Below, piece by piece: positions 1-64,000 of a stretch of 64,000 nucleotides of DNA (its first letter is position 1; every line of letters begins with the position of its first letter). The notes below the pieces were generated by a model that saw nothing but the letters and a program-made list of their open reading frames with translations, was not told where the DNA came from and ran no database searches. The stretch is from positions 1-64,000 of the forward strand of contig CAMARW010000010.1 in the NCBI GenBank assembly GCA_945860865.1, in the 5' to 3' direction. A program made the translations under genes and the position numbers. The stretch comes from Chitinophaga pinensis (lineage in GTDB: Bacteria > Bacteroidota > Bacteroidia > UKL13-3).

Positions 1-73
1 TGATTAAAGTCTGAGCTTTCACAATAGAGGTCAAACTTAAAAGAGCTACTAATATGACGCATATTTTTTTCAT
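1..73 (-). CDS. Secreted protein, N-terminal fragment (runs off window)
   Basis: Read on the minus strand, an ATG at 73 opens a frame that is still open at base 1. The 24 visible residues are Met-Lys-Lys, a hydrophobic run (ICVILVALLSLTS) and an Ala-Gln junction, which is a typical signal peptide. The function cannot be seen. It lies in the same orientation as the next three genes, just after the attC-like element at 139-277, so it is probably another cassette-type gene. A second ATG at 78 hits a stop at once, so 73 is the start. Confidence 0.55.
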   Translation of the reverse strand, partial: MKKICVILVALLSLTSIVKAQTLI

Positions 74-138
74 TTCATCTATTTTTAATCGTTATTTATT
101 TAATGTTCTTTTATATTAGATCGCGTCTGTTTAGGCAT

Positions 139-277
139 GACCGCTAACGTTTTCGGGCTTTGCGTTCGGGCGGGTTTCGGAGCACAAAGTTTCAATTTAT
201 TACTAATGATTATTAGAAGCACAAAGCTTCAAGTTTACACGTCAGGCCGCCTGACGCAAAACCCGTGTTATGCGGTC
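139..277 (-). repeat. attC-like imperfect palindrome A
   Basis: The outer ends pair as GACCGC/GCGGTC, followed by CTAAC on one side and GTTATG on the other. Further inside, matching GTTTTCGGG and ACCCGT-type arms carry unpaired bases. This imperfect stem with a core GTT-type triplet at one end is how integron attC sites look. It follows the DUF3267 gene on the minus strand, as an attC follows its cassette gene. It resembles the elements at 932-1062 and 1698-1829 in layout, with diverged inner sequence. Confidence 0.5.
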
Positions 278-282
278 GTTTT

Positions 283-909
283 TCATTTTTCTGGAAGTCC
301 ATAGAAATACGAAATTTTGCTTTCTATATCATCGTACGTTACCACTTGTCTTTTTTTGTTATACTCAAAATAACTTAATAATCCAAAGTCGCCCGAACAC
401 ATTGCAGTATGTGTCAATAAAATACCTATTATCGTCAATGTCCAATTTGAGGATACTATAAATAGCAAAATAATAAGTGTCGTTGTAATAACTGCAAATG
501 GTGCAAGAGCGACAACTTCAAATTCCTTCTTATTGGCTACAAACTTGTCAGCAAGAGCCATAAAGTAAAGCTTTTTCAGGTTAGCGTCATATGAAGTATT
601 TTTAGCTCCTTTTGATTTATATGCCAAAACGTGTATGTATTCGTGCAACGGAAGTAAGGCAAAGGCTATTGCAAGTCCGTATGCAAAATGAGTAAACTTG
701 TCACCGAGGTCATAAGTTTGCAAATTATAACCTTTAACAAAATAAAATCCTGCAAGTCCAAACACAATGAAATTACTCAAATAATAAAAAACAGAATACT
801 TAGTCCATTTTTTCATATAAGTCCTAATGAATGGGACAAGTTCTTTGTGTCCCAATTCGTCAAGTTGAACATATCCATTGCCTAATAATTCGTCTGGTCT
901 TATTTTCAT
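283..909 (-). CDS. DUF3267-type membrane metalloprotease-like protein
   Basis: This 208-residue membrane protein has an HEYIH motif (HExxH, zinc-protease signature) at about residues 89-93, near the end of the second hydrophobic segment. There are about four membrane segments (near 38-58, 74-88, 128-152 and 155-168). These match the DUF3267 family, putative intramembrane or membrane-embedded zinc peptidases of unknown substrate. ATG at 909 is the only sensible start. The gene stands alone between two attC-like elements, in the same orientation as its neighbours, which suggests cassette origin. Zinc binding is inferred from HExxH only; a third ligand was not assigned. Confidence 0.75.
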   Translation of the reverse strand: MKIRPDELLGNGYVQLDELGHKELVPFIRTYMKKWTKYSVFYYLSNFIVFGLAGFYFVKGYNLQTYDLGDKFTHFAYGLAIAFALLPLHEYIHVLAYKSKGAKNTSYDANLKKLYFMALADKFVANKKEFEVVALAPFAVITTTLIILLFIVSSNWTLTIIGILLTHTAMCSGDFGLLSYFEYNKKRQVVTYDDIESKISYFYGLPEK

Positions 910-931
910 TACTTTGCCGTTTTAAAATGCC

Positions 932-1062
932 GCATAACGTTTTGCAGATTGTCGATGGGCGGGCTTTTCAGCACAAAAGTTTGTTCGGAGAACTGAACTT
1001 TCTTTAACCCCAAAACTGTCAAGCGGAGACGAAACCCCGCCATTGCCAATGTGCTGTTATGT
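932..1062 (-). repeat. attC-like imperfect palindrome B
   Basis: The ends read GCATAAC and GTTATGT. Inside, GCAGATTG, GATGGGCGGG and TTT on one arm pair with AAACCCCGCC and CAATGTGC on the other, leaving single unpaired bases, a known attC feature. The loop region is shared with element C (1698-1829), and most of the ~131 bp is identical between the two. It lies directly downstream of the DJ-1/PfpI gene on the minus strand. The core heptamers deviate by one base from the classical RYYYAAC/GTTRRRY consensus. Confidence 0.6.
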
Positions 1063-1081
1063 GTAGCCTTTCTTCTGTCTG

Positions 1082-1660
1082 CTAGTAAATACATACTTGT
1101 CCTTGTCCGATTGGCAAAACAGATGCAATAATGTCCTCCCTAACTTTGTTGTCGTAAAGTTTTTCAATTGCCCAACCAACTAAGTCAACTGCTGCCAAAC
1201 AACCTGCTGCTGTCCCAATGTTTCCGTGGGTTACAAGGTGTTTGTCTTCAAGAACGTCAACGCCATAACTTTTCAAGGCTTCAAATGCAGTCGGGTAAGT
1301 TGTCGCTGAAAGTCCTGTTAGGTGTCCAAGGGCTGCAATGATTAAAGCACCCGAACACATTGAACAAATAATTTGTCTGTTTGGGTCTAGGTCAAAACGT
1401 TTTAAGTAAAGTTCGTCCTTGATAACATTTCTTGTCCCTGGTCCGCTACCGAAAAATACAAGGTCGGCATCATTACATTCTTCAATTAGTCCGTGAGTTT
1501 TTAGGTCAAGTCCGCACACAGATTTATGAGCTGTTTCAGTTCCAACGATTTTTACTTGAAATTCTTTGTCACGAAATTTAACTCTGTTAAGTAAGTCCCA
1601 AGCTAAAAAAACATCAATGTCTGTGAACATGTCAAATGCTACTATTACTGCTTTTTTCAT
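1082..1660 (-). CDS. DJ-1/PfpI family protein
   Basis: This 192-residue single-domain protein has the class-I glutamine-amidotransferase-like fold. The nucleophile elbow is visible as MCSGALIIAALG near residue 101, so Cys102 is the likely catalytic cysteine, and Cys99 is close by. The N-terminal VIVAFDMFTDIDV and the later DADLVFFGSGPGT strand-turn fit the DJ-1/PfpI family, closest in style to isocyanide hydratase-like and GATase1 proteins. The exact reaction is unknown (candidates are glyoxalase III, hydratase or chaperone-like roles). It has no operon partner and is flanked by attC-like elements B and C, so it was probably acquired as a cassette. Confidence 0.85.
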   Translation of the reverse strand: MKKAVIVAFDMFTDIDVFLAWDLLNRVKFRDKEFQVKIVGTETAHKSVCGLDLKTHGLIEECNDADLVFFGSGPGTRNVIKDELYLKRFDLDPNRQIICSMCSGALIIAALGHLTGLSATTYPTAFEALKSYGVDVLEDKHLVTHGNIGTAAGCLAAVDLVGWAIEKLYDNKVREDIIASVLPIGQGQVCIY

Positions 1661-1697
1661 TTTATAGATGTCTATTGAGTTGTCGTCATAAGGTTAC

Positions 1698-1829
1698 ACA
1701 TAACGTTTTGCAGATTGGCGATGGGCGGGCTTTTCAGCACAAAAGTTTGTTCGGAGAACTGAACTTTCGGCTACCAAAAAACTGTCAAGCGGAGACGAAA
1801 CCCCGCCTATTGCCAATGTGCTGTTATGC
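1698..1829 (-). repeat. attC-like imperfect palindrome C
   Basis: The ends are ACATAAC and GTTATGC. The body is almost identical to element B over about 130 bp, apart from a short stretch in the loop (CGGCTACC against TTTAACCC). It lies directly downstream of the 246-residue unknown gene on the minus strand. The near-identity of B and C flanking unrelated genes shows a mobile, repeated recombination-site-like sequence rather than a gene-specific terminator. Confidence 0.6.
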
Positions 1830-1879
1830 GTTCGTGCTACTTCTGTCGCAATGTATTGTTGTTTCAAAATTGATGTCAT

Positions 1880-2620
1880 TTAAGTTGTTTTAACTTTCAA
1901 ATTGTCAATAGCGTTATATAGTTTTTCTCTGTCAATGTCTTGAAAAAACTCAGAGGGTACTTTTTTCAGTAATAAAATCATTTCATCAATTCTGTCTGGT
2001 GTAGTGAATTTAAAAAGTTCATTTGACAGTTTTCTATCTTGCATAGTTCGTTCATAAATGTCTGGAGCAAAACTTTTCATTGCGACAGTCTCTAATTGTT
2101 CGGTCTTAACGTCCATTACCTGCATAGTCGGTTCAGCTTCATGTTGGATTTCGTAATATCGAGCTATCAAATTAATGATACAAGGCACTAAATATTGATA
2201 AGTTTCTTGTCCCTTGTTGCGTAATAAGTTTATCGCTTTTTGAAATGTCCATAAACCACCAATTTCGGAAAGAATAAATGAAGCGGCATTGGACTGGTCA
2301 GTGTCACCCGACTGCAACATGTCCCAAAGAGTATTGAAGTAAGGAGCCTCAAGAGTTTTGATAGTATGTCTTAAAACATAACAAGAACCTGCTTTCTTAT
2401 TTTCTAAAAAATAGTGTCGCATTGTCAATGCCCTAGTAATCCTCTCGTCTTTAAATTGTGTTGCCTTTTCTAGCAAATTGCTACCATACCAAAATTCTTT
2501 GAATTGTACACTTTCAATTTCCTTAACCAAATTCACAATTTCGTTATCGTCAAACTTGTTTTTGTCTATAGAATTGTCTGAATTCGTTTTCTTATTTTTA
2601 AAAAAGTCAAATAGTCCCAT
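1880..2620 (-). CDS. Uncharacterised protein with HEAT-like helices
   Basis: I do not recognise this 246-residue protein. It starts MGLFDFFKNKK, a short amphipathic N-terminus common in cytosolic Bacteroidota proteins, then is mostly helical. Segments around residues 60-150 (pairs such as FNTLWDMLQ, NAASFILSEIGG and FQKAINLLR) look like HEAT-type helical repeats. It has no signal peptide, no transmembrane segment and no obvious catalytic motif. ATG at 2620 is the natural start. It would be the first gene after the array boundary at about 2680, is followed by attC-like element C, and is therefore probably a cassette gene. Confidence 0.65.
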   Translation of the reverse strand: MGLFDFFKNKKTNSDNSIDKNKFDDNEIVNLVKEIESVQFKEFWYGSNLLEKATQFKDERITRALTMRHYFLENKKAGSCYVLRHTIKTLEAPYFNTLWDMLQSGDTDQSNAASFILSEIGGLWTFQKAINLLRNKGQETYQYLVPCIINLIARYYEIQHEAEPTMQVMDVKTEQLETVAMKSFAPDIYERTMQDRKLSNELFKFTTPDRIDEMILLLKKVPSEFFQDIDREKLYNAIDNLKVKTT

Positions 2621-2673
2621 TACGTTTATTTTATGTTTTTATTTTCATTTGTGCACTGTCGCCCCAGCATGAC

Positions 2674-2707
2674 GCATAACTCACTTATTGCCGAATAAAA
2701 CATTCGG
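2674..2707 (-). other. Half attC-like boundary plus small hairpin
   Basis: GCATAAC at 2674-2680 (GTTATGC on the minus strand) matches the right-hand core of the attC-like elements and sits just upstream of the first array gene. No matching left half is visible. Next to it, CCGAAT/ATTCGG with a 5-nt loop (2691-2707) can form a hairpin. It may be the outer end of the cassette array. The rest of 2621-2850 shows nothing else I can name. Confidence 0.35.
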
Positions 2708-2850
2708 GTAGCAGGTCAATTTGGTTGGCTTGCCGCATGTTTTAATCCGTTTAGATTTTTTGCAGACTTGTCATTTTGTTTCACAAGTTGATTGTTTATT
2801 TGGGTTCAAACAGTTGGCTTTTGTAATTTTGATATTGGATATAGCATTGC

Positions 2851-5800
2851 CTAAAAATCTAAACTCAAAGAAAGGTAATACATTGGCCTGCTGGCTACTT
2901 CTGCATCTTGTATGCCCCACGCAGTATCAAAACGCACAAAGTAACCAAAAACCTTAGACCTTAGTCCGCCGCCAAAGCCGGCCACAATGGGGTCGCGTAC
3001 ATTAATTACATAGGCATTAATGGGCCCGTTTTGGTAAGTCTTTTGATTAAATGTGTTTTCATCGCTGTAAGGGTTATTGCCTACCCAAGCGGTACCCACA
3101 TCAAAGAATGGCACCAGCTGAAAATTGTTTAAGAACTCGCTGCGCAGGGTTTTATTAAATGCATATTGAAACACTGGCACCCGCAGTTCTGTATTTATTA
3201 AAGCAAAGGAGTTTCCATTTCTAATATTTTGCTCAAAGCCGCGTAGGTTGCAAGCCAATGCCTGAAAGGCGTAGTTTCTATCTGTAGCAGTAGCAATTTC
3301 GTTGTTAAAGCGGGCCGGAATCCAGTTTTCTACGCCTCCTAAATAGTAGACTACCTTGGCAGGCCCAAAGGAGGTATTGGCGGTAAAGCGGGTGGCCAAA
3401 ATAATTTGGCGGTGCACTTGCTGGTAGTGGCGCAAATCAAAGCCCAAGGTGTTTAATTGAACATCCCAATTATTGTATAAACTATAGTGTTCATAAAATA
3501 CCTTAAACTTAGTGCCATGCCATAAATTAAGTCCTTTGGGTATCGTATTGTCTGATACAAACTCTAGTTTACCACCCACCCAATTGCTAATTCTATCGGG
3601 GGTTTCTAGGGTTCTGGCATCGGTAGCCCGCGTTACGTCTTTATCTTGGCGGTAAAAAGTGGCTAAGCGTATGCTGTGCACAGGGTTTAGCGGTATTTTT
3701 AAAATATACCTTAACTCATGCGAGAGGTTTTTAAAATTGGCCAATTCTGCATTGCCGCCGCCGCGCACCTGACGGTAAAATACAAATTTATGGTCTACAC
3801 GCTTTTTAAGCAGCTCTAAACTTCCAAAATAATCAAAACCACTAAGGTCAAACGCCATCCTTACACCGCCCGTTATGCGCACGTCTTCAAATAAATCTAT
3901 CATACCCAGTTTAAACATACCATTTAAACCTGGGTTAAACATTTGTGAAGAGGCACCCGTTATGGGTTGGTAATAGGTGTTTAAAATACTATTATCTAAT
4001 TGGGTTACTACCTTATCTGTAAAGAAAGTTAAATCATAAAAGCGCGGGGCATTTATTTTAATATTTTTTTGCCTTAGCAAAGCCTCTGGGGTTTTAGTAA
4101 GGGTAATATACTGCGGCCTTTTATAGGTAGGCGAGGTATAATCTGTTACAAAGAAATAGGCATTGGTATCTACTGCAATTTTAACCTCTTTAATGGTTAA
4201 ATTGGTATCTACTACTTGGGCCTTTAGTCTGTATTCTTTAGGTCCGGCTTCAAAAGGTAAGTGAGCAGCACCTGTTTTAAGGCGGTATAAATTGGGGTAG
4301 GTTTCTACATCAAACGAAGCGGCTTCAACCTGTTTGGTAATGGCCTGGTATTTTATGGCATAGCGCCCTTTATCCAAAACCAAATCGTAAACCATTTTGC
4401 CCTGAACCGATATATCATGCGCAATAATGCTCTGCTTATAATTGGTTAAAGGGTAAGTATAAATAATGTCTTTGGTATAGATGAGAGTATCTATTTTGGC
4501 CACCCTTGCATCTAGGGTAATGGTTTTGTTTTTGTACGTAAAAGTTTGTCCGCTCCAAGTAGGCGCATCAGTATATTGCAGGGCATCGGGGGTAAGTTCC
4601 AAACTATCGTGGTATTGGATTAAGATTTCTGTATAATCATACACCTCTTCTAGTCGGGCGGCATAGCGGTTTCTAACGCCATTATACTCGCTAAGGTAAG
4701 CAAAGAATTTTTGGTTATAATCTATGGGTTGCGTTTCGTTAATGTTTGGGGTTTGGGTTAATCTTTTTAAGCGCTGACTATTGGTTTCTAGGTCGTACAT
4801 AAAAATATCGAAGTTATTATCTGGCTCCAGTTGGCTTTGCACACCCACGCCAAGTGAGTCGTTTTTTCTATTAGAGCTAAATAATATTTTGCCCGAGTAA
4901 TCTACAAAACGCGGGTGAAGGTCGTCGTAAAAATCGGAGGTAATTTGTTTCTCTCTGCGGGTAGGAATATCATACATAAACAAATCACTTTGTCCGCGCC
5001 TAATGGCAGAGAGCACAATGCTTCTGCCGTTATCGCTAAAGTCTATGCCCGTAATCTTGTCAAACTTTAAGAAACGGATAGTTTCTTCTTTTTTGTTTAT
5101 TAGGTCTACAAGGCGTAAAAAAACCTGCCCTTTCTTTTCAAACACATAAGCCAATTTATCGCCACCGGCTTGCCAAGCTAAAATAGGGAAAGATGGGTCG
5201 ATAATAATTTGGTGGTATTTGAGTCCACCCTTGAAAATTCTTTTGGTTTTGCCTGTTTTTAAATCCATGAGCCAAATGCGGTATTTACCATATTTATTAG
5301 AGGTAAAGGCCAAGTAGTTGCCCTTCGGACTAGCTTTCATTTGGTCTTGAAGAAAAGGGGTAAGGCGCTTTTTTATTTTGTGCTCACCACTTGGGAAATC
5401 GCCCAAAAGGCTTATTTCTTTGGCGTATACATTTTGAAAATAGGAGGTGTAATCAGCAATAATTTCAGGGAACTCCAAATTGGTAACATAGGCTATGGCG
5501 CTCTCGTAATTGCGCGTAAGTTTAGTTATGTAAACCAAATTGGCAATTACATCAGGGTCATATTTATCAGCTAAATATTTCCAAAAAGAGTGGCCAGCAA
5601 ACACAGGTTCGGCCTGAGCCAACCTATTAAACCTAAATTTTTTATTGGCTTGCAAGGCATCTTTCATTTTATTGTCTAAGCTCACATCCCAGTTTTTGGC
5701 AAGGTAAGAGGTAAGTCCTTGCAAATACCACTGCGGTAAGTTAAGGAAAGCCGCATTTTGTATACGCTCCTGTAGGTTTCCGCCGTAGAGCAGCTCGTTC

Positions 5801-6246
5801 AATAAAACAAGAGATAATCCTTCTTTAAGTTGCCGTTCTAAATCGGCATGGTCTCCATTAAAATACACCAGTACGCGGTTGTTTACCACTTGGGTATAAC
5901 CGCCAGTGTTTAAGTTTATATCTTCTAATCCAAAATTGCCTTGTTTGTAATCGCTGAGGGTATTGTAACAAATAATTTCTATTCTACCACCTAAGCGATG
6001 GTCTAATATTTTTTCTAAATTACTCATGTTGTTTTCTGCATATTTTATGCAGAAGTTAGCCAATTCTCTACCTCCAGAATAAAAAAAAGCATCATAATTT
6101 TCGCTACGTAAAAAGCTCCATTCAAACCGGCCATATTGCACGCGGTTTTGCCCAAAAGGCGTGTTTATACCTTGGGCCCACAAGGTGTTATTTTTGATCC
6201 CAAAAAATAGGAGTGAGAATAGAAATAAAATACGAATTAATTGCAT
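2851..6246 (-). CDS. Outer-membrane protein with TolB-like propeller and surface-antigen barrel
   Basis: This 1,131-residue protein has a signal peptide (hydrophobic run ending in LWAQG near residue 25). Residues ~30-260 resemble the peptidase-MA fold: LPQWYLQGLTSYLA fits the usual helix after the active site, but the position where HExxH should be reads VLLNELL, so catalysis is probably lost. Residues ~280-560 contain PD40/TolB-like propeller repeats (for example SPKGNYLAFTSN, DFSDNGRSIVLSA, HPRFVDYSGKILFSS). The C-terminal ~370 residues have the alternating pattern and terminal Phe of a BamA/surface-antigen beta-barrel. It stands alone on the minus strand and is divergent from the MBL gene. 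The function is unknown; a surface or envelope role is inferred. Confidence 0.75.
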   Translation of the reverse strand: MQLIRILFLFSLLFFGIKNNTLWAQGINTPFGQNRVQYGRFEWSFLRSENYDAFFYSGGRELANFCIKYAENNMSNLEKILDHRLGGRIEIICYNTLSDYKQGNFGLEDINLNTGGYTQVVNNRVLVYFNGDHADLERQLKEGLSLVLLNELLYGGNLQERIQNAAFLNLPQWYLQGLTSYLAKNWDVSLDNKMKDALQANKKFRFNRLAQAEPVFAGHSFWKYLADKYDPDVIANLVYITKLTRNYESAIAYVTNLEFPEIIADYTSYFQNVYAKEISLLGDFPSGEHKIKKRLTPFLQDQMKASPKGNYLAFTSNKYGKYRIWLMDLKTGKTKRIFKGGLKYHQIIIDPSFPILAWQAGGDKLAYVFEKKGQVFLRLVDLINKKEETIRFLKFDKITGIDFSDNGRSIVLSAIRRGQSDLFMYDIPTRREKQITSDFYDDLHPRFVDYSGKILFSSNRKNDSLGVGVQSQLEPDNNFDIFMYDLETNSQRLKRLTQTPNINETQPIDYNQKFFAYLSEYNGVRNRYAARLEEVYDYTEILIQYHDSLELTPDALQYTDAPTWSGQTFTYKNKTITLDARVAKIDTLIYTKDIIYTYPLTNYKQSIIAHDISVQGKMVYDLVLDKGRYAIKYQAITKQVEAASFDVETYPNLYRLKTGAAHLPFEAGPKEYRLKAQVVDTNLTIKEVKIAVDTNAYFFVTDYTSPTYKRPQYITLTKTPEALLRQKNIKINAPRFYDLTFFTDKVVTQLDNSILNTYYQPITGASSQMFNPGLNGMFKLGMIDLFEDVRITGGVRMAFDLSGFDYFGSLELLKKRVDHKFVFYRQVRGGGNAELANFKNLSHELRYILKIPLNPVHSIRLATFYRQDKDVTRATDARTLETPDRISNWVGGKLEFVSDNTIPKGLNLWHGTKFKVFYEHYSLYNNWDVQLNTLGFDLRHYQQVHRQIILATRFTANTSFGPAKVVYYLGGVENWIPARFNNEIATATDRNYAFQALACNLRGFEQNIRNGNSFALINTELRVPVFQYAFNKTLRSEFLNNFQLVPFFDVGTAWVGNNPYSDENTFNQKTYQNGPINAYVINVRDPIVAGFGGGLRSKVFGYFVRFDTAWGIQDAEVASRPMYYLSLSLDF

Positions 6247-6365
6247 GTATTTATGGATACCAAAATTGCATCAAAAACCCGAGAATATGAAATTAATTTC
6301 AGTAAAATTTTAAGTTAATTAGATAAAAAATTTTTATTGCCCCAAAGTTTGAACAAATTTGCAGG

Positions 6366-7007
6366 ATGATACAGGTAAAAAGTTTTGTTTTCAACGAGTT
6401 TCAGGAAAATACATATGTTATTTGGGATCAAAGCTTAGCCTGTGCCATCATAGATCCTGGCTGTAGTAATCTAGATGAACGTAACCAATTGCGTGATTTT
6501 ATCTCAGTAAACCAATTAAAACCTTCTTTATTGCTCAATACCCACTGTCACATAGACCATATTTTGGGTAACGAATTTGTTTATAATACCTACCAATTGC
6601 CTTTGCACCTGCACGAAGGAGAGTTGTTTACTTACAAAGATACAGATCGCTGGGCGGCTATGTTTGGGTTGCCTAAATTTACGGTACCAGAAAAATTGGT
6701 TTTTCTGCAAGCGGGTAATGTCATTGGTTTTGGTTCAAGCCAATTAGAGATTTTGAGCACGCCCGGACATTCCATTGCTTCCTTAAGTTTTTACCATGCG
6801 GCCAGTCACCAATTGTTTGCGGGCGATGTGCTTTTTAAAGATAGCATTGGCAGAACAGACCTTCCAGGAGGTAATTTTGATGTTTTGGCAAAAAGCATCC
6901 GTGAACAAATTTATACCTTGCCAAATCAAACAATAGTATATTCGGGACATGGCCCAGCTACCTCGGTGGGCTATGAAAAAGTAAATAATTCATTTGTAAA
7001 AATTTAA
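6366..7007 (+). CDS. MBL-fold hydrolase, glyoxalase II-like
   Basis: This is a 213-residue metallo-beta-lactamase-fold hydrolase. The zinc ligands are all visible: THCHIDH (His60, His62, Asp64, His65), GHS (His135), GDVLF (Asp154) and SGHGP (His195). The length and the GRTDLPGG segment match the short YcbL-like hydroxyacylglutathione-hydrolase group, which lacks the long C-terminal substrate domain of classical glyoxalase II. The substrate is therefore likely a thioester, but is not fixed. It is followed after 10 bp by the SRPBCC/GyrI gene, suggesting one transcript. Confidence 0.88.
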   Translation: MIQVKSFVFNEFQENTYVIWDQSLACAIIDPGCSNLDERNQLRDFISVNQLKPSLLLNTHCHIDHILGNEFVYNTYQLPLHLHEGELFTYKDTDRWAAMFGLPKFTVPEKLVFLQAGNVIGFGSSQLEILSTPGHSIASLSFYHAASHQLFAGDVLFKDSIGRTDLPGGNFDVLAKSIREQIYTLPNQTIVYSGHGPATSVGYEKVNNSFVKI

Positions 7008-7017
7008 AAACCATTGC

Positions 7018-8043
7018 ATGAAAATTGTAAAAATTATTCTGATAAGTTTCTTAGGCCTATTCTTTTTATTGCTTGGCATTTCTTTTCTGTTGCCCTCTAA
7101 AACCCATGTGGAGAGAAGCATGGTTATAGCTGCCCACCCGCATCAAATTTTTCCTTTAATAAACCAGTTCGATAAATGGGTAAAATGGAGTCCGTGGCAT
7201 AAAAAAGATACTACTGCACAATATACCTACAACGATATTGCAGCAGGTGTAGGAGCAAGTTATAGCTGGAAAAGTGCACACCCCGAGGTGGGCAACGGAG
7301 AAATGAAAATCATAGAAACCTCAGCCGATACTTTTTTAAAAACCCAAATGAATATGGAGGGAATGGGCATTTCTTACTCCACTTTTAAATTGAGCGAAAC
7401 AGACGCAGGAACTATGGTAACTTGGAGCATGGATGCAGATGGCGAGGGAATGCCGATTTATTTTGTGCCTGTAGCTAAGTATTTTAATTTATTTATGGAC
7501 CGCATATTGGGTGCAGAATTTGAGGAAGGTTTAACGCTTTTGCAAGAAATAATTGCCCAATTACCACACTATCATATTGGTCCGTATGAGGCCGAAATAA
7601 GAGAATTTGGCGGAATGAAATTTGTTGGTATTCGCGAGAAAATTGCTGGTGATCTGCTTTCGCAAAAAATTAGCAATCAATTTGCAAGCCTCGAAAATCT
7701 TTTTAAACAAGCCAATAAAATGCCTGTTGGGGTGCCGTTTACCATTAACCATTTTGCCCGAAATAATGTTTTTGATGTTACTACCGCTATGGGTATGCCT
7801 GAACCAATGCAGGTAAGCGAGCCCATTTTTATCAAAGAATTACCCGCTAGCAAATGGATGGTAGTTAAATATACGGGAGGTTACAGTGGTTTAAGTGCGC
7901 TTTACCAGCAGGGTTTTGAAATGCTGGCAGCAGAAAATTTAAAACCAAGTGGCGCTCCTTTGGAGTTTTACTTAACTAACCCTAGCATGGAGCCTGATAG
8001 TAATAAGTGGGTAACAGAATTGGTGTTTCCTTTTATTGAGTAG
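7018..8043 (+). CDS. SRPBCC domain protein with C-terminal GyrI-like domain
   Basis: This 341-residue protein begins with a single membrane anchor (about residues 3-25, IILISFLGLFFLLLGISF). Residues ~30-175 form an SRPBCC/polyketide-cyclase-like domain with the family's FDKWVKWSPW motif, and ~185-341 form an AraC-effector-binding/GyrI-like domain. This two-domain order is common in Bacteroidota and is usually annotated as SRPBCC family protein. No enzymatic activity can be assigned; binding of a small hydrophobic ligand is likely from the fold. It probably shares a transcript with the upstream MBL gene. Confidence 0.8.
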   Translation: MKIVKIILISFLGLFFLLLGISFLLPSKTHVERSMVIAAHPHQIFPLINQFDKWVKWSPWHKKDTTAQYTYNDIAAGVGASYSWKSAHPEVGNGEMKIIETSADTFLKTQMNMEGMGISYSTFKLSETDAGTMVTWSMDADGEGMPIYFVPVAKYFNLFMDRILGAEFEEGLTLLQEIIAQLPHYHIGPYEAEIREFGGMKFVGIREKIAGDLLSQKISNQFASLENLFKQANKMPVGVPFTINHFARNNVFDVTTAMGMPEPMQVSEPIFIKELPASKWMVVKYTGGYSGLSALYQQGFEMLAAENLKPSGAPLEFYLTNPSMEPDSNKWVTELVFPFIE

Positions 8044-8047
8044 AGGC

Positions 8048-8178
8048 AAGAAACGAGAGGCGAGAGACGAGAAATGAGAGTCCAGATGTTCCTGGCTATT
8101 TGGTGGTATTGATATTTTTTGAGCTTCGCTCAATTTTATGTTTTCGGATTTCGAGTTTCGGATTTGGAATTTTGTTCT
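8048..8178. repeat. Intergenic microrepeats (GAGA/CGAG and TTTCG types)
   Basis: The first part repeats short CGAGA/GAGAG units, as in CGAGAGGCGAGAGACGAG. The later part repeats TTTCGGATTT-like units (TTTCGGATTTCGAG, TTTCGGATTTGG). Related TTCG-rich runs occur at 56315-56342 and 57037-57092, and an AATTACGAATTACG version at 44689-44760. They encode nothing and are always intergenic in this window. Confidence 0.5.
8117..8138 (+). terminator. Intrinsic terminator after SRPBCC gene
   Basis: TTGAGC and GCTCAA form a 6-bp stem around a TTC loop (8119-8133), followed by TTTTAT. A T-run also precedes the stem, so it could act in both directions. It closes the 6366-8043 transcript. Confidence 0.5.
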
Positions 8179-8200
8179 CCAGATTTTTCTTCACAATTGC

Positions 8201-8228
8201 TTAACCCAAACTTAACATTTTACTATTG
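8201..8228 (+). promoter_or_regulatory. Possible PhoB-like tandem repeat and -7 box (weak)
   Basis: TTAACCC at 8201 and TTAACAT at 8212 are two heptamers 11 bp apart, with a poorer TTCACAA at 8190. This is the same phasing as the stronger arrays at 18399, 23700 and 26790. TACTATTG at 8221-8228 fits the TAnnATTG -7 box seen there, but the spacing to the last heptamer is 9 nt instead of 15. The box lies only 3 nt before the GTG used as start, so either the start is further downstream (TTG at 8267) or the -7 box is another one. Confidence 0.35.
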
Positions 8229-8230
8229 TT

Positions 8231-9133
8231 GTGGAGGCATATTCGTATAATAATAATTGCGAAACTTTGCCAAAACGTAAAATTGATTTACTGGTTATAT
8301 CAGATGTGCATTTGGGTACATACGGTTGCCAGAGCAAGGCCTTGTTAAATTATCTTAATGCTGTAAAGCCCAAGCGGGTAGTGCTAAACGGCGATATTAT
8401 AGATATGTGGCAATTTAGCAAGCGGTTTTGGCCTAAATCGCACATGAAAATTATTCAGAAAATTACCAAATGGGTTAGTCAGGGTGTTAGGGTAGATTAT
8501 ATTACCGGAAACCACGATGAACTGCTGCGTAAGTTTGCCGGATTTAAAATGGGTTCGTTCCAAATTAGTAATAAGCTAATCTTAGATTTAAACGGACAAA
8601 AAACTTGGATTTTTCATGGGGATATTTTTGATGTTACCATGAAATATTCTAAATGGCTTACGCGCCTTGGCTCACATGGTTACGATTTTCTTATTGTTTT
8701 AAATGCTTTTTGCAATTGGATATTGGCCAAGTTTGGTAAAGAAAAAATATCCTTATCTAAGAACATAAAAAATAGCGTAAAAACAGCTGTAAAATTCATC
8801 AACGATTTTGAATCTATTACCGCCGAAATTGCCATTGCCAACCAATATGATTATGTGCTCTGCGGACATATTCACCATCCAGAAATAAAGCAAATTACTA
8901 CCGATAAAGGTTCGGTTCATTATTTAAACTCGGGAGATTGGATAGAAAATTTATCTGCCTTAGAATACCATGAGGGTAAGTGGAGTCTTTATAAATACAA
9001 CGCAGCAGATTTTGATGATGAAGTAGAAGAAGAACCCAATGATTTGGTGATGATGAGCAATGATCAAATTTTTAATCAGTTGTTTGAAGAGTTTATGGGA
9101 GTGGATGCGGGTAAAAACAAAAGTGCATCATGA
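8231..9133 (+). CDS. PlcP-like metallophosphoesterase (LpxH superfamily)
   Basis: This 300-residue calcineurin-like phosphoesterase shows all metal motifs: SDVHLG (Asp25, His27), NGDIIDMW (Asp55), TGNHDE (Asn94, His95) and a later CGHIHHPE. The GTYGCQSKALLNYL and WPKSHMKII segments are those of the group often annotated as UDP-2,3-diacylglucosamine hydrolase. That group includes PlcP, the phosphate-starvation phospholipase C of Alphaproteobacteria and some marine Bacteroidota. The stop overlaps the start of the glycosyltransferase gene (ATGA), the classical plcP-glycosyltransferase arrangement, so lipid remodelling is more likely than lipid A synthesis. A GTG start is used here; TTG at 8267 is an alternative. 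Family sure, role inferred. Confidence 0.75.
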   Translation: MEAYSYNNNCETLPKRKIDLLVISDVHLGTYGCQSKALLNYLNAVKPKRVVLNGDIIDMWQFSKRFWPKSHMKIIQKITKWVSQGVRVDYITGNHDELLRKFAGFKMGSFQISNKLILDLNGQKTWIFHGDIFDVTMKYSKWLTRLGSHGYDFLIVLNAFCNWILAKFGKEKISLSKNIKNSVKTAVKFINDFESITAEIAIANQYDYVLCGHIHHPEIKQITTDKGSVHYLNSGDWIENLSALEYHEGKWSLYKYNAADFDDEVEEEPNDLVMMSNDQIFNQLFEEFMGVDAGKNKSAS

Positions 9134-10173
9134 AAATATTATACGCCATTCAAGCTACTGGTAACGGGCATATTACAAGGGCCATAGAGATTATTCCGCA
9201 TTTAAAAATGTGGGGTAAAGTAGATATTTTACTCAGTGGAAGTGAGTCTGAAATAGAATTGCCTTTTAAGGTAAAATACAGGTTTAAAGGACTCTCTTTT
9301 GTGTTTGGAAATAATGGCGGCATAGATATTTGGCGAACCTATAAAAAAATGCATTCGCTCAGGTTATGGCGTGAAATTAAATTGCTACCCATTCAAAAAT
9401 ACGATTTAATCATCAGCGATTTTGAACCCATCTCTTGCTGGGCAGCCTTAAAAGCCAAGAAGCCTTGTGTAGGTTTAAGCAACCAAATGGCTACGCTGCA
9501 TCCGCTAGCTCCTAAACCCAAAAAAATAGACTTATTGGGTAAGTGGGTTTTGCAACATTATGCCCCCGTAGATTATTCGTATGGGTTTCATTTTAAAAGT
9601 TTGGATCAGCAAATTTATACACCCATAATAAGAAAAGAAATACGCCAATTAACGGTAGCTAATGCGGGTTATTATGTTGTTTATTTACCTTCCTACTCCG
9701 ATAAGAAAATTATAAAACGATTAGAAAAATTCCCAGAAATTAAATGGGTAGTTTTCTCTAAAAAATCTAGCAAAGCATACCAAGTTAATAATATAAGTAT
9801 TGAGCCTTTGTCTCGACAAAAATTTGCTGAATTTATGGCCGCTTCGGCAGGTGTTATTTGTAATGCAGGATTTGGAACTACCAGCGAAGCTCTGTTTTTG
9901 GGCAAAAAGTTATTGGTTATTCCCATGAAAACCCAGTTTGAGCAGCATTGCAACGCCGCCATGTTAAACCAAATGGGCGTTTCAGTAATAAAAAAATTGG
10001 GTAAAAAGTACGAGGCTACCCTAGCCAATTGGATAGAAAACGAAGAACCCATTGTAGTAGATTACCCAGACCAAACAGCAGATATTATTAAAACCATTGT
10101 AGAAAATCATGGTATACTTCCCAAAGATGCCCCTTTACATTTTTTAAATCAGGGTTTATTTGAGCAACTGTAA
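9130..10173 (+). CDS. GT-B glycosyltransferase (MurG/UGT-like), glycolipid candidate
   Basis: This 347-residue GT-B-fold transferase has an N-terminal YAIQATGNGHITRA, the acceptor-binding loop seen in MurG-like and diacylglycerol glucosyltransferases. The C-terminal NAGFGTTSEALFLGKKLLVIP is the nucleotide-sugar-binding motif. It overlaps the PlcP-like gene by 4 bp and is 5 bp ahead of the GH1 gene, so the three form an operon. If PlcP makes diacylglycerol from phospholipid, this enzyme is the natural candidate to glycosylate it at the inner membrane. It is not the GT4-type Agt of Agrobacterium, so donor and product are open. Confidence 0.75.
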   Translation: MKILYAIQATGNGHITRAIEIIPHLKMWGKVDILLSGSESEIELPFKVKYRFKGLSFVFGNNGGIDIWRTYKKMHSLRLWREIKLLPIQKYDLIISDFEPISCWAALKAKKPCVGLSNQMATLHPLAPKPKKIDLLGKWVLQHYAPVDYSYGFHFKSLDQQIYTPIIRKEIRQLTVANAGYYVVYLPSYSDKKIIKRLEKFPEIKWVVFSKKSSKAYQVNNISIEPLSRQKFAEFMAASAGVICNAGFGTTSEALFLGKKLLVIPMKTQFEQHCNAAMLNQMGVSVIKKLGKKYEATLANWIENEEPIVVDYPDQTADIIKTIVENHGILPKDAPLHFLNQGLFEQL

Positions 10174-10178
10174 TCACC

Positions 10179-11513
10179 ATGTCTATTCATTCTTCGCAAT
10201 TTCCTGATAACTTTATTTGGGGTGTTTCTGCCTCCGCGGCCCAAACCGAAGGTGCCTATAATAAAGATGGAAGAGGCATTTCTATCTGGGATGAATTTGC
10301 CCGATTAAATAAAATAAAAGGCAAACAAACGCCTTTTGAAGCCTGCCATTTTTACGAAAATTACGAGCAAGATATCTTGCATATAAAATCGCTCAACATA
10401 TCGCATTTTAGGTTCTCCTTGTCGTGGTCGCGCATTTTGCCCCAAGGCACGGGCGAGGTAAATGAGCTGGGCATAAACTTTTACCACCGCGTTATAGATA
10501 CTTGCCTTAAACATGGCATAGAGCCTTGGGTTACCCTTTACCACTGGGATTTGCCCTTGGCATTGGAAGCCCAGGGCGGTTGGACAAACAGGGCTATTCT
10601 TACCTGGTTTGAGGACTATGCTTCCATTTGTATGACAGAATTTGGCAACAAAGTAAAACATTGGATGGTGTTAAATGAGCCATTGGTTTTTACCGGTGCA
10701 GGTTATTTTGCAGGCTACCATGCACCCGGCAAAAAAGGACTAAAAAACTTTTTACCAGCTGCTTATCACGCGGCATTGGTTCAGGGCCATATAGGTAAAT
10801 TAATAAAACGGCTGAACCCAAACTTGCAGGTAGGCACCACTTATAGTTGCTCTTATAATATGCCTTATTCTAATAGCGTAAAAGATGTGGCAGCCGCTAA
10901 AAAAGTTAATGCTTTGCTTAATCGTTTTTTTATAGAACCCTCATTGGGCATGGGTTTCCCTGTTAATGATATTCCAGTATTGGCCAAAATAGAAGCCCTA
11001 AAGCAAGCTGGAGATGAGGCATTGATGCAAATAGATTTTGATTTTATTGGACTACAAGTTTATACCCGAGAGTTAATAAAACACAGCTATTTTACGCCTT
11101 ATTTAAACGCTAAAATTGTGCCTGCCCATAAGCGCAAAGTATTTCATACCAAAATGAATTGGGAGGTTTATCCTGCGGCTATTTTAGAGGTGGTTAAATC
11201 TTTTTCTGCTTATGCTGGAGTTAAAAAAATTATTATCACAGAAAATGGTGCTTCTTTTGATGATGCGCTGCTCAATGGGGTTGTAGCAGATTTTCACCGA
11301 CAAACTTACCTCGAAAAGCACCTCGAAAAATTACTCGAAGCCTCGCATGATTACCCTAAATTAATGGGATATTTTGTATGGTCGGCCACCGATAATTTTG
11401 AGTGGACAGAAGGCTATAGTCAGCGTTTTGGTTTAATTTATATCAATTTTAAAACCCAAGAAAGATGGGTTAAAAATTCGGGTTATTGGTACCGCCAATT
11501 TCTCTCAAAATAG
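10179..11513 (+). CDS. Glycoside hydrolase family 1 (beta-glucosidase-like)
   Basis: This 444-residue GH1 (beta/alpha)8-barrel is the full family length. The acid/base Glu167 sits in VLNEP and the nucleophile Glu355 in ITENG. The family landmarks FIWGVSASAAQTEGA, TLYHWDLP and NFEWTEGYSQRFGL are all present. It has no signal peptide, so it is cytoplasmic. It is the third gene of the PlcP-glycosyltransferase operon, 5 bp downstream, which is an unusual setting: it might trim the glycolipid made by its neighbour or use a released sugar. Its 3' end overlaps the convergent HAD gene by 44 bp. Confidence 0.9.
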   Translation: MSIHSSQFPDNFIWGVSASAAQTEGAYNKDGRGISIWDEFARLNKIKGKQTPFEACHFYENYEQDILHIKSLNISHFRFSLSWSRILPQGTGEVNELGINFYHRVIDTCLKHGIEPWVTLYHWDLPLALEAQGGWTNRAILTWFEDYASICMTEFGNKVKHWMVLNEPLVFTGAGYFAGYHAPGKKGLKNFLPAAYHAALVQGHIGKLIKRLNPNLQVGTTYSCSYNMPYSNSVKDVAAAKKVNALLNRFFIEPSLGMGFPVNDIPVLAKIEALKQAGDEALMQIDFDFIGLQVYTRELIKHSYFTPYLNAKIVPAHKRKVFHTKMNWEVYPAAILEVVKSFSAYAGVKKIIITENGASFDDALLNGVVADFHRQTYLEKHLEKLLEASHDYPKLMGYFVWSATDNFEWTEGYSQRFGLIYINFKTQERWVKNSGYWYRQFLSK

Positions 11514-12144
11514 CAGGAAAAGTTTCCATAGTTTGCAGTTTATAATCGGCAATAGCAAAGCGTAAATCATTTTGTTTTTCTGCCTCTGGAACGGCTACAC
11601 ACAGCATTTTGGCTGCTTTGGCTGCAATTACTCCATTTATAGAATCTTCTACCACCAAGCATTGGTTTTGGTCTGATCCTAATAATTTGGCAGCACTAAT
11701 AAATATGCCCGGATGGGGTTTGCCATAAGGCTCACTTTCGGCAGAATAAAGCAAGTTAAAGTAAGATTTTATGTTTAACTTATTTACTACTACTTCAATT
11801 AATCGCATGCTAGAGGAGGAAGCCAAGGCCGTTTTAAAATCATTAGCTTGCACATAATTTAAGCTTTCCAAAACGCCTGGAAGTGCCACTGCTTTTTCAG
11901 CTAATAGCTCTTCCATGCAGCAGATGATATCTTCTTCTGTTTGCGTAAAATTTGGTTCAGGCCAAGGCTGGTAGGCATACCAATAGGCAACTACCTCATT
12001 AAGTCTAAAGCCCATTACTTGCCTTAATAACTCGTCGTTTAGGTTCAAACCAAGTGCGCCAAATACTTTCTTTTCTGCTATTTTCCAAAGGGGCTCAGAG
12101 TCTACTAAGAGCCCATCCATATCAAATAAAATGGTGTTTATCAC
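11470..12144 (-). CDS. HAD-superfamily phosphatase, beta-phosphoglucomutase-like
   Basis: This 224-residue subclass-IA HAD hydrolase has motif I FDMDGLLVDSE (Asp8 nucleophile, Asp10), motif II ALASSSS near residue 110, and motif III/IV KPHPGIF...VVEDSINGV. The sequence is close to the YniC/2-deoxyglucose-6-phosphatase and beta-phosphoglucomutase group, so a hexose or pentose phosphate is the likely substrate. It begins with GTG directly after the TAA of the aminopeptidase gene (TAAGTG, zero spacing), so translational coupling is likely. Its last 14 codons overlap the 3' end of the GH1 gene on the other strand. Confidence 0.85.
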   Translation of the reverse strand: MINTILFDMDGLLVDSEPLWKIAEKKVFGALGLNLNDELLRQVMGFRLNEVVAYWYAYQPWPEPNFTQTEEDIICCMEELLAEKAVALPGVLESLNYVQANDFKTALASSSSMRLIEVVVNKLNIKSYFNLLYSAESEPYGKPHPGIFISAAKLLGSDQNQCLVVEDSINGVIAAKAAKMLCVAVPEAEKQNDLRFAIADYKLQTMETFPAILREIGGTNNPNF

Positions 12145-13446
12145 TTAGGCGTTCATTAGCATTTCAATTTCATCGGCCTCAATTGGAATGTGTGCCATAA
12201 GGTCTAGGCTGCCATTTTCTGTAATTAAAATTTCGTTTTCTAAGCGTATGCCAATGCTTTCTTCCGGAATGTAAATGCCGGGCTCGCAGCTGAATGTCAT
12301 ACCAGCTTGCATAGGCTCATAGCGCATGCCTACATCATGTACATCTATGCCTAAGAAATGACTGGTACCATGCATAAAATACTTTTTATAAGCAGGCCAT
12401 TTCGGATTTTGTTTGGCAATATCATTTAGACTTATTAAGCCTAAGTCTACCAATTCTTTCTCCATTAATTTGCCAACCTCTACATGATATTCCATTAACA
12501 TGGTTCCTGGTTTAAGCATTTCTTTGGCGGCTTTCATTACGCGTAAAACAGCGTTGTAAACGGCTTTTTGGCGAGCGGTAAACTTTCCATTTACGGGCAA
12601 AGTGCGTGTCATATCGCTAGCATAATTGGCGTAATCTGTGCCGCTATCCAATAACAATAAATCGCCATCTTTACATTGTTGGTTATTGTCTACATAATGC
12701 AAAATACAAGAATTGGCACCGCTGGCCACAATAGGATGGAATGAATGTCCGCGTGCCCTGTTGCGCAAATATTCGTGAATTACTTCTGCCTCAATCTCAT
12801 ATTCCCAAACGCCCGGTTTCACAAATTTTGCCACCCTGCGAATCATTTTTTCGCTAATAGCTACAGCCATTTTCATGAGGTCTAATTCTATCTCAGATTT
12901 TACAGAACGCAGGCGCTGCAAAATAGGCGCGGCACGCTCATATTCGTGCAATGGATAGGCGTTTCTTATTTCGTGTGCAAAGCGTAAATTTTGATACGGT
13001 GTTTGAATAACTGCCCTATCGTTTTCGTTTAAAGTTAGGTAAATATTTTGGGCATAATTAATGGCCGAATGAATTTTAGTTTTAAACTCATCGTACCAAA
13101 AAATATTGGCAACACCGCTTACGGTTTGGGCATCATCTAAGGTAAGTTTATGTCCGTTCCAAACCACCATCATATCGCTGGTGCGCTTAATAAAAAGTGC
13201 TTCGCGGTATTCTGGCACCACACAATCTGGCGCTATCACCAAAATAGTATCTTCTTGGTCTACGCCACTCAACCAAAACAAGTCAGAATTTTGCTTAAAA
13301 ATATGCGTGGCATCTCCATTCCATGGGTGCTCATCGTTCGAATGAAAAATGGCTATACTATGGGGTTTAAGTTGCGCTGCAAATTTCTTTCTGTTCGCTA
13401 TAAACAATGAATTTGGAATGGTATCGTATTTGGTTGTTCTTCTCAT
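12145..13446 (-). CDS. pepP: Xaa-Pro aminopeptidase (M24B)
   Basis: This is a pita-bread-fold aminopeptidase P that removes N-terminal residues before proline. An N-terminal creatinase-like domain (FHSNDEHPWNGD, FWLSGVDQEDT) precedes the catalytic M24 domain with its metal ligands: LLDSGTDYANYASDMTRTLP (two Asp), HGTSHFLGIDVHD (His), EPGIYI (Glu) and LENEILITE (Glu). ATG at 13446 (MRRTTKYD) is chosen; a TTG 24 bp further upstream is in frame but less likely. It lies upstream of the HAD gene with no gap, and MurF lies just upstream, so murF-pepP-HAD may be one transcript. Confidence 0.9.
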   Translation of the reverse strand: MRRTTKYDTIPNSLFIANRKKFAAQLKPHSIAIFHSNDEHPWNGDATHIFKQNSDLFWLSGVDQEDTILVIAPDCVVPEYREALFIKRTSDMMVVWNGHKLTLDDAQTVSGVANIFWYDEFKTKIHSAINYAQNIYLTLNENDRAVIQTPYQNLRFAHEIRNAYPLHEYERAAPILQRLRSVKSEIELDLMKMAVAISEKMIRRVAKFVKPGVWEYEIEAEVIHEYLRNRARGHSFHPIVASGANSCILHYVDNNQQCKDGDLLLLDSGTDYANYASDMTRTLPVNGKFTARQKAVYNAVLRVMKAAKEMLKPGTMLMEYHVEVGKLMEKELVDLGLISLNDIAKQNPKWPAYKKYFMHGTSHFLGIDVHDVGMRYEPMQAGMTFSCEPGIYIPEESIGIRLENEILITENGSLDLMAHIPIEADEIEMLMNA

Positions 13447-13482
13447 GCTAGTAATTATTTGGTGTTGCAATCTATAAAAATA

Positions 13483-14778
13483 TTAGGAAATTGGGTCTAC
13501 CAATGTTTCCATTTTCATACCCCTTGAGCCTTTTAAAAAGAAGCTGTAATTTTTAAATTGTTGTTGCTCTATATATGCCGCAGCCTCTTTGGTTTCTATA
13601 AATTTTAGGTATTTACTTTGGGTAATAGCAAAAGCTTTACCCACCAAAACTACATTAGCCAAGTTTAGGTTTAAACAGAAATCTACCAAATTTTGATGCT
13701 CTTCTGCTTCATATTTTCCTAGTTCAAACATATCGCCCAAGAACAATATTTTATTTTCTCCTGGCATGGCTATAAAGTTTTTAATGCTTAGTTCCATGCT
13801 GCTAGGATTGGCGTTATAGGCATCTAAAAAAATGTTATTATGGTCCTTTTGTATCCACTGCGAACGCAGGTTTTGTGGTTCATAAGATTCAATTCCCGCC
13901 TTAATTTGCATCGGGTTCAGCCCAAAATGGCGACCAATGGCTATGGCTGCTAAAATATTATCAAAATTATAATCGCCACTTAAATAACTGCTAATTTCTA
14001 ATCCTTCATAAGTAAATAGAATGCTAGGTTGCAACTGCTTGGGCGCCAAACAAAGTTGGTCCGAACCTAAACTTGCTGGGCCATTTTGCTGGTAGATAAT
14101 TTTGTTTTTTACCTGCGCACTTTCTGCTAAAAGAATGGCATCGTTGCCGTTTACAAAGGCCAATCCTGCTGTGTTTTTGAGGTAGCCATATAGTTCTGCA
14201 TTCGACCTAATAACACCTTCTATGCTGCCAAACCCTTCGAGGTGGTCTTTGCCATTATTGGTAACAATACCGCAACTAGGTTGGGCAATTTCGCATAAAA
14301 TGGCATTTTCATTTTCGTGGTTGGCGCCCATTTCAATAACTGCAATTTGGTGTGTTTTATTTAATTGCAATAGGGTTAAAGGGAGACCAATATGGTTGTT
14401 AAAATTGCCCGGCGTGCTTAATACAGAAAAATGGGTTTGTAAAACCGAGCTTACCAATTCTTTGGTGCTGGTTTTTCCGTTAGAGCCCACTATGGCAATA
14501 ACCGGAATGTTAAGTTGTGCTCTGTGGTAACTTGCTAGTTGCTGCAAGGTTTCTAAAACGTTCTGAACCAAAATATATTGCGCATTCATTTCGGTTTGAA
14601 CTTCATCTATTATCGCAAATGCTGCCCCTGCTTCAATAGCTTTTTGGGCAAATAAGTTTCCATTAAAATTATCGCCTTTGAGTGCAAAAAACAAGCAGTC
14701 TTTGCTTAGTTTGCGGGTATCTGTACAAATTACAGGATGGTGTAAAAAGATAGGATATAATTGTTCAATTGTTTTCAT
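13483..14778 (-). CDS. murF: UDP-N-acetylmuramoyl-tripeptide--D-Ala-D-Ala ligase
   Basis: MurF adds D-Ala-D-Ala to UDP-MurNAc-tripeptide in the cytoplasm, the last step of the soluble peptidoglycan precursor. The three Mur-ligase domains are visible: an N-terminal substrate domain with CTDTRKL and DNFNGN, a central ATPase with the P-loop VGSNGKTSTKE (about residues 97-107) and VIEMGANHENE, and a C-terminal domain with DAYNANPSSM and LGDMFELG. ATG at 14778 (MKTIEQLYP) is chosen over TTG/ATG codons up to 45 bp upstream, because the extension (NFILNFILM) has no family counterpart. It is divergent from the FG-GAP gene, 58 bp away. Confidence 0.92.
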   Translation of the reverse strand: MKTIEQLYPIFLHHPVICTDTRKLSKDCLFFALKGDNFNGNLFAQKAIEAGAAFAIIDEVQTEMNAQYILVQNVLETLQQLASYHRAQLNIPVIAIVGSNGKTSTKELVSSVLQTHFSVLSTPGNFNNHIGLPLTLLQLNKTHQIAVIEMGANHENENAILCEIAQPSCGIVTNNGKDHLEGFGSIEGVIRSNAELYGYLKNTAGLAFVNGNDAILLAESAQVKNKIIYQQNGPASLGSDQLCLAPKQLQPSILFTYEGLEISSYLSGDYNFDNILAAIAIGRHFGLNPMQIKAGIESYEPQNLRSQWIQKDHNNIFLDAYNANPSSMELSIKNFIAMPGENKILFLGDMFELGKYEAEEHQNLVDFCLNLNLANVVLVGKAFAITQSKYLKFIETKEAAAYIEQQQFKNYSFFLKGSRGMKMETLVDPIS

Positions 14779-14836
14779 TAACATTAATATAAAATTAAGA
14801 ATAAAATTTTTATCTTGCTTCAAAAATACCCTAGTT

Positions 14837-17131
14837 ATGAAAAAATCAAATTTATTATTGTTAACACTATTGTTTCCAATTATACTTTGGGCTCAGCCCA
14901 TTCAATTTAATTTAGCTAACAAGGCTTCTTTTAAAATGAATTCGGTAGATACTTTATTGTATCCGTATACGGGTGGTATAAACGCCCCGCAGTTTAATAA
15001 GTTGGATTTAGATGGCGATAACATAGAAGATTTATTGGTGTTTGATAGAAATGGAAGTAAGCTCACAACCTATTTGTTTAAGTTAGGTAAATATGTGTAT
15101 GCACCCGAGTTTGAAAGTCAGTTTCCTCCTTTATTTAAATGGGTAATTGTGCGAGATTATAACTGTGATGGCAAAAAAGATATTTTTACGGAAGTTGATT
15201 ACAATGCGCAACCAGATCCTAGTAAATTTATATCATCCAACGGAATGCGTATTCTTAAAAATGTTTCTACCGAGCCAGGTAAGCTTAAGTGGCAGCAAAA
15301 TGCCAATCAATTAATGGATATAGGATTAGGTTCTTTGCCGCCAGCAAATATTGGCTTTAATAATACCGATATTCCCTCAATAGAAGATATGGATGGCGAT
15401 GGCGATTTAGATATTCTCATCATGCCATTTAATAGAAATGTAATTACTTATTACCAAAATTTGAGTGCAGAACGCGGATATGGTTGCGATTCTATTGCCT
15501 TTTTATTTAGGGATGAGTGCTGGGGTTATATGAGTTATTTGGTAAATACAAATGCCTTTTTGTTGAATGATGATAGTCCGTGTTACCGCAATTACAAGCG
15601 TGCTGCCAAACACAACGGCAGCACCATTACTTTGTTTGATGCAGATGATGATGGCGATTTAGATGTACTTTATGGCGACCCTGAATTTAATAATTTGGTT
15701 TTCCTTGAAAATGGAAAAACACTGCATAAAATGGGTAGAGATACTATGATTAGACAAGATACTTCTTTTCCGAGCAATTCTGTAAAAGCCAGCGTGCCGC
15801 TGTTTCCTGCTTCTTATTTAATTGATGTAGATAATGATGGGAAGAGAGATATGATTGTAGCTCCTAATGCAGATGCAGCCATTAAAAATAAAGACCAAGT
15901 TTTGTATTATAGAAATACCGGAACCGCCAAGGTACCGGTGTTTACTTACCAGAATAATCAGTTTTTGGTAGGACAAACAGTTGATTTGGGAGGAGGAAGT
16001 AATCCGGTTTTTGTTGATATAGATAATGATGGCGATAAAGATTTGGTGATTGCTACTCAGGGTGATTTTAGAAAAACATTTAATAGCAGTGATTGCTTGT
16101 TTTTATTCAAAAACGTGGGCACTGCCACCAAAGCGGCCTATGAATTGGCCGATACCAATTTCTTAAAAATTAATGACGGCGCTACTAAAATTCAACGCAT
16201 AATACCAACCTTTGGCGATTTAAATGGAGATGGCAAACAAGATCTTTTAATAGGCGATTTAAATGGCAAAATGCATTTTTATCTAAACACCACCATGGGC
16301 AATACCATTAGCTTTAGCAAAGAAAGCTCAGATTATTTTGCCATTTTTGGTGGAACCTCTTCGGCACCACAATTGGTAGATTTAAACAAAGATGGGAAAT
16401 TAGACATTGTAATGGGCAGAAAAAACGGAAGCTTAGCTTATTTTGAAAACAAAGGCACCGCTACTGTGCCCAATTTTACCGCCACGCCATCTATAGATTC
16501 TATTGGAAAAATTACCACCGCAGAAATGGTTTTAAGCGGAGGTATTCCTTATTATTTTGATGGCTATTCTATTCCGCATGTTTGCGATTTAGACCGCGAT
16601 GGTAACTACGAAATTTTAGTAGGTAGCGAAACTGGAAGGGTGTTTTTATATAGAAATTTTGATGCCAGTGCAAACCGTGTTTGTGAAGAAATTACACAGA
16701 TTTATTCTGATAACAAAGGAGTTAGTTACGGTGATTTGCTTTTTGGAACAAAAACTTCCGCTAGTAGTGCCGATATAGATGGAGACAGTATTCCAGAAAT
16801 TTTAATTGGTAATATTCGCGGGGGTATTCGCATGTATGAAGCCAAAATTAAGGGCATTATCAGCGGTGTGCATCAAAACAATGTTAGCAATGCTCCGTGG
16901 CTTCTTTATCCTAACCCAGCTAAATCTATTATTTCGGTTCGAACCGATAAAAATAGTGAAGGATTAAATTATATAGTATTTGATAATATGGGCAGAACTT
17001 GGTTAAACGGAACTTTAGAAGCGTATGAAACTGCCATTCAAATACAATCATTGCCAGCGGGTATGTTTTTTATAAAAGCCATGGATGCCGATGGTAATGC
17101 CAAGGTTTCGAGGTTTTTAGTGCAGGAATAA
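14837..17131 (+). CDS. Secreted FG-GAP/VCBS-repeat protein with T9SS sorting domain
   Basis: This 764-residue exported protein has a signal peptide ending ILWAQ near residue 20. At least eight calcium-binding-type loops of the FG-GAP/VCBS propeller are visible (DLDGDNIEDLLVF, DMDGDGDLDILIM, DADDDGDLDVLYG, DVDNDGKRDMIVA, DIDNDGDKDLVIA, DLNGDGKQDLLIG, DLNKDGKLDIVMG, DLDRDGNYEILVG). The last ~75 residues (LLYPNPAKSIISV...LPAGMFFIKA) are a Por/T9SS C-terminal sorting domain, so it should be carried across the outer membrane and anchored or released. The ligand is unknown; adhesion or enzyme-support roles are typical. The reading frame continues upstream of 14837, but only this ATG gives a signal peptide. 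Confidence 0.87.
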   Translation: MKKSNLLLLTLLFPIILWAQPIQFNLANKASFKMNSVDTLLYPYTGGINAPQFNKLDLDGDNIEDLLVFDRNGSKLTTYLFKLGKYVYAPEFESQFPPLFKWVIVRDYNCDGKKDIFTEVDYNAQPDPSKFISSNGMRILKNVSTEPGKLKWQQNANQLMDIGLGSLPPANIGFNNTDIPSIEDMDGDGDLDILIMPFNRNVITYYQNLSAERGYGCDSIAFLFRDECWGYMSYLVNTNAFLLNDDSPCYRNYKRAAKHNGSTITLFDADDDGDLDVLYGDPEFNNLVFLENGKTLHKMGRDTMIRQDTSFPSNSVKASVPLFPASYLIDVDNDGKRDMIVAPNADAAIKNKDQVLYYRNTGTAKVPVFTYQNNQFLVGQTVDLGGGSNPVFVDIDNDGDKDLVIATQGDFRKTFNSSDCLFLFKNVGTATKAAYELADTNFLKINDGATKIQRIIPTFGDLNGDGKQDLLIGDLNGKMHFYLNTTMGNTISFSKESSDYFAIFGGTSSAPQLVDLNKDGKLDIVMGRKNGSLAYFENKGTATVPNFTATPSIDSIGKITTAEMVLSGGIPYYFDGYSIPHVCDLDRDGNYEILVGSETGRVFLYRNFDASANRVCEEITQIYSDNKGVSYGDLLFGTKTSASSADIDGDSIPEILIGNIRGGIRMYEAKIKGIISGVHQNNVSNAPWLLYPNPAKSIISVRTDKNSEGLNYIVFDNMGRTWLNGTLEAYETAIQIQSLPAGMFFIKAMDADGNAKVSRFLVQE

Positions 17132-17196
17132 TTGTTTTTGAAATAATTCTTAAATTGAGCAGTTGTTTTTATAATTTCGTGCCAAATTAAAAGAGT

Positions 17197-18387
17197 ATGT
17201 ACGGACAATTACAACAACAATTGCAGGCAGAGTTGGCCGAGATTGAGGCAGCAGGATTATATAAAAAAGAACGCATTATTGCCTCTCCGCAAGGAGCTGA
17301 TGTAGTAATGGAGAGTGGACAAAAAGTTTCAGTTTTTTGTGCCAATAACTATTTGGGTTTATCTTCTCATCCGCGGGTTTTAGAGGCAGCTAAGCGCACC
17401 TTAGATACCCACGGTTTTGGATTAAGTTCTGTGCGTTTTATTTGCGGAACACAAGATATTCACAAACAATTAGAAGCCAAATTAGCCGAGTTTTTAGGCA
17501 CAGAAGATACCATTTTATATGCAGCCGCTTTTGATGCCAATGGGGGTGTTTTTGAGCCTTTGTTTAATGAGCAAGATGCCATTATTAGTGATGCCCTAAA
17601 CCATGCTTCTATTATAGATGGTGTGCGTTTGTGCAAAGCTGAACGTCACCGTTACGAGCATAATAATATGGCCGATTTGGAAGAGAAGCTTAAAGCAACC
17701 CAACATTGCCGTAACCGCATCATTGTTACTGATGGCGTTTTTAGCATGGATGGAACCATAGCACAATTAGACCACATTGTAACCCTAGCCGAAAAATACG
17801 ATGCTTTAATCATGGTAGATGAATGTCATGCCAGCGGATTTATGGGTGCCAACGGCAGAGGAACCCACGAATACAGAGAGGTGTTAGGTAAGATAGATAT
17901 CATTACCGGAACTTTAGGCAAAGCTTTGGGCGGCGCTATGGGCGGTTTTACCTCTGGGAAAAAAGAGATTATTGAAATATTACGTCAGCGTAGCAGGCCT
18001 TATTTGTTCTCTAATACCTTAGCCCCTGCTATTGTGGGTGCTAGTATTGAGGTTTTAAATATGCTAACAGAAACCACCAGTTTAAGAGATAAGCTGTGGG
18101 AAAGCACACAATACTTTAGAAGAGAAATGACTGCCGCTGGTTTTGATATAAAGCCAGGCGAGCATCCTATTGTGCCTGTTATGCTATATGATGCTAAGTT
18201 ATCGCAAGATTTTGCCGCCAAATTATTAGAAGAAGGTGTGTATGTGGTAGGCTTTTATTATCCAGTTGTTCCCAAAGGGCAAGCCAGAATTCGTGTGCAA
18301 ATTAGTGCTGGTCACGAGCAACATCACTTGGATCATGCCATTGCCGCTTTTAAGAAAATTGGTAAAGAGCTGGGGGTAATTCAATAA
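17197..18387 (+). CDS. kbl: Glycine C-acetyltransferase (2-amino-3-ketobutyrate CoA ligase)
   Basis: This PLP enzyme converts 2-amino-3-ketobutyrate and CoA to glycine and acetyl-CoA in threonine breakdown. The 396-residue alpha-oxoamine synthase fold is complete. ITGTLGKALGG carries the Schiff-base Lys242, VDECH holds Asp208 and His211, and NNYLGLSSHP and SSVRFICGT are family landmarks. The N-terminus and substrate loops match Kbl better than BioF or HemA, but threonine dehydrogenase (tdh), the usual partner, is not in the window. A TAATTTCG -7-like box lies at 17172-17179. Confidence 0.9.
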   Translation: MYGQLQQQLQAELAEIEAAGLYKKERIIASPQGADVVMESGQKVSVFCANNYLGLSSHPRVLEAAKRTLDTHGFGLSSVRFICGTQDIHKQLEAKLAEFLGTEDTILYAAAFDANGGVFEPLFNEQDAIISDALNHASIIDGVRLCKAERHRYEHNNMADLEEKLKATQHCRNRIIVTDGVFSMDGTIAQLDHIVTLAEKYDALIMVDECHASGFMGANGRGTHEYREVLGKIDIITGTLGKALGGAMGGFTSGKKEIIEILRQRSRPYLFSNTLAPAIVGASIEVLNMLTETTSLRDKLWESTQYFRREMTAAGFDIKPGEHPIVPVMLYDAKLSQDFAAKLLEEGVYVVGFYYPVVPKGQARIRVQISAGHEQHHLDHAIAAFKKIGKELGVIQ

Positions 18388-18398
18388 GTTGAGATTAG

Positions 18399-18465
18399 TT
18401 TACATTTTAGTTATTTTAATTTAACAGCAAGCAAGGAATTTCTTAATAAGCCAAATGAACATTTG
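18399..18465 (+). promoter_or_regulatory. PhoB-like phased heptamer array and -7 box
   Basis: Heptamers repeat every 11 bp: TTTACAT (18399), GTTATTT (18410), TTAACAG (18421), a poor CAAGGAA (18432) and TTAATAA (18443). The -7-like AACATTTG starts at 18458, exactly 15 nt after the last heptamer start. The same 15-nt distance is found at the 23.7-kb and 26.8-kb promoters. Seven-base direct repeats on an 11-bp period are the known layout of Pho boxes, and a PhoX-like gene follows. Confidence 0.5.
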
Positions 18466-18488
18466 TAAACAATTTTAAATTTTTACAA

Positions 18489-20345
18489 ATGAAAAAAACA
18501 TTACTATCAGTATTTGCAGTTGCATCTGCTTTTGCTGCATTTGCTCAAATTCCTTTTCCCGTTACAATAGATACCACTTGGTCGGCATCTACTGTATGGA
18601 TGCCAAAATCGCCACTTAAACTACAAGTTTTGTTTGTAGGAGGAGTAGATACCGTAGAAACAACAGCTACATACGGTAATCCTTCTGGAAGAACCTTGGC
18701 TAAGCAATGGCATGATTTTATTGGCTTTACGCCCGATAAAGAATCTACTACAGATTTAGGTTGGGTTTCTATTAACCATGAAATGATTCAAAAGAATGAT
18801 AAGATTGGTGATGGCGGTGGAATGACCGTTTTTAAACTTCGCAGATTAAAAGGTGATGTGTTAGAAATTGTGCCTCAAACATTAAATGATGGAAGATCTG
18901 GTAAATTCTTTAACGTAGACTTTACAAATATTACTGGCGAAACTGGAATGAACTGCGGTGGTATAGTTGGTCCTGATGGTAGAATCTGGACATCTGAAGA
19001 GTGGATGGCTGTTAGCAATGCTTCTGTAAGCGGTGGTTTGCGTGATACAGCAGATTTTACTATTGGTGTTTCTACTCCTGCTGGTTTTCCTGGTATGAAT
19101 GGCAGAAAATTAAAGAAGTTCCAAAACTGGAATTGGAATGTAGAAATTGATCCAAGACAAGCTAAAGCAGTGCGTAAGCAATACAACTGGGGTAGAGGTG
19201 GCTGGGAAGGCGGCGCTATTTTGCCAGATAACAAAACTGTATTTTTATTTGAAGATGGAACTCCAGGTATCTTAGTAAAGTTTGTGGCAGATAAAGCAGG
19301 TGATTTTACTACAGGTGTTACTTCTGTTTACAAACATGATGCACCAACCAAATGGGTAACTATTGAAAATGAATTAGATTCTTTTGTAAACATACGTTCT
19401 ATTGCTATGAACAGAGGAGCAACCATGTTTACACGTTTAGAGTGGGGTGCTTATTGCAAAGCCAATGGTAAAGTTTATATTACCGAAACTGGTAACGATA
19501 ACCCAGGAAATGCATTTAGAGCTAAAGGTGCAGTTGCTCCTCATTTAATTGTTGCCTACAAAAATCGTTACAAAGAAATTAACAATGCAGATTTCCCTAA
19601 TTCTGATGCAGCAGCTTCTGATTCTATCAGAAACGGTGCTTTCAAAGATTTCTACGGCCGTGTATTAGAATTAGATTTAGTTAGCAACGAAGTTAAAACT
19701 TATATTGAAGGTGGTCCATACAGTGGTTCGGCTACTTCTAAGCCAGTTAACCAATACCCTAATATTCATTTCTCAAACCCTGATGGTTTGAATTTTATGA
19801 CTGTAGGTAACAAAACATACATGATTATTCAAGAAGATTTAAATGGTAGAAATTGGGGAAGAATGCCTGCAGAATACCAAGGTAGCAACCAAACTATCTG
19901 TGAATCATATTTATTAGACATGTCTGTTCCTAACCCTACTTTCGCAAATTTAGTTAGGTTTGCAGCTTGTGCTCCAGGAGCTGAAATTACAGGTGCTATT
20001 GCTTTAGATAGCAAAACCATGTTGGTAAATTCTCAACATCCTGCTTCAACTAACACTTTTCCTTACAATAATTCTTTAACTTATGCTATCAGTGGCTGGG
20101 ATGGATTACCAACTGCTTTATCAGATATTAAAAAAGCGGGTACGCCAACTTTCTCTGTGTATCCTAACCCAGTAGCTCGTGAGTTAAATTTAGACAAAGT
20201 TATGGATGTTGCTATTTATGATATGACTGGTAAGCGTATTAGTGTTCACCGCGATGTTAAAACTGTTGATGTAACAGGATTAAATAGTGGTGTTTATATT
20301 ATCATGAACGAACAAGGTGAGTCTTTGAAGTTTATTGTTGAATAA
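18489..20345 (+). CDS. PhoX-like alkaline phosphatase (DUF839) with T9SS sorting domain
   Basis: This is a 618-residue exported protein with a signal peptide ending AFAAFAQ near residue 20. The body fits the PhoX/DUF839 propeller family of calcium/iron-dependent phosphatases: GWVSINHEM, a GRIWTSEEW turn, NWNWNVEIDP and GGWEGGAILPDNKTVFLFEDG. The last ~70 residues (FSVYPNPVARELNL...LNSGVYII) are a T9SS sorting domain, so it should act at or outside the cell surface, freeing phosphate from organic esters. A phased PhoB-like array precedes it, and a strong terminator with a TTCG loop follows. Metal ligands were not assigned one by one, so family membership is likely rather than certain. Confidence 0.72.
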   Translation: MKKTLLSVFAVASAFAAFAQIPFPVTIDTTWSASTVWMPKSPLKLQVLFVGGVDTVETTATYGNPSGRTLAKQWHDFIGFTPDKESTTDLGWVSINHEMIQKNDKIGDGGGMTVFKLRRLKGDVLEIVPQTLNDGRSGKFFNVDFTNITGETGMNCGGIVGPDGRIWTSEEWMAVSNASVSGGLRDTADFTIGVSTPAGFPGMNGRKLKKFQNWNWNVEIDPRQAKAVRKQYNWGRGGWEGGAILPDNKTVFLFEDGTPGILVKFVADKAGDFTTGVTSVYKHDAPTKWVTIENELDSFVNIRSIAMNRGATMFTRLEWGAYCKANGKVYITETGNDNPGNAFRAKGAVAPHLIVAYKNRYKEINNADFPNSDAAASDSIRNGAFKDFYGRVLELDLVSNEVKTYIEGGPYSGSATSKPVNQYPNIHFSNPDGLNFMTVGNKTYMIIQEDLNGRNWGRMPAEYQGSNQTICESYLLDMSVPNPTFANLVRFAACAPGAEITGAIALDSKTMLVNSQHPASTNTFPYNNSLTYAISGWDGLPTALSDIKKAGTPTFSVYPNPVARELNLDKVMDVAIYDMTGKRISVHRDVKTVDVTGLNSGVYIIMNEQGESLKFIVE

Positions 20346-20379
20346 ATTTTTTTAATAATTCTGAAATTAAGTCTTATTC

Positions 20380-20408
20380 CGGGGTTGGTTCGCCAACCCC
20401 GTTTTTTT
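20380..20408 (+). terminator. Strong intrinsic terminator after PhoX-like gene
   Basis: CGGGGTTGG and CCAACCCCG form a 9-bp GC-rich stem around a TTCG tetraloop, followed by seven T. It separates the PhoX-like gene from the cytochrome genes, whose own start lies 11 bp further on. Confidence 0.9.
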
Positions 20409-20418
20409 GTTATATAAT

Positions 20419-22347
20419 ATGAAAAAATTATCTGTGTTATTGGTGGTGCTATGTGTTATTGTTTCTTGGTCGTTGCTTAGCAGTCATTCTCATAATGATA
20501 CCCTTTCGCAATTATTGGCAAATCAAAAATTAAATAATTTCAAGAAAGAACTTAATCAATTTAACCAGCTAGTAATTAATTGGAAGGAAGCTAAAGTATC
20601 TGAAAAGTCCATTCAATTGGCCTATAAGCAACTTCGTAATTCCTATAAACAAATAGAATTTTTACTCGAATTTACAGATCCTGCCTTAGTAAAGGATAAT
20701 TTAAATGGGGCTCCGCTCCCTCATCTAGATAAAACTGCACCTAGTTTATTGGTTTTAAATCCGGTTGGTTTGCAAGTTTTGGATGAATTATTGCAAGAAC
20801 CAAAGGATTCTATTACCATCCAAGAAATTAAGTTTCAGTCGGATTTGCTAAATCAAACCATGCAATCTTATCAATGGCAAACCAAGATATACGACCGATA
20901 TATTTTTGAGGGTGCGTTTATTGCCCTCATTAGGTTGTTTAATCTTGGACTTACTGGTTTTGATACGCCTGGATCACTTCATGGTATTGAAGATAGTAAA
21001 TCAGTTTTATTAAGCCTAAAAGAATTCTTAGTTTTATACCAATCTGCCCTAGATGCTAGAAAACCTGGTTTTCATGCAGAATTAATGCAGATGTTATCAT
21101 CTGCCATTCAAGATTTAAATAAATCAAAAGGGTTTAATGAATTTAATCGCTATGCTTTTCTAGTTAATCATTTAAATCCTTTAATCAACCAATTTAAAAG
21201 CGCCAAGCATCTCTTGCAAATTGAAACTATGGAAGAGGTAAACCCCAATCAAAGTGCATTAAATTATGAAGCCAATGGTTTATTCGACCCTAATTTACTT
21301 CAAAAAGATTTTTACCTAAAATTGCCAATTAAATACAGGAATGAAAAAACCATCGCTTTGGGCAAATTACTTTTCTATGACCCTATTTTATCTGCAAACA
21401 ATGCCAGAAGCTGTGGCAGCTGCCACAATCCAACACTTGCTTTTACAGATGGATTACAAAAAAGCAGGGCGTTTAAATCGGATACATTTATTCAAAGAAA
21501 TGCCCCAAGTCTTATTAATTCGGTGTATGCCGAACGTTTCTTTTATGATTTAAGAGCGGGCACCTTAGAAGACCAAACAGAACATGTAATATTTAGCAAA
21601 GAAGAATTTAATACCTCTTACTTTGATATTTTCAATAAATTAAATGGTAGCAAAACCTATGCAGAAATGTTTAAGCAAACTTTTCCTGATTTTAATCCTG
21701 CCTCTTTAAACAGAACCACTTTATCATACGCTTTGGCTGCTTATGTGGGGTCAATTACTTCTTTTAGTTCACCTTTTGATTTGGCTGTGCAGCAAGGGGC
21801 AAAGGCACAATTGCCAAATCAAGTTGTAAATGGTTTCAATCTATTTATGGGTAAAGCTGCTTGTGGTACTTGTCATTTTGCCCCTGTTTTTAATGGAACC
21901 ACGCCACCTTTCTTTTTTGAATCTGAGTCGGAGGTTCTGGGCGTACCTGAAGACGCCTCTGCGAAAGTTTGGAAATTAGATGGCGACAAGGGTAGAGCAG
22001 ACGGTAGGTACAAAGAAAATATTCCATTCTATGAATATTCCTTTAAAACAGTTACTGTTCGCAATACTGCCTTAACCAAACCCTATATGCATAATGGAAG
22101 TTTTTTAACATTAGAGGATGTTGTAGATTTTTATAATAATGGGGGAGGTGCCGGCAAAGGTCTTTCTGTTCCCCATCAAACATTGGCTAGCGATAAACTT
22201 AATTTATCGAAAAATGAAATTGCTGATCTCTTAGCTTTTATGAATAGTTTAAATGATAGCAACTACCATTTTGAAATGCCAGTTACCCTACCTGCAATCG
22301 AGTTATATCCAAATTTAAACAATAGAATCATTGGCGGTTCGTACTAA
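20419..22347 (+). CDS. Di-haem cytochrome c peroxidase / MauG-family protein
   Basis: This 642-residue periplasmic protein begins with a signal-anchor-like run (LSVLLVVLCVIVSWSLL). Residues ~20-285 form a helical N-terminal domain I do not recognise. Residues ~300-625 form a CcpA/MauG domain with two haem-c sites: SCGSCHNP near residue 332 and ACGTCHFAP near 480. The FTDGL, APSLINSVYAERFFYDLRA and PYMHNGSFLTLEDVVDFYNNGGG landmarks of di-haem peroxidases are present. It would reduce peroxide or oxidise an unknown partner. ATG at 20419 is chosen; the next gene overlaps its 3' end by 17 bp, implying co-translation. Confidence 0.85.
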   Translation: MKKLSVLLVVLCVIVSWSLLSSHSHNDTLSQLLANQKLNNFKKELNQFNQLVINWKEAKVSEKSIQLAYKQLRNSYKQIEFLLEFTDPALVKDNLNGAPLPHLDKTAPSLLVLNPVGLQVLDELLQEPKDSITIQEIKFQSDLLNQTMQSYQWQTKIYDRYIFEGAFIALIRLFNLGLTGFDTPGSLHGIEDSKSVLLSLKEFLVLYQSALDARKPGFHAELMQMLSSAIQDLNKSKGFNEFNRYAFLVNHLNPLINQFKSAKHLLQIETMEEVNPNQSALNYEANGLFDPNLLQKDFYLKLPIKYRNEKTIALGKLLFYDPILSANNARSCGSCHNPTLAFTDGLQKSRAFKSDTFIQRNAPSLINSVYAERFFYDLRAGTLEDQTEHVIFSKEEFNTSYFDIFNKLNGSKTYAEMFKQTFPDFNPASLNRTTLSYALAAYVGSITSFSSPFDLAVQQGAKAQLPNQVVNGFNLFMGKAACGTCHFAPVFNGTTPPFFFESESEVLGVPEDASAKVWKLDGDKGRADGRYKENIPFYEYSFKTVTVRNTALTKPYMHNGSFLTLEDVVDFYNNGGGAGKGLSVPHQTLASDKLNLSKNEIADLLAFMNSLNDSNYHFEMPVTLPAIELYPNLNNRIIGGSY

Positions 22348-23668
22348 ATTATTTTCCTTTTTCTCCCTTTTTTTTATTTGTGCTATTTTTGAATTGGCAT
22401 GGGCTCAGCCTGTTTCTTTTAATAAAGAGGTTTTACCTGTTATTTTAAAAAAGTGTGCCACCTGCCATTATCAAAATGGTTATGCGCCATTTGCGTTAAC
22501 CAATTATGAAGAGGTAAAAAGACACACCAAAGAAATGTCTATTGTAATACCTAATAATAGCATGCCACCTTGGAAAGCAGATGCCAGTTTTCGAGATTTT
22601 GCAGCAAATCGTTCTTTAAGTAATGCAGAAAAGGAGTTAATTTTAAGTTGGATAAAATCGGGAGCTACCCAGGATGTTTCAGATTCAAAAATTACACTTT
22701 CCAAGCCCTTTAAGCCAGAAAAGCCAGATATCTTGCTTAAAATGAATAAGCCATATTTGCTTAAAGCATCTAACTTAAATACATACATCTCTTATAAAAT
22801 CCCTTTTGAATTAGATTCTAACTATGCCATTTCGGGTATTCAATTTATTCCAGGATCTAAAATTGCTGTGCACCATGCCTCTTATCAAATATATGAGGTA
22901 GCAGATGATGTAGATGTGTTTGCTGGTCCAGATTACTTTACGTATAAAGAAGACTCTCTTAACCGGGTGGATGACACCAGAGATTTTAATTATTTTAATA
23001 TGGTCGGTGAATCGGGTGTATTGCCCAAAGAGCGCTATCATGGGGGTTGGTTACCCGGAACGGAAAAAATTGTATTTCCGCCTGGCATAGGTTTTAATCT
23101 CCCTAAAAGAGGTGTATTAATCATAAGAAGTCTGCATTATTCACCTAGTCCGATAGATGTGTATGATCAATCTGCTCTCGGTTTTTATGTATCTAAGATG
23201 CCCATTAGCAGGCCTGTAGGTTTTGCAGCTTTTCAGCCCAGAAATCCTAGCCCAGGCTTTAGTTGGACCATAGCGGCAGATACGATATACCGTGCCCACC
23301 TCAATGTAAAATTTAACAATGATGTAAGCTTATTGTTTATTAATCCGCATATGCACCTGATTGGAAAAACCTTTAAAGCGATGGCTATTACGCCCAATGC
23401 AGATACCATACCTTTGGTGCATATCGCTGATTGGGATTTTAATTGGCAAGATTTTTATCGGTATAAGAAGATGGTAAAAATCCCTACTGGTTCAGTGCTG
23501 CATGCTGAAGCTACTTATGATAATACCAATCAGAATCCTTTTAACCCTAATTATCCGGCCAAATCTATGCCTTTTGAAACAGGTATGAATGAGTCGAATG
23601 AAATGATGCGACTTGTTATTTTGTACTTACCTTATTTAATTGGCGATGAGAATATTAGTTTAGAGTAG
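22331..23668 (+). CDS. Cytochrome c / Cu type II monooxygenase-like fusion protein
   Basis: This 445-residue exported protein has a TTG start (no ATG gives the signal peptide FFSLFFICAIFELAWAQ). Residues ~30-130 carry one haem-c site, KCATCHYQ, followed by the NNSMPPWKAD segment usual in this family. Residues ~140-440 resemble copper type II ascorbate-dependent monooxygenases: HHASYQIYE, HMHLIGKTFKAM and YDNTNQNPFNPN supply the His and Met-type ligands. Its 5' end overlaps the di-haem peroxidase gene by 17 bp, so the two are co-translated and probably exchange electrons in the periplasm. The substrate is unknown. Confidence 0.75.
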   Translation: MAVRTKLFSFFSLFFICAIFELAWAQPVSFNKEVLPVILKKCATCHYQNGYAPFALTNYEEVKRHTKEMSIVIPNNSMPPWKADASFRDFAANRSLSNAEKELILSWIKSGATQDVSDSKITLSKPFKPEKPDILLKMNKPYLLKASNLNTYISYKIPFELDSNYAISGIQFIPGSKIAVHHASYQIYEVADDVDVFAGPDYFTYKEDSLNRVDDTRDFNYFNMVGESGVLPKERYHGGWLPGTEKIVFPPGIGFNLPKRGVLIIRSLHYSPSPIDVYDQSALGFYVSKMPISRPVGFAAFQPRNPSPGFSWTIAADTIYRAHLNVKFNNDVSLLFINPHMHLIGKTFKAMAITPNADTIPLVHIADWDFNWQDFYRYKKMVKIPTGSVLHAEATYDNTNQNPFNPNYPAKSMPFETGMNESNEMMRLVILYLPYLIGDENISLE

Positions 23669-23699
23669 ATTTATTTTATAGGTTAATTTTTTCATGCAT

Positions 23700-23777
23700 T
23701 TAACAATAAATTAACATTGCCTTAACAATACACTAACAGCTTGTTAACTTTAGGGTAATTTAATGGCGTTAAAATTG
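23700..23777 (+). promoter_or_regulatory. PhoB-like array of six phased heptamers and -7 box
   Basis: Six heptamers lie on a strict 11-bp period: TTAACAA 23700, TTAACAT 23711, TTAACAA 23722, CTAACAG 23733, TTAACTT 23744 and GTAATTT 23755. A -7 box TAAAATTG starts at 23770, 15 nt after the last heptamer start, and the ATG of the TonB receptor follows at 23794. This is the clearest of the arrays and is visible by eye as five TAAC words in a row. Confidence 0.65.
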
Positions 23778-23793
23778 TTTAAATATTTTAAGC

Positions 23794-26706
23794 ATGAAAA
23801 TTAGATTTTTTACTCTGTTAATCACCTTATTACAAGTTTCTACGATTCTTACAGCCGCCACCACTGGTAAAATTGGCGGAAAAATAATTGACAGAAAAAC
23901 GGGTGAAGAGTTGATAGGTGTGACTGTTTTGGTAGAAGGAACCCCAATGGGAGCATCTACTGATTTTGAAGGCAAGTTTATGATTGCTAATTTAAAGCCT
24001 GGTTTTTACACACTTATTGCCTCTTATGTTTCCTACACCAAAAAATCCATTAAAAATATTGAAGTAAAAGCAGGTGAGGTAACCAATGTGGTTATTGCAT
24101 TAGATGCTGTTTCTAATGATTTATCAGAAGTAGTGGTTCAGGGTACATTGAAAAGAGAGAATGCTAGCGCTTTGTTAATTCAACAAAAGAAAAGTGTTTC
24201 AATTTCAGATGGTATCTCTGCTGATATGATAAAGAAGACGCCAGATGCTACCACGGGTGATGTTATGAAACGTGTGAGTGGTACTTCTATCCAAGACAAT
24301 AAATTTGCCGTAATTCGCGGATTAAATGATAGGTATAATACGGCTTACATAAATGGAGCACCGCTTCCTAGTTCTGAAAGTGATAGAAAAGCTTTTAGTT
24401 TTGATATCTTTCCTTCAAATATGTTGGCTAACATGGTAATTACCAAAACAGCTTCTCCTGATTTACCTGGTGATTTTGCTGGTGGATTGATAACCATCAA
24501 CACGCGTGATATTCCAGAAGAAAAATTTGTATCTGTTTCATCAGGAACGAGTTTTCATAGTATTACTACTGGTAAGGCTGGCGTTGGGTCTAACACCAGC
24601 AGTACAGATTTTTTAGGATTTGATGATGGCAAACGCCTTATTCCAGAAAATATTCCAAGCAGAGGAGAATACAACTCTTCGCCAAATAAAATTGAAAACT
24701 CTAAAGCATTTGATGAGGATTGGACATTATTAAGACCAACTAATTTACCTCTTAATTACTCGTTAAACCTTGCTGGTGGAAATAGTTATAAAGTAGGGAA
24801 AAATGATGAGTTTGGCTTTATTGTTTCAGGTTCTTATAGCAACACAAGAAGGAATTTGTTTGTAGAAAGAAACCAATTCAATAGGCCCATGGATGGTAAC
24901 GATAATCAAATTCAAAGGAGCTACCAAGATACCATCACTAGAGATGAAGTATTATCTGGTTTAATGGCTAATTTTGGTTATAAAATTGGAAAAAATCATA
25001 AGATTTCATTCAAAAATGCATTAACCCTAAATGCAGAAAACCTCACTACTTTAAGAGCTGGTGCTGATGATTATACCTCAGAACAGGTTCCACTTGTTAG
25101 AAATGTTTATTTTAATTACAGTCAAAGTAGGCTATTAACCAATCAATTGATTGGAGAGCATTATTTGCCAACATCTAAAATTAAGATAAAGTGGGTGCTT
25201 AATAACAATAGTATAAACAGAACGATACCAGATTTTAAAAGATTTTCTACCTCGGCAAATCTTATTTCGCAAGAAGATGGCTACACGCCTTATGCCGCTC
25301 AATTTAATAATACAATCAATTTTACGCAACTAGGAAGGTTCTACTCAAGTTTAGATGAAAACATAAGAAGCGCTGGTGTAGATGTGCAAAAACCTCTTGC
25401 TGAGTTGAGTAATAAAAAGATTAAAACAGATGTTAAAGTGGGTGGATTTTTTCAAAAAAGAAGCAGAGAATTTAAAGCCCGTGCATTTGTACCAGTTTTA
25501 AAGAAAGGTGGTATAGATGGCATCAGATTTAGAGAGGGGATGATGGATACCATGTTTCGTGCTGATGCCTACGGTGAAGATTTTTACTGGGAAGAGGATT
25601 TTCGCGCACAAGATGTATACAGTGCCAAATCTAACCTTGCTGCAGCTTATTTAATGCTCGACCAAAAAATTGCCTCTAGATTTAGATTTGTATATGGTGT
25701 AAGGTTTGAGAGCTACAATCAAAATCTTAGTTCTTTTGAACTGAACTCTAGTCCGCCTGTTCCTTTAAATGTGGATACTGTTTTTAATGATTTCTTGCCC
25801 TCGTTAAACTTCACTTATGAGCTAACATCAAAAACTAACTTAAGGTTTTCTGCCTCAAGAACCCTTGCTAGGCCAGAGTTTAGAGAGTTAGCTCCATTCT
25901 CTTTTTATGATTTTAACATCAATACAGTTGTTACTGGTAACACTAGTTTAACAAGAACAAAAATTAATAATTTTGATCTTCGATATGAGTTTTACCCTGG
26001 TGAGGGGCAAATTTTGTCGGCCTCAGCTTTTTATAAAACATTTCGTAACCCTATAGAAATGGTTTATGAATTTAGAGGAAGCGACACCTATTTAAGCTAT
26101 TCATCTAATGCCAACGCTACAAATTATGGAATTGAGTTTGAGATCCGTAAAAACTTTGACTTTTTAGATAATATATTCAAAACTACTTGGATAAAAGACT
26201 TCAGTTTTACAGCTAACTACGCATATATAATTTCTGAGGTTAAATTTGATGAGAGTGTTTCCTTGAAACAGTTTGGCACAAGACCTCTTCAAGGTCAATC
26301 ACCTTATATTTTAAACACTAGCTTGCAGTACTACAATAATAAATCTGCTTTTGGATTTGCTGTATTTGTAAATAGAATTGGAAGAAGGATTGCTTTTGTG
26401 AGAGAAATTAATGGTTTAATTCCCGATTTATGGGAAAATCCTAGAACAGTTGTTGATATTAGTATATCCAAAAGAATTTGGAAGGGTTTAGAAGCTAAAT
26501 TTGCTGTCAATGATCTTTTAGCTCAAGATTTGGTTTTTTATTGGGATAACAATGAAAATGGAAAGCTAGACAATTTTAATAAACAACAGTTAATTAATGC
26601 AGCACCCGGACCAGGAGAATCTGCTAAACGATTTAGTATGGATAATGATGTGTTCCGTCATAGAATGGGTTATACAATGTCTTTTAGTTTGTCTTATAAA
26701 TTTTAA
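23794..26706 (+). CDS. TonB-dependent receptor with carboxypeptidase-regulatory-like domain
   Basis: This 970-residue outer-membrane transporter has a signal peptide (~1-22) and a CarboxypepD_reg-like Ig domain at ~26-108 (GKIIDRKTGEELIGVTVLVEG...STDFEGKF). A plug domain at ~125-245 (RVSGTSIQDNKFAVIRGLNDRYNTAYINGAPLP) precedes a 22-strand-type barrel to the terminal Phe (MSFSLSYKF). No SusD partner follows; the next gene is the beta-helix T9SS protein, under a matching promoter. The strong phased PhoB-like array suggests induction by phosphate starvation, so a phosphate-containing ligand is the best guess. Ligand specificity cannot be read from sequence. Confidence 0.88.
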   Translation: MKIRFFTLLITLLQVSTILTAATTGKIGGKIIDRKTGEELIGVTVLVEGTPMGASTDFEGKFMIANLKPGFYTLIASYVSYTKKSIKNIEVKAGEVTNVVIALDAVSNDLSEVVVQGTLKRENASALLIQQKKSVSISDGISADMIKKTPDATTGDVMKRVSGTSIQDNKFAVIRGLNDRYNTAYINGAPLPSSESDRKAFSFDIFPSNMLANMVITKTASPDLPGDFAGGLITINTRDIPEEKFVSVSSGTSFHSITTGKAGVGSNTSSTDFLGFDDGKRLIPENIPSRGEYNSSPNKIENSKAFDEDWTLLRPTNLPLNYSLNLAGGNSYKVGKNDEFGFIVSGSYSNTRRNLFVERNQFNRPMDGNDNQIQRSYQDTITRDEVLSGLMANFGYKIGKNHKISFKNALTLNAENLTTLRAGADDYTSEQVPLVRNVYFNYSQSRLLTNQLIGEHYLPTSKIKIKWVLNNNSINRTIPDFKRFSTSANLISQEDGYTPYAAQFNNTINFTQLGRFYSSLDENIRSAGVDVQKPLAELSNKKIKTDVKVGGFFQKRSREFKARAFVPVLKKGGIDGIRFREGMMDTMFRADAYGEDFYWEEDFRAQDVYSAKSNLAAAYLMLDQKIASRFRFVYGVRFESYNQNLSSFELNSSPPVPLNVDTVFNDFLPSLNFTYELTSKTNLRFSASRTLARPEFRELAPFSFYDFNINTVVTGNTSLTRTKINNFDLRYEFYPGEGQILSASAFYKTFRNPIEMVYEFRGSDTYLSYSSNANATNYGIEFEIRKNFDFLDNIFKTTWIKDFSFTANYAYIISEVKFDESVSLKQFGTRPLQGQSPYILNTSLQYYNNKSAFGFAVFVNRIGRRIAFVREINGLIPDLWENPRTVVDISISKRIWKGLEAKFAVNDLLAQDLVFYWDNNENGKLDNFNKQQLINAAPGPGESAKRFSMDNDVFRHRMGYTMSFSLSYKF

Positions 26707-26728
26707 CAATTTAGCAAATTATTTCACT

Positions 26729-26760
26729 AAGGTTCAGCTTTTTATGGCTGAACCTTTTTT
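26729..26760 (+). terminator. Intrinsic terminator after TonB receptor
   Basis: AAGGTTCAGC (26729-26738) pairs with GCTGAACCTT (26747-26756) around an 8-nt loop, and the T-run continues to 26760. The next gene therefore needs its own promoter, which is seen at 26790-26845. Confidence 0.9.
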
Positions 26761-26789
26761 GTTTATTTGGGATTGAAAATCCAACCTAC

Positions 26790-26845
26790 TTAACATTAAA
26801 GTAATCTAAAATTAACGTTGATGCAACAGCGCAATTTTATTATTG
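26790..26845 (+). promoter_or_regulatory. PhoB-like phased heptamer array and -7 box
   Basis: TTAACAT 26790, GTAATCT 26801, TTAACGT 26812 and GCAACAG 26823 lie on an 11-bp period. TATTATTG at 26838-26845 is the -7 box, again 15 nt after the last heptamer start, as at 23700-23777. The ATG is at 26867, giving a leader of about 15-20 nt. Confidence 0.6.
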
Positions 26846-26866
26846 CACAAACCAAAAACACAAGAC

Positions 26867-29800
26867 ATGAAAAAAATTAATTTATTAATTATTTTGTTGT
26901 TTGTAGTCTTTGTATCAACTGCTCAAAAAGCAAGAACGATATCAGGCAACATAACAACGAACACCACATTTTTTAACGACACAATTTATACCTTAGAAGG
27001 TTATGTTTTCGTTAAAAATAATGCTACTTTGAGCATACAGCCAGGAACTATTATTAAGGGTAAATTTGGCACTAAAGCAACCTTAATTATTACCCGTAAC
27101 GGTATGATCAATGCGAACGGAACAGCTACTCGCCCTATTGTATTTACATCTGAGAAGCCTGCTACCCAACGTAACAAAGGAGATTGGGGTGGTATTGTAA
27201 TTTTAGGTAAAGCTACTATCAACCGACCTACAGATTGTTCTACTTGCCCAGGTGCTGCCGTTGCTGCTGCCGAAGCGGGTATTCAAAATGCAATTGAAGG
27301 TGACGTAGACAATGCAGCAGGTGATGCATTATATGGTGGAACAGATGACAATCACAATGCAGGTACTTTGCGTTTTGTGCGTATAGAATATGCTGGAACG
27401 GTAATTACTCCAGGTAACGAAATCAATGGTTTAACAATGGGTGGAATTGGAAAGCAAACTAAAATTGAATACGTTCAAGTTTCGTTTGCAGATGATGATG
27501 CTTTTGAATGGTTTGGTGGTAATGCCGATGCTAAATACTTAGTTTCATACAGAAACGTTGACGATGATTTAGATGTTGATTTTGGTTTTTCTGGAAAAGT
27601 TCAATATGCTATCGTTTTACGTGATTCATTATTATATGATATCGGTGCTGGTCCAACTACCAATGGTTTTGAGTCAGATAATGATGGAGCAGGTTCAGAA
27701 GCAAAACCTTTTACTGATCCAACTTTCTCAAATATTACTGTATTAGGTCCTTTAGCTAACGGTACTCCTTTATCATACAGCAATTCATTCCAAAATGGTG
27801 CACGTATCAGAAGAAATTCATCAACTAGTATCTTTAACTCTATCTTCATGGGTTGGAACGATGCTTTATTTATTGATGGCGCGCGTACTTTAAACAAGCA
27901 CCAAACTGATACCATGATGTACAAGAATAATTTATTGGCTGGTAATATCCGTGCGGTAAATGCTTCTACTTCGGGTGGTTCAAACCCTAATTTAACCCGT
28001 AGCAAAATATTTGCTAATGCAAATGATTCTATAGCTTCAGCTGCAGGTGTTTTAGCAGATCCATTTAATTATAACAATCCTAACTTTGCTCCAGCTGTTG
28101 GTTCACCTGCATTAACTGGTGCTTCTTTTACAGGTGGTAGAATTTCTGATGCTTTCTTTACGCCAGGTACCTTTAGAGGTGCAATGGGTTCAGAAAATTG
28201 GACTTCTTGCTGGTGTAACTTTACACCAAACCAAACCAATTATGATATAGCTCCGCTTAACTTATTGCCTTTAACTTATGATGCTGGAAGAGATTCAACT
28301 ATTTGTTCTGGTCGTTCTTTAGTTATTGGTCAAAATTTAACTGGTCCTTACAAAGCTACATGGACACCTTCTGCTGGTTTAAGTTCTACCACTGCTGCTC
28401 GTCCAACGGCTAACCCAACAGTTACAACTAAATATTTTGTAACAGTTAGAGATTCAATCACAGGTTGTTCATTAACAGATAGTATTACAATAACTGTTAA
28501 CCCAACTCCTGCTGCAAACTTTACCTCTGCGGCTGGAACGGGTGCTGGTGTAGTTAATTTCACCAATACTTCTACCAACGCTACTACTTTTAACTGGAAC
28601 TTTGGCGATGGTAATACTTCAACAACTCAAAATCCAAGTAATACTTACATTGCTAATGGTACTTATACAGTTAGCTTAACTGCTATTTCTGGTGCATGTA
28701 ACAATGCTACCAGCAGACAAATTAATGTAACGGGTATTGCTTCTCCAGTTAGAGCTTTCTCTGGAGATATTACAAGTAATACTACATTTTTCTCAGATTC
28801 AATTTATTTAATTAATGGTTATGTTTATGTTAAAAACAATGCAGTTTTAACTATTCAACCAGGTACAATCATTAAAGGTAACGCCAACAAAGCAACTTTA
28901 ATTATTACCCGTAATGGTAGAATTGAAGCGAATGGAACTAAAAACCAGCCTATTGTATTTACTTCATCTAAGCCAGCTGGCCAACGTAACAAAGGAGATT
29001 GGGGTGGTATTGTAATTTTAGGTAAAGCTACTATCAACCGTCCTACAGATTGCTCTACTTGCCCAGGTGCTGCCGTTGCTGCCGCTGAAGCGGGTATTCA
29101 AAATGCCGTAGAAGGCGACGTTGATAATACTGCTGGTGATGCACTATATGGTGGAACAGATAACAATCACAATGCAGGTACATTGCGTTTTGTGCGTATT
29201 GAATATGCTGGAACGGTAATTACTCCAGGTAACGAAATTAATGGTTTAACCATGGGTGGAATTGGAAAACAAACTAAAATTGAATACGTTCAAGTTTCGT
29301 TTGCAGATGATGATGCTTTTGAATGGTTTGGTGGTAATGCAGATGCTAAGTACTTAGTTTCATTCAGAAACGTAGACGACGATTTAGATGTTGATTTTGG
29401 TTTCTCTGGAAAAGTACAACATGCTATCGTTTTACGCGATTCACTGTTATATGATATCGGTGCTGGTCCAACTACCAATGGTTTTGAGTCAGACAATGAT
29501 GGAACAGGTTCAGAAGCTAAGCCTTTTACTGATCCAACTTTCTCAAATATCACTGTATTAGGTCCTTTAGCTAACGGTACTCCTTTATCATACAGCAATT
29601 CATTCCAAAATGGTGCACGTATCAGAAGAAATTCATCAACTAGTATCTTTAACTCTATCTTCATGGGTTGGAACGATGCTTTATTTATTGATGGTGCGCG
29701 TACTTTAAGTAAGCACCAAAATGATACCATGATGTACAAGAATAATTTATTAGCAGGTAATATCCGTGCGGTAAATGCTTCTACTTCGGGTGGTTCAAAC

Positions 29801-30874
29801 CCTAATTTAACCCGTAGCAAAATATTTGCTAATGCAAATGATTCTATTGGTTCAGCCGCTGGTGTTTTAGCAGATCCATTTAACTATAACAATCCTAACT
29901 TTGCTCCAGCTGTTGGTTCACCTGCATTAACTGGTGCTTCGTTTACAGGTGCTAGAATTTCTGATCCATTCTTTACTCCAACTTCATACCGCGGTGCATT
30001 AAGTCCTAATGCAGATAGTAACTGGACAAATTGCTGGTGTAATTTTGATCCTCAGAATGCTAATTACACTTCATCTCCAATAAATAACCCAGCTGCAACT
30101 GCTAATTTTACAGCGCCTGCAACTGCAAGTTCTTTGAAGGTTGATTTTGTAAACAGTTCTTCTAATGCAACAAGCTACTTCTGGGATTTTGGTGTGGCTG
30201 CAAGCACTACAGATACTTCTTCTGCTATGAACCCAAGCTTTACCTTCCCTGCAAATGGCAAGTACACAGTTGTATTAACTGCTAGAAGCAAGTGTGGAAA
30301 TAGTTCTAAGTCTTTTGAAATTACTATTAATGATGTGAGCATTTTACCTGTAGTAGATTTTACTTTTGTACAAGATACTGCCAATGGTTCACGTTCTATT
30401 TCATTTACTAATACAACTGTAGAAAAAGGTTTAACCATTAGCTATTCTTGGAAATTTGGTGATGGTGCTACTGCAGCAACTAAAAATGCTACACATAACT
30501 ATACTGCTAATGGTAGTTATACAGTAACATTATTTGCTTCTCATATTCATGGATTAGATTCAATCTCTAAAACGGTTAATGTTATTGCTACTTCTATGGA
30601 TGAAAAAGCACCATTAATTAATAGCTTCTTGGTTTATCCTAATCCAACTAGAGAGAATGTGTTAGTTGATTTCTTCTTGAATAAGTCTGAAAATATTAGC
30701 ATCAGCGTATTAGATTTAACAGGTAAAGAAATTATTCAAATTCCTGCTTCTTATTTAACTGCCGGAAAACATACTACACCAATTATTACCAATAACTTGT
30801 CTGAAGGTATGTATATGGTTAAAATTAGCAGTTTAGAAACAACCTTAACTACTAGGTTAGTGATTATTAAATAA
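26867..30874 (+). CDS. Giant T9SS-secreted beta-helix protein with duplicated module and PKD domains
   Basis: This 1,335-residue exported protein starts MKKINLLIILLF and has a signal peptide ending STAQK. The order is beta-helix-like module 1 (~20-455), a linker and PKD domain (~535-625), module 2 (~628-1070, homologous to module 1), two PKD domains (~1075-1245) and a T9SS sorting domain (~1255-1335, LVYPNPTRENVLV). The modules carry GDWGGIVILGKA, CSTCPG (possible disulfide), DDDAFEWFGG and an Asp-rich DDDLDVDFGFSG, suggesting calcium binding. Members of this family are often mis-called transporters; no catalytic site is evident. Its promoter matches that of the TonB receptor upstream, so it may deliver a ligand to it. 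ATG at 26867 is preferred over TTG at 26843. Confidence 0.82.
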   Translation: MKKINLLIILLFVVFVSTAQKARTISGNITTNTTFFNDTIYTLEGYVFVKNNATLSIQPGTIIKGKFGTKATLIITRNGMINANGTATRPIVFTSEKPATQRNKGDWGGIVILGKATINRPTDCSTCPGAAVAAAEAGIQNAIEGDVDNAAGDALYGGTDDNHNAGTLRFVRIEYAGTVITPGNEINGLTMGGIGKQTKIEYVQVSFADDDAFEWFGGNADAKYLVSYRNVDDDLDVDFGFSGKVQYAIVLRDSLLYDIGAGPTTNGFESDNDGAGSEAKPFTDPTFSNITVLGPLANGTPLSYSNSFQNGARIRRNSSTSIFNSIFMGWNDALFIDGARTLNKHQTDTMMYKNNLLAGNIRAVNASTSGGSNPNLTRSKIFANANDSIASAAGVLADPFNYNNPNFAPAVGSPALTGASFTGGRISDAFFTPGTFRGAMGSENWTSCWCNFTPNQTNYDIAPLNLLPLTYDAGRDSTICSGRSLVIGQNLTGPYKATWTPSAGLSSTTAARPTANPTVTTKYFVTVRDSITGCSLTDSITITVNPTPAANFTSAAGTGAGVVNFTNTSTNATTFNWNFGDGNTSTTQNPSNTYIANGTYTVSLTAISGACNNATSRQINVTGIASPVRAFSGDITSNTTFFSDSIYLINGYVYVKNNAVLTIQPGTIIKGNANKATLIITRNGRIEANGTKNQPIVFTSSKPAGQRNKGDWGGIVILGKATINRPTDCSTCPGAAVAAAEAGIQNAVEGDVDNTAGDALYGGTDNNHNAGTLRFVRIEYAGTVITPGNEINGLTMGGIGKQTKIEYVQVSFADDDAFEWFGGNADAKYLVSFRNVDDDLDVDFGFSGKVQHAIVLRDSLLYDIGAGPTTNGFESDNDGTGSEAKPFTDPTFSNITVLGPLANGTPLSYSNSFQNGARIRRNSSTSIFNSIFMGWNDALFIDGARTLSKHQNDTMMYKNNLLAGNIRAVNASTSGGSNPNLTRSKIFANANDSIGSAAGVLADPFNYNNPNFAPAVGSPALTGASFTGARISDPFFTPTSYRGALSPNADSNWTNCWCNFDPQNANYTSSPINNPAATANFTAPATASSLKVDFVNSSSNATSYFWDFGVAASTTDTSSAMNPSFTFPANGKYTVVLTARSKCGNSSKSFEITINDVSILPVVDFTFVQDTANGSRSISFTNTTVEKGLTISYSWKFGDGATAATKNATHNYTANGSYTVTLFASHIHGLDSISKTVNVIATSMDEKAPLINSFLVYPNPTRENVLVDFFLNKSENISISVLDLTGKEIIQIPASYLTAGKHTTPIITNNLSEGMYMVKISSLETTLTTRLVIIK
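26930..30084 (+). repeat. 605-codon direct duplication inside the beta-helix gene
   Basis: Module 1 (about 26930-28257) recurs as module 2 (about 28745-30084) at an offset of 1,815 bp. The central part, about 27171-28140 against 28986-29955, is nearly identical at DNA level, including third codon positions, while both flanks are clearly diverged. The mix points to a duplication whose core has been homogenised by gene conversion or recently recopied. Confidence 0.9.
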
Positions 30875-30900
30875 TCTAGTTATCTTATTCAACATAAAAA

Positions 30901-30923
30901 AAGGGGCTACGGCCCCTTTTTTT
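30901..30923 (+). terminator. Intrinsic terminator after beta-helix gene
   Basis: GGGGC (30903-30907) and GCCCC (30912-30916) form the stem, extended by flanking A/T pairs, with loop TACG and a run of seven T. The A-run on the other side makes it potentially bidirectional. Confidence 0.9.
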
Positions 30924-31077
30924 ATGCTTTAGAATCAAGTAATAAATTGACATCTTGCGCCCCTATGCAAATAGGCAAACACTACCCAGATTCTATTTGG
31001 TGGGATTTTTAATTGAAAACATTTTATAATTATAAAAAAAATGCTACATTGTACTTAACATTTAAGTTTACAATCAC

Positions 31078-31908
31078 ATGAAAAAAACATTACTTACTTT
31101 TATAATTGGTTTAGTGGCACTCGTATTTTTTGAATCATTTGATTTGAAAATCCTAGCCAAACAACAAGACGGCAGTAATCCGGGATTTACCGGTTCTCCT
31201 GGAGACAGTTTAAAAAATTGCACTGCTTGTCATGGTGGTTCTGCCATTACCAAGGCCAATTGGATTAAATCTAGCATACCTGCAGAAGGTTTTGAACCGG
31301 GCGTAAAATATACCATTCGGGCAGTCAATACATCTGGCGGACATACCCGTTTTGGATTCTCTGTTTCGCCACAAGCCATTGATGGAAAATTATTGGGTAC
31401 TTTGGTTCTTACAGACTCTTTGCGCACCCAATTAAACGGAAATGGTAAATACATTACCTACAAAACTCAGGGCGTATTTGGGGTAGATTCTGCCGTTTGG
31501 TTGTTTGATTGGATTGCACCTATAGATGTTAATGAGGTTGTATTTTATGGTGCATTTAATTCTAACCACGAGGGGCATAAAGGGGGAGATTTAACCACCT
31601 TAAGCACTTTAAAAGTGTTTAAGAAAGGCTTTACATCAATCAAAGAAAATGCTTTCGGCTCGAGCCTAAACATTTTCCCCAATCCGGCTCAGCAAACCTT
31701 GCACGTTTCTTTTAATACATCGCAAAATGAGCAAAGTGTAATAAAATTATATAACCTTCAAGGTGAGTGTGTATGGCTTGGGTCAAACCACTTTGATAAG
31801 CAAGTAACTGAAACCATTGATGTTTCTGGAATGGCTAAAGGAATTTACTTATTGCATGTGCAAAATGGCGCTAATTTAAGCGTAGAGAAGGTTTTGCTAA
31901 CAAACTAA
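31078..31908 (+). CDS. Choice-of-anchor V/Reeler-like protein with haem-c motif and T9SS domain
   Basis: This is a 276-residue exported protein with an N-terminal hydrophobic run (TFIIGLVALVFFESF). Residues ~38-62 hold GSPGDSLKNCTACHGG, the CxxCH haem-c signature found in choice-of-anchor V domains. A Reeler-like beta-sandwich follows to ~185 (KYTIRAVNTSGGHTRFGFSVS). The last ~75 residues (LNIFPNPAQQTLHVSF...MAKGIYLLHV) are a T9SS sorting domain. It is likely a surface-displayed cytochrome-like protein; its redox partner is unknown. It is preceded by a terminator and so is transcribed alone. Confidence 0.8.
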   Translation: MKKTLLTFIIGLVALVFFESFDLKILAKQQDGSNPGFTGSPGDSLKNCTACHGGSAITKANWIKSSIPAEGFEPGVKYTIRAVNTSGGHTRFGFSVSPQAIDGKLLGTLVLTDSLRTQLNGNGKYITYKTQGVFGVDSAVWLFDWIAPIDVNEVVFYGAFNSNHEGHKGGDLTTLSTLKVFKKGFTSIKENAFGSSLNIFPNPAQQTLHVSFNTSQNEQSVIKLYNLQGECVWLGSNHFDKQVTETIDVSGMAKGIYLLHVQNGANLSVEKVLLTN

Positions 31909-31909
31909 A

Positions 31910-32368
31910 TTAGTTTTTAAAAACGATATACGCATTTAAAGAGCTTGCTATGAGCAACCAAATAAAATAGGGGGCAAGTAGCAAGCTTTTTGCTTTTAGC
32001 ATTCCCAATTGGGTAAATAAAATATAGCCAACAAGGGCTGTAAGGGCTGTTATGATGCATAAACCTAAAAGCGTTTGTTGGTAGCTAAAGAAAACCGGGT
32101 TCCATAGCACATTTAATATCCATTGGGCAATAAAAAGACGCAATACATATTTTTTGTCTGTTTGTATTTCCCAAACATAAGCCATATAAAAAGCATAACA
32201 AACCATGATAGTGGTCCACGCCGCTCCAAAAACCCAGCCTGGGGGCGTCCAAGGTGCTTTGTTTAATTGTGTGTACCAATCGGAGTTCACGCCTTCGCTA
32301 GTAGCTAATCCTCCAATGGCTAAGGCCGCGAAGTTTATGATTAAAAATAGACTAAATCGTATGATCAT
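31910..32368 (-). CDS. TspO/MBR family membrane protein
   Basis: This 152-residue protein has five transmembrane helices and is tryptophan-rich. The landmarks are NSDWYTQLNKAPWTPPGWVFGAAWT at residues ~28-52, which is the family signature after helix 1, and the later LNVLWNPVFF in helix 3. TspO proteins bind porphyrins and sterol-like ligands and affect stress responses; the bacterial role is still debated. It converges with the upstream T9SS gene with one base between the stops, and no terminator is visible between them. Confidence 0.92.
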   Translation of the reverse strand: MIIRFSLFLIINFAALAIGGLATSEGVNSDWYTQLNKAPWTPPGWVFGAAWTTIMVCYAFYMAYVWEIQTDKKYVLRLFIAQWILNVLWNPVFFSYQQTLLGLCIITALTALVGYILFTQLGMLKAKSLLLAPYFIWLLIASSLNAYIVFKN

Positions 32369-32448
32369 GAAGTAAAGATACGCAGAAATAGACTAAATCT
32401 TATCTATCCAATTGGTATATTATATTTTGCGCTATATTCGCGGCAAAT

Positions 32449-32500
32449 GCACCCATAGTTCAATGGATAGTCCGCTAGCCAGCGGACCGGTTCTGAGGGT
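32449..32500 (+). pseudogene. Decayed tRNA-Arg copy (5' side)
   Basis: Bases 32449-32470 are identical to the first 22 nt of the tRNA-Arg at 32525. Then TCCGCTAGCCAGCGGA, a hairpin absent from the tRNA, replaces the D-arm/anticodon-stem junction. CCGGTTCTGA (anticodon region) is identical again, and the T-arm is lost. A T-rich run follows at 32509. It cannot fold as a tRNA. Confidence 0.65.
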
Positions 32501-32524
32501 GTAAGATGTTCTTTTTTTAAATAT

Positions 32525-32596
32525 GCACCCATAGTTCAATGGATAGAATTTCAGATTCCGGTTCTGAAGATGGGGGTTCGAATCCCTTTGGGTGCA
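32525..32596 (+). tRNA. tRNA-Arg (anticodon CCG)
   Basis: This 72-nt cloverleaf has acceptor GCACCCA/TGGGTGC with discriminator A. The anticodon stem is TCAGA/TCTGA around loop TTCCGGT, giving anticodon CCG (codon CGG, Arg), and the T-arm carries GGTTCGAATCC. CCA is not encoded. It is flanked on both sides by decayed partial copies, which is unusual. Confidence 0.93.
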
Positions 32597-32600
32597 CTAA

Positions 32601-32640
32601 ATAGTTCAATGGATAATCCGCTGCCGGCGGACAGGTTATG
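32601..32640 (+). pseudogene. Decayed tRNA-Arg copy (3' side)
   Basis: ATAGTTCAATGGATA at 32601-32615 repeats tRNA-Arg positions 8-22. It is followed by a TCCGCTGCCGGCGGA hairpin (32617-32631) like the one in the 5' relic, then AGGTT. The acceptor and T-arm are missing. Confidence 0.55.
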
Positions 32641-32749
32641 AAGAAGCTGAGCAGGATTTTTTTCATATTTTCTTTTCTACGAACCAAGTTCAGTTTTTCC
32701 ATGAGATTCAAATTTAAGTGTATTTAAAGAACCAAATTAATAGCTCGCG

Positions 32750-34036
32750 TTACAGAACAATCCCTGCGGCATATAAAGGAATATTCTCCATCCAATCTTC
32801 TTTTCGGTAGGGGCTCATAGAGGTTCTAACAGCTTGGGTAGGTTTGTGCTTTTCTGTGTATACCTTGAGGCTTTTTGATTTAAGGTTTTCTTCTGCCTTT
32901 ACCTCAATGGGAATAACTTGCATTTGTTTCTGAATGATAAAATCTATTTCTGCCGTGGCATGGTCTGCAGTCCAATAGAATAATTCGTGTTTTTCTTTGA
33001 TTTGTTGCGCTACAAATTGCTCTGTCATTGCTCCTTTAAATTCTATCAGAATCTGATTTTTATCTAATAAAACTTGTTCACTTACCTGCGCCATGGCATT
33101 TAAAAGGCCAATATCTAATAGGTATAACTTAAATATATCAAAATCTGAATAGGTCTTTAATGGCAAGGTAGCTCTATTTACTCTATTGCTTTTAAGCAGC
33201 ATACCTGCATTGGTTAGCCAATTAATAGCTGCTTCAAAATCTTTTGCCCTTGCTCCCTGTCTTAATTGGCCATAGATAAACTTTTTATTCTCTTTAGCCA
33301 ATTGACCCATAATAGATTCCCATACCATTCTTATTTTAGGGACTATTTCTATCGGTGCATATTTGGCAAAATCATTGGTATATCCTTTGAGTATATTATT
33401 TTGAATGGTTCTGGTTTGACTAAAATTTTTATGTTGTATGTAGTCTTTTACCACCTCTGGCATTCCGCCAATAAAATAATACAGACGCAAATAATGAATT
33501 AGCTTTTCATGAAAAGGACTTATTACATTCCATTTATTTTCTGATATGGCTTTTACAAGTAAGGATTCATTTAGATTAATTAAGAACTCCTCAAAACTCA
33601 TTGGGTAAAGTTCTAAGAAATCTACCTTTCCTACTGGAAAAGTTTTATTCTTTTGCAACGAAACTCCCAATAAAGAACCTGCTGCAACTAGGTATAAGTC
33701 TGGTCTATTTTCACTAAAATATTTGAGGGCCGTTAAACCCTTTTCAGCTTCCTGAATTTCGTCTAAAATAATCAATGTCCTGCTTGGATGAATAATTTTT
33801 CCTGTTTCAATTTCTAAGACGGAAATAATTCGGTTTATGTCGAAATCATCTTTGAAAACAGATTGAATGCGCACATTACTTTCAAAATTTATGTACACAA
33901 CATCCTCAAAATGGGTTTTCCCAAACTCAATCATCGCCCAGGTTTTACCAACCTGCCTGGCTCCCTGAATAATAAGGGGCTTGTGATTAGACTTGTTTTT
34001 CCAATCAATTAATTGACTAAATATTTTTCGATACAT
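32750..34036 (-). CDS. AAA_14 / DUF4143 family ATPase
   Basis: This 428-residue protein has an N-terminal AAA ATPase: Walker A GARQVGKT (residues 25-32), Walker B LIILDEIQ (~87-94) and sensor VAAGSLLG (~116-123). The C-terminal DUF4143 domain is nuclease-like, with EIDFIIQK...IPIEVKAEE, the D-(x)n-ExK pattern of PD-(D/E)xK enzymes, at ~358-377. Such genes are widespread, often duplicated and mobile in Bacteroidota and archaea; their role is unproven, with DNA-related stress or selfish behaviour suspected. Here it stands next to tRNA-Arg relics and has a large perfect inverted repeat 25 bp upstream of its ATG, likely its own operator. Confidence 0.88.
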   Translation of the reverse strand: MYRKIFSQLIDWKNKSNHKPLIIQGARQVGKTWAMIEFGKTHFEDVVYINFESNVRIQSVFKDDFDINRIISVLEIETGKIIHPSRTLIILDEIQEAEKGLTALKYFSENRPDLYLVAAGSLLGVSLQKNKTFPVGKVDFLELYPMSFEEFLINLNESLLVKAISENKWNVISPFHEKLIHYLRLYYFIGGMPEVVKDYIQHKNFSQTRTIQNNILKGYTNDFAKYAPIEIVPKIRMVWESIMGQLAKENKKFIYGQLRQGARAKDFEAAINWLTNAGMLLKSNRVNRATLPLKTYSDFDIFKLYLLDIGLLNAMAQVSEQVLLDKNQILIEFKGAMTEQFVAQQIKEKHELFYWTADHATAEIDFIIQKQMQVIPIEVKAEENLKSKSLKVYTEKHKPTQAVRTSMSPYRKEDWMENIPLYAAGIVL

Positions 34037-34060
34037 ACCTTTAATGGAGCAAATATATCA

Positions 34061-34108
34061 TTTTTCATTTGAAAAAATGTGGTGAAGCACATTTTTTCAA
34101 ATGAAAAA
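34061..34108 (-). promoter_or_regulatory. Perfect 21-bp inverted repeat upstream of the ATPase gene
   Basis: Arms 34061-34081 and 34088-34108 are perfect reverse complements with a 6-nt loop (GTGAAG). Each arm is itself nearly palindromic around TTTTTCATTTGAAAAA. It could be two operator half-pairs or a long RNA hairpin in the ATPase leader. Its place just ahead of the ATG favours autoregulation. Confidence 0.6.
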
Positions 34109-34222
34109 ATGCGAAACTAAGCACTTTTCACAAGGAATAGTCAGTTATAGGATCGCTAATAAATTAATAATGAAGCATATAAATTTTCAAAGGGGCATTC
34201 CAGCAGAACACCCCTTAAAAAA

Positions 34223-34711
34223 CTACTTTATAACAACAAACTTCTTGTCTTTGTATTGTTGTTTTTCGCTAGCAATGTGAAGCAGGTAAGTTCCTGCAGC
34301 TAGGTTTTCGGCATCTACTTGCACTTGGTTCAGACCCATTTGCTCATGTGTTTTGTGATAAACTTGTTTGCCTAAAATATCTATAACCGTAATGGTTATT
34401 GGCTCAAGTATGCGTTCTTTAAACGCAATGCTAAAGCTTCCATTATTTGGGTTTGGATGCATGCTATACAATTGATTTACATCATTTGAGGATATAGAAT
34501 TTAAAACACAAGCATCGTTTAATTTAGGGTCTATATGCCAGTTAGAGCCATCTTGTAAATTCACAAACTTTAATACACCTGCGCAGGGTAAAGGTCTTAC
34601 TTGCATATACCTGCATATGATATCTTTGCAGAAAATATTCTCTGAAATTAGCATTCTTAAATATTTTCTGGGTGTAAGTGTTGATAAAGTAATTAGCCCA
34701 TCAGCTTCCAC
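34223..34711 (-). pseudogene. C-terminal fragment of a T9SS-secreted protein
   Basis: This 162-codon open frame ends in a clear T9SS sorting domain (about the last 80 residues: MHPNPNNGSFSIAF...LAAGTYLLHIAS). The part before it has no signal peptide and no recognisable fold, and the frame runs upstream only to a stop near 34800. T9SS cargo must enter the periplasm first, so without a signal peptide the product cannot be sorted. I read it as the surviving 3' end of a larger gene. A GTG at 34711 is the nominal start. Confidence 0.6.
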
Positions 34712-34860
34712 AAATACCTTATTAAAATACCAATTAAAAATTATAGTGAAGAGTTGTCTTTTGAAGCAATAATATTGCTGAAAGCCTAAACATGTTTAGC
34801 CATTTTAGTTATCTGCCCCTGAGGAATAACAACTGATAGTCAATTGATTGGAGCATAAAA

Positions 34861-34892
34861 AAAGCTGTGGAAAAAATTTCCCCACAGCTTTT
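34861..34892 (-). terminator. Intrinsic terminator after the 268-residue lipoprotein
   Basis: AAAGCTGTGG and CCACAGCTTT form a 10-bp stem, with T-runs on both sides, so it can also stop transcription on the plus strand. It lies 25 bp past the stop of the lipoprotein gene. Confidence 0.85.
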
Positions 34893-34916
34893 CTTTCAAG
34901 TTAGGTTCAGCCTAAT

Positions 34917-35702
34917 TTATTTACACAAATAGGTATACGATTCTGAATCAATGGTATCGCCATCTATAATAGCTGCTTGCTCTAACATATTGCCCCATTG
35001 ATCCCATTTATAACTAAATGTGCCAATAAAACCATTAGAAGGAATAACCAGCTTAATAGGTACATTTTTACTTACATAGCGCGTAATATTAAACGGACCT
35101 GCCGCGTTATAATCTAGTGGAATAAGTTGTTTGTATAAGTTGATGGCAGTGTTCTTCTTGCTCAGGTTATATTCATAGTTTAAGGCATATACTTGTTCTA
35201 TTCCATCTTCTTCGATTACAAAATCGCAACTCACTAAATTCTCTCCCGTGTACACCATGTTTTTCATGGTATAATCATTCGTATTAGAATCAATTAATGA
35301 GGTTACCGTTATTTGTTTAGGAAGCGCTGCTGCACCTGTGTATTGGTATATAACGCGACTAAAGCTCTCTGGGTCATCTACATCTTTAGTACAATATTCT
35401 ATGGGCCTGTTTAATTGGTCGTACACAATATAGCCCAATCTAAATAGGCCCATGTAACTTATAATACAAGAATCGCCTATTCTGTTAAAATTAATTGAAA
35501 AGTCGCTTTTTAATTTACTGATGCTACCATTTGCGGCGTATTCTATTTGAAAGGTTTTCAAGTCCCCAAAAGCCTCGTTGGTATAACTGCTTAGGGTGCA
35601 AGTTTTGTTTGTGTTACTTGTATCCTCTGGCGATTTGTCTTTTTTACAGGCAGCAAGCGTTATTACAAATAAGCATGCCATAATTAATTTTTGTTTATTC
35701 AT
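34917..35702 (-). CDS. Lipoprotein of unknown function
   Basis: This 261-residue protein has a type II signal peptide: MNKQKLIMACLFVITLAAC with lipobox LAAC, followed by KKDKSPED. The mature part is mostly beta, with YD-repeat-like phrases (YDQLNRPIEYC, FSYKWDQWGNMLEQ), as seen in Bacteroidota lipoproteins of the DUF4595-like type. No enzyme motif is visible. ATG at 35702 is chosen because it starts the signal peptide; an upstream in-frame codon 21 bp earlier adds nothing useful. It is transcribed alone and terminated at 34861-34892. Confidence 0.75.
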   Translation of the reverse strand: MNKQKLIMACLFVITLAACKKDKSPEDTSNTNKTCTLSSYTNEAFGDLKTFQIEYAANGSISKLKSDFSINFNRIGDSCIISYMGLFRLGYIVYDQLNRPIEYCTKDVDDPESFSRVIYQYTGAAALPKQITVTSLIDSNTNDYTMKNMVYTGENLVSCDFVIEEDGIEQVYALNYEYNLSKKNTAINLYKQLIPLDYNAAGPFNITRYVSKNVPIKLVIPSNGFIGTFSYKWDQWGNMLEQAAIIDGDTIDSESYTYLCK

Positions 35703-35821
35703 GTGGTTTAAGATTTTTAACAAAAAAATACTATAGCACTGTGAGTTAAAAACGGATTTGCGCCAATGAGCAGTTTAACTTTTGCGGGTTTTGCAATTTT
35801 CTTTTAAGTAATTAAATCTCT

Positions 35822-36259
35822 TCACACATCCCCCGTTCTAAAGGTTTTTAATAAATAATTCCCTTTTTCTATTTCAGCAAAAATTTCTGAAACAAACATT
35901 TCAGAAATTTGAATGGCCCTTTGTTTTTGAGCTGACTGCGTATTTACATGCCAGGCAAAAACACCGTTTTCTTCTAGCCAATCTACTTTCCATAATATAT
36001 CGCCGTATCGGCAGGTAATGGTAAAATCATCCGATCTTAGGAGCTTATCATCATAACTCAGTCCTTTGGCCACCAGCGCTGCTAGGTCAAACTCATCGGC
36101 ATTCATTTGTCCCAAAGAAAACAACTCATCATCTTCCTCATTAATTTCTGATGCTGGAATATGATAATCGATTCTAAACTGCGCTAATCCGCCGTGGTAC
36201 TTCTGGGCAACCACCTTTTTATCTAATATTAAACTGAAAATGTCTATGTATATGGGCAT
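35822..36259 (-). CDS. Uncharacterised cytosolic protein
   Basis: I do not recognise this 145-residue protein. It is acidic, has no signal peptide or membrane segment, and shows alternating beta strands (FTITCRYGDILWKVDWL) and a C-terminal helix. The start ATG at 36259 is followed by MPIYIDIFSL. It stands alone, divergent from the glycosyltransferase at 36447. The style (small, acidic, with Trp-rich strand) resembles immunity or SUKH-like proteins, but no toxin partner is nearby, so this is only an impression. Confidence 0.55.
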   Translation of the reverse strand: MPIYIDIFSLILDKKVVAQKYHGGLAQFRIDYHIPASEINEEDDELFSLGQMNADEFDLAALVAKGLSYDDKLLRSDDFTITCRYGDILWKVDWLEENGVFAWHVNTQSAQKQRAIQISEMFVSEIFAEIEKGNYLLKTFRTGDV

Positions 36260-36446
36260 AATGGTTGTTCTTCTTAAAATTTACAAGGCTATACGGCTTG
36301 TGGTAAAAGTAGTAATTTTATTTTATTTTATACACATCAATAGCAATGAGTAAATGCAGAATAGGTAAATTTTGGCGGAAGCCTATTTAAAAATACCTAG
36401 TTTTTTTAAATAAGAATCCTAGCACTTTTTGTTTCTTTGCAACGCT

Positions 36447-37655
36447 ATGAGAGTTTTACAAATATTTAATCGCTTTCCTTGGCCACTCAAAGATGGTGGT
36501 GCTATTGCTAATTACAATGAGAGTATAGGTTATTTAAAAGCAGGCGTTTCGCTTTGCATGGCCTCCTTAAATACCAGTAAACATTTTGTAAACTATGAAG
36601 ACATACCAGAAGAAGTAAGAAACCACGCACAAATTCACCTGAGCTATATAGATAACAGGATCAAACCAAAAGATGCTTTTCTCAACTTATTTCAAAATTC
36701 TTCCTACCATATAGAACGATTTAGGAGTGTAGAATTTGAAATGCTTTTAAAAGATATTTGTGCTAAAAACACCTTTGATGTAGTGGTGTTTGAAAGTGTT
36801 TTTGTGGCGCCTTATTTAGCTGTTATCAGAGAAAACTCGCAAGCAGTATGTGTGCTTAGGCAACACAATATTGAGTATAAAATTTGGGAAACTTTAGCTG
36901 CCCATTGCACCAATGTATTTAAACGGTCTTACTTACATTTATTGGCGGCAAGGCTAAAAAAATATGAGGTATCGGTGCTTAATTCTTTTGATGGTATTAC
37001 TGTTTTTACACAAACAGACTTAGATATGCTCCGTGCAGATAATTGTGTTATTCCCATTGGCATTTTTCCATTTGGTATACAGGCCGATAACTTAATTATA
37101 AACCAAGAAAACCTCGAAATGCCCAGCTTGTTTCATTTAGGTTCTATGGATTGGTTGCCCAACCAAGAGGCTATGACATGGTTTATTCAGGAGGTTTGGT
37201 TTGATGTTTCTGCTCGTTTCCCTTCTTTGCATTTTTACCTAGCCGGCAGGAATATTCCGTTAGATTTCTTTGATTATAACAACCAAAATAATATACGCGT
37301 TTTGGGCGAAGTAGAAAACGCTCACGAACTGATGAATAATAAAGCCATTATGATTGTGCCGCTGTTTTCTGGTAGCGGTATTCGAATTAAAATTTTAGAA
37401 GGAATGGCCCTTGGCAAATGTATTATTGCCACAAATCTGGGAGCGCAAGGAATTGAAGCGGAGGCCGGACAAGCCATTTTATTTGCTAATACGGCCGAGG
37501 AGTTTAAAGATCAAATTGCTTACCTCATAGAAAATCCCGCAGAAATTGCGCGCATAGGCAACAACGCTAAAGAATTGGCTCGAACCAAATATAATAATAC
37601 CCTTTTGATACAACAAAAACTAAACTTCTATAACCAATTAGAAAAAGCCAAATAA
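36447..37655 (+). CDS. GT4-family glycosyltransferase
   Basis: This 402-residue GT-B-fold transferase has N-terminal LQIFNRFPWPLKDGGAIANYN, the donor/acceptor loop of GT4 enzymes. The C-terminal half has FLGSMDWLPNQEAM-like and VPLFSGSGIRIKILEGMALGKCIIAT segments, where the Glu of ILEGMA is the family's nucleotide-sugar ligand. It probably acts in cell-surface polysaccharide or glycolipid synthesis; the sugar is unknown. ATG at 36447 is chosen. The stop overlaps the start of the radical SAM gene by one base (TAATG), so the two are translationally coupled. Confidence 0.85.
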   Translation: MRVLQIFNRFPWPLKDGGAIANYNESIGYLKAGVSLCMASLNTSKHFVNYEDIPEEVRNHAQIHLSYIDNRIKPKDAFLNLFQNSSYHIERFRSVEFEMLLKDICAKNTFDVVVFESVFVAPYLAVIRENSQAVCVLRQHNIEYKIWETLAAHCTNVFKRSYLHLLAARLKKYEVSVLNSFDGITVFTQTDLDMLRADNCVIPIGIFPFGIQADNLIINQENLEMPSLFHLGSMDWLPNQEAMTWFIQEVWFDVSARFPSLHFYLAGRNIPLDFFDYNNQNNIRVLGEVENAHELMNNKAIMIVPLFSGSGIRIKILEGMALGKCIIATNLGAQGIEAEAGQAILFANTAEEFKDQIAYLIENPAEIARIGNNAKELARTKYNNTLLIQQKLNFYNQLEKAK

Positions 37656-39313
37656 TGCAGATTCTACTCACTACTTTAAATGCTAAATACATTCACATGA
37701 ATTTGGCATTACGCATTTTGTATGGCCAAAATAAACACCATGAGGGCTTGGCTTGGAGGGAGTTTGTAATTAAAGAAAACCCAGCAGATATTGCCAAAGC
37801 TTGTGCCCATTATGAGGTAGTGGCTTTTAGTTGCTATATCTGGAATATCACGCAAACACTGGCCGTGGCGCGTGCTTTAAAGGAAATTAATTCTAACATA
37901 AAAATATTGCTAGGCGGACCAGAAGTGAGTTATGATTGGCAAGAGTTGATGTTGTTGCCAGAAGTAGATTTTATTATTCCGGGTGAAGGTGAAATTCCGT
38001 TTGCCGCGTTTTTAAATAATTATCCCAATCTAAGTCAGGTTAGTAATGTGGCCTACAAAGAAAATGAAACCGTAAAATTTACCCCTTCGGCAGAACAATT
38101 TGATATTTTGAATTTGGCAGATTTTAATCCCTATGTTTTTGAAGATGCCAAGTCTATTTTAAATAAAGTTGCCTACATAGAAACCTCGCGGGGTTGCCCT
38201 TACAAATGCGAGTTTTGCTTGGCTAGCCTAGATAACAAGGTTCGGTATTTACCCACCCAAACCATTAAAGATAACTTGCTTTTTTTAATGAATCACGGTA
38301 AGGTTATTAAGTTTTTGGATAGAACGTTTAATGTTAAAAAAGACTTTACTTTAGATATCTTTCAATTTATATTAGATAACCACAAGCCAGGTAATGTTTT
38401 TCAGTTTGAAATAACCGCAGATATTGTGCACCCAGATATCATTCGCTTTATTCAAGAGAAAGTTCCACCGGGTTTATTCCGTTTCGAAATTGGCATACAA
38501 ACAGTAAACCAGCAGGCAAACTTAGCGGTTAGTAGAAAGCAAAATTTCGAAAAAACCAGCGGGGTTATTAGGCAATTGCAGAATAAAATAGAAATGCACC
38601 TCGACTTAATTGTAGGTTTGCCTCTAGATTATTTAAGTGATATTGCCCATAGTTTTAACCAAGTTTTTGCGCTGCACCCACCCGAGTTACAATTGGGTTT
38701 TTTAAAGTTTTTAAAAGGCACTCCCGTTCGAGAAAAATACGAGCAATATGGGTTTCGGTTTGATCCTATGCCGCCCTACCAAATTATAGAAAGTAATTAC
38801 CTAAGCGAAGCAGAATTACATAGCATTACCCACATGGAAGAAGCCTTAGAATTGTATTGGAACAAGAAAAGGGCAGTGCAAACCATGTTGTATTTGGAGC
38901 CTCAAAATAACATGTTTGAGGTGTTAACGCAACTGGGTATTTGGTTCAGCCAGCGCAGCCATTTTCATAAACATAATTTGGAAGAAAGTTTTGAGTTATT
39001 GAGTACTTTTTGTGCACATTATTTCCCGGCAGATGATTTGTTACAAGAAATTATTGCCCTAGATTATTATTTGCATTTTAAGGTAAAACCCAAAACTTTA
39101 TTTTTAGAGGAAGTAGATCGTTCTTTAAAATCTCTATTAATAAAAGCAGAAGGTTTAAACCAACACAAATACCGTTTTATGGTATTTAAAACGCAATTTA
39201 ATTACGCGCATTTTATGCTAACGCAACAAATAGAACGCTTACCGCATTATGTTATTATTCAATACGATGGTGTGCAAAAAGCACAAATGATTTCTTGCCA
39301 AATTATCCCTTAA
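37655..39313 (+). CDS. B12-binding-domain radical SAM protein (DUF4080)
   Basis: This 552-residue protein has an N-terminal cobalamin-binding-like Rossmann domain (~1-130; ILLGGPEVS, FIIPGEGEIPF). The radical SAM barrel has its cluster motif GCPYKCEFC (CxxxCxxC) near residue 178, and a C-terminal DUF4080 region follows. Such proteins are widespread in Bacteroidota and Firmicutes and carry out an unknown radical modification, with cobalamin binding not always kept. It is coupled to the upstream GT4 gene by a TAATG overlap. The substrate cannot be inferred. Confidence 0.88.
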   Translation: MQILLTTLNAKYIHMNLALRILYGQNKHHEGLAWREFVIKENPADIAKACAHYEVVAFSCYIWNITQTLAVARALKEINSNIKILLGGPEVSYDWQELMLLPEVDFIIPGEGEIPFAAFLNNYPNLSQVSNVAYKENETVKFTPSAEQFDILNLADFNPYVFEDAKSILNKVAYIETSRGCPYKCEFCLASLDNKVRYLPTQTIKDNLLFLMNHGKVIKFLDRTFNVKKDFTLDIFQFILDNHKPGNVFQFEITADIVHPDIIRFIQEKVPPGLFRFEIGIQTVNQQANLAVSRKQNFEKTSGVIRQLQNKIEMHLDLIVGLPLDYLSDIAHSFNQVFALHPPELQLGFLKFLKGTPVREKYEQYGFRFDPMPPYQIIESNYLSEAELHSITHMEEALELYWNKKRAVQTMLYLEPQNNMFEVLTQLGIWFSQRSHFHKHNLEESFELLSTFCAHYFPADDLLQEIIALDYYLHFKVKPKTLFLEEVDRSLKSLLIKAEGLNQHKYRFMVFKTQFNYAHFMLTQQIERLPHYVIIQYDGVQKAQMISCQIIP

Positions 39314-39334
39314 AATTTATGCAAATTTGTTAGT

Positions 39335-39997
39335 ATGTCGAGCCACCACATTGTAAAAGATAACCAAGAGCCAGCCCTCATTATTGCTAATGGCGAGGCT
39401 TGTAGTATGCACTTACTAAACCAATTGCTAGAATGGAGTCCGGTGGTAATGGTTTTAGATGGCGCCCTGCCGCGTGTGATAGATTTGGGCATTAAGATAG
39501 ACATTGTTTTAGGCGATTTTGATAGGGAACATGAGCCAGAAAAATTCTTGGCACACCAACATCCAGTGGAGGTTATTCATACGCCCGACCAAAATAAAAC
39601 CGATTTAGAGAAAGGCATAGATTTGCTTTTGAGCAGAAATCACCATGCCATCAATATTGTTTGGGCAACCGGTAAAAGAGCCGATCATACGCTGAATAAC
39701 CTAAGCACTTTGGCTCAATACAAAGACCTAGCCCAGTTGGTAATGTACGATGATTATTCAAAGATTTTTTGCCTCCCAAAACAATTTGATAAATGGTATA
39801 CCGCCGCCACACCCATTTCATTATTGCCAGTGGGAAGGGTAGAGGGCCTTGTTACAAGCGGATTAAAATATGATTTGAACAATGATTTTTTAGAAATGGG
39901 CATTCGCACGGGAAGTAGCAACGAGGCCATGCAAGATGGAACGGTAAAAATTGCCTACCAAAGCGGAACCTTGATGCTAATGGAATGCCACGATTAA
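39335..39997 (+). CDS. thiN: Thiamine pyrophosphokinase
   Basis: This is a 220-residue enzyme that makes thiamine diphosphate from thiamine and ATP. The family motifs are clear: VVMVLDGALPR near residue 35, IDIVLGDFDR near 55, PDQNKTDLEKGI near 85 and WATGKRADHTLNNL near 110. The C-terminal substrate domain (ISLLPVGRVEGLVTSGLKYDL) is complete. It follows the radical SAM gene by 21 bp and is probably on the same transcript. There is no TPP riboswitch ahead of it, as expected for a salvage enzyme. Confidence 0.9.
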   Translation: MSSHHIVKDNQEPALIIANGEACSMHLLNQLLEWSPVVMVLDGALPRVIDLGIKIDIVLGDFDREHEPEKFLAHQHPVEVIHTPDQNKTDLEKGIDLLLSRNHHAINIVWATGKRADHTLNNLSTLAQYKDLAQLVMYDDYSKIFCLPKQFDKWYTAATPISLLPVGRVEGLVTSGLKYDLNNDFLEMGIRTGSSNEAMQDGTVKIAYQSGTLMLMECHD

Positions 39998-39999
39998 TA

Positions 40000-40017
40000 T
40001 TTTGGTTCGAACCAAAA
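40000..40017. promoter_or_regulatory. 18-bp perfect palindrome (GGTTCGAACC core)
   Basis: TTTTGGTTCGAACCAAAA is perfectly self-complementary and lies 3 bp after the thiN stop. The same 16-bp core recurs at 60963-60978 after pnp. With no loop it is more like a protein-binding site than a hairpin terminator. Confidence 0.4.
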
Positions 40018-40066
40018 CGCCCAACAAAAACGAATTAAATTTGTTACTATATTAAATAAATAAAAA

Positions 40067-40588
40067 ATGACAACGCAACAAAGCATAAAAAAACCCAGTC
40101 ATTCGCGCACCATTATGAATGAAATGGTACTGCCCAATGATACCAATACGCTGCATAATTTGATGGGCGGAAGGCTACTGCATTTTATGGACATTGCTGC
40201 CGCTATTGCTGCACAAAAACATTCGGGCAAAACAGTTGTAACTGCTTCGGTAGATAGTGTAAGTTTTGGTAAATCTATTAAGTTGGGAGATGTAGTTACC
40301 TTGCACGCAGAAGTATCGCGCTCTTTTAATACTTCTATGGAAGTTTATATTAAAGTGTGGGCAGAGAACATACCCACCGGCGAAAGTTTCTTGAGCAATG
40401 AAGCCTATTATACTTTTGTAGCCTTAGATAGAAATGGTAGTCCGTTAAAAGTACCAGCACTAGAGCCTGAAACCGAAGACGAAATAAAACGCTACGATGG
40501 CGCCCTCCGCCGCCGCCAATTGCGTCTTATCTTGGCAGGCAAAATGAAGCCCGACGAAGCCACCGAGTTAAAAGCATTATTTGTGTAA
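40067..40588 (+). CDS. Acyl-CoA thioesterase (hotdog fold)
   Basis: This 173-residue hotdog-fold thioesterase is of the YciA/ACOT type. The N-terminal HNLMGGRLLHFMDIAAAIAAQKH supplies the Gly/Asp active-site region, and TASVDSVSFGKSIKLGDVVTLHAEVSRSF is the usual following strand-turn. It hydrolyses acyl-CoA to free acid and CoA in the cytoplasm; chain length is not predictable. The C-terminal ~30 residues (Arg/Lys-rich) are an extra helix. It lies between thiN and atpD with its own spacing. Confidence 0.88.
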   Translation: MTTQQSIKKPSHSRTIMNEMVLPNDTNTLHNLMGGRLLHFMDIAAAIAAQKHSGKTVVTASVDSVSFGKSIKLGDVVTLHAEVSRSFNTSMEVYIKVWAENIPTGESFLSNEAYYTFVALDRNGSPLKVPALEPETEDEIKRYDGALRRRQLRLILAGKMKPDEATELKALFV

Positions 40589-40629
40589 CACAAAATTTTC
40601 CTTAATCTTTTGTTTGATTTTCGTTTTAA

Positions 40630-42180
<1,551 letters not shown>

Positions 42181-42211
42181 TTCATAATACTTAGAATTCA
42201 ATATTTTAACA

Positions 42212-42442
42212 ATGCAATTAGATATCATAACCGCCGATAAATCCCTCTTTAGTGGCGAAATTGAGGCAGTAACCTTGCCAGGTTCTGCGGGTAAATTTCA
42301 AGTATTACAAGGACATGCTGCTATTGTTTCTTCGTTAGAAAAAGGAACCATTGTGGTAAAAAACAAAGGCGGAAAACAAGAGTTTGCCGTAAATGGCGGT
42401 GTGGTAGAAGTACTTAATAACAAAATTACAGTACTCGCATAA
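42212..42442 (+). CDS. atpC: F-type ATP synthase epsilon subunit, short form
   Basis: This 76-residue protein consists of the N-terminal beta-sandwich only (QLDIITADKSLFSGEIEAVTLPGSAGKFQVLQGHA). The usual C-terminal helical hairpin (about 50 residues), which inhibits ATP hydrolysis in E. coli, is absent: the stop follows NNKITVLA. Short epsilon subunits are known in Bacteroidota. It lies 31 bp after atpD, in the same transcript. Confidence 0.93.
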   Translation: MQLDIITADKSLFSGEIEAVTLPGSAGKFQVLQGHAAIVSSLEKGTIVVKNKGGKQEFAVNGGVVEVLNNKITVLA

Positions 42443-42463
42443 GATTCTTAATTTTAAAAAGAT

Positions 42464-42500
42464 AACAGCCAAATATGTAAATGTTTGGCTGTTTTTTTTT
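42464..42500 (+). terminator. Intrinsic terminator after atpDC
   Basis: AACAGCCAAA (42464-42473) and TTTGGCTGTT (42484-42493) form a 10-bp stem followed by a run of T. Confidence 0.92.
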
Positions 42501-42531
42501 GCTTTTATATAGATTTTGGGCCCAATAAAAG

Positions 42532-43938
42532 CTACCTATTCTCTGGAAATAAACGTTCTTGTATAGCAGGCAGTAATTTTTTATTCATTTCATTCCGCAT
42601 GTTATTATACGCATCCATCCCAGCTTTTTCTGGTGTTACCTGAAATCCAGTAACGCCCGTTATGGCCTCGTGTATCAATTCTACACTTGTTTTAGTATCT
42701 GTTAATACCAAATTCATTTCTATGCTTGCACGCAGCATTTGCCCCCACATTATGCCCTGGTCTTTGGTTTCAGCATCTAGGTGCAACACATAATCACTCT
42801 CTTCTTTTTTGCCCACAAAAGCACAGCCTAAATCACCTAAATATTTTTTTACAGCCGGTTCTAAAACACCAAAATTCATTTGCTTTTGCATGTTTTTCTC
42901 TGCACTTTCTAGGTAAATTTTAATAGGTTCAACCTGCAATTGTAAGGTTGCCTGCGGACCTTCTAAATTAAGCAGTAAACGCCGCATAGAGGGCAGTAAA
43001 CTATCTCCTGCAATAATTTTAGCAATGTCTATTTTGGCCTGTATGCTTCTAATACCAGTGGCTCCCTGTATATTGTTTAAAATAAATTGTGCCTCGCCAT
43101 TCGATTGCGTTTCTGCGTTGTTATTACCCTTAAATCTTAGTCCGTTGCCCTGCAATTGTAGCGGTAAAAACTCAATTTTAAGCCCCAATTTATCGTTTTC
43201 CCTTACCTGCGCGCTTACCATTACTGGCTGAACCAAAGATTTTCCAGCACTTACTTTAAAAATTGTCTCGCTGGTTTTAAGCTGAACCAAATACAATTGA
43301 TTTTGAATTTGCGCCAACACCTCATTCATTAAGTAAACACTTCTGCCTTTATAATCGGCTTCAATGGCTTCGTTTAAATAATTTTGCAAGGATATAGCCG
43401 CTTTAAACCTTAACTTTAAGGAAGCTGTATAGTCGTTTTGAACAGAAAGATTATCGGCTCGGTTCAAAAAGTCTTTTGCTTTTTCTATCGCTTCCATTAA
43501 TTTTCTGCGCTTTTGCGCTTCAAATTCGGCTTTGCTAAACCGGTAATAAATAAAGAAATCTTGCGTGTTTTCCCAACTACCCAGCACTTCAAAACCTTCT
43601 AATGTTTCGCTCGAAATTAACTTGGTATCTGAAAAAAACTGCTGACTAAATTGCTGGTTGTTTTGTTGTTGCAATAAAACAGAATGCGATGATACACTTA
43701 CTTTAATTTCGCCCATTAAATCATCTAAGGCGTTTTTTTTAGCCACCCGCTGGTAATCATTTGGGTTCCTTAATTTATTGGCCGAACCTATGCCAATATA
43801 ATAACTGGTATTAATGGGCCTTTGCTGAACCCAATCTGGCTTTTGCAAACTTTGTTGTACATTTTTACTACTGCTACAAGCAAGTAGGCTTGCCAGCAGT
43901 GCAAATGATAGTAAAGTAAAAATCCAACTGTGTTTCAT
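42532..43938 (-). CDS. LPP20-family lipoprotein
   Basis: This 468-residue lipoprotein has signal MKHSWIFTLLSFALLASLLAC with lipobox SLLAC. Residues ~30-150 form an LPP20-like domain (PDWVQQRPINTSYYIGIGSANK...AKKNALDDLMGEIKVSV). The rest is beta-rich and ends in a region resembling LPS-assembly/secretion lipoproteins (MQKQMNFGVLEPAVKKYLGDLGCAFV). ATG at 43938 starts the signal peptide. The next minus-strand gene upstream (44009-44614) is a smaller lipoprotein with the same LPP20-like core, so the two may work together at the outer membrane. The exact role is unknown. Confidence 0.78.
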   Translation of the reverse strand: MKHSWIFTLLSFALLASLLACSSSKNVQQSLQKPDWVQQRPINTSYYIGIGSANKLRNPNDYQRVAKKNALDDLMGEIKVSVSSHSVLLQQQNNQQFSQQFFSDTKLISSETLEGFEVLGSWENTQDFFIYYRFSKAEFEAQKRRKLMEAIEKAKDFLNRADNLSVQNDYTASLKLRFKAAISLQNYLNEAIEADYKGRSVYLMNEVLAQIQNQLYLVQLKTSETIFKVSAGKSLVQPVMVSAQVRENDKLGLKIEFLPLQLQGNGLRFKGNNNAETQSNGEAQFILNNIQGATGIRSIQAKIDIAKIIAGDSLLPSMRRLLLNLEGPQATLQLQVEPIKIYLESAEKNMQKQMNFGVLEPAVKKYLGDLGCAFVGKKEESDYVLHLDAETKDQGIMWGQMLRASIEMNLVLTDTKTSVELIHEAITGVTGFQVTPEKAGMDAYNNMRNEMNKKLLPAIQERLFPENR

Positions 43939-44008
43939 GAATAATTTTAAAATAAAAGTGCAATACAAGGATGATACTTGTATTGCACCTATTAATTGTA
44001 TCTAATAA

Positions 44009-44614
44009 TTAGTTGCCAGCTCTCTCTTTGGCTAACTTATCCATTTCGGCATTAAATACTTCTTCAAACTTCTTTTTGTCGTAGTCTTGCGCTAATTTTT
44101 GGTTGTTATTCATAGCTTTATTAATGCCATTTAAAACGGCTTGCTTATTGGCCTCCAAGGCTACCCAATAGGTGAAGCTATTGTTGGGTTCTTTAAATAA
44201 CTTTTCGCCAATCATTTTAACATCAACTAATTCTTGATTAGTTACCTCACGAGCCAATTCTTCAAACTTATTGTTAAACTCTGTTTTATTATCAATTGTG
44301 CGTTGTTGTGTATACTGGTCTGTAACCTTTTTAACGGTAGTTTGGATTAGGCCAGCCATTTCGCTTTTAGCGTTTTGTAGGGCAATTTTTTTGGCTGTTT
44401 GTAAGTCAGGACTACCACCGCTGCTTTTTGAACGGAAATTTTCGGCATCACTATAAAATTCTTTGCTACTAAATGGTACACTAATTTCAACTGCACCCGT
44501 AGATTTTTCGATAGGAGTGGCCGAATTTTTTTTAGATTTACACGAAGGGGCTAGGCTAGCAATGGCAATTAAAATAGCCCCAGAACGAAGCCAGTTGTTT
44601 AAATTTAGTTTCAT
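44009..44614 (-). CDS. LPP20-like lipoprotein, short paralogue
   Basis: This 201-residue lipoprotein has a signal ending SLAPSC and KSKKNS after the Cys. The core resembles the LPP20 domain of its downstream neighbour: TAKKIALQNAKSEMAGLIQTTVKKV compares with the neighbour's AKKNALDDLMGEIKVSVSS. The C-terminus is a charged helix. ATG at 44614 is chosen because it begins the signal peptide; the longer frame has none. It is separated by 70 bp from the LPP20 gene and is probably in one operon with it. Confidence 0.72.
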   Translation of the reverse strand: MKLNLNNWLRSGAILIAIASLAPSCKSKKNSATPIEKSTGAVEISVPFSSKEFYSDAENFRSKSSGGSPDLQTAKKIALQNAKSEMAGLIQTTVKKVTDQYTQQRTIDNKTEFNNKFEELAREVTNQELVDVKMIGEKLFKEPNNSFTYWVALEANKQAVLNGINKAMNNNQKLAQDYDKKKFEEVFNAEMDKLAKERAGN

Positions 44615-44688
44615 GATGATTTGTTTTTTATTATATGGTAAATGTAAGATTGTTTGCTCAAAAACAAAAGTAGTGCCAGAATCAATTA

Positions 44689-44760
44689 TCAATTACGAAT
44701 TACGTCGAGTCAATTACGAATTACGAGTTACGAATTAAGTGGTGCCCATTACGAGTTATG
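44689..44760. repeat. AATTACGA microrepeat tract
   Basis: AATTACGAATTACG and GAGTTACGAATTA units recur several times within 70 bp. It encodes nothing. It lies between the lipoprotein promoter region and the gapA terminator. Confidence 0.6.
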
Positions 44761-44782
44761 GATTGTGGTTTGTTTTGGGCAT

Positions 44783-44813
44783 AAAAAAACCCCGAATTAA
44801 TCGGGGTTTTTTT
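44783..44813 (-). terminator. Intrinsic terminator after gapA
   Basis: ACCCCGA and TCGGGGT form the stem, flanked by A-run and T-run, with a 6-nt AT loop. It is 25 bp past the gapA stop and can also act on the plus strand. Confidence 0.9.
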
Positions 44814-44837
44814 ATTTTCGAATTTTGTATTTCGAAT

Positions 44838-45875
<1,038 letters not shown>

Positions 45876-45893
45876 CTAAAATAATGTTGCATT

Positions 45894-46086
45894 AAAAAGG
45901 AAGGTCGGGCTTTTGATAAAAATCCGTAAATAAATAGGATTTAGCCTCCACGGGTATCGCAATCTTCTAATGTCTCGGGTAATAAATTACCAAAAATCCC
46001 TCGAAGGTAAAAAAGCCTGATTTTGATATGTGGTTGAGCCGGTTAAAAATTGGTATTAATTTTTTCAAATATTACACCGACCTTCC
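45894..46086 (-). ncRNA. Candidate structured RNA, 6S-like (193 nt)
   Basis: On the minus strand the segment begins GGAAGGTCGG (46086-46077) and ends CCGACCTTCC (45908-45899) followed by TTTTT, giving a perfect 10-bp closing stem plus U-tail. A perfect TAnnTTTG box (TACATTTG, 46099-46092) ends 6 nt before the first G. Inside the stem, partly matching AT-rich arms (TTTGAAAAAATT with AATTTTTATCAAAA-like bases) lead to an open centre and an inner hairpin GGTAATTTATTACC. Length, closing stem and open centre fit 6S RNA (ssrS), but covariance could not be tested. No ORF of note overlaps it. Confidence 0.55.
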
Positions 46087-46091
46087 ATTGG

Positions 46092-46099
46092 CAAATGTA
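46092..46099 (-). promoter_or_regulatory. -7 box of the candidate structured RNA
   Basis: TACATTTG on the minus strand matches TAnnTTTG exactly. The predicted start G at 46086 is 6 nt downstream, a normal distance. Confidence 0.6.
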
Positions 46100-46238
46100 G
46101 GGTTTTTTTTGGGTTTTAGACATTCTTTGGGTATTTGTAATTTAGCTTCAAAAGCCGGTAGGAAAGCTGTATTTTATTAACTTAAAAAATGAAAAGCATA
46201 ATTTTTCAAAAAAAACTTGCCAATAAAAAAAATATCAT

Positions 46239-46246
46239 TACTTTTG
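46239..46246 (+). promoter_or_regulatory. -7 box of tRNA-Glu
   Basis: TACTTTTG matches TAnnTTTG exactly and lies 18 bp ahead of the first tRNA base. Confidence 0.6.
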
Positions 46247-46264
46247 CCAACCCAAAAACAACTT

Positions 46265-46336
46265 GGCCCGTTCGTCTATCGGTTAGGACGTTAGATTTTC
46301 ATTCTGAAAAGAGGGGTTCGACTCCCCTACGGGCTA
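46265..46336 (+). tRNA. tRNA-Glu (anticodon TTC)
   Basis: This 72-nt cloverleaf has acceptor GGCCCGT/ACGGGCT (first pair G-T), anticodon stem TTAGA/TCTGA around TTTTCAT giving anticodon TTC, and T-arm GGGGTTCGACTCCCC. CCA is not encoded. An accessory region begins right after it, and tRNA genes are common integration targets, but no second copy of its 3' end was found in the window. Confidence 0.94.
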
Positions 46337-46349
46337 CAGCGTTAATTAG

Positions 46350-46388
46350 AAGCGGCTGCAAATCAATAATTTGTAGTCGCTTTTTATT
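46350..46388 (+). terminator. Intrinsic terminator after tRNA-Glu
   Basis: AAGCGGCTGCAAAT and ATTTGTAGTCGCTT form a 14-bp stem with two G-T pairs and a 5-nt loop, followed by TTTTATTTTT. Confidence 0.88.
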
Positions 46389-46469
46389 TTTGGTACAATA
46401 TAGGTACAACAAATTTGATTTTGCATTAATTCTGACCCAACTATATAAAAAGTAATTTTTTCGATTTTT

Positions 46470-46934
46470 TTAATCTGGATAAATAGCACTAACCAATTTC
46501 CAATATAGTTTTTTGAAATCCATTTGAGGTTTCAACCCAAGTCCGCTAACAGTAACCAAAATGCCATTATAGATGAAATATCTATAGTTTAAGCTGCTAT
46601 TTAGAATGTAATCTAGGTCGAGGTCAATTAGAACCAATTGATTGCCTAATTGCTCATATTTGGACAAATATTCTTTTTTATCAATTCCTGAATTGTAATC
46701 GTCTAAGGCATTTTGGGCTAAATCTACTAGTCTGTAATATTCTATCAAGGTTTCTAGTCTAGCATAAAGATTATAAAAGTGCATCTCCTCTATATTCCAT
46801 AATGGCGGCAAATCAAATTCTAGGAAAAGTGCCTTGTAGGTATTTAACCAGGGTGTAATTTTATCTTCATTTAAAACGTGGTCTATTGGGAATTCGCTTA
46901 TAGCACTTGCATATATATCTTTTTTAAAAGTCAT
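46470..46934 (-). CDS. Uncharacterised protein
   Basis: I do not recognise this 154-residue cytosolic protein. It is helical in its first 110 residues, rich in Tyr and Leu, with no signal peptide. The C-terminal MDFKKLYWKLVSAIYPD resembles the end of small adaptor-like proteins. ATG at 46934 is the only start. It is the last gene of a minus-strand run from 49.5 to 46.5 kb next to tRNA-Glu, whose members are mostly of unknown function. Confidence 0.55.
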   Translation of the reverse strand: MTFKKDIYASAISEFPIDHVLNEDKITPWLNTYKALFLEFDLPPLWNIEEMHFYNLYARLETLIEYYRLVDLAQNALDDYNSGIDKKEYLSKYEQLGNQLVLIDLDLDYILNSSLNYRYFIYNGILVTVSGLGLKPQMDFKKLYWKLVSAIYPD

Positions 46935-46998
46935 ATTTGGTTAATTTACTTTACCTGAAAGGTATTGGAGGTTTGGATAGATTATGAATGAATCCAAA

Positions 46999-47352
46999 TT
47001 ATAATTTTATTCCGCATTCTTTACATAGAATAGGATGATTTCTTAATACATTCAAACTACCACAATGTTTGCAGGGATTTGGTGATTTAAAATCATCAGC
47101 ATGCTCGGCAGAATGCGTTTTATAGCAGGTTTGGCATTGGTACTCGTATTTGTAAATGCTCAATAATTTACCATTTTCATCTCTTTTGGAAAAATGAATA
47201 TTATTGAAAAACGTATTATTTGTTTGGCATTGGTGGCATTTCAATTCAAAATTGCAAGGGAAATAATAGTCAGAAAAGAATATTCCCGAACCAATTCTAG
47301 CAAGCTCATTTTTCTTCAAGTATGGGTCAATAAGTATGTTAACTTTTTCCAT
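46999..47352 (-). CDS. Zinc-ribbon protein of unknown function
   Basis: This 117-residue protein has four CxxC pairs: CHQC, CQTC, CKHC and CKEC. They make two zinc ribbons, one inserted in a beta-rich body and one at the C-terminus (PCKHCGSLNVLRNHPILCKECGIKL). Zinc binding is inferred from this spacing; no enzyme motif is present. It begins 3 bp after the lipoprotein gene at 47356-47730 and is likely co-transcribed. Another Cys-rich protein, at 49964-50332, has a similar design. Confidence 0.65.
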   Translation of the reverse strand: MEKVNILIDPYLKKNELARIGSGIFFSDYYFPCNFELKCHQCQTNNTFFNNIHFSKRDENGKLLSIYKYEYQCQTCYKTHSAEHADDFKSPNPCKHCGSLNVLRNHPILCKECGIKL

Positions 47353-47355
47353 GGT

Positions 47356-47730
47356 TTAATCAGTAAACTCTATTAAATAGCCTGAATAGGTAACTGTTTT
47401 TTGAATGTAAAATGGGAAAATAAAAGTCATGTGTTCATCAACTGTAGGGTAAATGTATGCTTTTGCACCTCCATTTAATTTATTTTTTGTTACCATTGAG
47501 GTTCTGGCTTTTTCAACTAGTGCTTTAGCTGAGATTCCCCCAATACCAAAAATATATTTGGCAGTTGCAGTGCCGCTAACTTTATCAATTACTTTATAGT
47601 TTTTTTGGGAAAGCACAACACTGGTTTGACTTGCATTTATATTGCTAGTTAATCCATCATGAAATCCACAACTATTTAATAATAATAATAGAGGTATAAT
47701 GAATAGGCTTTTTTTTGTTAGTTTTTTCAT
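47356..47730 (-). CDS. DUF6567-type lipoprotein
   Basis: This 124-residue lipoprotein has signal KKSLFIIPLLLLLNSC, with lipobox LNSC and GFHDG after it. The body NASQTSVVLSQKNYKVIDKVSGTATAKYIFGIGG and the end PFYIQKTVTYSGYLIEF match a small Bacteroidota-specific family I know as DUF6567, of unknown function, probably periplasmic or outer membrane. The gene lies within the minus-strand unknown-gene run, 3 bp ahead of the zinc-ribbon gene. Confidence 0.75.
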   Translation of the reverse strand: MKKLTKKSLFIIPLLLLLNSCGFHDGLTSNINASQTSVVLSQKNYKVIDKVSGTATAKYIFGIGGISAKALVEKARTSMVTKNKLNGGAKAYIYPTVDEHMTFIFPFYIQKTVTYSGYLIEFTD

Positions 47731-47752
47731 AGGTTTTTTATTTTTTAAGTGA

Positions 47753-48208
47753 TTAATATCGGTCTGAAGACTTATCTATTTTTTTCAATACGGGCCGTTT
47801 TTGTTCATAAAAGTCCTGTTGATTATTTTGACTAGTGGTTTTTTTAATCGATTTATTTGAAGCTACATTTAAACTCTTTTGTTCCGTATACGGTTCGTTG
47901 CTTTTTACGTATTTTGGTGGTTCGCTAATAGTGACCTTTGTCTCATTTATTTTTTCTATAACTATTTCACTTTTGGTTTCATTTTCTGAAATGCTTGAAT
48001 CCAATGGTGCATTTTCCTCCCAGCTAATTATTGGATTTATATTTGATATCCAAATCATTGCAACTATTGGTGAAAGAAAACCAAATATTCCCCATCTTGA
48101 GCTATTTCTATTTAGGATAACAGCCTTTTCCGAACAATAGTAAGCACCATAAATTCTCAAAACTAAATTAACTAGAATAAAAATTGGCGATGCTCCATCT
48201 TGCTGCAT
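47753..48208 (-). CDS. Small membrane protein with charged C-terminal tail
   Basis: This 151-residue protein has two hydrophobic segments (about 8-24 and 38-58, the second GIFGFLSPIVAMIWIS) followed by ~90 hydrophilic residues rich in Ser, Lys and Glu, probably disordered. I do not recognise it. ATG at 48208 lies 12 bp after the stop of the J-domain-like gene, so they are probably co-transcribed. Two segments plus a disordered cytosolic tail suggests a membrane-tethered partner for another protein. Confidence 0.55.
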   Translation of the reverse strand: MQQDGASPIFILVNLVLRIYGAYYCSEKAVILNRNSSRWGIFGFLSPIVAMIWISNINPIISWEENAPLDSSISENETKSEIVIEKINETKVTISEPPKYVKSNEPYTEQKSLNVASNKSIKKTTSQNNQQDFYEQKRPVLKKIDKSSDRY

Positions 48209-48220
48209 AATTGATAATAA

Positions 48221-48619
48221 TTAATTTAATTCTTCTTTTGCTCGTTCTTTTATCTTACAAAGTCCGTCATAATTGCGCTTGTTTGCAGAGATTTCCTGGA
48301 ATAGTTCTTTTGATTTGCTTTCTAAATGTGTTCCAATAAATCTATCAGGATGGTAAGCTCTACTTAATTCTTTGTATAATTCAGAAGAGCTATTAATGCT
48401 ATTCATTAAGTTGTCCATATTAATAGTTGAACTTTGTGCTTTTTTTTTGGCATTTGCTTCAACATTACTAAAAGCAAGCTGTTTCTTGCCATTAAAATGT
48501 TTTCTTAAAATCAATGTTATCGTCAATACCATAAATAAAATTATCCAAAACCATATTGATTCAAATAGCATGAATTTATTTATTCCACTACTTGTGGTGA
48601 CGCTATCTATTTGCAGCAT
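48221..48619 (-). CDS. Membrane-anchored J-domain-like protein
   Basis: This 132-residue protein has one membrane segment (about residues 19-40, WFWIILFMVLTITLIL) and a C-terminal helical region. That region carries ELYKELSRAYHPDRFIGTH, in which HPD and the basic helix before it match the J-domain core that stimulates Hsp70 (DnaK). The domain is shorter than a full ~70-residue J domain, so it is J-like rather than proven. ATG at 48619 is chosen; the longer frame would run into the upstream gene's end. A short gap separates it from 48630-49037, consistent with an operon. Confidence 0.65.
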   Translation of the reverse strand: MLQIDSVTTSSGINKFMLFESIWFWIILFMVLTITLILRKHFNGKKQLAFSNVEANAKKKAQSSTINMDNLMNSINSSSELYKELSRAYHPDRFIGTHLESKSKELFQEISANKRNYDGLCKIKERAKEELN

Positions 48620-48629
48620 TATATATAAC

Positions 48630-49037
48630 TTAATCATTTTGTTCTGGCAAAAACCCTCCAATATTAGCGTGTTCACTTAAACACCATTTTGCACCATTGT
48701 ATCCTTCATTAGCATGTACCTCAAGTGTATCCCAACCAAGTGAAATTAATTTTCTCACAAGCTCCCCATTGTCTAGTACAACTCTACCAATCTCAATCAA
48801 TTCATGTCGTTTAAGTTCCCTTCCTGATAGCGCTTTGATTCTAAATCCACCACCTAAAAACTTAGAGAAAGCGTGTTTGTAGGAGGATTCGCCCATTGTA
48901 ATTTTAGCTTCAAGTAATGTTGGAGCCATTCCTGATATAAATGCAATTTTAGCTGCATTATTAAAGTCTTTAATTAAGCGATACCTTTCTCTCATTTCAC
49001 CGAACCAGCCGGCTATTTCTATGATTTTATGCCACAT
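48630..49037 (-). CDS. Conserved hypothetical protein (basic, cytosolic)
   Basis: This 135-residue protein starts MWHKIIEIAGWFGEMRERYRLIKDFN and contains ESSYKHAFSKFLGGGFRIKALSGRELKRHELIEIG and LGWDTLEVHANEG. This type recurs in Bacteroidota genomes, often near J-like genes as here, but has no known role. No membrane or catalytic motif is visible. It is upstream of the J-like gene by 10 bp and on the same strand. Confidence 0.65.
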   Translation of the reverse strand: MWHKIIEIAGWFGEMRERYRLIKDFNNAAKIAFISGMAPTLLEAKITMGESSYKHAFSKFLGGGFRIKALSGRELKRHELIEIGRVVLDNGELVRKLISLGWDTLEVHANEGYNGAKWCLSEHANIGGFLPEQND

Positions 49038-49099
49038 TTTAATTGAAATTGCGATATCAAATACTCCTGTTATTAAATATTATCATAAAATTTAAACTT

Positions 49100-49134
49100 A
49101 AGTTTGGTCTATTTATTAAAAATAGACCAAACTT
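49100..49134 (-). terminator. 15-bp perfect inverted repeat
   Basis: AAGTTTGGTCTATTT and AAATAGACCAAACTT are perfect reverse complements with a 5-nt loop. It lies between two minus-strand genes and is most likely a terminator for the lipoprotein at 49161-49502, although the T-run on that side is weak. Operator function is the alternative. Confidence 0.55.
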
Positions 49135-49160
49135 GATTAATGATAAGATTTAAAGATAAT

Positions 49161-49502
49161 CTATTTTTTCCACTTTTGATTACTGTATACTAATACACTA
49201 TCATTAATAGCTTTAAAATAAAATCTACCATTCATCATTAAAGTAACTAAAATAGTATCTTTATGAACCCAACTATAATGACTGATAAATATATGACTAT
49301 CTACTTTATTTGGATAAACTTGAAGACTGTACAGTGTATCTTTAGTTACTTTTAAAGTATATTCACCAAATCTACTTGAATAATACCAAGTACCTTTTTC
49401 TTCATAATCTTTTGTTTGAACTTCTGGTGTTGTTGTAGGTTCAACTGTTTTTTCTTTTGTACATGCTATAAATATTAGCATTGCAATTAATAATTTTTTC
49501 AT
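49161..49502 (-). CDS. Small lipoprotein of unknown function
   Basis: This 113-residue lipoprotein has signal MKKLLIAMLIFIAC with lipobox FIAC, then a Thr/Pro/Glu linker (TKEKTVEPTTTPEVQ). The rest is a beta-rich ~75-residue domain (EKGTWYYSSRFGEYTLKVTKDTLYSLQV) that ends in SNQKWKK. This is the shape of many short Bacteroidota lipocalin-like or stress lipoproteins; the family is not identified. ATG at 49502 is followed by a lipoprotein signal with no room for doubt. Confidence 0.65.
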   Translation of the reverse strand: MKKLLIAMLIFIACTKEKTVEPTTTPEVQTKDYEEKGTWYYSSRFGEYTLKVTKDTLYSLQVYPNKVDSHIFISHYSWVHKDTILVTLMMNGRFYFKAINDSVLVYSNQKWKK

Positions 49503-49575
49503 TTTTTGGGTTTTTAAATTGATTTAGTATCAAATATGATACTTTATAAGGATTTTACAATGAGAAATTTCGGCC

Positions 49576-49818
49576 GTGGTAGAAAATGCACGGAATTCCT
49601 CAGAAAAATTAATAATTAATTTTGTGGCTAACAGGGTTAAAAGCCTCAGAGCAACTAAGGGTTGGACCCAAGAAGAACTTGCTAACGAGAGTGAAATTTC
49701 ATTAGCTCAGATAAAACGTATTGAATTAGGTTATATTAACACCTCTATTGTTGCTTTATTTAAAATATCCTGTGCTTTAGAGGTTTCGATGGATGAATTT
49801 TTTATTCAAGATAAATAA
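49576..49818 (+). CDS. XRE-family HTH regulator
   Basis: This 80-residue cytosolic DNA-binding protein has a helix-turn-helix of the Cro/CI type at about residues 20-75: VKSLRATKGWTQEELANESEISLAQIKRIELG, with the recognition helix near LAQIKRIE. It starts with GTG at 49576. It is divergent from the lipoprotein at 49161-49502, so it may control it or the following minus-strand genes. No toxin gene is adjacent, so it is not clearly an antitoxin. Confidence 0.85.
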   Translation: MVENARNSSEKLIINFVANRVKSLRATKGWTQEELANESEISLAQIKRIELGYINTSIVALFKISCALEVSMDEFFIQDK

Positions 49819-49963
49819 TTAACTGCGAACCAATTACTGATTATGATGGTGCAATTGAATTTAAACCTGATGTTATTTGCGCAGCTCCAATAGCAGCTCC
49901 AAACTGAATTGTTAATTTTTTTGCATATACAATCGATTTAAACGCATAACGGTAATTAGTGCC

Positions 49964-50332
49964 TTAAATAATCTTAATTTTACTTGTATTGTATCCATCA
50001 TGTTCAAGCCTGGTAATGGTCATTTTGTTTTCGCATTTTGGGCATTTACACATTTCAACATTCCATTCTATAAGGTTGCTGTCATCGCAGTTTAAACAAT
50101 GTGGTTCGCAGGGTGTAAAAGTAAATTCAAATTCGTTCTCAAGCGTGGTTATATGCGATGCATCCTCAATGCAACAATCTACTAAAATTCTGCAATTTAA
50201 GCAAACGTGCGCTTGGTAAGTGCCATGATAGTTCTTATGAATTTCACCTGGTACATCAGCTTTATAATTGCAGCTAAAGCAGGTGTAGGTTTTATAGACA
50301 AATTTAGCTGCGATGTAAGGGTTTGTTTCCAT
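49964..50332 (-). CDS. Cys-rich zinc-ribbon-like protein
   Basis: This 122-residue protein has repeated Cys pairs: CFSC, CLNC, CC, a single Cys before CLNC, and CKCPKC. That gives at least two treble-clef or ribbon zinc sites. It has no signal peptide. The arrangement is related in style to the 117-residue protein at 46999-47352, but the sequences are not clearly homologous. The function is unknown. Confidence 0.6.
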   Translation of the reverse strand: METNPYIAAKFVYKTYTCFSCNYKADVPGEIHKNYHGTYQAHVCLNCRILVDCCIEDASHITTLENEFEFTFTPCEPHCLNCDDSNLIEWNVEMCKCPKCENKMTITRLEHDGYNTSKIKII

Positions 50333-50585
50333 TGGTGTGTTCTTTACTTCCTAAATCTAAAATTAATTTTTTTTGAAGGCATTTTCAAAAAATCAGTAAA
50401 ATTAATCGTAACCTACTATCCTCAAATAGTATAATTTTTCCACTATGGTAAAGACATGAACCAAAATAGAATCGGCATTGAAAATTTGTAAATTAATCTG
50501 TAAATCTGTAATTTGCTTATATAAAATTACCCCAAGCACAGAAGTTTTAACTGCCAACTACTAACAAAAACAGGTATATATCATT

Positions 50586-50858
50586 ATGAAGTTTAACCCC
50601 ATTACGCAAGATTTATATACGGATGATGGAGCGTTTTTAAAAAAATTGAATTGTAAATTTGATGTTAGCTGGGAACATATGGAGCCAATAGACAAAAGCG
50701 CCAGAAATTGTGCAAATTGCAAACATTCTGTATACAATACTGAAAATTATAGTGATTCAGATTTAATAGATTTATTTCATCAATCACCACAGGCTTGCTT
50801 AAGGCTTGACCTAAACCAAGCCAATGTAAGAATATTAAATATTACCTCGAATGAATGA
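50586..50858 (+). CDS. Small conserved protein of unknown function
   Basis: This 90-residue protein starts MKFNPITQDLYTDDGAFLKKLNC and has a central NCANCKHSVYN. The NPITQxLYTDxGxFxKxL opening recurs in small Bacteroidota proteins I have seen annotated only as hypothetical. It is cytosolic with three Cys near the middle. It overlaps the next gene by 8 bp, so the two are co-translated and likely act together. Confidence 0.65.
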   Translation: MKFNPITQDLYTDDGAFLKKLNCKFDVSWEHMEPIDKSARNCANCKHSVYNTENYSDSDLIDLFHQSPQACLRLDLNQANVRILNITSNE

Positions 50859-51315
50859 TAATAGTAACGATATAGAATTACGGGTTATAAAAACTGCCCG
50901 CAACCTAGAAAGTATTAATGAGGCTGTTGCCTTGGGATTTAAACCGCTCATCAAAAAACTGGAGCCGTCTAGTGAAATACGCACCAAATATTGCGTGGTT
51001 CAAGATACCGTATCAGGCAAAATTGAGGTTTTATATGATTACCGTAGCGACATTGAGCCAAATTTTGAAATAGTAATTGATTGGTCCTTTTATTATCCTT
51101 ACCACTATAAATCTCCTTATGCGGCATATTTAATTCCAAATGATATAAAAATTGGCGAGAGGGTGTTTTTAGAAGATTTAATAGAAGATTATGCGCGTGC
51201 AAGTTGGAATCAAGGCGATACATACCGTTTAAAAAGCTGCGAGGCCATTTGGAACGGTAAAACATTTGATATTCAATTTAAACCCCAAAAAAAAGAAAGT
51301 CGCTTCATAGGGTAA
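50851..51315 (+). CDS. Uncharacterised protein coupled to the 90-residue gene
   Basis: This 154-residue acidic-then-basic protein has no signal peptide or membrane segment and is beta-rich (FEIVIDWSFYYPYHYKSPYAAYLIP). The C-terminus is Lys-rich. It starts inside the upstream gene (8-bp overlap), so the two form a translationally coupled pair. I do not recognise the fold. A toxin-antitoxin or adaptor pair is possible but unsupported. Confidence 0.6.
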   Translation: MNDNSNDIELRVIKTARNLESINEAVALGFKPLIKKLEPSSEIRTKYCVVQDTVSGKIEVLYDYRSDIEPNFEIVIDWSFYYPYHYKSPYAAYLIPNDIKIGERVFLEDLIEDYARASWNQGDTYRLKSCEAIWNGKTFDIQFKPQKKESRFIG

Positions 51316-51560
51316 GTTTTTTGTATTTTAAAAATTGGTAAAGTTGGATATCCAAGATGTAAATCATAATTTGGCTGAACCCAATTAATTATTAGGCATG
51401 AATTTACTCCAAATACCAACTCATTCTCAAAATAAGTATTTCGAAATACATGCTCGCATGTTCACTACTCTGAGCTGTTTAATGGCAGTGATGGGGTATT
51501 GGATATAAAGAAGTTAGCCGTCATTTTAAGACGACACACACGACCTAACAAACAGACAGT

Positions 51561-51908
51561 ATGATAAAGAAATTATTTAAACTAATCTTCGACCCATTGA
51601 CGGTGATTAAACATCATTGGGCAGACTTTATTATTTGGTTCATATTTACAATTTTCGCAGGACAGTTGGGTATAATACTCAACATCATCATAAGGAAGTA
51701 TTCTTACGATACACCAATAAGTCATTCAATTTATCTTGACTCATTTACTGGTAGTTTTTACACATTTGTTATTGCAACCGTTGCATCAATGTTAGGCCCT
51801 TTGTTTATAAATATTGTGGACTCAGAAAGATTAAAATTCAAAACACTTAAAGTCTTTGCGACAGTTATTACAATATTTACATTATTCTTTACTGGAGTGA
51901 TTTATTGA
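51561..51908 (+). CDS. Small integral membrane protein
   Basis: This 115-residue protein has three hydrophobic segments (about 23-44, 66-84 and 97-114). I do not recognise the family. Its 5' flank carries GTTAGCCGTCATTT at 51513-51526, followed by GACGACACACACGACC, which resembles the core-plus-leader sequence in front of the cassette genes at 1-2.7 kb, so this may be a solitary gene cassette. ATG at 51561 is the only start. Confidence 0.55.
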   Translation: MIKKLFKLIFDPLTVIKHHWADFIIWFIFTIFAGQLGIILNIIIRKYSYDTPISHSIYLDSFTGSFYTFVIATVASMLGPLFINIVDSERLKFKTLKVFATVITIFTLFFTGVIY

Positions 51909-52106
51909 GTCCCACAAACCCGAAATCATAACCTGACCAAAAACTTAAAAAGTCTATTTAGACAAAATGTTTATTAAATCACTTTCCTTTCAGAAAATTA
52001 AAACCATCTAATCACTTTACTTTTAAAACAGTTCTATATTTAATCAAATCCAATTGGATAAGCCACGAAATAAATTTAAAAACAATAATTCATTAATTAG
52101 CAAGCT

Positions 52107-54968
52107 ATGCCACTGAGGCCCTATCAAGAAAAAGCCATAAAAGAGATTCTGGAATCTTTTGAAACAGAAAACTCAATTATGTTGCAAATGCCAACTGGTA
52201 CTGGGAAAACAAATGTATTTGCTGAAATAGTAAGAAGATGGATAAGGGAAATTGCTCCCAATAAACGCCTACTTATTTTGGTTCATAGGAAGGAGCTTGT
52301 AGATCAAATTATTGAACGATTACTTCAATTTGGTGTTAGTGCAGGAAGGATTCAAGCTGGGAATGTTACTAATCTTACACTTAGAGTTCAAGTGGCTATG
52401 GTGCAATCTCTGAAAAACCCCAAAATGTTGCCTCAAAATTTATCATTAATTATCATTGATGAAGCGCATCATTCTCCCGCAGTCTCTTACCAAAATATTA
52501 TAAATCACTATGGCGAAAAGGTGAAATTATTGGGCGTAACTGCAACTCCTTGTAGGACAAATGGAGAAGGATTTAGGGATTTATTTTCCAAGTTAATTTC
52601 GTCAGAACCGATTAAATCTTTTATCCATAAAGGATATCTTTCTGCTATTAAACATTTGGCAACATCAATACCTGATTTGTCACAGGTAAGATTTGACAAT
52701 AGAACCAAAGACTATAATGAAAGGGATTTGGAAATAATTGTGCGGAATGAAAGAATTATGGCCGACTTAATTGAAAGCTATTTTAGATATGCAAAAGATA
52801 AAAAGTGTATTGTATTTGCGTTAAACAGGGCACATTCAATAGATATAGTAAGACGTTTCAATGAAAAGGGCGTGCCTGCAAATTATATAGATTCAAATAC
52901 CCCCAAGGAGCAAAGAGACCAAATTGTTTCAGACTTTAAAGCGGGCATATATAAAGTACTAAGTAATGTAAATATTTTTACTGAAGGATTTGATTGTCCA
53001 GATGTGGAAGTGGTACAATTAGCAAGGCCTACAAAGTCGTTTGTTTTATATCTTCAACAAGTTGGAAGAGTGATGCGTCCATTTGAAAATAAACCATTTG
53101 GACTCATTTTAGATAATGCTTGTCTTTGGAAGGAACATGGATTAGTAACTCAACAGATGAATTGGTCATTAGATGGGGGTATTTCAATTATTAGGGAGAA
53201 AGTTATTAAAGATGAATATAATGAAATACAGGTTGAATCAGACAATAACACTTTAGAAGAAATTGAAGGTTTAGAATTAATCGAGATTGATGAAGTTTTG
53301 AATAATCAAGCAGAAATCAAATTGTCAATTAATGAGATATGCTTCCTTCTGAAGAAGGAAACACAGCATACCCAATATATTAATTTGCTTTCCATTTTTA
53401 AGTATGGCGATCATCGAATAAAAATTCAAGATATTGACCTATTTGAGGATTTGGGTTTTTCTAATGAAAGTTTGCTTACACATTTATTGGAAGTTAATAG
53501 TGAAGAATCTAATTCTATTAAATTTAGTAAAGTGAGTGGTTTTTTGTTGTCTTATCAAAAAGATTTGAATGAAAAAGAGGTTGTTAATCGAAATATAAAG
53601 TTTGGATTGTACAAAATACTTAAAGCAATTGAATTTCAGCAATTAAATAGTTTTCAGAATGATAAATTTATGCAGGTTTTTAATGCGCAAGGATTTACTG
53701 AAGAGCAATATGAAACCTTTAGATTTAAGTATTTTATTTCTGCCGAATCTTTAATAAAATTAATCACACATATTAATGAATGGCATGAAAAGCATTTAGA
53801 CAGTATTTGTAAAAAGTTAAATGTAAAAAAGCCAGAAAATCAAATAGATATAGATAAAGTAATCCAATTCTTTTTTGGTTTTATAAATAACAGCATAAAT
53901 CAAACAGAAACTAAATCACACGATAATTCAATAATTTTTGAACAGGAATTCACCATTTATCAAGCAATTAAAAATGAAAATGGTAATTACCTATACACAG
54001 GCAGCAAATTTCCTTTTAATTTGACTTATACATACGAAGAAGTTAAAAAATTATTTGAAGAAGTAGATGATGAACCCTTATTAAATGGAATGGGTTTAAG
54101 GGTATATAATAATACTAAGATTATAAAATTTGCCAATGGATATAAGGTAATGAATACTGAAACACATATTACTTATCCAGAATATTTTATTGACGAAATA
54201 GATAATCCAGATATTTTAGGCAGATCGATAATAAAAAAAGGGGCGTTTTATGGTGTAATTGATTTAATAAAGTGCATTATATTGTTGCCTCCAAAATTTG
54301 ACGAAATTGAAATAATACTGCATTCTGACTTTTCCAATTTATTCATTACCAGATTAAATGATAAAAAAGGTTTATATAATGATTTAGGGGTAGAAAAGAT
54401 GCCAATGGTTAATGATGATGTTTTGTTTGACGAAAATATTCTAGTTAGTATAAATGGAATTTGGGGCATATATGACTTGGATTTAAATGAGGTTCCTGCC
54501 GAAAATTTAATTATATATAAGGAGTTTACCTACTTTTCTTTTTTTGAATATAACTCAAAAATTGGCTTATGTACGATTGATAAGAAAATAGTGTTGCCCA
54601 ATATTTTTGAAAAGGTAAGTCGTTTAAATGAAACTAATGCCATATTAAAGTTAACTGACAAGCTTTTTGGATTAATTAAAATTACCAATCAAATCCAATG
54701 GTTATTAGAGCCAAATTACACTGAAATAAAAAAAATTGATAGAAATTATCTTTTGGTCAAAAAAGAAACTTTATATGGAATTACTGATTGGAAAGGATCG
54801 GAAATACTTGAATGCATTTATAAAAATTGTCAAATATTTGAAAATGGCTTTTTAGTAAAAAAGGAAAATACCTGGCAGTTGATTGTGAGTAATGTTGTAA
54901 TATTTGAACATAAATATAAAGATGAAATAGTACATTGGTATTACAACACAGCACAAAAACTAAATTGA
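52107..54968 (+). CDS. SF2 DEAD/DEAH-box helicase fused to C-terminal WG repeats
   Basis: This 953-residue protein carries two helicase lobes. Lobe 1 (~1-200) has a Q-like start RPYQEKA, Walker A PTGTGKT (29-35), DEAH (~118-121) and motif III VTATP. Lobe 2 (~210-370) has VFALNRAHS, TEGFDCPDVEVV and the arginine-finger motif QQVGRVMRP. Residues ~380-640 are unassigned. From ~650 to the end, WG-type repeats appear (FYGVIDLIKCIILLP, KGLYNDLGVEKMP, WGIYDLDLNE, IGLCTIDKKIVLP, FGLIKITN, YGITDWKGSEILE). WG repeats are usually protein-binding propellers. The gene stands alone beside decayed defence-type fragments, so a phage-defence role is a reasonable guess. Confidence 0.85.
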   Translation: MPLRPYQEKAIKEILESFETENSIMLQMPTGTGKTNVFAEIVRRWIREIAPNKRLLILVHRKELVDQIIERLLQFGVSAGRIQAGNVTNLTLRVQVAMVQSLKNPKMLPQNLSLIIIDEAHHSPAVSYQNIINHYGEKVKLLGVTATPCRTNGEGFRDLFSKLISSEPIKSFIHKGYLSAIKHLATSIPDLSQVRFDNRTKDYNERDLEIIVRNERIMADLIESYFRYAKDKKCIVFALNRAHSIDIVRRFNEKGVPANYIDSNTPKEQRDQIVSDFKAGIYKVLSNVNIFTEGFDCPDVEVVQLARPTKSFVLYLQQVGRVMRPFENKPFGLILDNACLWKEHGLVTQQMNWSLDGGISIIREKVIKDEYNEIQVESDNNTLEEIEGLELIEIDEVLNNQAEIKLSINEICFLLKKETQHTQYINLLSIFKYGDHRIKIQDIDLFEDLGFSNESLLTHLLEVNSEESNSIKFSKVSGFLLSYQKDLNEKEVVNRNIKFGLYKILKAIEFQQLNSFQNDKFMQVFNAQGFTEEQYETFRFKYFISAESLIKLITHINEWHEKHLDSICKKLNVKKPENQIDIDKVIQFFFGFINNSINQTETKSHDNSIIFEQEFTIYQAIKNENGNYLYTGSKFPFNLTYTYEEVKKLFEEVDDEPLLNGMGLRVYNNTKIIKFANGYKVMNTETHITYPEYFIDEIDNPDILGRSIIKKGAFYGVIDLIKCIILLPPKFDEIEIILHSDFSNLFITRLNDKKGLYNDLGVEKMPMVNDDVLFDENILVSINGIWGIYDLDLNEVPAENLIIYKEFTYFSFFEYNSKIGLCTIDKKIVLPNIFEKVSRLNETNAILKLTDKLFGLIKITNQIQWLLEPNYTEIKKIDRNYLLVKKETLYGITDWKGSEILECIYKNCQIFENGFLVKKENTWQLIVSNVVIFEHKYKDEIVHWYYNTAQKLN

Positions 54969-55220
54969 AACCAGACAAATCACATGATTTAAATTTGTGG
55001 CTATGAAAACAATTCCTATGATTAAAATAAACTGGATTGAAGAGGCTTGCTTTGCTCACATTTAAGCCTGAAGTAGATTGAACAGTTAAATAATAAAAAC
55101 CCTTTCACAGTTTAGGCTAAAGCAAATGTCAACTTTTTAATACCAAAAACTTGACATTTTTTCAAAAATGAGTACCTGAGTATTTCGAATGGCCTGAGCC
55201 ACTAAAATGCAATAACTCGC

Positions 55221-55310
55221 ATGCCAGACGAAGTGTTGATTGAAGAAGATTTACAAGCCTTTTTGCTAAATCAGTATGCTTGCGATGGTATTACAATAAA
55301 TGAATTATAG
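55221..55310 (+). pseudogene. 29-codon remnant, unidentified
   Basis: A short frame from ATG 55221 to TAG 55310 reads with an acidic, gene-like composition (MPDEVLIEEDLQAF...). It is far too short to be complete, with an in-frame stop a few codons upstream. The phrase resembles a piece of a larger enzyme of restriction or helicase type, but I cannot name it. It lies in the ~715-bp gene-free stretch 54969-55684, of which this, the repeats at 55346-55437 and the Fic remnant are the only features I see. Confidence 0.35.
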
Positions 55311-55345
55311 GCAGCGGCAGGGCAACCTTATAATCGACTATAAAA

Positions 55346-55437
55346 TAAGAACGAGCGTAAAATTTACCCTTATCTAGTGAACGAGAGTATTTTTTTATTG
55401 TTTTTGCCCTCGTATTAAGAACGAGGGTAAAACTTAC
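55346..55437. repeat. Direct repeat TAAGAACGAGsGTAAAAyTTAC
   Basis: TAAGAACGAG(C/G)GTAAAA(T/C)TTAC occurs at 55346 and again at 55416, 70 bp apart. Between and after them, ACCCTTAT, AACGAGAGTA and GCCCTCGTATTAA look like diverged inverted copies. Pairs of such palindromic words flank many Bacteroidota ATPase genes, so these may be operators of a lost gene. Confidence 0.45.
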
Positions 55438-55448
55438 ACTAGAATAAA

Positions 55449-55577
55449 ATGAGCAAATTCAATAGAGCAATACCATATAATGAACTGCCGCTATTGCCTC
55501 CAAAGGATGACATAGAAACAAAAAGGATTCTACGCAAAACTATTTCGGCTGGAAGAGCAATGGCTCAACTTAATTGA
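55449..55577 (+). pseudogene. Truncated Fic-family protein remnant
   Basis: A 42-codon frame from ATG 55449 to TGA 55577 encodes the usual N-terminus of Bacteroidota Fic/DOC proteins: RAIPYNELPLLPPKDDIETKR...KTISAGRAMAQL. It stops where the Fic_N domain normally continues into the catalytic domain. The HxFx(D/E)GN(G/K)R catalytic motif is nowhere in the next 100 bp. It is therefore a broken gene, whose 3' part was deleted or replaced. Confidence 0.6.
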
Positions 55578-55641
55578 ACAATTCTAAATTTACCAAATCA
55601 AACTTTATTTATAACAACGATTGATTTACCCTATTAAAATT

Positions 55642-55674
55642 AAAGACCCCGAAACATATTGCTGCGGGGTCTTT
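55642..55674 (-). terminator. Intrinsic terminator after the 135-residue lipoprotein
   Basis: AAAGACCCCG and CGGGGTCTTT form a 10-bp stem with a 13-nt loop. On the minus strand it is followed by TTTAATTTTAAT-like sequence, and it lies 11 bp past the stop codon. Confidence 0.85.
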
Positions 55675-55684
55675 AATGTTAGGC

Positions 55685-56092
55685 TTAATTATTTGCCGTA
55701 GTAGCATCAAAAATAGCATTCGCTTTGCACCAGTCTTCAAATCCTTTAGTGCCAAGTTCGGCTTTTAAGTCTGTAGAACTGATAGCAGTTCCTTCAACCA
55801 CATAACCAGCAACTAATGTATAATCTTCAATTTTCACCACGCCGTCAACTAGTAAGTCGTATTGAGGACCAGCGCTTTGTAAAGCATTGTCCATTGCATC
55901 TTTAATATTTGCCCCTATTCCTAAAAAGCCAAAACTTTCACCTTTAACTCTGATGCCTTTTGACTTATCAAATTTTAAGCCATGGTTTTTAGAACTAATT
56001 ACGGTAAAATCTACTAATCTTTGGGAACAGCTTGAAAGCATTAATGTGAATGCAAATAATGCAGTAAAAAGTGTAAGTTTTGTTGATTTCAT
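55685..56092 (-). CDS. Lipoprotein of unknown function
   Basis: This 135-residue lipoprotein has signal KLTLFTALFAFTLMLSSC with lipobox LSSC. The next stretch SQRLVDFTVISSKNHGLKFDKSKGIRVKGESFGFLGIG and DAMDNALQSAGPQYDLLVDGVV belong to a small Bacteroidota lipoprotein family of unknown function. It is preceded by a 229-bp leader almost identical to that of the next lipoprotein gene upstream (56443-56817), although the proteins are unrelated, so both may be under the same control. Confidence 0.7.
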   Translation of the reverse strand: MKSTKLTLFTALFAFTLMLSSCSQRLVDFTVISSKNHGLKFDKSKGIRVKGESFGFLGIGANIKDAMDNALQSAGPQYDLLVDGVVKIEDYTLVAGYVVEGTAISSTDLKAELGTKGFEDWCKANAIFDATTANN

Positions 56093-56111
56093 TTTATTAA
56101 AAATTTATTTT

Positions 56112-56340
56112 TTTTCCTACTCATAAGGCTTTTCAGATTACGCCCCGTTTTTTTGAGTGATTTCTAGACTTCACTTTTATATCAATACTACTATTAAAAA
56201 TGACTTTTTTATTAGTACTTTTAATAAAAATGATAATTTATTTTCAATTACCAAACTCAAAATATTTTAGCATGAAAATTTTACAACAAAAGAAAATCCT
56301 TTAAATACAAATCCCTTTTCGATTTTCGTATTTTGCATTT
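56112..56340 (-). repeat. Duplicated leader, copy 1
   Basis: The ~229-bp segment in front of the lipoprotein gene at 55685-56092 recurs at 56833-57062 with an offset of 721 bp and about 90% or better identity. It includes the words TCCTACTCATAAGGCTTTTC, CGCCCCG and a long AT-rich part, and ends in TTCG-type microrepeats. On the minus strand, TAGTATTG could serve as a -7 box in both copies. With the attC-like element at 56355-56432 it fills the ~350 bp between the two lipoprotein genes. Confidence 0.85.
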
Positions 56341-56354
56341 TTGAGCACTTCATT

Positions 56355-56432
56355 GTCCGTTTACGCCAAACATTGGCACAAGGGCAAACCTTTCGGATAC
56401 CAATAAACGCCTCATGTTTTCTCAGGTGCTGT
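56355..56432 (-). repeat. Degenerate attC-like element
   Basis: On the minus strand it starts CATAACAGCAC, identical to the left ends of elements B and C. An inverted pair CGTTTATTGG/CCAAT...TAAACG follows inside, and the right core is degenerate (GTAAACG). It directly follows the lipoprotein gene at 56443-56817, as attC follows a cassette gene. The pairing is weaker than in A-C. Confidence 0.35.
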
Positions 56433-56442
56433 TATGGGTTGG

Positions 56443-56817
56443 TTATTTTAATGTTAAAGTTAATTCCAAATCTGTTCCAGCAACAATTTGAACTTGTCCT
56501 TCCCCATAGTATTCTGTACCAGCTACTGTAGTGGCGCAATCATAATAATAATTAGCAGGGTTTAATTGTCCAAAATTTACCTGACCGTTAGCATCGGTTA
56601 CTTTATCTTGTAAATAAATCGAATTGTCTAGGTTAGCTTGCGAAGTAGCAAGACCAACTTCAACCCCTGTAAGATAACCAGTTGAACCAGTCAATTGAAC
56701 TTTAACAACCAAACCACCAGTAGTTTTTGCTGGTTCTGGTTCATCTTTTTTACAGCCACTAAATCCAGCAGCTAATCCTAATAAAAGGAATGCGAAAACA
56801 ATAATTTTACTTTTCAT
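56443..56817 (-). CDS. Lipoprotein with carboxypeptidase-regulatory-like domain
   Basis: This 124-residue lipoprotein has signal KIIVFAFLLLGLAAGFSGC with lipobox FSGC and KKDEPEPA after it. The mature part is one beta-sandwich of the Cna_B/CarboxypepD_reg type: GLVVKVQLTGSTGYLTGVEVGLATS and VTDANGQVNFGQLNPANYYYDC are the family's strands and turn. It is exported to the outer membrane, with a likely binding or structural role. It is preceded by copy 2 of the 229-bp leader and followed by a degenerate attC-like element. Confidence 0.75.
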   Translation of the reverse strand: MKSKIIVFAFLLLGLAAGFSGCKKDEPEPAKTTGGLVVKVQLTGSTGYLTGVEVGLATSQANLDNSIYLQDKVTDANGQVNFGQLNPANYYYDCATTVAGTEYYGEGQVQIVAGTDLELTLTLK

Positions 56818-56832
56818 CTTGATTTTTTTTAA

Positions 56833-57062
56833 TTTTCCTACTCATAAGGCTTTTCAGATAACGCCCCGTTTTTTTGAGTGATTTCTAGACTTCACTTTTA
56901 TATCAATACTACTATTAAAATTGACTTTTTTATTAGTACTTTTAACAAAAATAATAATTTATTTTCAATTACCAAACTCAAAATATTTTAGCATGAAAAT
57001 TTTACATCAAATTAAAAACCCTCAACCACAAATTCCCTTTCGAATTTCGATTTTCATATTTC
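56833..57062 (-). repeat. Duplicated leader, copy 2
   Basis: This is the partner of 56112-56340. Differences are scattered single bases and a short divergence near the far end, where TTTCGAATTTCG-type microrepeats have expanded (57037-57092). It is upstream of the 124-residue lipoprotein. The gap 56818-57176 holds nothing else I can name. Confidence 0.85.
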
Positions 57063-57176
57063 GGATTTTGCATTTCGTATTTCGAATTTTTTTTCCAACC
57101 TAGGTTCAAACCAAACAGGTATAAACTTATATTTGAAAGCATTTTTACTTTACTTTTAAATGATTAAGATTTGAAT

Positions 57177-58205
57177 ATGCTAAAGGGCCTTCAATTTATG
57201 GCTTATACAAGCCTCCTTAAAAACGAGACTTTGGGTATAGCCACTACGCTAGATATGCCTCAAGGCGTGGGGAACGCCTTTGTGTATGAGCCAAAAGGCA
57301 AAGAAAAAGGATTGATTATTACCCTTACGGGTTTTGCAATGAACGGGTACAAAGACAAACGCATTGCCGTGGTAAACAATGCTTTTACAAAAATGGGCTA
57401 CCGCGTTATTACACCCCAAATAAAAACCATAGACCAACTGCTTATTCACCCAACGGCCATAGATGAGCTAAAAGAGGCCATTACTAGTATTGTGGCCGAT
57501 CCTATTTTAAATCCACTGCAATTACAACCCGCCATTTTTGCGCCTTCTTTTACTGCTGGCATTGCTGCCATAGCCGTGTCAGAGCTGCCGCCCAATACTG
57601 TTTCTGCCCTTTGCTTGCTGGGCACTTTTAGCGATTTTAAAACCACCATACAATTTGCCCTCACCAACCCCAATAATGCAGACGATTATGGCATGCATAT
57701 TTTGCTCAAAAATTTCCTAAAATACGACATAACAGACGATACGCATATTATAGAAATAATTGATACCGCTTTAGCTGATAATGGATTAAAAAGAAAACCA
57801 GCCTTATTGCCAGGCTTGCTAGAGCGCACTCCTGCAGCAAGCAGGGCGCTGTATCAAAAAATATTGAGTGATGTGGCCTACCGAGAGGAGCTAATATTGC
57901 GGGCTTGGACAAATATTCCTGGTTTTGACCAATGGCAATACCGCTTAGATTTGGCCAAACATGCCCATAAAATTAGCTGTAAAGTTGCCCTTATTCATGG
58001 GGCAGCAGATGCAGTGATACCCGCAGAGCAATCTGTTTTGTTGTACAATTTGTTGCAGGCAAATAACCCTCAAGTACACCTAGTTCTGAGTAACTTATTG
58101 GATCACGGCGACTTAAAAATTACTTTTAAAATTTTTAGCGAAGTAGCTCAATTGGCCAGAGCCTTTGCTTTTTTTATAAATGAAACCCCCGCTCCAAGCC
58201 ATTAA
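57177..58205 (+). CDS. Alpha/beta-hydrolase-like protein
   Basis: This 342-residue cytosolic protein starts at ATG 57177 (a TTG 6 bp upstream is less likely). The alpha/beta-hydrolase landmarks are an oxyanion-type GLIITLTGFAMNGYKD, a serine elbow-like APSFTAGIAAIA near residue 122, the acid loop ALIHGAADAVIPAEQS near 275 and a C-terminal LDHGD with a possible catalytic His. The fit is partial: the elbow is not the canonical GxSxG. The substrate is unknown. It lies 84 bp ahead of rpsO. Confidence 0.6.
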   Translation: MLKGLQFMAYTSLLKNETLGIATTLDMPQGVGNAFVYEPKGKEKGLIITLTGFAMNGYKDKRIAVVNNAFTKMGYRVITPQIKTIDQLLIHPTAIDELKEAITSIVADPILNPLQLQPAIFAPSFTAGIAAIAVSELPPNTVSALCLLGTFSDFKTTIQFALTNPNNADDYGMHILLKNFLKYDITDDTHIIEIIDTALADNGLKRKPALLPGLLERTPAASRALYQKILSDVAYREELILRAWTNIPGFDQWQYRLDLAKHAHKISCKVALIHGAADAVIPAEQSVLLYNLLQANNPQVHLVLSNLLDHGDLKITFKIFSEVAQLARAFAFFINETPAPSH

Positions 58206-58251
58206 CTGCAAAAAAAATATGCTAAGAGTATGAATATTTGAATTTTTACCC

Positions 58252-58259
58252 TACATTTG
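58252..58259 (+). promoter_or_regulatory. -7 box of rpsO
   Basis: TACATTTG is an exact TAnnTTTG element 29 bp ahead of the rpsO ATG. Confidence 0.65.
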
Positions 58260-58288
58260 CGCCACATAACAATTAAAAATATATAATC

Positions 58289-58564
58289 ATGCATTTGACA
58301 ACCGAGAAGAAGCAAGAAATCTTCGAAGCACACGGTAGAGCCAAGTCTAAAACAGACACAGGTTCAGCTGAGAGTCAGATCGCTCTGTTTACAGAGAGGA
58401 TCAACCACATTACCCAGCACTTAAAATTAAACAAAAAGGATTTCTCTGCGGAGTTAAACTTGGTTAAATTAGTAGGTAAAAGACGCGCTTTATTGAATTA
58501 CTTAATGCGTAAAGACGTTTTTCGCTACAGGGATATCATTAAAGAACTTGAATTACGTAAGTAA
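58289..58564 (+). CDS. rpsO: 30S ribosomal protein S15
   Basis: This 91-residue protein binds 16S rRNA early in small-subunit assembly. The family core DTGSAESQIALFTERINHITQHLK and LVGKRRALLNYLMRKD is complete. It is the usual partner of pnp, which follows after 115 bp with a terminator-like hairpin between them, so part of the transcripts may end there. Confidence 0.97.
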   Translation: MHLTTEKKQEIFEAHGRAKSKTDTGSAESQIALFTERINHITQHLKLNKKDFSAELNLVKLVGKRRALLNYLMRKDVFRYRDIIKELELRK

Positions 58565-58611
58565 TCTCTTCACCCAATTCGTAAGATTTGGGTTGTGTTA
58601 AATTTATTGGA

Positions 58612-58648
58612 AAAAGGGGCAGGCCAAACGGTGCTGCCCTTTTATTTT
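58612..58648 (+). terminator. Terminator-like hairpin between rpsO and pnp
   Basis: AAAAGGGGCAG and CTGCCCTTTT pair with one bulged G, with a T-rich 3' side. It probably attenuates read-through into pnp. Confidence 0.7.
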
Positions 58649-58679
58649 TAAAATTCTAGAAAAAACGACAAAGAACAAT

Positions 58680-60932
58680 ATGTCACAAGCAACAATTAAA
58701 ACATTCGAGATAGGTGGTAAAACCATCAGTATCGAAACGGGTCGTTTGGCTCGCCAGGCCGATGGTGCTGTAGTAGTTAAAATGGGTGATACCATGATTT
58801 TAGCCACAGCCGTATCTGCTAAAGAAGCCAAAGAAGATGTAGATTTTATGCCGCTAACGGTAGATTACCAAGAGAAATTTGCCTCGGTGGGGCGTATTCC
58901 GGGTAGTTTTCACAAACGCGAAGCTAAGTTAAGCGATTATGAGGTGTTGGTAAGCCGCATTGTAGACCGCGCACTTCGCCCACTTTTCCCAGAAAATTAT
59001 CATGCAGATACCCAAGTAGCCCTTACTTTAATATCTGCAGATAAAAACATTATGCCCGATGCACTTGTGGGTTTAGCTGCTTCTGCCGCTTTAATCGTAA
59101 GTGATATTCCTTTTAACGGACCTATTTCTGAGGTGCGTGTGGCGCGTATAGATGGCAAGTATGTAATTAACCCTTACAAAGATGAGCTTGAAAGAGCCGA
59201 TATGGATTTAATTGTGGCGGGTACCGAGCACGATTTAAACATGGTGGAAGGCGAATGTGCAGAGGTTAGCGAAATAGATATGCTAGAGGCTTTAAAAGTA
59301 GCACATGAAGCTATTAAATTGCAGATAAAAGCGCAGTGGGAATTGGTAGAAATGTTGGGTGGTAAAAAACCATTCCGTACTTATAACCACGAACGCAGCA
59401 ACCCAGAAATGGAAGCCGAAATTTTGGCTTTTGCTTATGATAAAATATACGCCGTAGCCGCTTCAAAAGCAAGCAAAGCAGATCGTTCTGCCGCTTTTAA
59501 AGCCATTCGCGAGGAGTACAAAGCTTCTTTACCTGAAGGTACTGTATCCGATAAATTCTTACTAAACAAGTATTTTCATGATGTAGAATACAAAGCGGTT
59601 CGTGCCATGATTATTAACGACCGCACGCGTTTAGATGGCCGTAAATTAGATGAAGTTCGTTCTATTTGGAGCGAAGTAGCCTATTTGCCAGGAGCCCACG
59701 GTTCGGCCCTATTTACCCGCGGCGAAACCCAATCTTTAACCACGGTTACTTTGGGTACAAAAAACGATGAGCAAATGTTGGATAGCCCTATGAATGATGG
59801 GTATTCAAAATTCTTGTTACACTATAATTTCCCTTCTTTCTCTACGGGTGAGGTTCGTCCTAATCGTGGTCCGGGTAGAAGAGAAATTGGACATGGAAAC
59901 TTGGCATTACGCGGATTAAAGCGTGTATTACCAGGTGCGCCAGAAAATCCATATACCGTTCGTATTGTATCAGATATTTTAGAATCTAATGGTTCTTCTT
60001 CTATGGCTACTGTTTGTGCCGGTTCTTTGGCTTTAATGGATGCTGGTGTTAAAATAAGAGGTGCCGTAAGCGGTATAGCCATGGGTTTAATTAACGATGA
60101 AGAATCGGGCAAATTTGCTGTATTATCTGATATTTTAGGAGATGAAGATCACTTAGGAGATATGGATTTTAAGGTAATTGGTACCAAAAACGGTATCGTT
60201 GCTTGCCAAATGGATATCAAAATTAATGGCCTTAAGTGGGAAATGGTAGAAGAAGCTTTAAACCAAGCTAAAGCGGGTCGTTTACACATTATGGATGAAA
60301 TGAATAAAACCATTGCTGAACCTAATGCAGATTACAAACCAAACGCTCCGCGCATTGTAACTTTAACGATTGATAAAGATTTTATTGGCGCAGTAATCGG
60401 GCCTGGAGGTAAAATTATTCAGGGTATGCAGCGCGAAACTGGTGCTACCATTTCTATTACAGAAGAGGGTAATTTTGGTATTGTGGAGGTAGCTTCTAGC
60501 AACAAAGAAAGTTTAGAAAAAGCCTTAGGTATGATACGTGCCATTGTTGCCATTCCAGAAGTGGGTACAGAGTATACAGGTAAGGTAAAATCTGTGGTAG
60601 ATTTTGGTGCCTTTATAGAAATTATGCCAGGTAAAGATGGTTTATTGCATATTTCAGAAATTGGCTGGAGCCGCTTAGCTACTATGGATGGAGTTTTTCA
60701 AGTGGGTGAGGAGGTAAAAGTTAAATTAATTGAGGTTGACCAAAAAACGGGTAAGCTTAAATTAAGTAGAAAAGTGCTTTTACCCAAGCCAGAAGGTTAT
60801 GTAGAGCCTGCTCCAAGAGAAAACCGTCCGCCAAGAGATGCTAACCGCGGACCAAGAGACGGTGGTCGCAGAGATGATAGAGGTCCACGTTCACCGCAAG
60901 AACCTCGTCCAGAATCTGGCGATAACCAATAA
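58680..60932 (+). CDS. pnp: Polyribonucleotide nucleotidyltransferase (PNPase)
   Basis: This 750-residue 3'-5' phosphorolytic exoribonuclease has two RNase PH-like domains. [28 protein letters not shown] is in the first; PFST-type [31 protein letters not shown] and the later [15 protein letters not shown] are in the second, active one. A KH domain ([15 protein letters not shown], ~575-590) and an S1 domain (~640-710, [36 protein letters not shown]) follow. The last ~40 residues are an Arg/Gly/Pro-rich tail ([20 protein letters not shown]), not part of the usual core and probably RNA-binding. Confidence 0.97.
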
Positions 60933-60962
60933 AGGTATTGTTTATCAAGGCTATTCAAAGGC

Positions 60963-60978
60963 TTTGGTTCGAACCAAA
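60963..60978. promoter_or_regulatory. 16-bp perfect palindrome (GGTTCGAACC core)
   Basis: TTTGGTTCGAACCAAA is a perfect palindrome between the pnp stop and its terminator. It is the same core as at 40000-40017. No loop is left for a hairpin, so it is more likely a binding site. Confidence 0.4.
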
Positions 60979-60990
60979 TAGTTTTAAAAA

Positions 60991-61016
60991 AGGACTCCGC
61001 AAAGGAGTCCTTTTTT
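60991..61016 (+). terminator. Intrinsic terminator after pnp
   Basis: AGGACTCC and GGAGTCCT form an 8-bp stem with a 5-nt loop and a T-run. Confidence 0.9.
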
Positions 61017-61049
61017 ATTTTAATTGAAAACGTAAATTGCAGTCGAAAT

Positions 61050-62078
61050 ATGAAAGGGATGGAGAATTTAAAACGTATAGCAGTGATTGGCGGTGGCTCT
61101 TGGGCAACCGCGTTAATGAAGATATTAAGTGAAAACAAGGCTTCCGGAAAATCCCAATTAAGTTCATTAAGTTGGTGGGTTCGATCCGAAGAAAAAGCGG
61201 AATATATTAGGCAACATAAACATAATCCGGATTATATTAGCTCTATTGAATTTGATTTAGCGCAAATAAAAATAAGCGCTAATTTATTAGAATTGGTGCT
61301 TGAGGCCGATACCCTTTTAATTGCTATTCCAGCTGCATTTTTGGAAGGTGCATTGGCAACTTTGCCCAAAGGTATTTTTAAAGATAAAACCATTATAAGC
61401 GCTATTAAAGGCTTGGTGCCAAGTACCAAACAAATTGTGGGCGATTACTTTATAGACTATTATGGCATAGATGAAAAGCGAATCTTGGTTATTTCTGGTC
61501 CGTGCCATGCCGAAGAGGTAGCCAATGAAAAACTATCTTACCTTACCATTGCGGGTACGGGCAATGAGAGCGTAAGGGGATTTGCCGCCTTACTAAACAA
61601 TGATTACATACGCACAGTGGTTTCTTCTGATGTGCGAGGCACAGAATATGGTGCAGTTTTAAAGAATATTTATGCGGTGGCCGCCGGTATTTGCCATGGT
61701 TTGGGTTATGGAGATAATTTTCAGGCGGTGTTAATGAGCAATAGTATTCGCGAAATGAAGCGGTTTTTGCGCAACATTACAGATACTGATAGAAAGATTA
61801 ACCATTCTGCCTACTTAGGCGATTTATTGGTTACGGGATATTCTGTGCATAGTAGAAACAGAACCTTTGGCAATATGCTTGGCAAAGGCTATACGGTTCA
61901 GGCGGCCCAACTAGAAATGAAAATGATTGCAGAAGGTTATTATGCTGCCAAAAATTTGCATGAAATAAATAAAAAAATGCAAGTGAATATGCCCATCATG
62001 GACACTGTTTTTCAGATTATTTATGAAGGAAAATCTGCTAAGAAAGCCATCCAAAAGTTGAGCGAAAAGTTGGTTTAA
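61050..62078 (+). CDS. gpsA: NAD(P)-dependent glycerol-3-phosphate dehydrogenase
   Basis: This 342-residue enzyme reduces dihydroxyacetone phosphate to glycerol-3-phosphate for phospholipid synthesis. The Rossmann start is IAVIGGGSWATALMK, with ISGPCHAEEVANE and GTEYGAVLKNIYAVAAGICHGLGYGDN (catalytic Lys region) in the middle. The length is normal. ATG at 61050 is used; ATG at 61059 (MENLKRI) is equally possible. It converges with the CoA-transferase gene, overlapping by 4 bp at the stops. plsY, the next enzyme that uses its product, lies 1 kb away on the other strand. Confidence 0.95.
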   Translation: MKGMENLKRIAVIGGGSWATALMKILSENKASGKSQLSSLSWWVRSEEKAEYIRQHKHNPDYISSIEFDLAQIKISANLLELVLEADTLLIAIPAAFLEGALATLPKGIFKDKTIISAIKGLVPSTKQIVGDYFIDYYGIDEKRILVISGPCHAEEVANEKLSYLTIAGTGNESVRGFAALLNNDYIRTVVSSDVRGTEYGAVLKNIYAVAAGICHGLGYGDNFQAVLMSNSIREMKRFLRNITDTDRKINHSAYLGDLLVTGYSVHSRNRTFGNMLGKGYTVQAAQLEMKMIAEGYYAAKNLHEINKKMQVNMPIMDTVFQIIYEGKSAKKAIQKLSEKLV

Positions 62079-62776
62079 TCTCTTTTGCTGGTGGTAACTT
62101 GTTCGATGCGTTTTTCGTAATTGGTGCCTTTAAAAATTCGGTTTACATAGATACCTGGTGTGTGTATACAGTCTGGGTCTAGTTCTCCGGCGGGCACTAA
62201 TTCTTCTACTTCTGCAATGGTAATTTTTCCAGCCATGGCCATAAGCGGGTTAAAATTTCTAGAGGTAGCTCTAAAAATAAGGTTTCCGTGGGTATCACCT
62301 TTCCACGCCTTTACAATGGCAAAATCGCTATTAAAAGCATGCTCTAATAAATAAGTTTGGCCGTTAAAATCGCGGGTTTCTTTGCCAATGGCTACTTCTG
62401 TTCCCACACCGGCTGGCGTAAAAATGGCGGGCATTCCGTATCCAGTGGCTAGGCATCGGGTGGCTAAAGTTCCTTGCGGAATGAGTTCAACCTCTAGCTC
62501 GCCACTCAATAATTGTCTTTCAAATTCGGCATTTTCGCCCACATAAGAAGATATCATCTTTTTAACCTGTTTGGTTTTAAGCATCAGTCCAATGCCAAAA
62601 TCATCTACGCCCGCGTTGTTAGATATACAAGTTAGGTTTTTGGTTCCTTTCTGAACCAAAGCGGAGATACAATTTTCTGGGATGCCACATAGACCAAATC
62701 CGCCCAACATAATTACGGCACCATCTTCAATATCATGAATGGCCTCGGCTGCATTATTTACTACTTTTTGTAACAT
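62075..62776 (-). CDS. scoA: 3-oxoacid CoA-transferase subunit A
   Basis: This 233-residue alpha subunit of a two-gene SCOT-type CoA-transferase moves CoA between succinyl-CoA and a 3-oxoacid. The landmarks are AVIMLGGFGLCGIPENCI at the start, NNAGVDDFGIGLML, IPQGTLATRCLA and FRATSRNFNPLMAMAGKITIAEVEELV. ATG at 62776 (MLQKVVNN) is chosen; the longer frame adds an unrelated extension. The beta subunit, which holds the catalytic Glu and is normally the next gene, is not here: the downstream gene is gpsA on the opposite strand. Confidence 0.92.
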   Translation of the reverse strand: MLQKVVNNAAEAIHDIEDGAVIMLGGFGLCGIPENCISALVQKGTKNLTCISNNAGVDDFGIGLMLKTKQVKKMISSYVGENAEFERQLLSGELEVELIPQGTLATRCLATGYGMPAIFTPAGVGTEVAIGKETRDFNGQTYLLEHAFNSDFAIVKAWKGDTHGNLIFRATSRNFNPLMAMAGKITIAEVEELVPAGELDPDCIHTPGIYVNRIFKGTNYEKRIEQVTTSKRD

Positions 62777-62787
62777 GTATTGTTTTA

Positions 62788-63069
62788 TTATTCTACCACA
62801 GCAGATAATTCGCAATCGCATAAAGCTTGGCAAATTACCTTCATTTCTTCTAAAGAACCATTTTTAACTACTGCTTTCCCTTTATAATGCACCAACATGG
62901 CACATTGTTCAGCTTGCAGTTCATCGTGTTTGCAAATTTTTACTAGGCATTCAATAACCCAATCAAAAGTGTTTACATCATCATTATAAAGTAATATTTG
63001 AAACGAATCGCTTATCTCATCTAAGAGGGCAACATCTTCTTCTAATATGGTTACTTCCTTTAACATCAT
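62788..63069 (-). CDS. clpS: ClpS adaptor protein
   Basis: This 93-residue adaptor delivers N-degron substrates to the Clp protease. The family core is LLYNDDVNTFDWVIECLVKIC followed by QAEQCAMLVHYKGKAVVKNGSLEEM, including the NDDxxTxxxV substrate-pocket segment and His of VHYKG. It starts at ATG 63069 (an adjacent ATG at 63066 is possible). It lies between scoA and plsY on the same strand with small gaps (11 and 5 bp), suggesting a plsY-clpS-scoA transcript. clpA is not in the window. Confidence 0.93.
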   Translation of the reverse strand: MMLKEVTILEEDVALLDEISDSFQILLYNDDVNTFDWVIECLVKICKHDELQAEQCAMLVHYKGKAVVKNGSLEEMKVICQALCDCELSAVVE

Positions 63070-63074
63070 AAAAA

Positions 63075-63722
63075 TCAATTATTATTAATCTCGGGTTTTT
63101 TGCTGAAAGAGAATTTACTTTCTGTGCCTGTTCTTAATCTTTGGATATTAGAACGGTGGAGATAAATTACCATTGCAGCAACAGCTAGGCAAAAATACAA
63201 GAAAAAAGTTTCACCTGAACCATAAATGAAACGAACAAAGATTGGACTAAAAGCGGATCCCATCATAGAGCCTAAAGAAATGTATTTGCTGAGCCAAACG
63301 GTGCTTACAAAAACAGCTATGCATAATAGCGCTACAGGCCAGCTGATGCCAATTACCATACCAAGGAGGGTTGCAATACCTTTGCCTCCTTTAAAGCCTG
63401 CAAAAACAGGAAAAACATGACCCAATACTGCAGCTAAACCCAAAAATAATTGATATTTTCTAAATTCTTGTGTTCCAGGTAGCAGTTCGTCTACAAAAAA
63501 TAACAAACTGCTTGCGGCTAAACCTTTTAATAAATCTATGATTAAAACGGTAATTCCTGCTGGTTTTCCTAAAATACGTAGTGTATTGCTTGCGCCCGCG
63601 TTTCCGCTGCCATGCTGCCTCACATCAATGTTAAAGAAGGCTTTTCCTATCCAAACCGCCGAGGGGATAGACCCTAATAGGTATGCTCCCAACAATAGGA
63701 GAAAAAATTGATTATTTTCCAT
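63075..63722 (-). CDS. plsY: Glycerol-3-phosphate acyltransferase PlsY
   Basis: This 215-residue membrane enzyme acylates glycerol-3-phosphate with acyl-phosphate, the first step in phospholipid synthesis. Motif 1 GSIPSAVWIGKAFF with RQHGSGNAGASNTLR, motif 2 GHVFPVFAGFKGGKGIAT and about five hydrophobic segments match the family. Its length is normal. It lies upstream of clpS and scoA, and its substrate is made by GpsA, encoded nearby. Confidence 0.95.
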   Translation of the reverse strand: MENNQFFLLLLGAYLLGSIPSAVWIGKAFFNIDVRQHGSGNAGASNTLRILGKPAGITVLIIDLLKGLAASSLLFFVDELLPGTQEFRKYQLFLGLAAVLGHVFPVFAGFKGGKGIATLLGMVIGISWPVALLCIAVFVSTVWLSKYISLGSMMGSAFSPIFVRFIYGSGETFFLYFCLAVAAMVIYLHRSNIQRLRTGTESKFSFSKKPEINNN

Positions 63723-63723
63723 C

Positions 63724-64000
63724 TTATTCTGTTACTTGTTTTTGTGCCCTTACAAATTTATTCCTGTCTGATATACTCGCAATTCTCAGGCGATAATCGT
63801 CTTTTATTTTTGAAACTTTTTCTTGTCCTTCTTTAATGGCATTATTAAATAACAAATCGGAACTAATAACAGCCATGGTTCCTTTTTGGTATTTAAAATA
63901 ATACCAAGAGCCGTTCCCGTGTTGCAGGTACATCACAAAATCGTCGCCTCCACGTCTTTTGGTTATTTCAATTTTGCCATTTATTTTTCTTTCAATCTGC
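63724..64000 (-). CDS. Partial protein, C-terminal 91 residues (runs off window)
   Basis: The frame is open from 64000 to a stop at 63724, with one base between it and the plsY start. It has an N-terminal charged strand (ERKINGKIEITKRRGGDDF), a Tyr-rich core (YLQHGNGSWYYFKYQKGTMAVISS) and a charged helix to the end. I do not recognise the family. The tight spacing to plsY suggests the same operon. The true start is outside the window. Confidence 0.55.
   Translation of the reverse strand, partial: QIERKINGKIEITKRRGGDDFVMYLQHGNGSWYYFKYQKGTMAVISSDLLFNNAIKEGQEKVSKIKDDYRLRIASISDRNKFVRAQKQVTE

Follow-up and report, generated by a model that had tools for sequence, protein, structure and literature searches.

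The window analysed here, a 64,000-nt stretch of a Chitinophaga pinensis genome, contains phased arrays of heptamers with the consensus TTAACAT, the units running head-to-tail, 11 bp apart, immediately before phosphate genes. These arrays are very probably Pho boxes, the predicted operators of a PhoB-like response regulator encoded on contig C8 of the same genome. Three of them, all on the forward strand, had been described in an earlier note as starting at 18399, 23700 and 26790 with an 11-bp period and six heptamers at 23700, and a base-by-base reading agrees. The array upstream of the phoX-like operon (18399–18465) has five slots, three of them good heptamers (TTTACAT GTTATTT TTAACAG CAAGGAA TTAATAA), followed by a -7-like box, AACATTTG, at 18458; it is the weakest of the three, since two of its five slots, GTTATTT and CAAGGAA, barely fit. 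The one before a TonB-dependent receptor gene (23700–23777) reads TTAACAA TTAACAT TTAACAA CTAACAG TTAACTT GTAATTT, with the box TAAAATTG at 23770, and the one before the gene for a beta-helix T9SS protein (26790–26845) has four heptamers, TTAACAT GTAATCT TTAACGT GCAACAG, and the box TATTATTG at 26838. The fixed step that the note had proposed is identical in all three on direct reading: 15 nt from the start of the last heptamer to the start of the box, a gap of 8 nt.

The boxes are of the type TAnnTTTG, which resembles the Bacteroidota -7 promoter element. The E. coli Pho box sits where the -35 element would be, and the position of the arrays here suggests that they take the place of a -35/-33 element. 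Both structural features of a Pho box are thus present, namely 7-bp direct repeats on an 11-bp period and a fixed position directly upstream of the -10/-7 element. PhoB is known to bind 7-bp units in 11-bp direct repeats in tandem, head-to-tail (PMC4415409).

Several search models were used. Training of the first (R1) included the window's own sites, so that its genome ranking is partly circular; a second model (R2) and a pst-only matrix were therefore made from 10 pst promoters of other genomes, none from the window. When both strands of the window were scored with the pst-only matrix, the best four distinct sites were at 26838, 8238, 23770 and 18458 (23.9, 23.5, 23.0 and 13.9 bits), which are the beta-helix, plcP, receptor and phoX promoters, in that order. 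In simulated sequence of the same dinucleotide content, each strand yielded 0.5 sites per Mb with scores of at least 20 bits and 2.5 per Mb with scores of at least 14. Almost no weight can be given to the explanation that the phasing arose by chance or from base composition in AT-rich promoters and was picked out by eye. TTAAC does come cheaply in an AT-rich genome, and the bare pattern TTAAC-N6-TTAAC was dropped as uninformative, with 14 matches against 33 for the reversed control. However, the explanation is refuted by the first ranks of the sites with a matrix that had never seen the window, and by a grid of periods (9–13) and steps (10–20) over the phylum-wide loci described below, which has a single peak, at 11 and 15. 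The arrays are also conserved in orthologues, and the one before the receptor recurs in Hymenobacter, at 55–66% GC.

All three promoters of the earlier note stand, but the set was incomplete. A fourth array of operator type, TTCACAA TTAACCC TTAACAT CTATTGT (8190–8245, forward strand), with the box CATATTCG at 8238, the position ranked by the pst-trained matrix, precedes a gene for a PlcP-like metallophosphoesterase (PF12850; 8267–9133, forward strand, from a putative TTG start at 8267). About a dozen relatives have the same arrangement upstream of their plcP-like orthologues. The next gene (9130–10173, forward strand) encodes a glycosyltransferase by its profile matches (PF13528/PF04101), probably the lipid-remodelling partner of the PlcP-like protein; together they are the pair expected for replacing phospholipids by glycolipids.

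The rest of the genome was surveyed by pattern and model searches and in targeted stretches. The best R2 match (E 0.0033) is the promoter of the PhoB-like regulator gene on contig C8, where an array with its box lies 23 nt before the gene, an arrangement that points to autoregulation of phoB. Ranks three, four and six fall in the window, at the plcP, receptor and beta-helix promoters; the degenerate phoX array was not recovered by R2 in this genome. A match at C1:647696 was discarded as weak, the nearest ORF being 191 nt downstream and unlike a phosphate gene. A further phased array lies outside the window, between a divergent DUF47-pit pair and an outer-membrane porin gene (contig C3; L105:1475-1672), with about eight 11-bp slots, most of them fitting TTAAC, and weak boxes. 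The genome scan suggested in the earlier note, for matches upstream of pstS/pstC, phoB or other phosphatases, has given the PhoB-like promoter and the divergent pit/porin promoter in this genome. Four OmpR-type regulators were found in the genome, and the contig C8 protein is the best PhoB match among them. Its best-scoring models are TIGR02154 and NF053854, with scores below the curated equivalog cut-offs of both (228.9 vs 296.2 and 213.8 vs 270 bits), and it is for this reason called PhoB-like. There is no pst operon in this genome and no pstS above the family cut-off, which is why the pst promoters of relatives were used; of its three PBP_like_2 matches, two are LysR-type regulators and the third adjoins ExbB/TonB-type genes.

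Conservation was followed across 64 genomes of the family. Eight of these have a true pst operon, and a matrix built from phoX promoters and the window sites found an array with the same phase and step at every one. It precedes pstS in some and, in others, the porin gene that heads the operon, the genes then running porin-pstS-pstC-pstA-pstB-phoU. Sites found by R2 over the 64 genomes lie, among others, before receptor orthologues and PhoB-like genes, before a pit gene, and before the genes for OprP-like porins and OlsF-like acyltransferases. The proposal of a PhoB-like regulon is well borne out by this company of pst operons, regulator, transporter, porin and acyltransferase genes. The OlsF-type genes (L166:6897-8645, L159, L161) encode bifunctional acyltransferases of ornithine lipid synthesis (PF19576 + PF13444) and are preceded by the same array, which by its presence would tie lipid remodelling to the phosphate switch.

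A different regulator of the OmpR/PhoB family, responding to metal, envelope or redox stress and having phosphate genes as just part of its targets, could in principle bind the arrays. It is known in general that other OmpR-type regulators read direct repeats of similar period, this genome has three more regulators of the type, and the authors of a study of Riemerella anatipestifer PhoP note that its motif resembles that of ArcA (PMC9603813). Such a regulator is nonetheless improbable here: every pst operon has an array, as does the PhoB-like gene, arrays are nearly absent elsewhere, and the three remaining regulators are better fitted by metal (CzcR/CopR), RprY-type or RpaB/YycF-type models than by PhoB.

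The phoX-like gene is present in 13 of the 64 genomes. Slots and 15-nt step are kept in all 12 of its readable promoters, the window's included, though the intervening sequence has changed, and throughout the orthologues arrays, phase and step are retained despite diverged surrounding DNA. The order of the operon is kept in relatives with enough flanking DNA. The closest relatives retain the receptor and surface protein genes downstream of it, each with its own array; in genomes lacking phoX at this place these two are still adjacent, each usually with an array.

In the window, the first gene after the 18399 array (18489–20345, forward strand) encodes a PhoX-like phosphatase with a T9SS C-terminal sorting domain. 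The PhoX fold is supported by Foldseek, in which a structural model of modest quality (pLDDT 60) had P. fluorescens PhoX as its best hits (E 1.5e-12, prob 1.00). A phmmer comparison with PhoX from the PDB is weak (6.8e-05) and a PF05787 match is absent even at E 10; the protein is called PhoX-like because this sequence-family match was not obtained. It is followed on the same strand by a gene for a MauG/di-haem cytochrome c peroxidase-like protein (20407–22347) and, overlapping its end, one for a protein with a Cu type II monooxygenase C-terminal-like domain and a weak haem-binding match (22331–23668). Such redox genes lie inside the phoX-like operon in several genera (20407–23668 here; L050:3783-7728, L049, L045), with a Rieske protein (PF00355) also in that of L050 and ORFs of similar size at that place in L045 and L049. 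Cofactor maturation and oxidation of organic phosphorus are both possibilities for an extracytoplasmic redox set beside a phosphatase.

The TonB-dependent receptor (23794–26706, forward strand) has CarboxypepD_reg, Plug and beta-barrel domains, its closest NCBIfam model being TIGR01782, below the cut-off of that model. The surface protein (26867–30874, forward strand; 1335 residues) consists of two beta-helix modules, PKD domains and a T9SS sorting tail. It is an internal duplication of a module of ~450 residues, predicted to be a beta-helix (pLDDT 74, pTM 0.81); many homologues from other orders are of single-module size (about 450–560 aa). No enzyme class is claimed for it, since a fold search with the beta-helix gave fold-class matches and none below E 1e-3. 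After it, here and in one relative (L170), comes a gene for a 276-aa protein (31078–31908) that has no array of its own and whose T9SS tail is the sole recognised part.

An alignment of the beta-helix, run against 84,980 species genomes, yielded 80 loci, among them Hymenobacter, Pedobacter, Mucilaginibacter, Chryseobacterium, Chitinophaga, Ignavibacteria and Kapaibacterium relatives, with the receptor gene adjoining the surface protein gene in most. These loci were scored with a matrix whose training set comprised phoX promoters and the window's receptor and beta-helix sites but none of the 80 loci, a few of which belong to the window's own family. A site score of at least 18 was found for 72% of 67 receptor genes and 42% of the surface-protein genes. 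For 744 other ORFs of these loci the figure is 1.1%, so that the motif is much rarer before unrelated genes; equal frequency there was what the earlier note had named as counting against its reading.

These distributions suggest, at about even odds, that the Bacteroidota share an ancient and rigid Pho-box grammar, in which TTAACAT recurs every 11 bp and the last unit starts 15 nt before TAnnTTTG. A core target besides pst would then be the TonB-receptor/beta-helix pair, serving surface capture and import of a macromolecule that contains phosphorus, and phoX would be a local addition in some lineages. A lesser but substantial possibility is that the receptor and the surface protein are Pho-regulated for some purpose other than phosphorus uptake, such as attachment or another nutrient. 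This alternative is compatible with the arrays being Pho boxes, because it concerns the role of two members and not the operator. Beta-helix and PKD proteins are, in general, often adhesins or carbohydrate-active, the fold search returned a fold class only, and a phosphatase domain was found in neither protein. Against it, the link of the pair to the phosphate switch holds throughout the phylum, Caulobacter ElpS is reportedly involved in phosphate mobilisation (PMC2996285), and the authors of a study of the Flavobacterium johnsoniae PHO regulon place receptor/FI pairs in phosphate-utilisation loci (PMC8115612).

Of the suggestion that receptor and beta-helix protein are new regulon members with no assigned role, the membership is supported by their Pho-type arrays, but similar receptor/exoprotein pairs have already been linked to phosphate in Flavobacterium and Caulobacter. 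Among the F. johnsoniae proteins that rise when phosphate is depleted are PhoX, MauG, PlcP, TonB receptors and FI/FII exoproteins, the receptors being paired with FI/FII exoproteins and PhoX with MauG (PMC8115612). That regulon shares with the present one PhoX with a MauG-like gene, PlcP, TonB receptors beside the exoproteins, and phoBR; the terms "Pho box" and "motif" are absent from the main text of the paper (PMC8115612). Its PhoX and FI/FII proteins are described as lipoproteins (PMC8115612), whereas the window's PhoX-like and surface proteins carry T9SS tails, and the Cu-type protein belongs to the window's phoX operon, unlike that regulon. In Caulobacter, ElpS (CC0170) is a phosphate-starvation extracellular protein encoded beside the TonB receptor CC0171, the latter reported to be constitutively expressed (PMC2996285). 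The window has the same arrangement of a secreted surface protein beside a TonB receptor, under phosphate control as predicted from the promoter. However, ElpS is a lipoprotein of about 50 kDa exported by a T2SS, while the window protein has a T9SS sorting tail in place of lipoprotein export, two beta-helix modules and PKD domains; it is accordingly not classed as an ElpS, and may be said only to work like one.

As for the operator, the boxes of E. coli PhoB and of B. subtilis and Streptomyces PhoP share the 7-bp conserved units and 11-bp direct repeats. They differ in the unit, CTGTCAT or GTTCACC there and TTAACAT here, and the arrays here, of up to six or more units, are coupled to the Bacteroidota -7 box by a 15-nt step that does not vary. 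In the same phylum, DAP-seq and EMSA with R. anatipestifer PhoP showed binding to a TTTAACA motif and to the regulator's own promoter; the accessible text of that paper stresses virulence and aerotolerance and describes neither an 11-bp array nor a fixed promoter step (PMC9603813). The literature searched, largely limited to non-subscription papers, yielded no definition of a Bacteroidota Pho box that gives both period and promoter step. Already known, then, are Pho boxes and the link of receptor/exoprotein pairs to phosphate starvation in Flavobacterium and Caulobacter; new, as read from sequence, are the promoter grammar and its use throughout the phylum, together with the fourth site and the T9SS-exported double-module surface protein. 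With a base-precise rule, phosphate regulons become readable from unannotated genomes and MAGs across the phylum, and a widespread receptor/surface-protein pair becomes testable as a phosphorus-acquisition system.

A mechanism can be proposed as follows. At low phosphate, the neighbouring PhoR-like kinase would phosphorylate PhoB, dimers of which would bind the heptamers head-to-tail along one face of the helix. The last heptamers would cover the -33 position, and PhoB would hold RNA polymerase there (class II activation), a contact that would demand the rigid 15-nt step. The set regulated in this way would comprise phoBR, pit and the porin, the plcP-glycosyltransferase pair for lipid remodelling, and the operon phoX-mauG-Cu-protein of a surface phosphatase, as well as the genes for the TonB receptor and the beta-helix surface protein. 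In what is the least certain step, the receptor and the surface protein would probably serve to capture, at the cell surface, and then import a macromolecule that contains phosphorus. Elsewhere in the window, short minus-strand ORFs of about 110–155 aa are clustered at 46470–50332 and 55685–56817.
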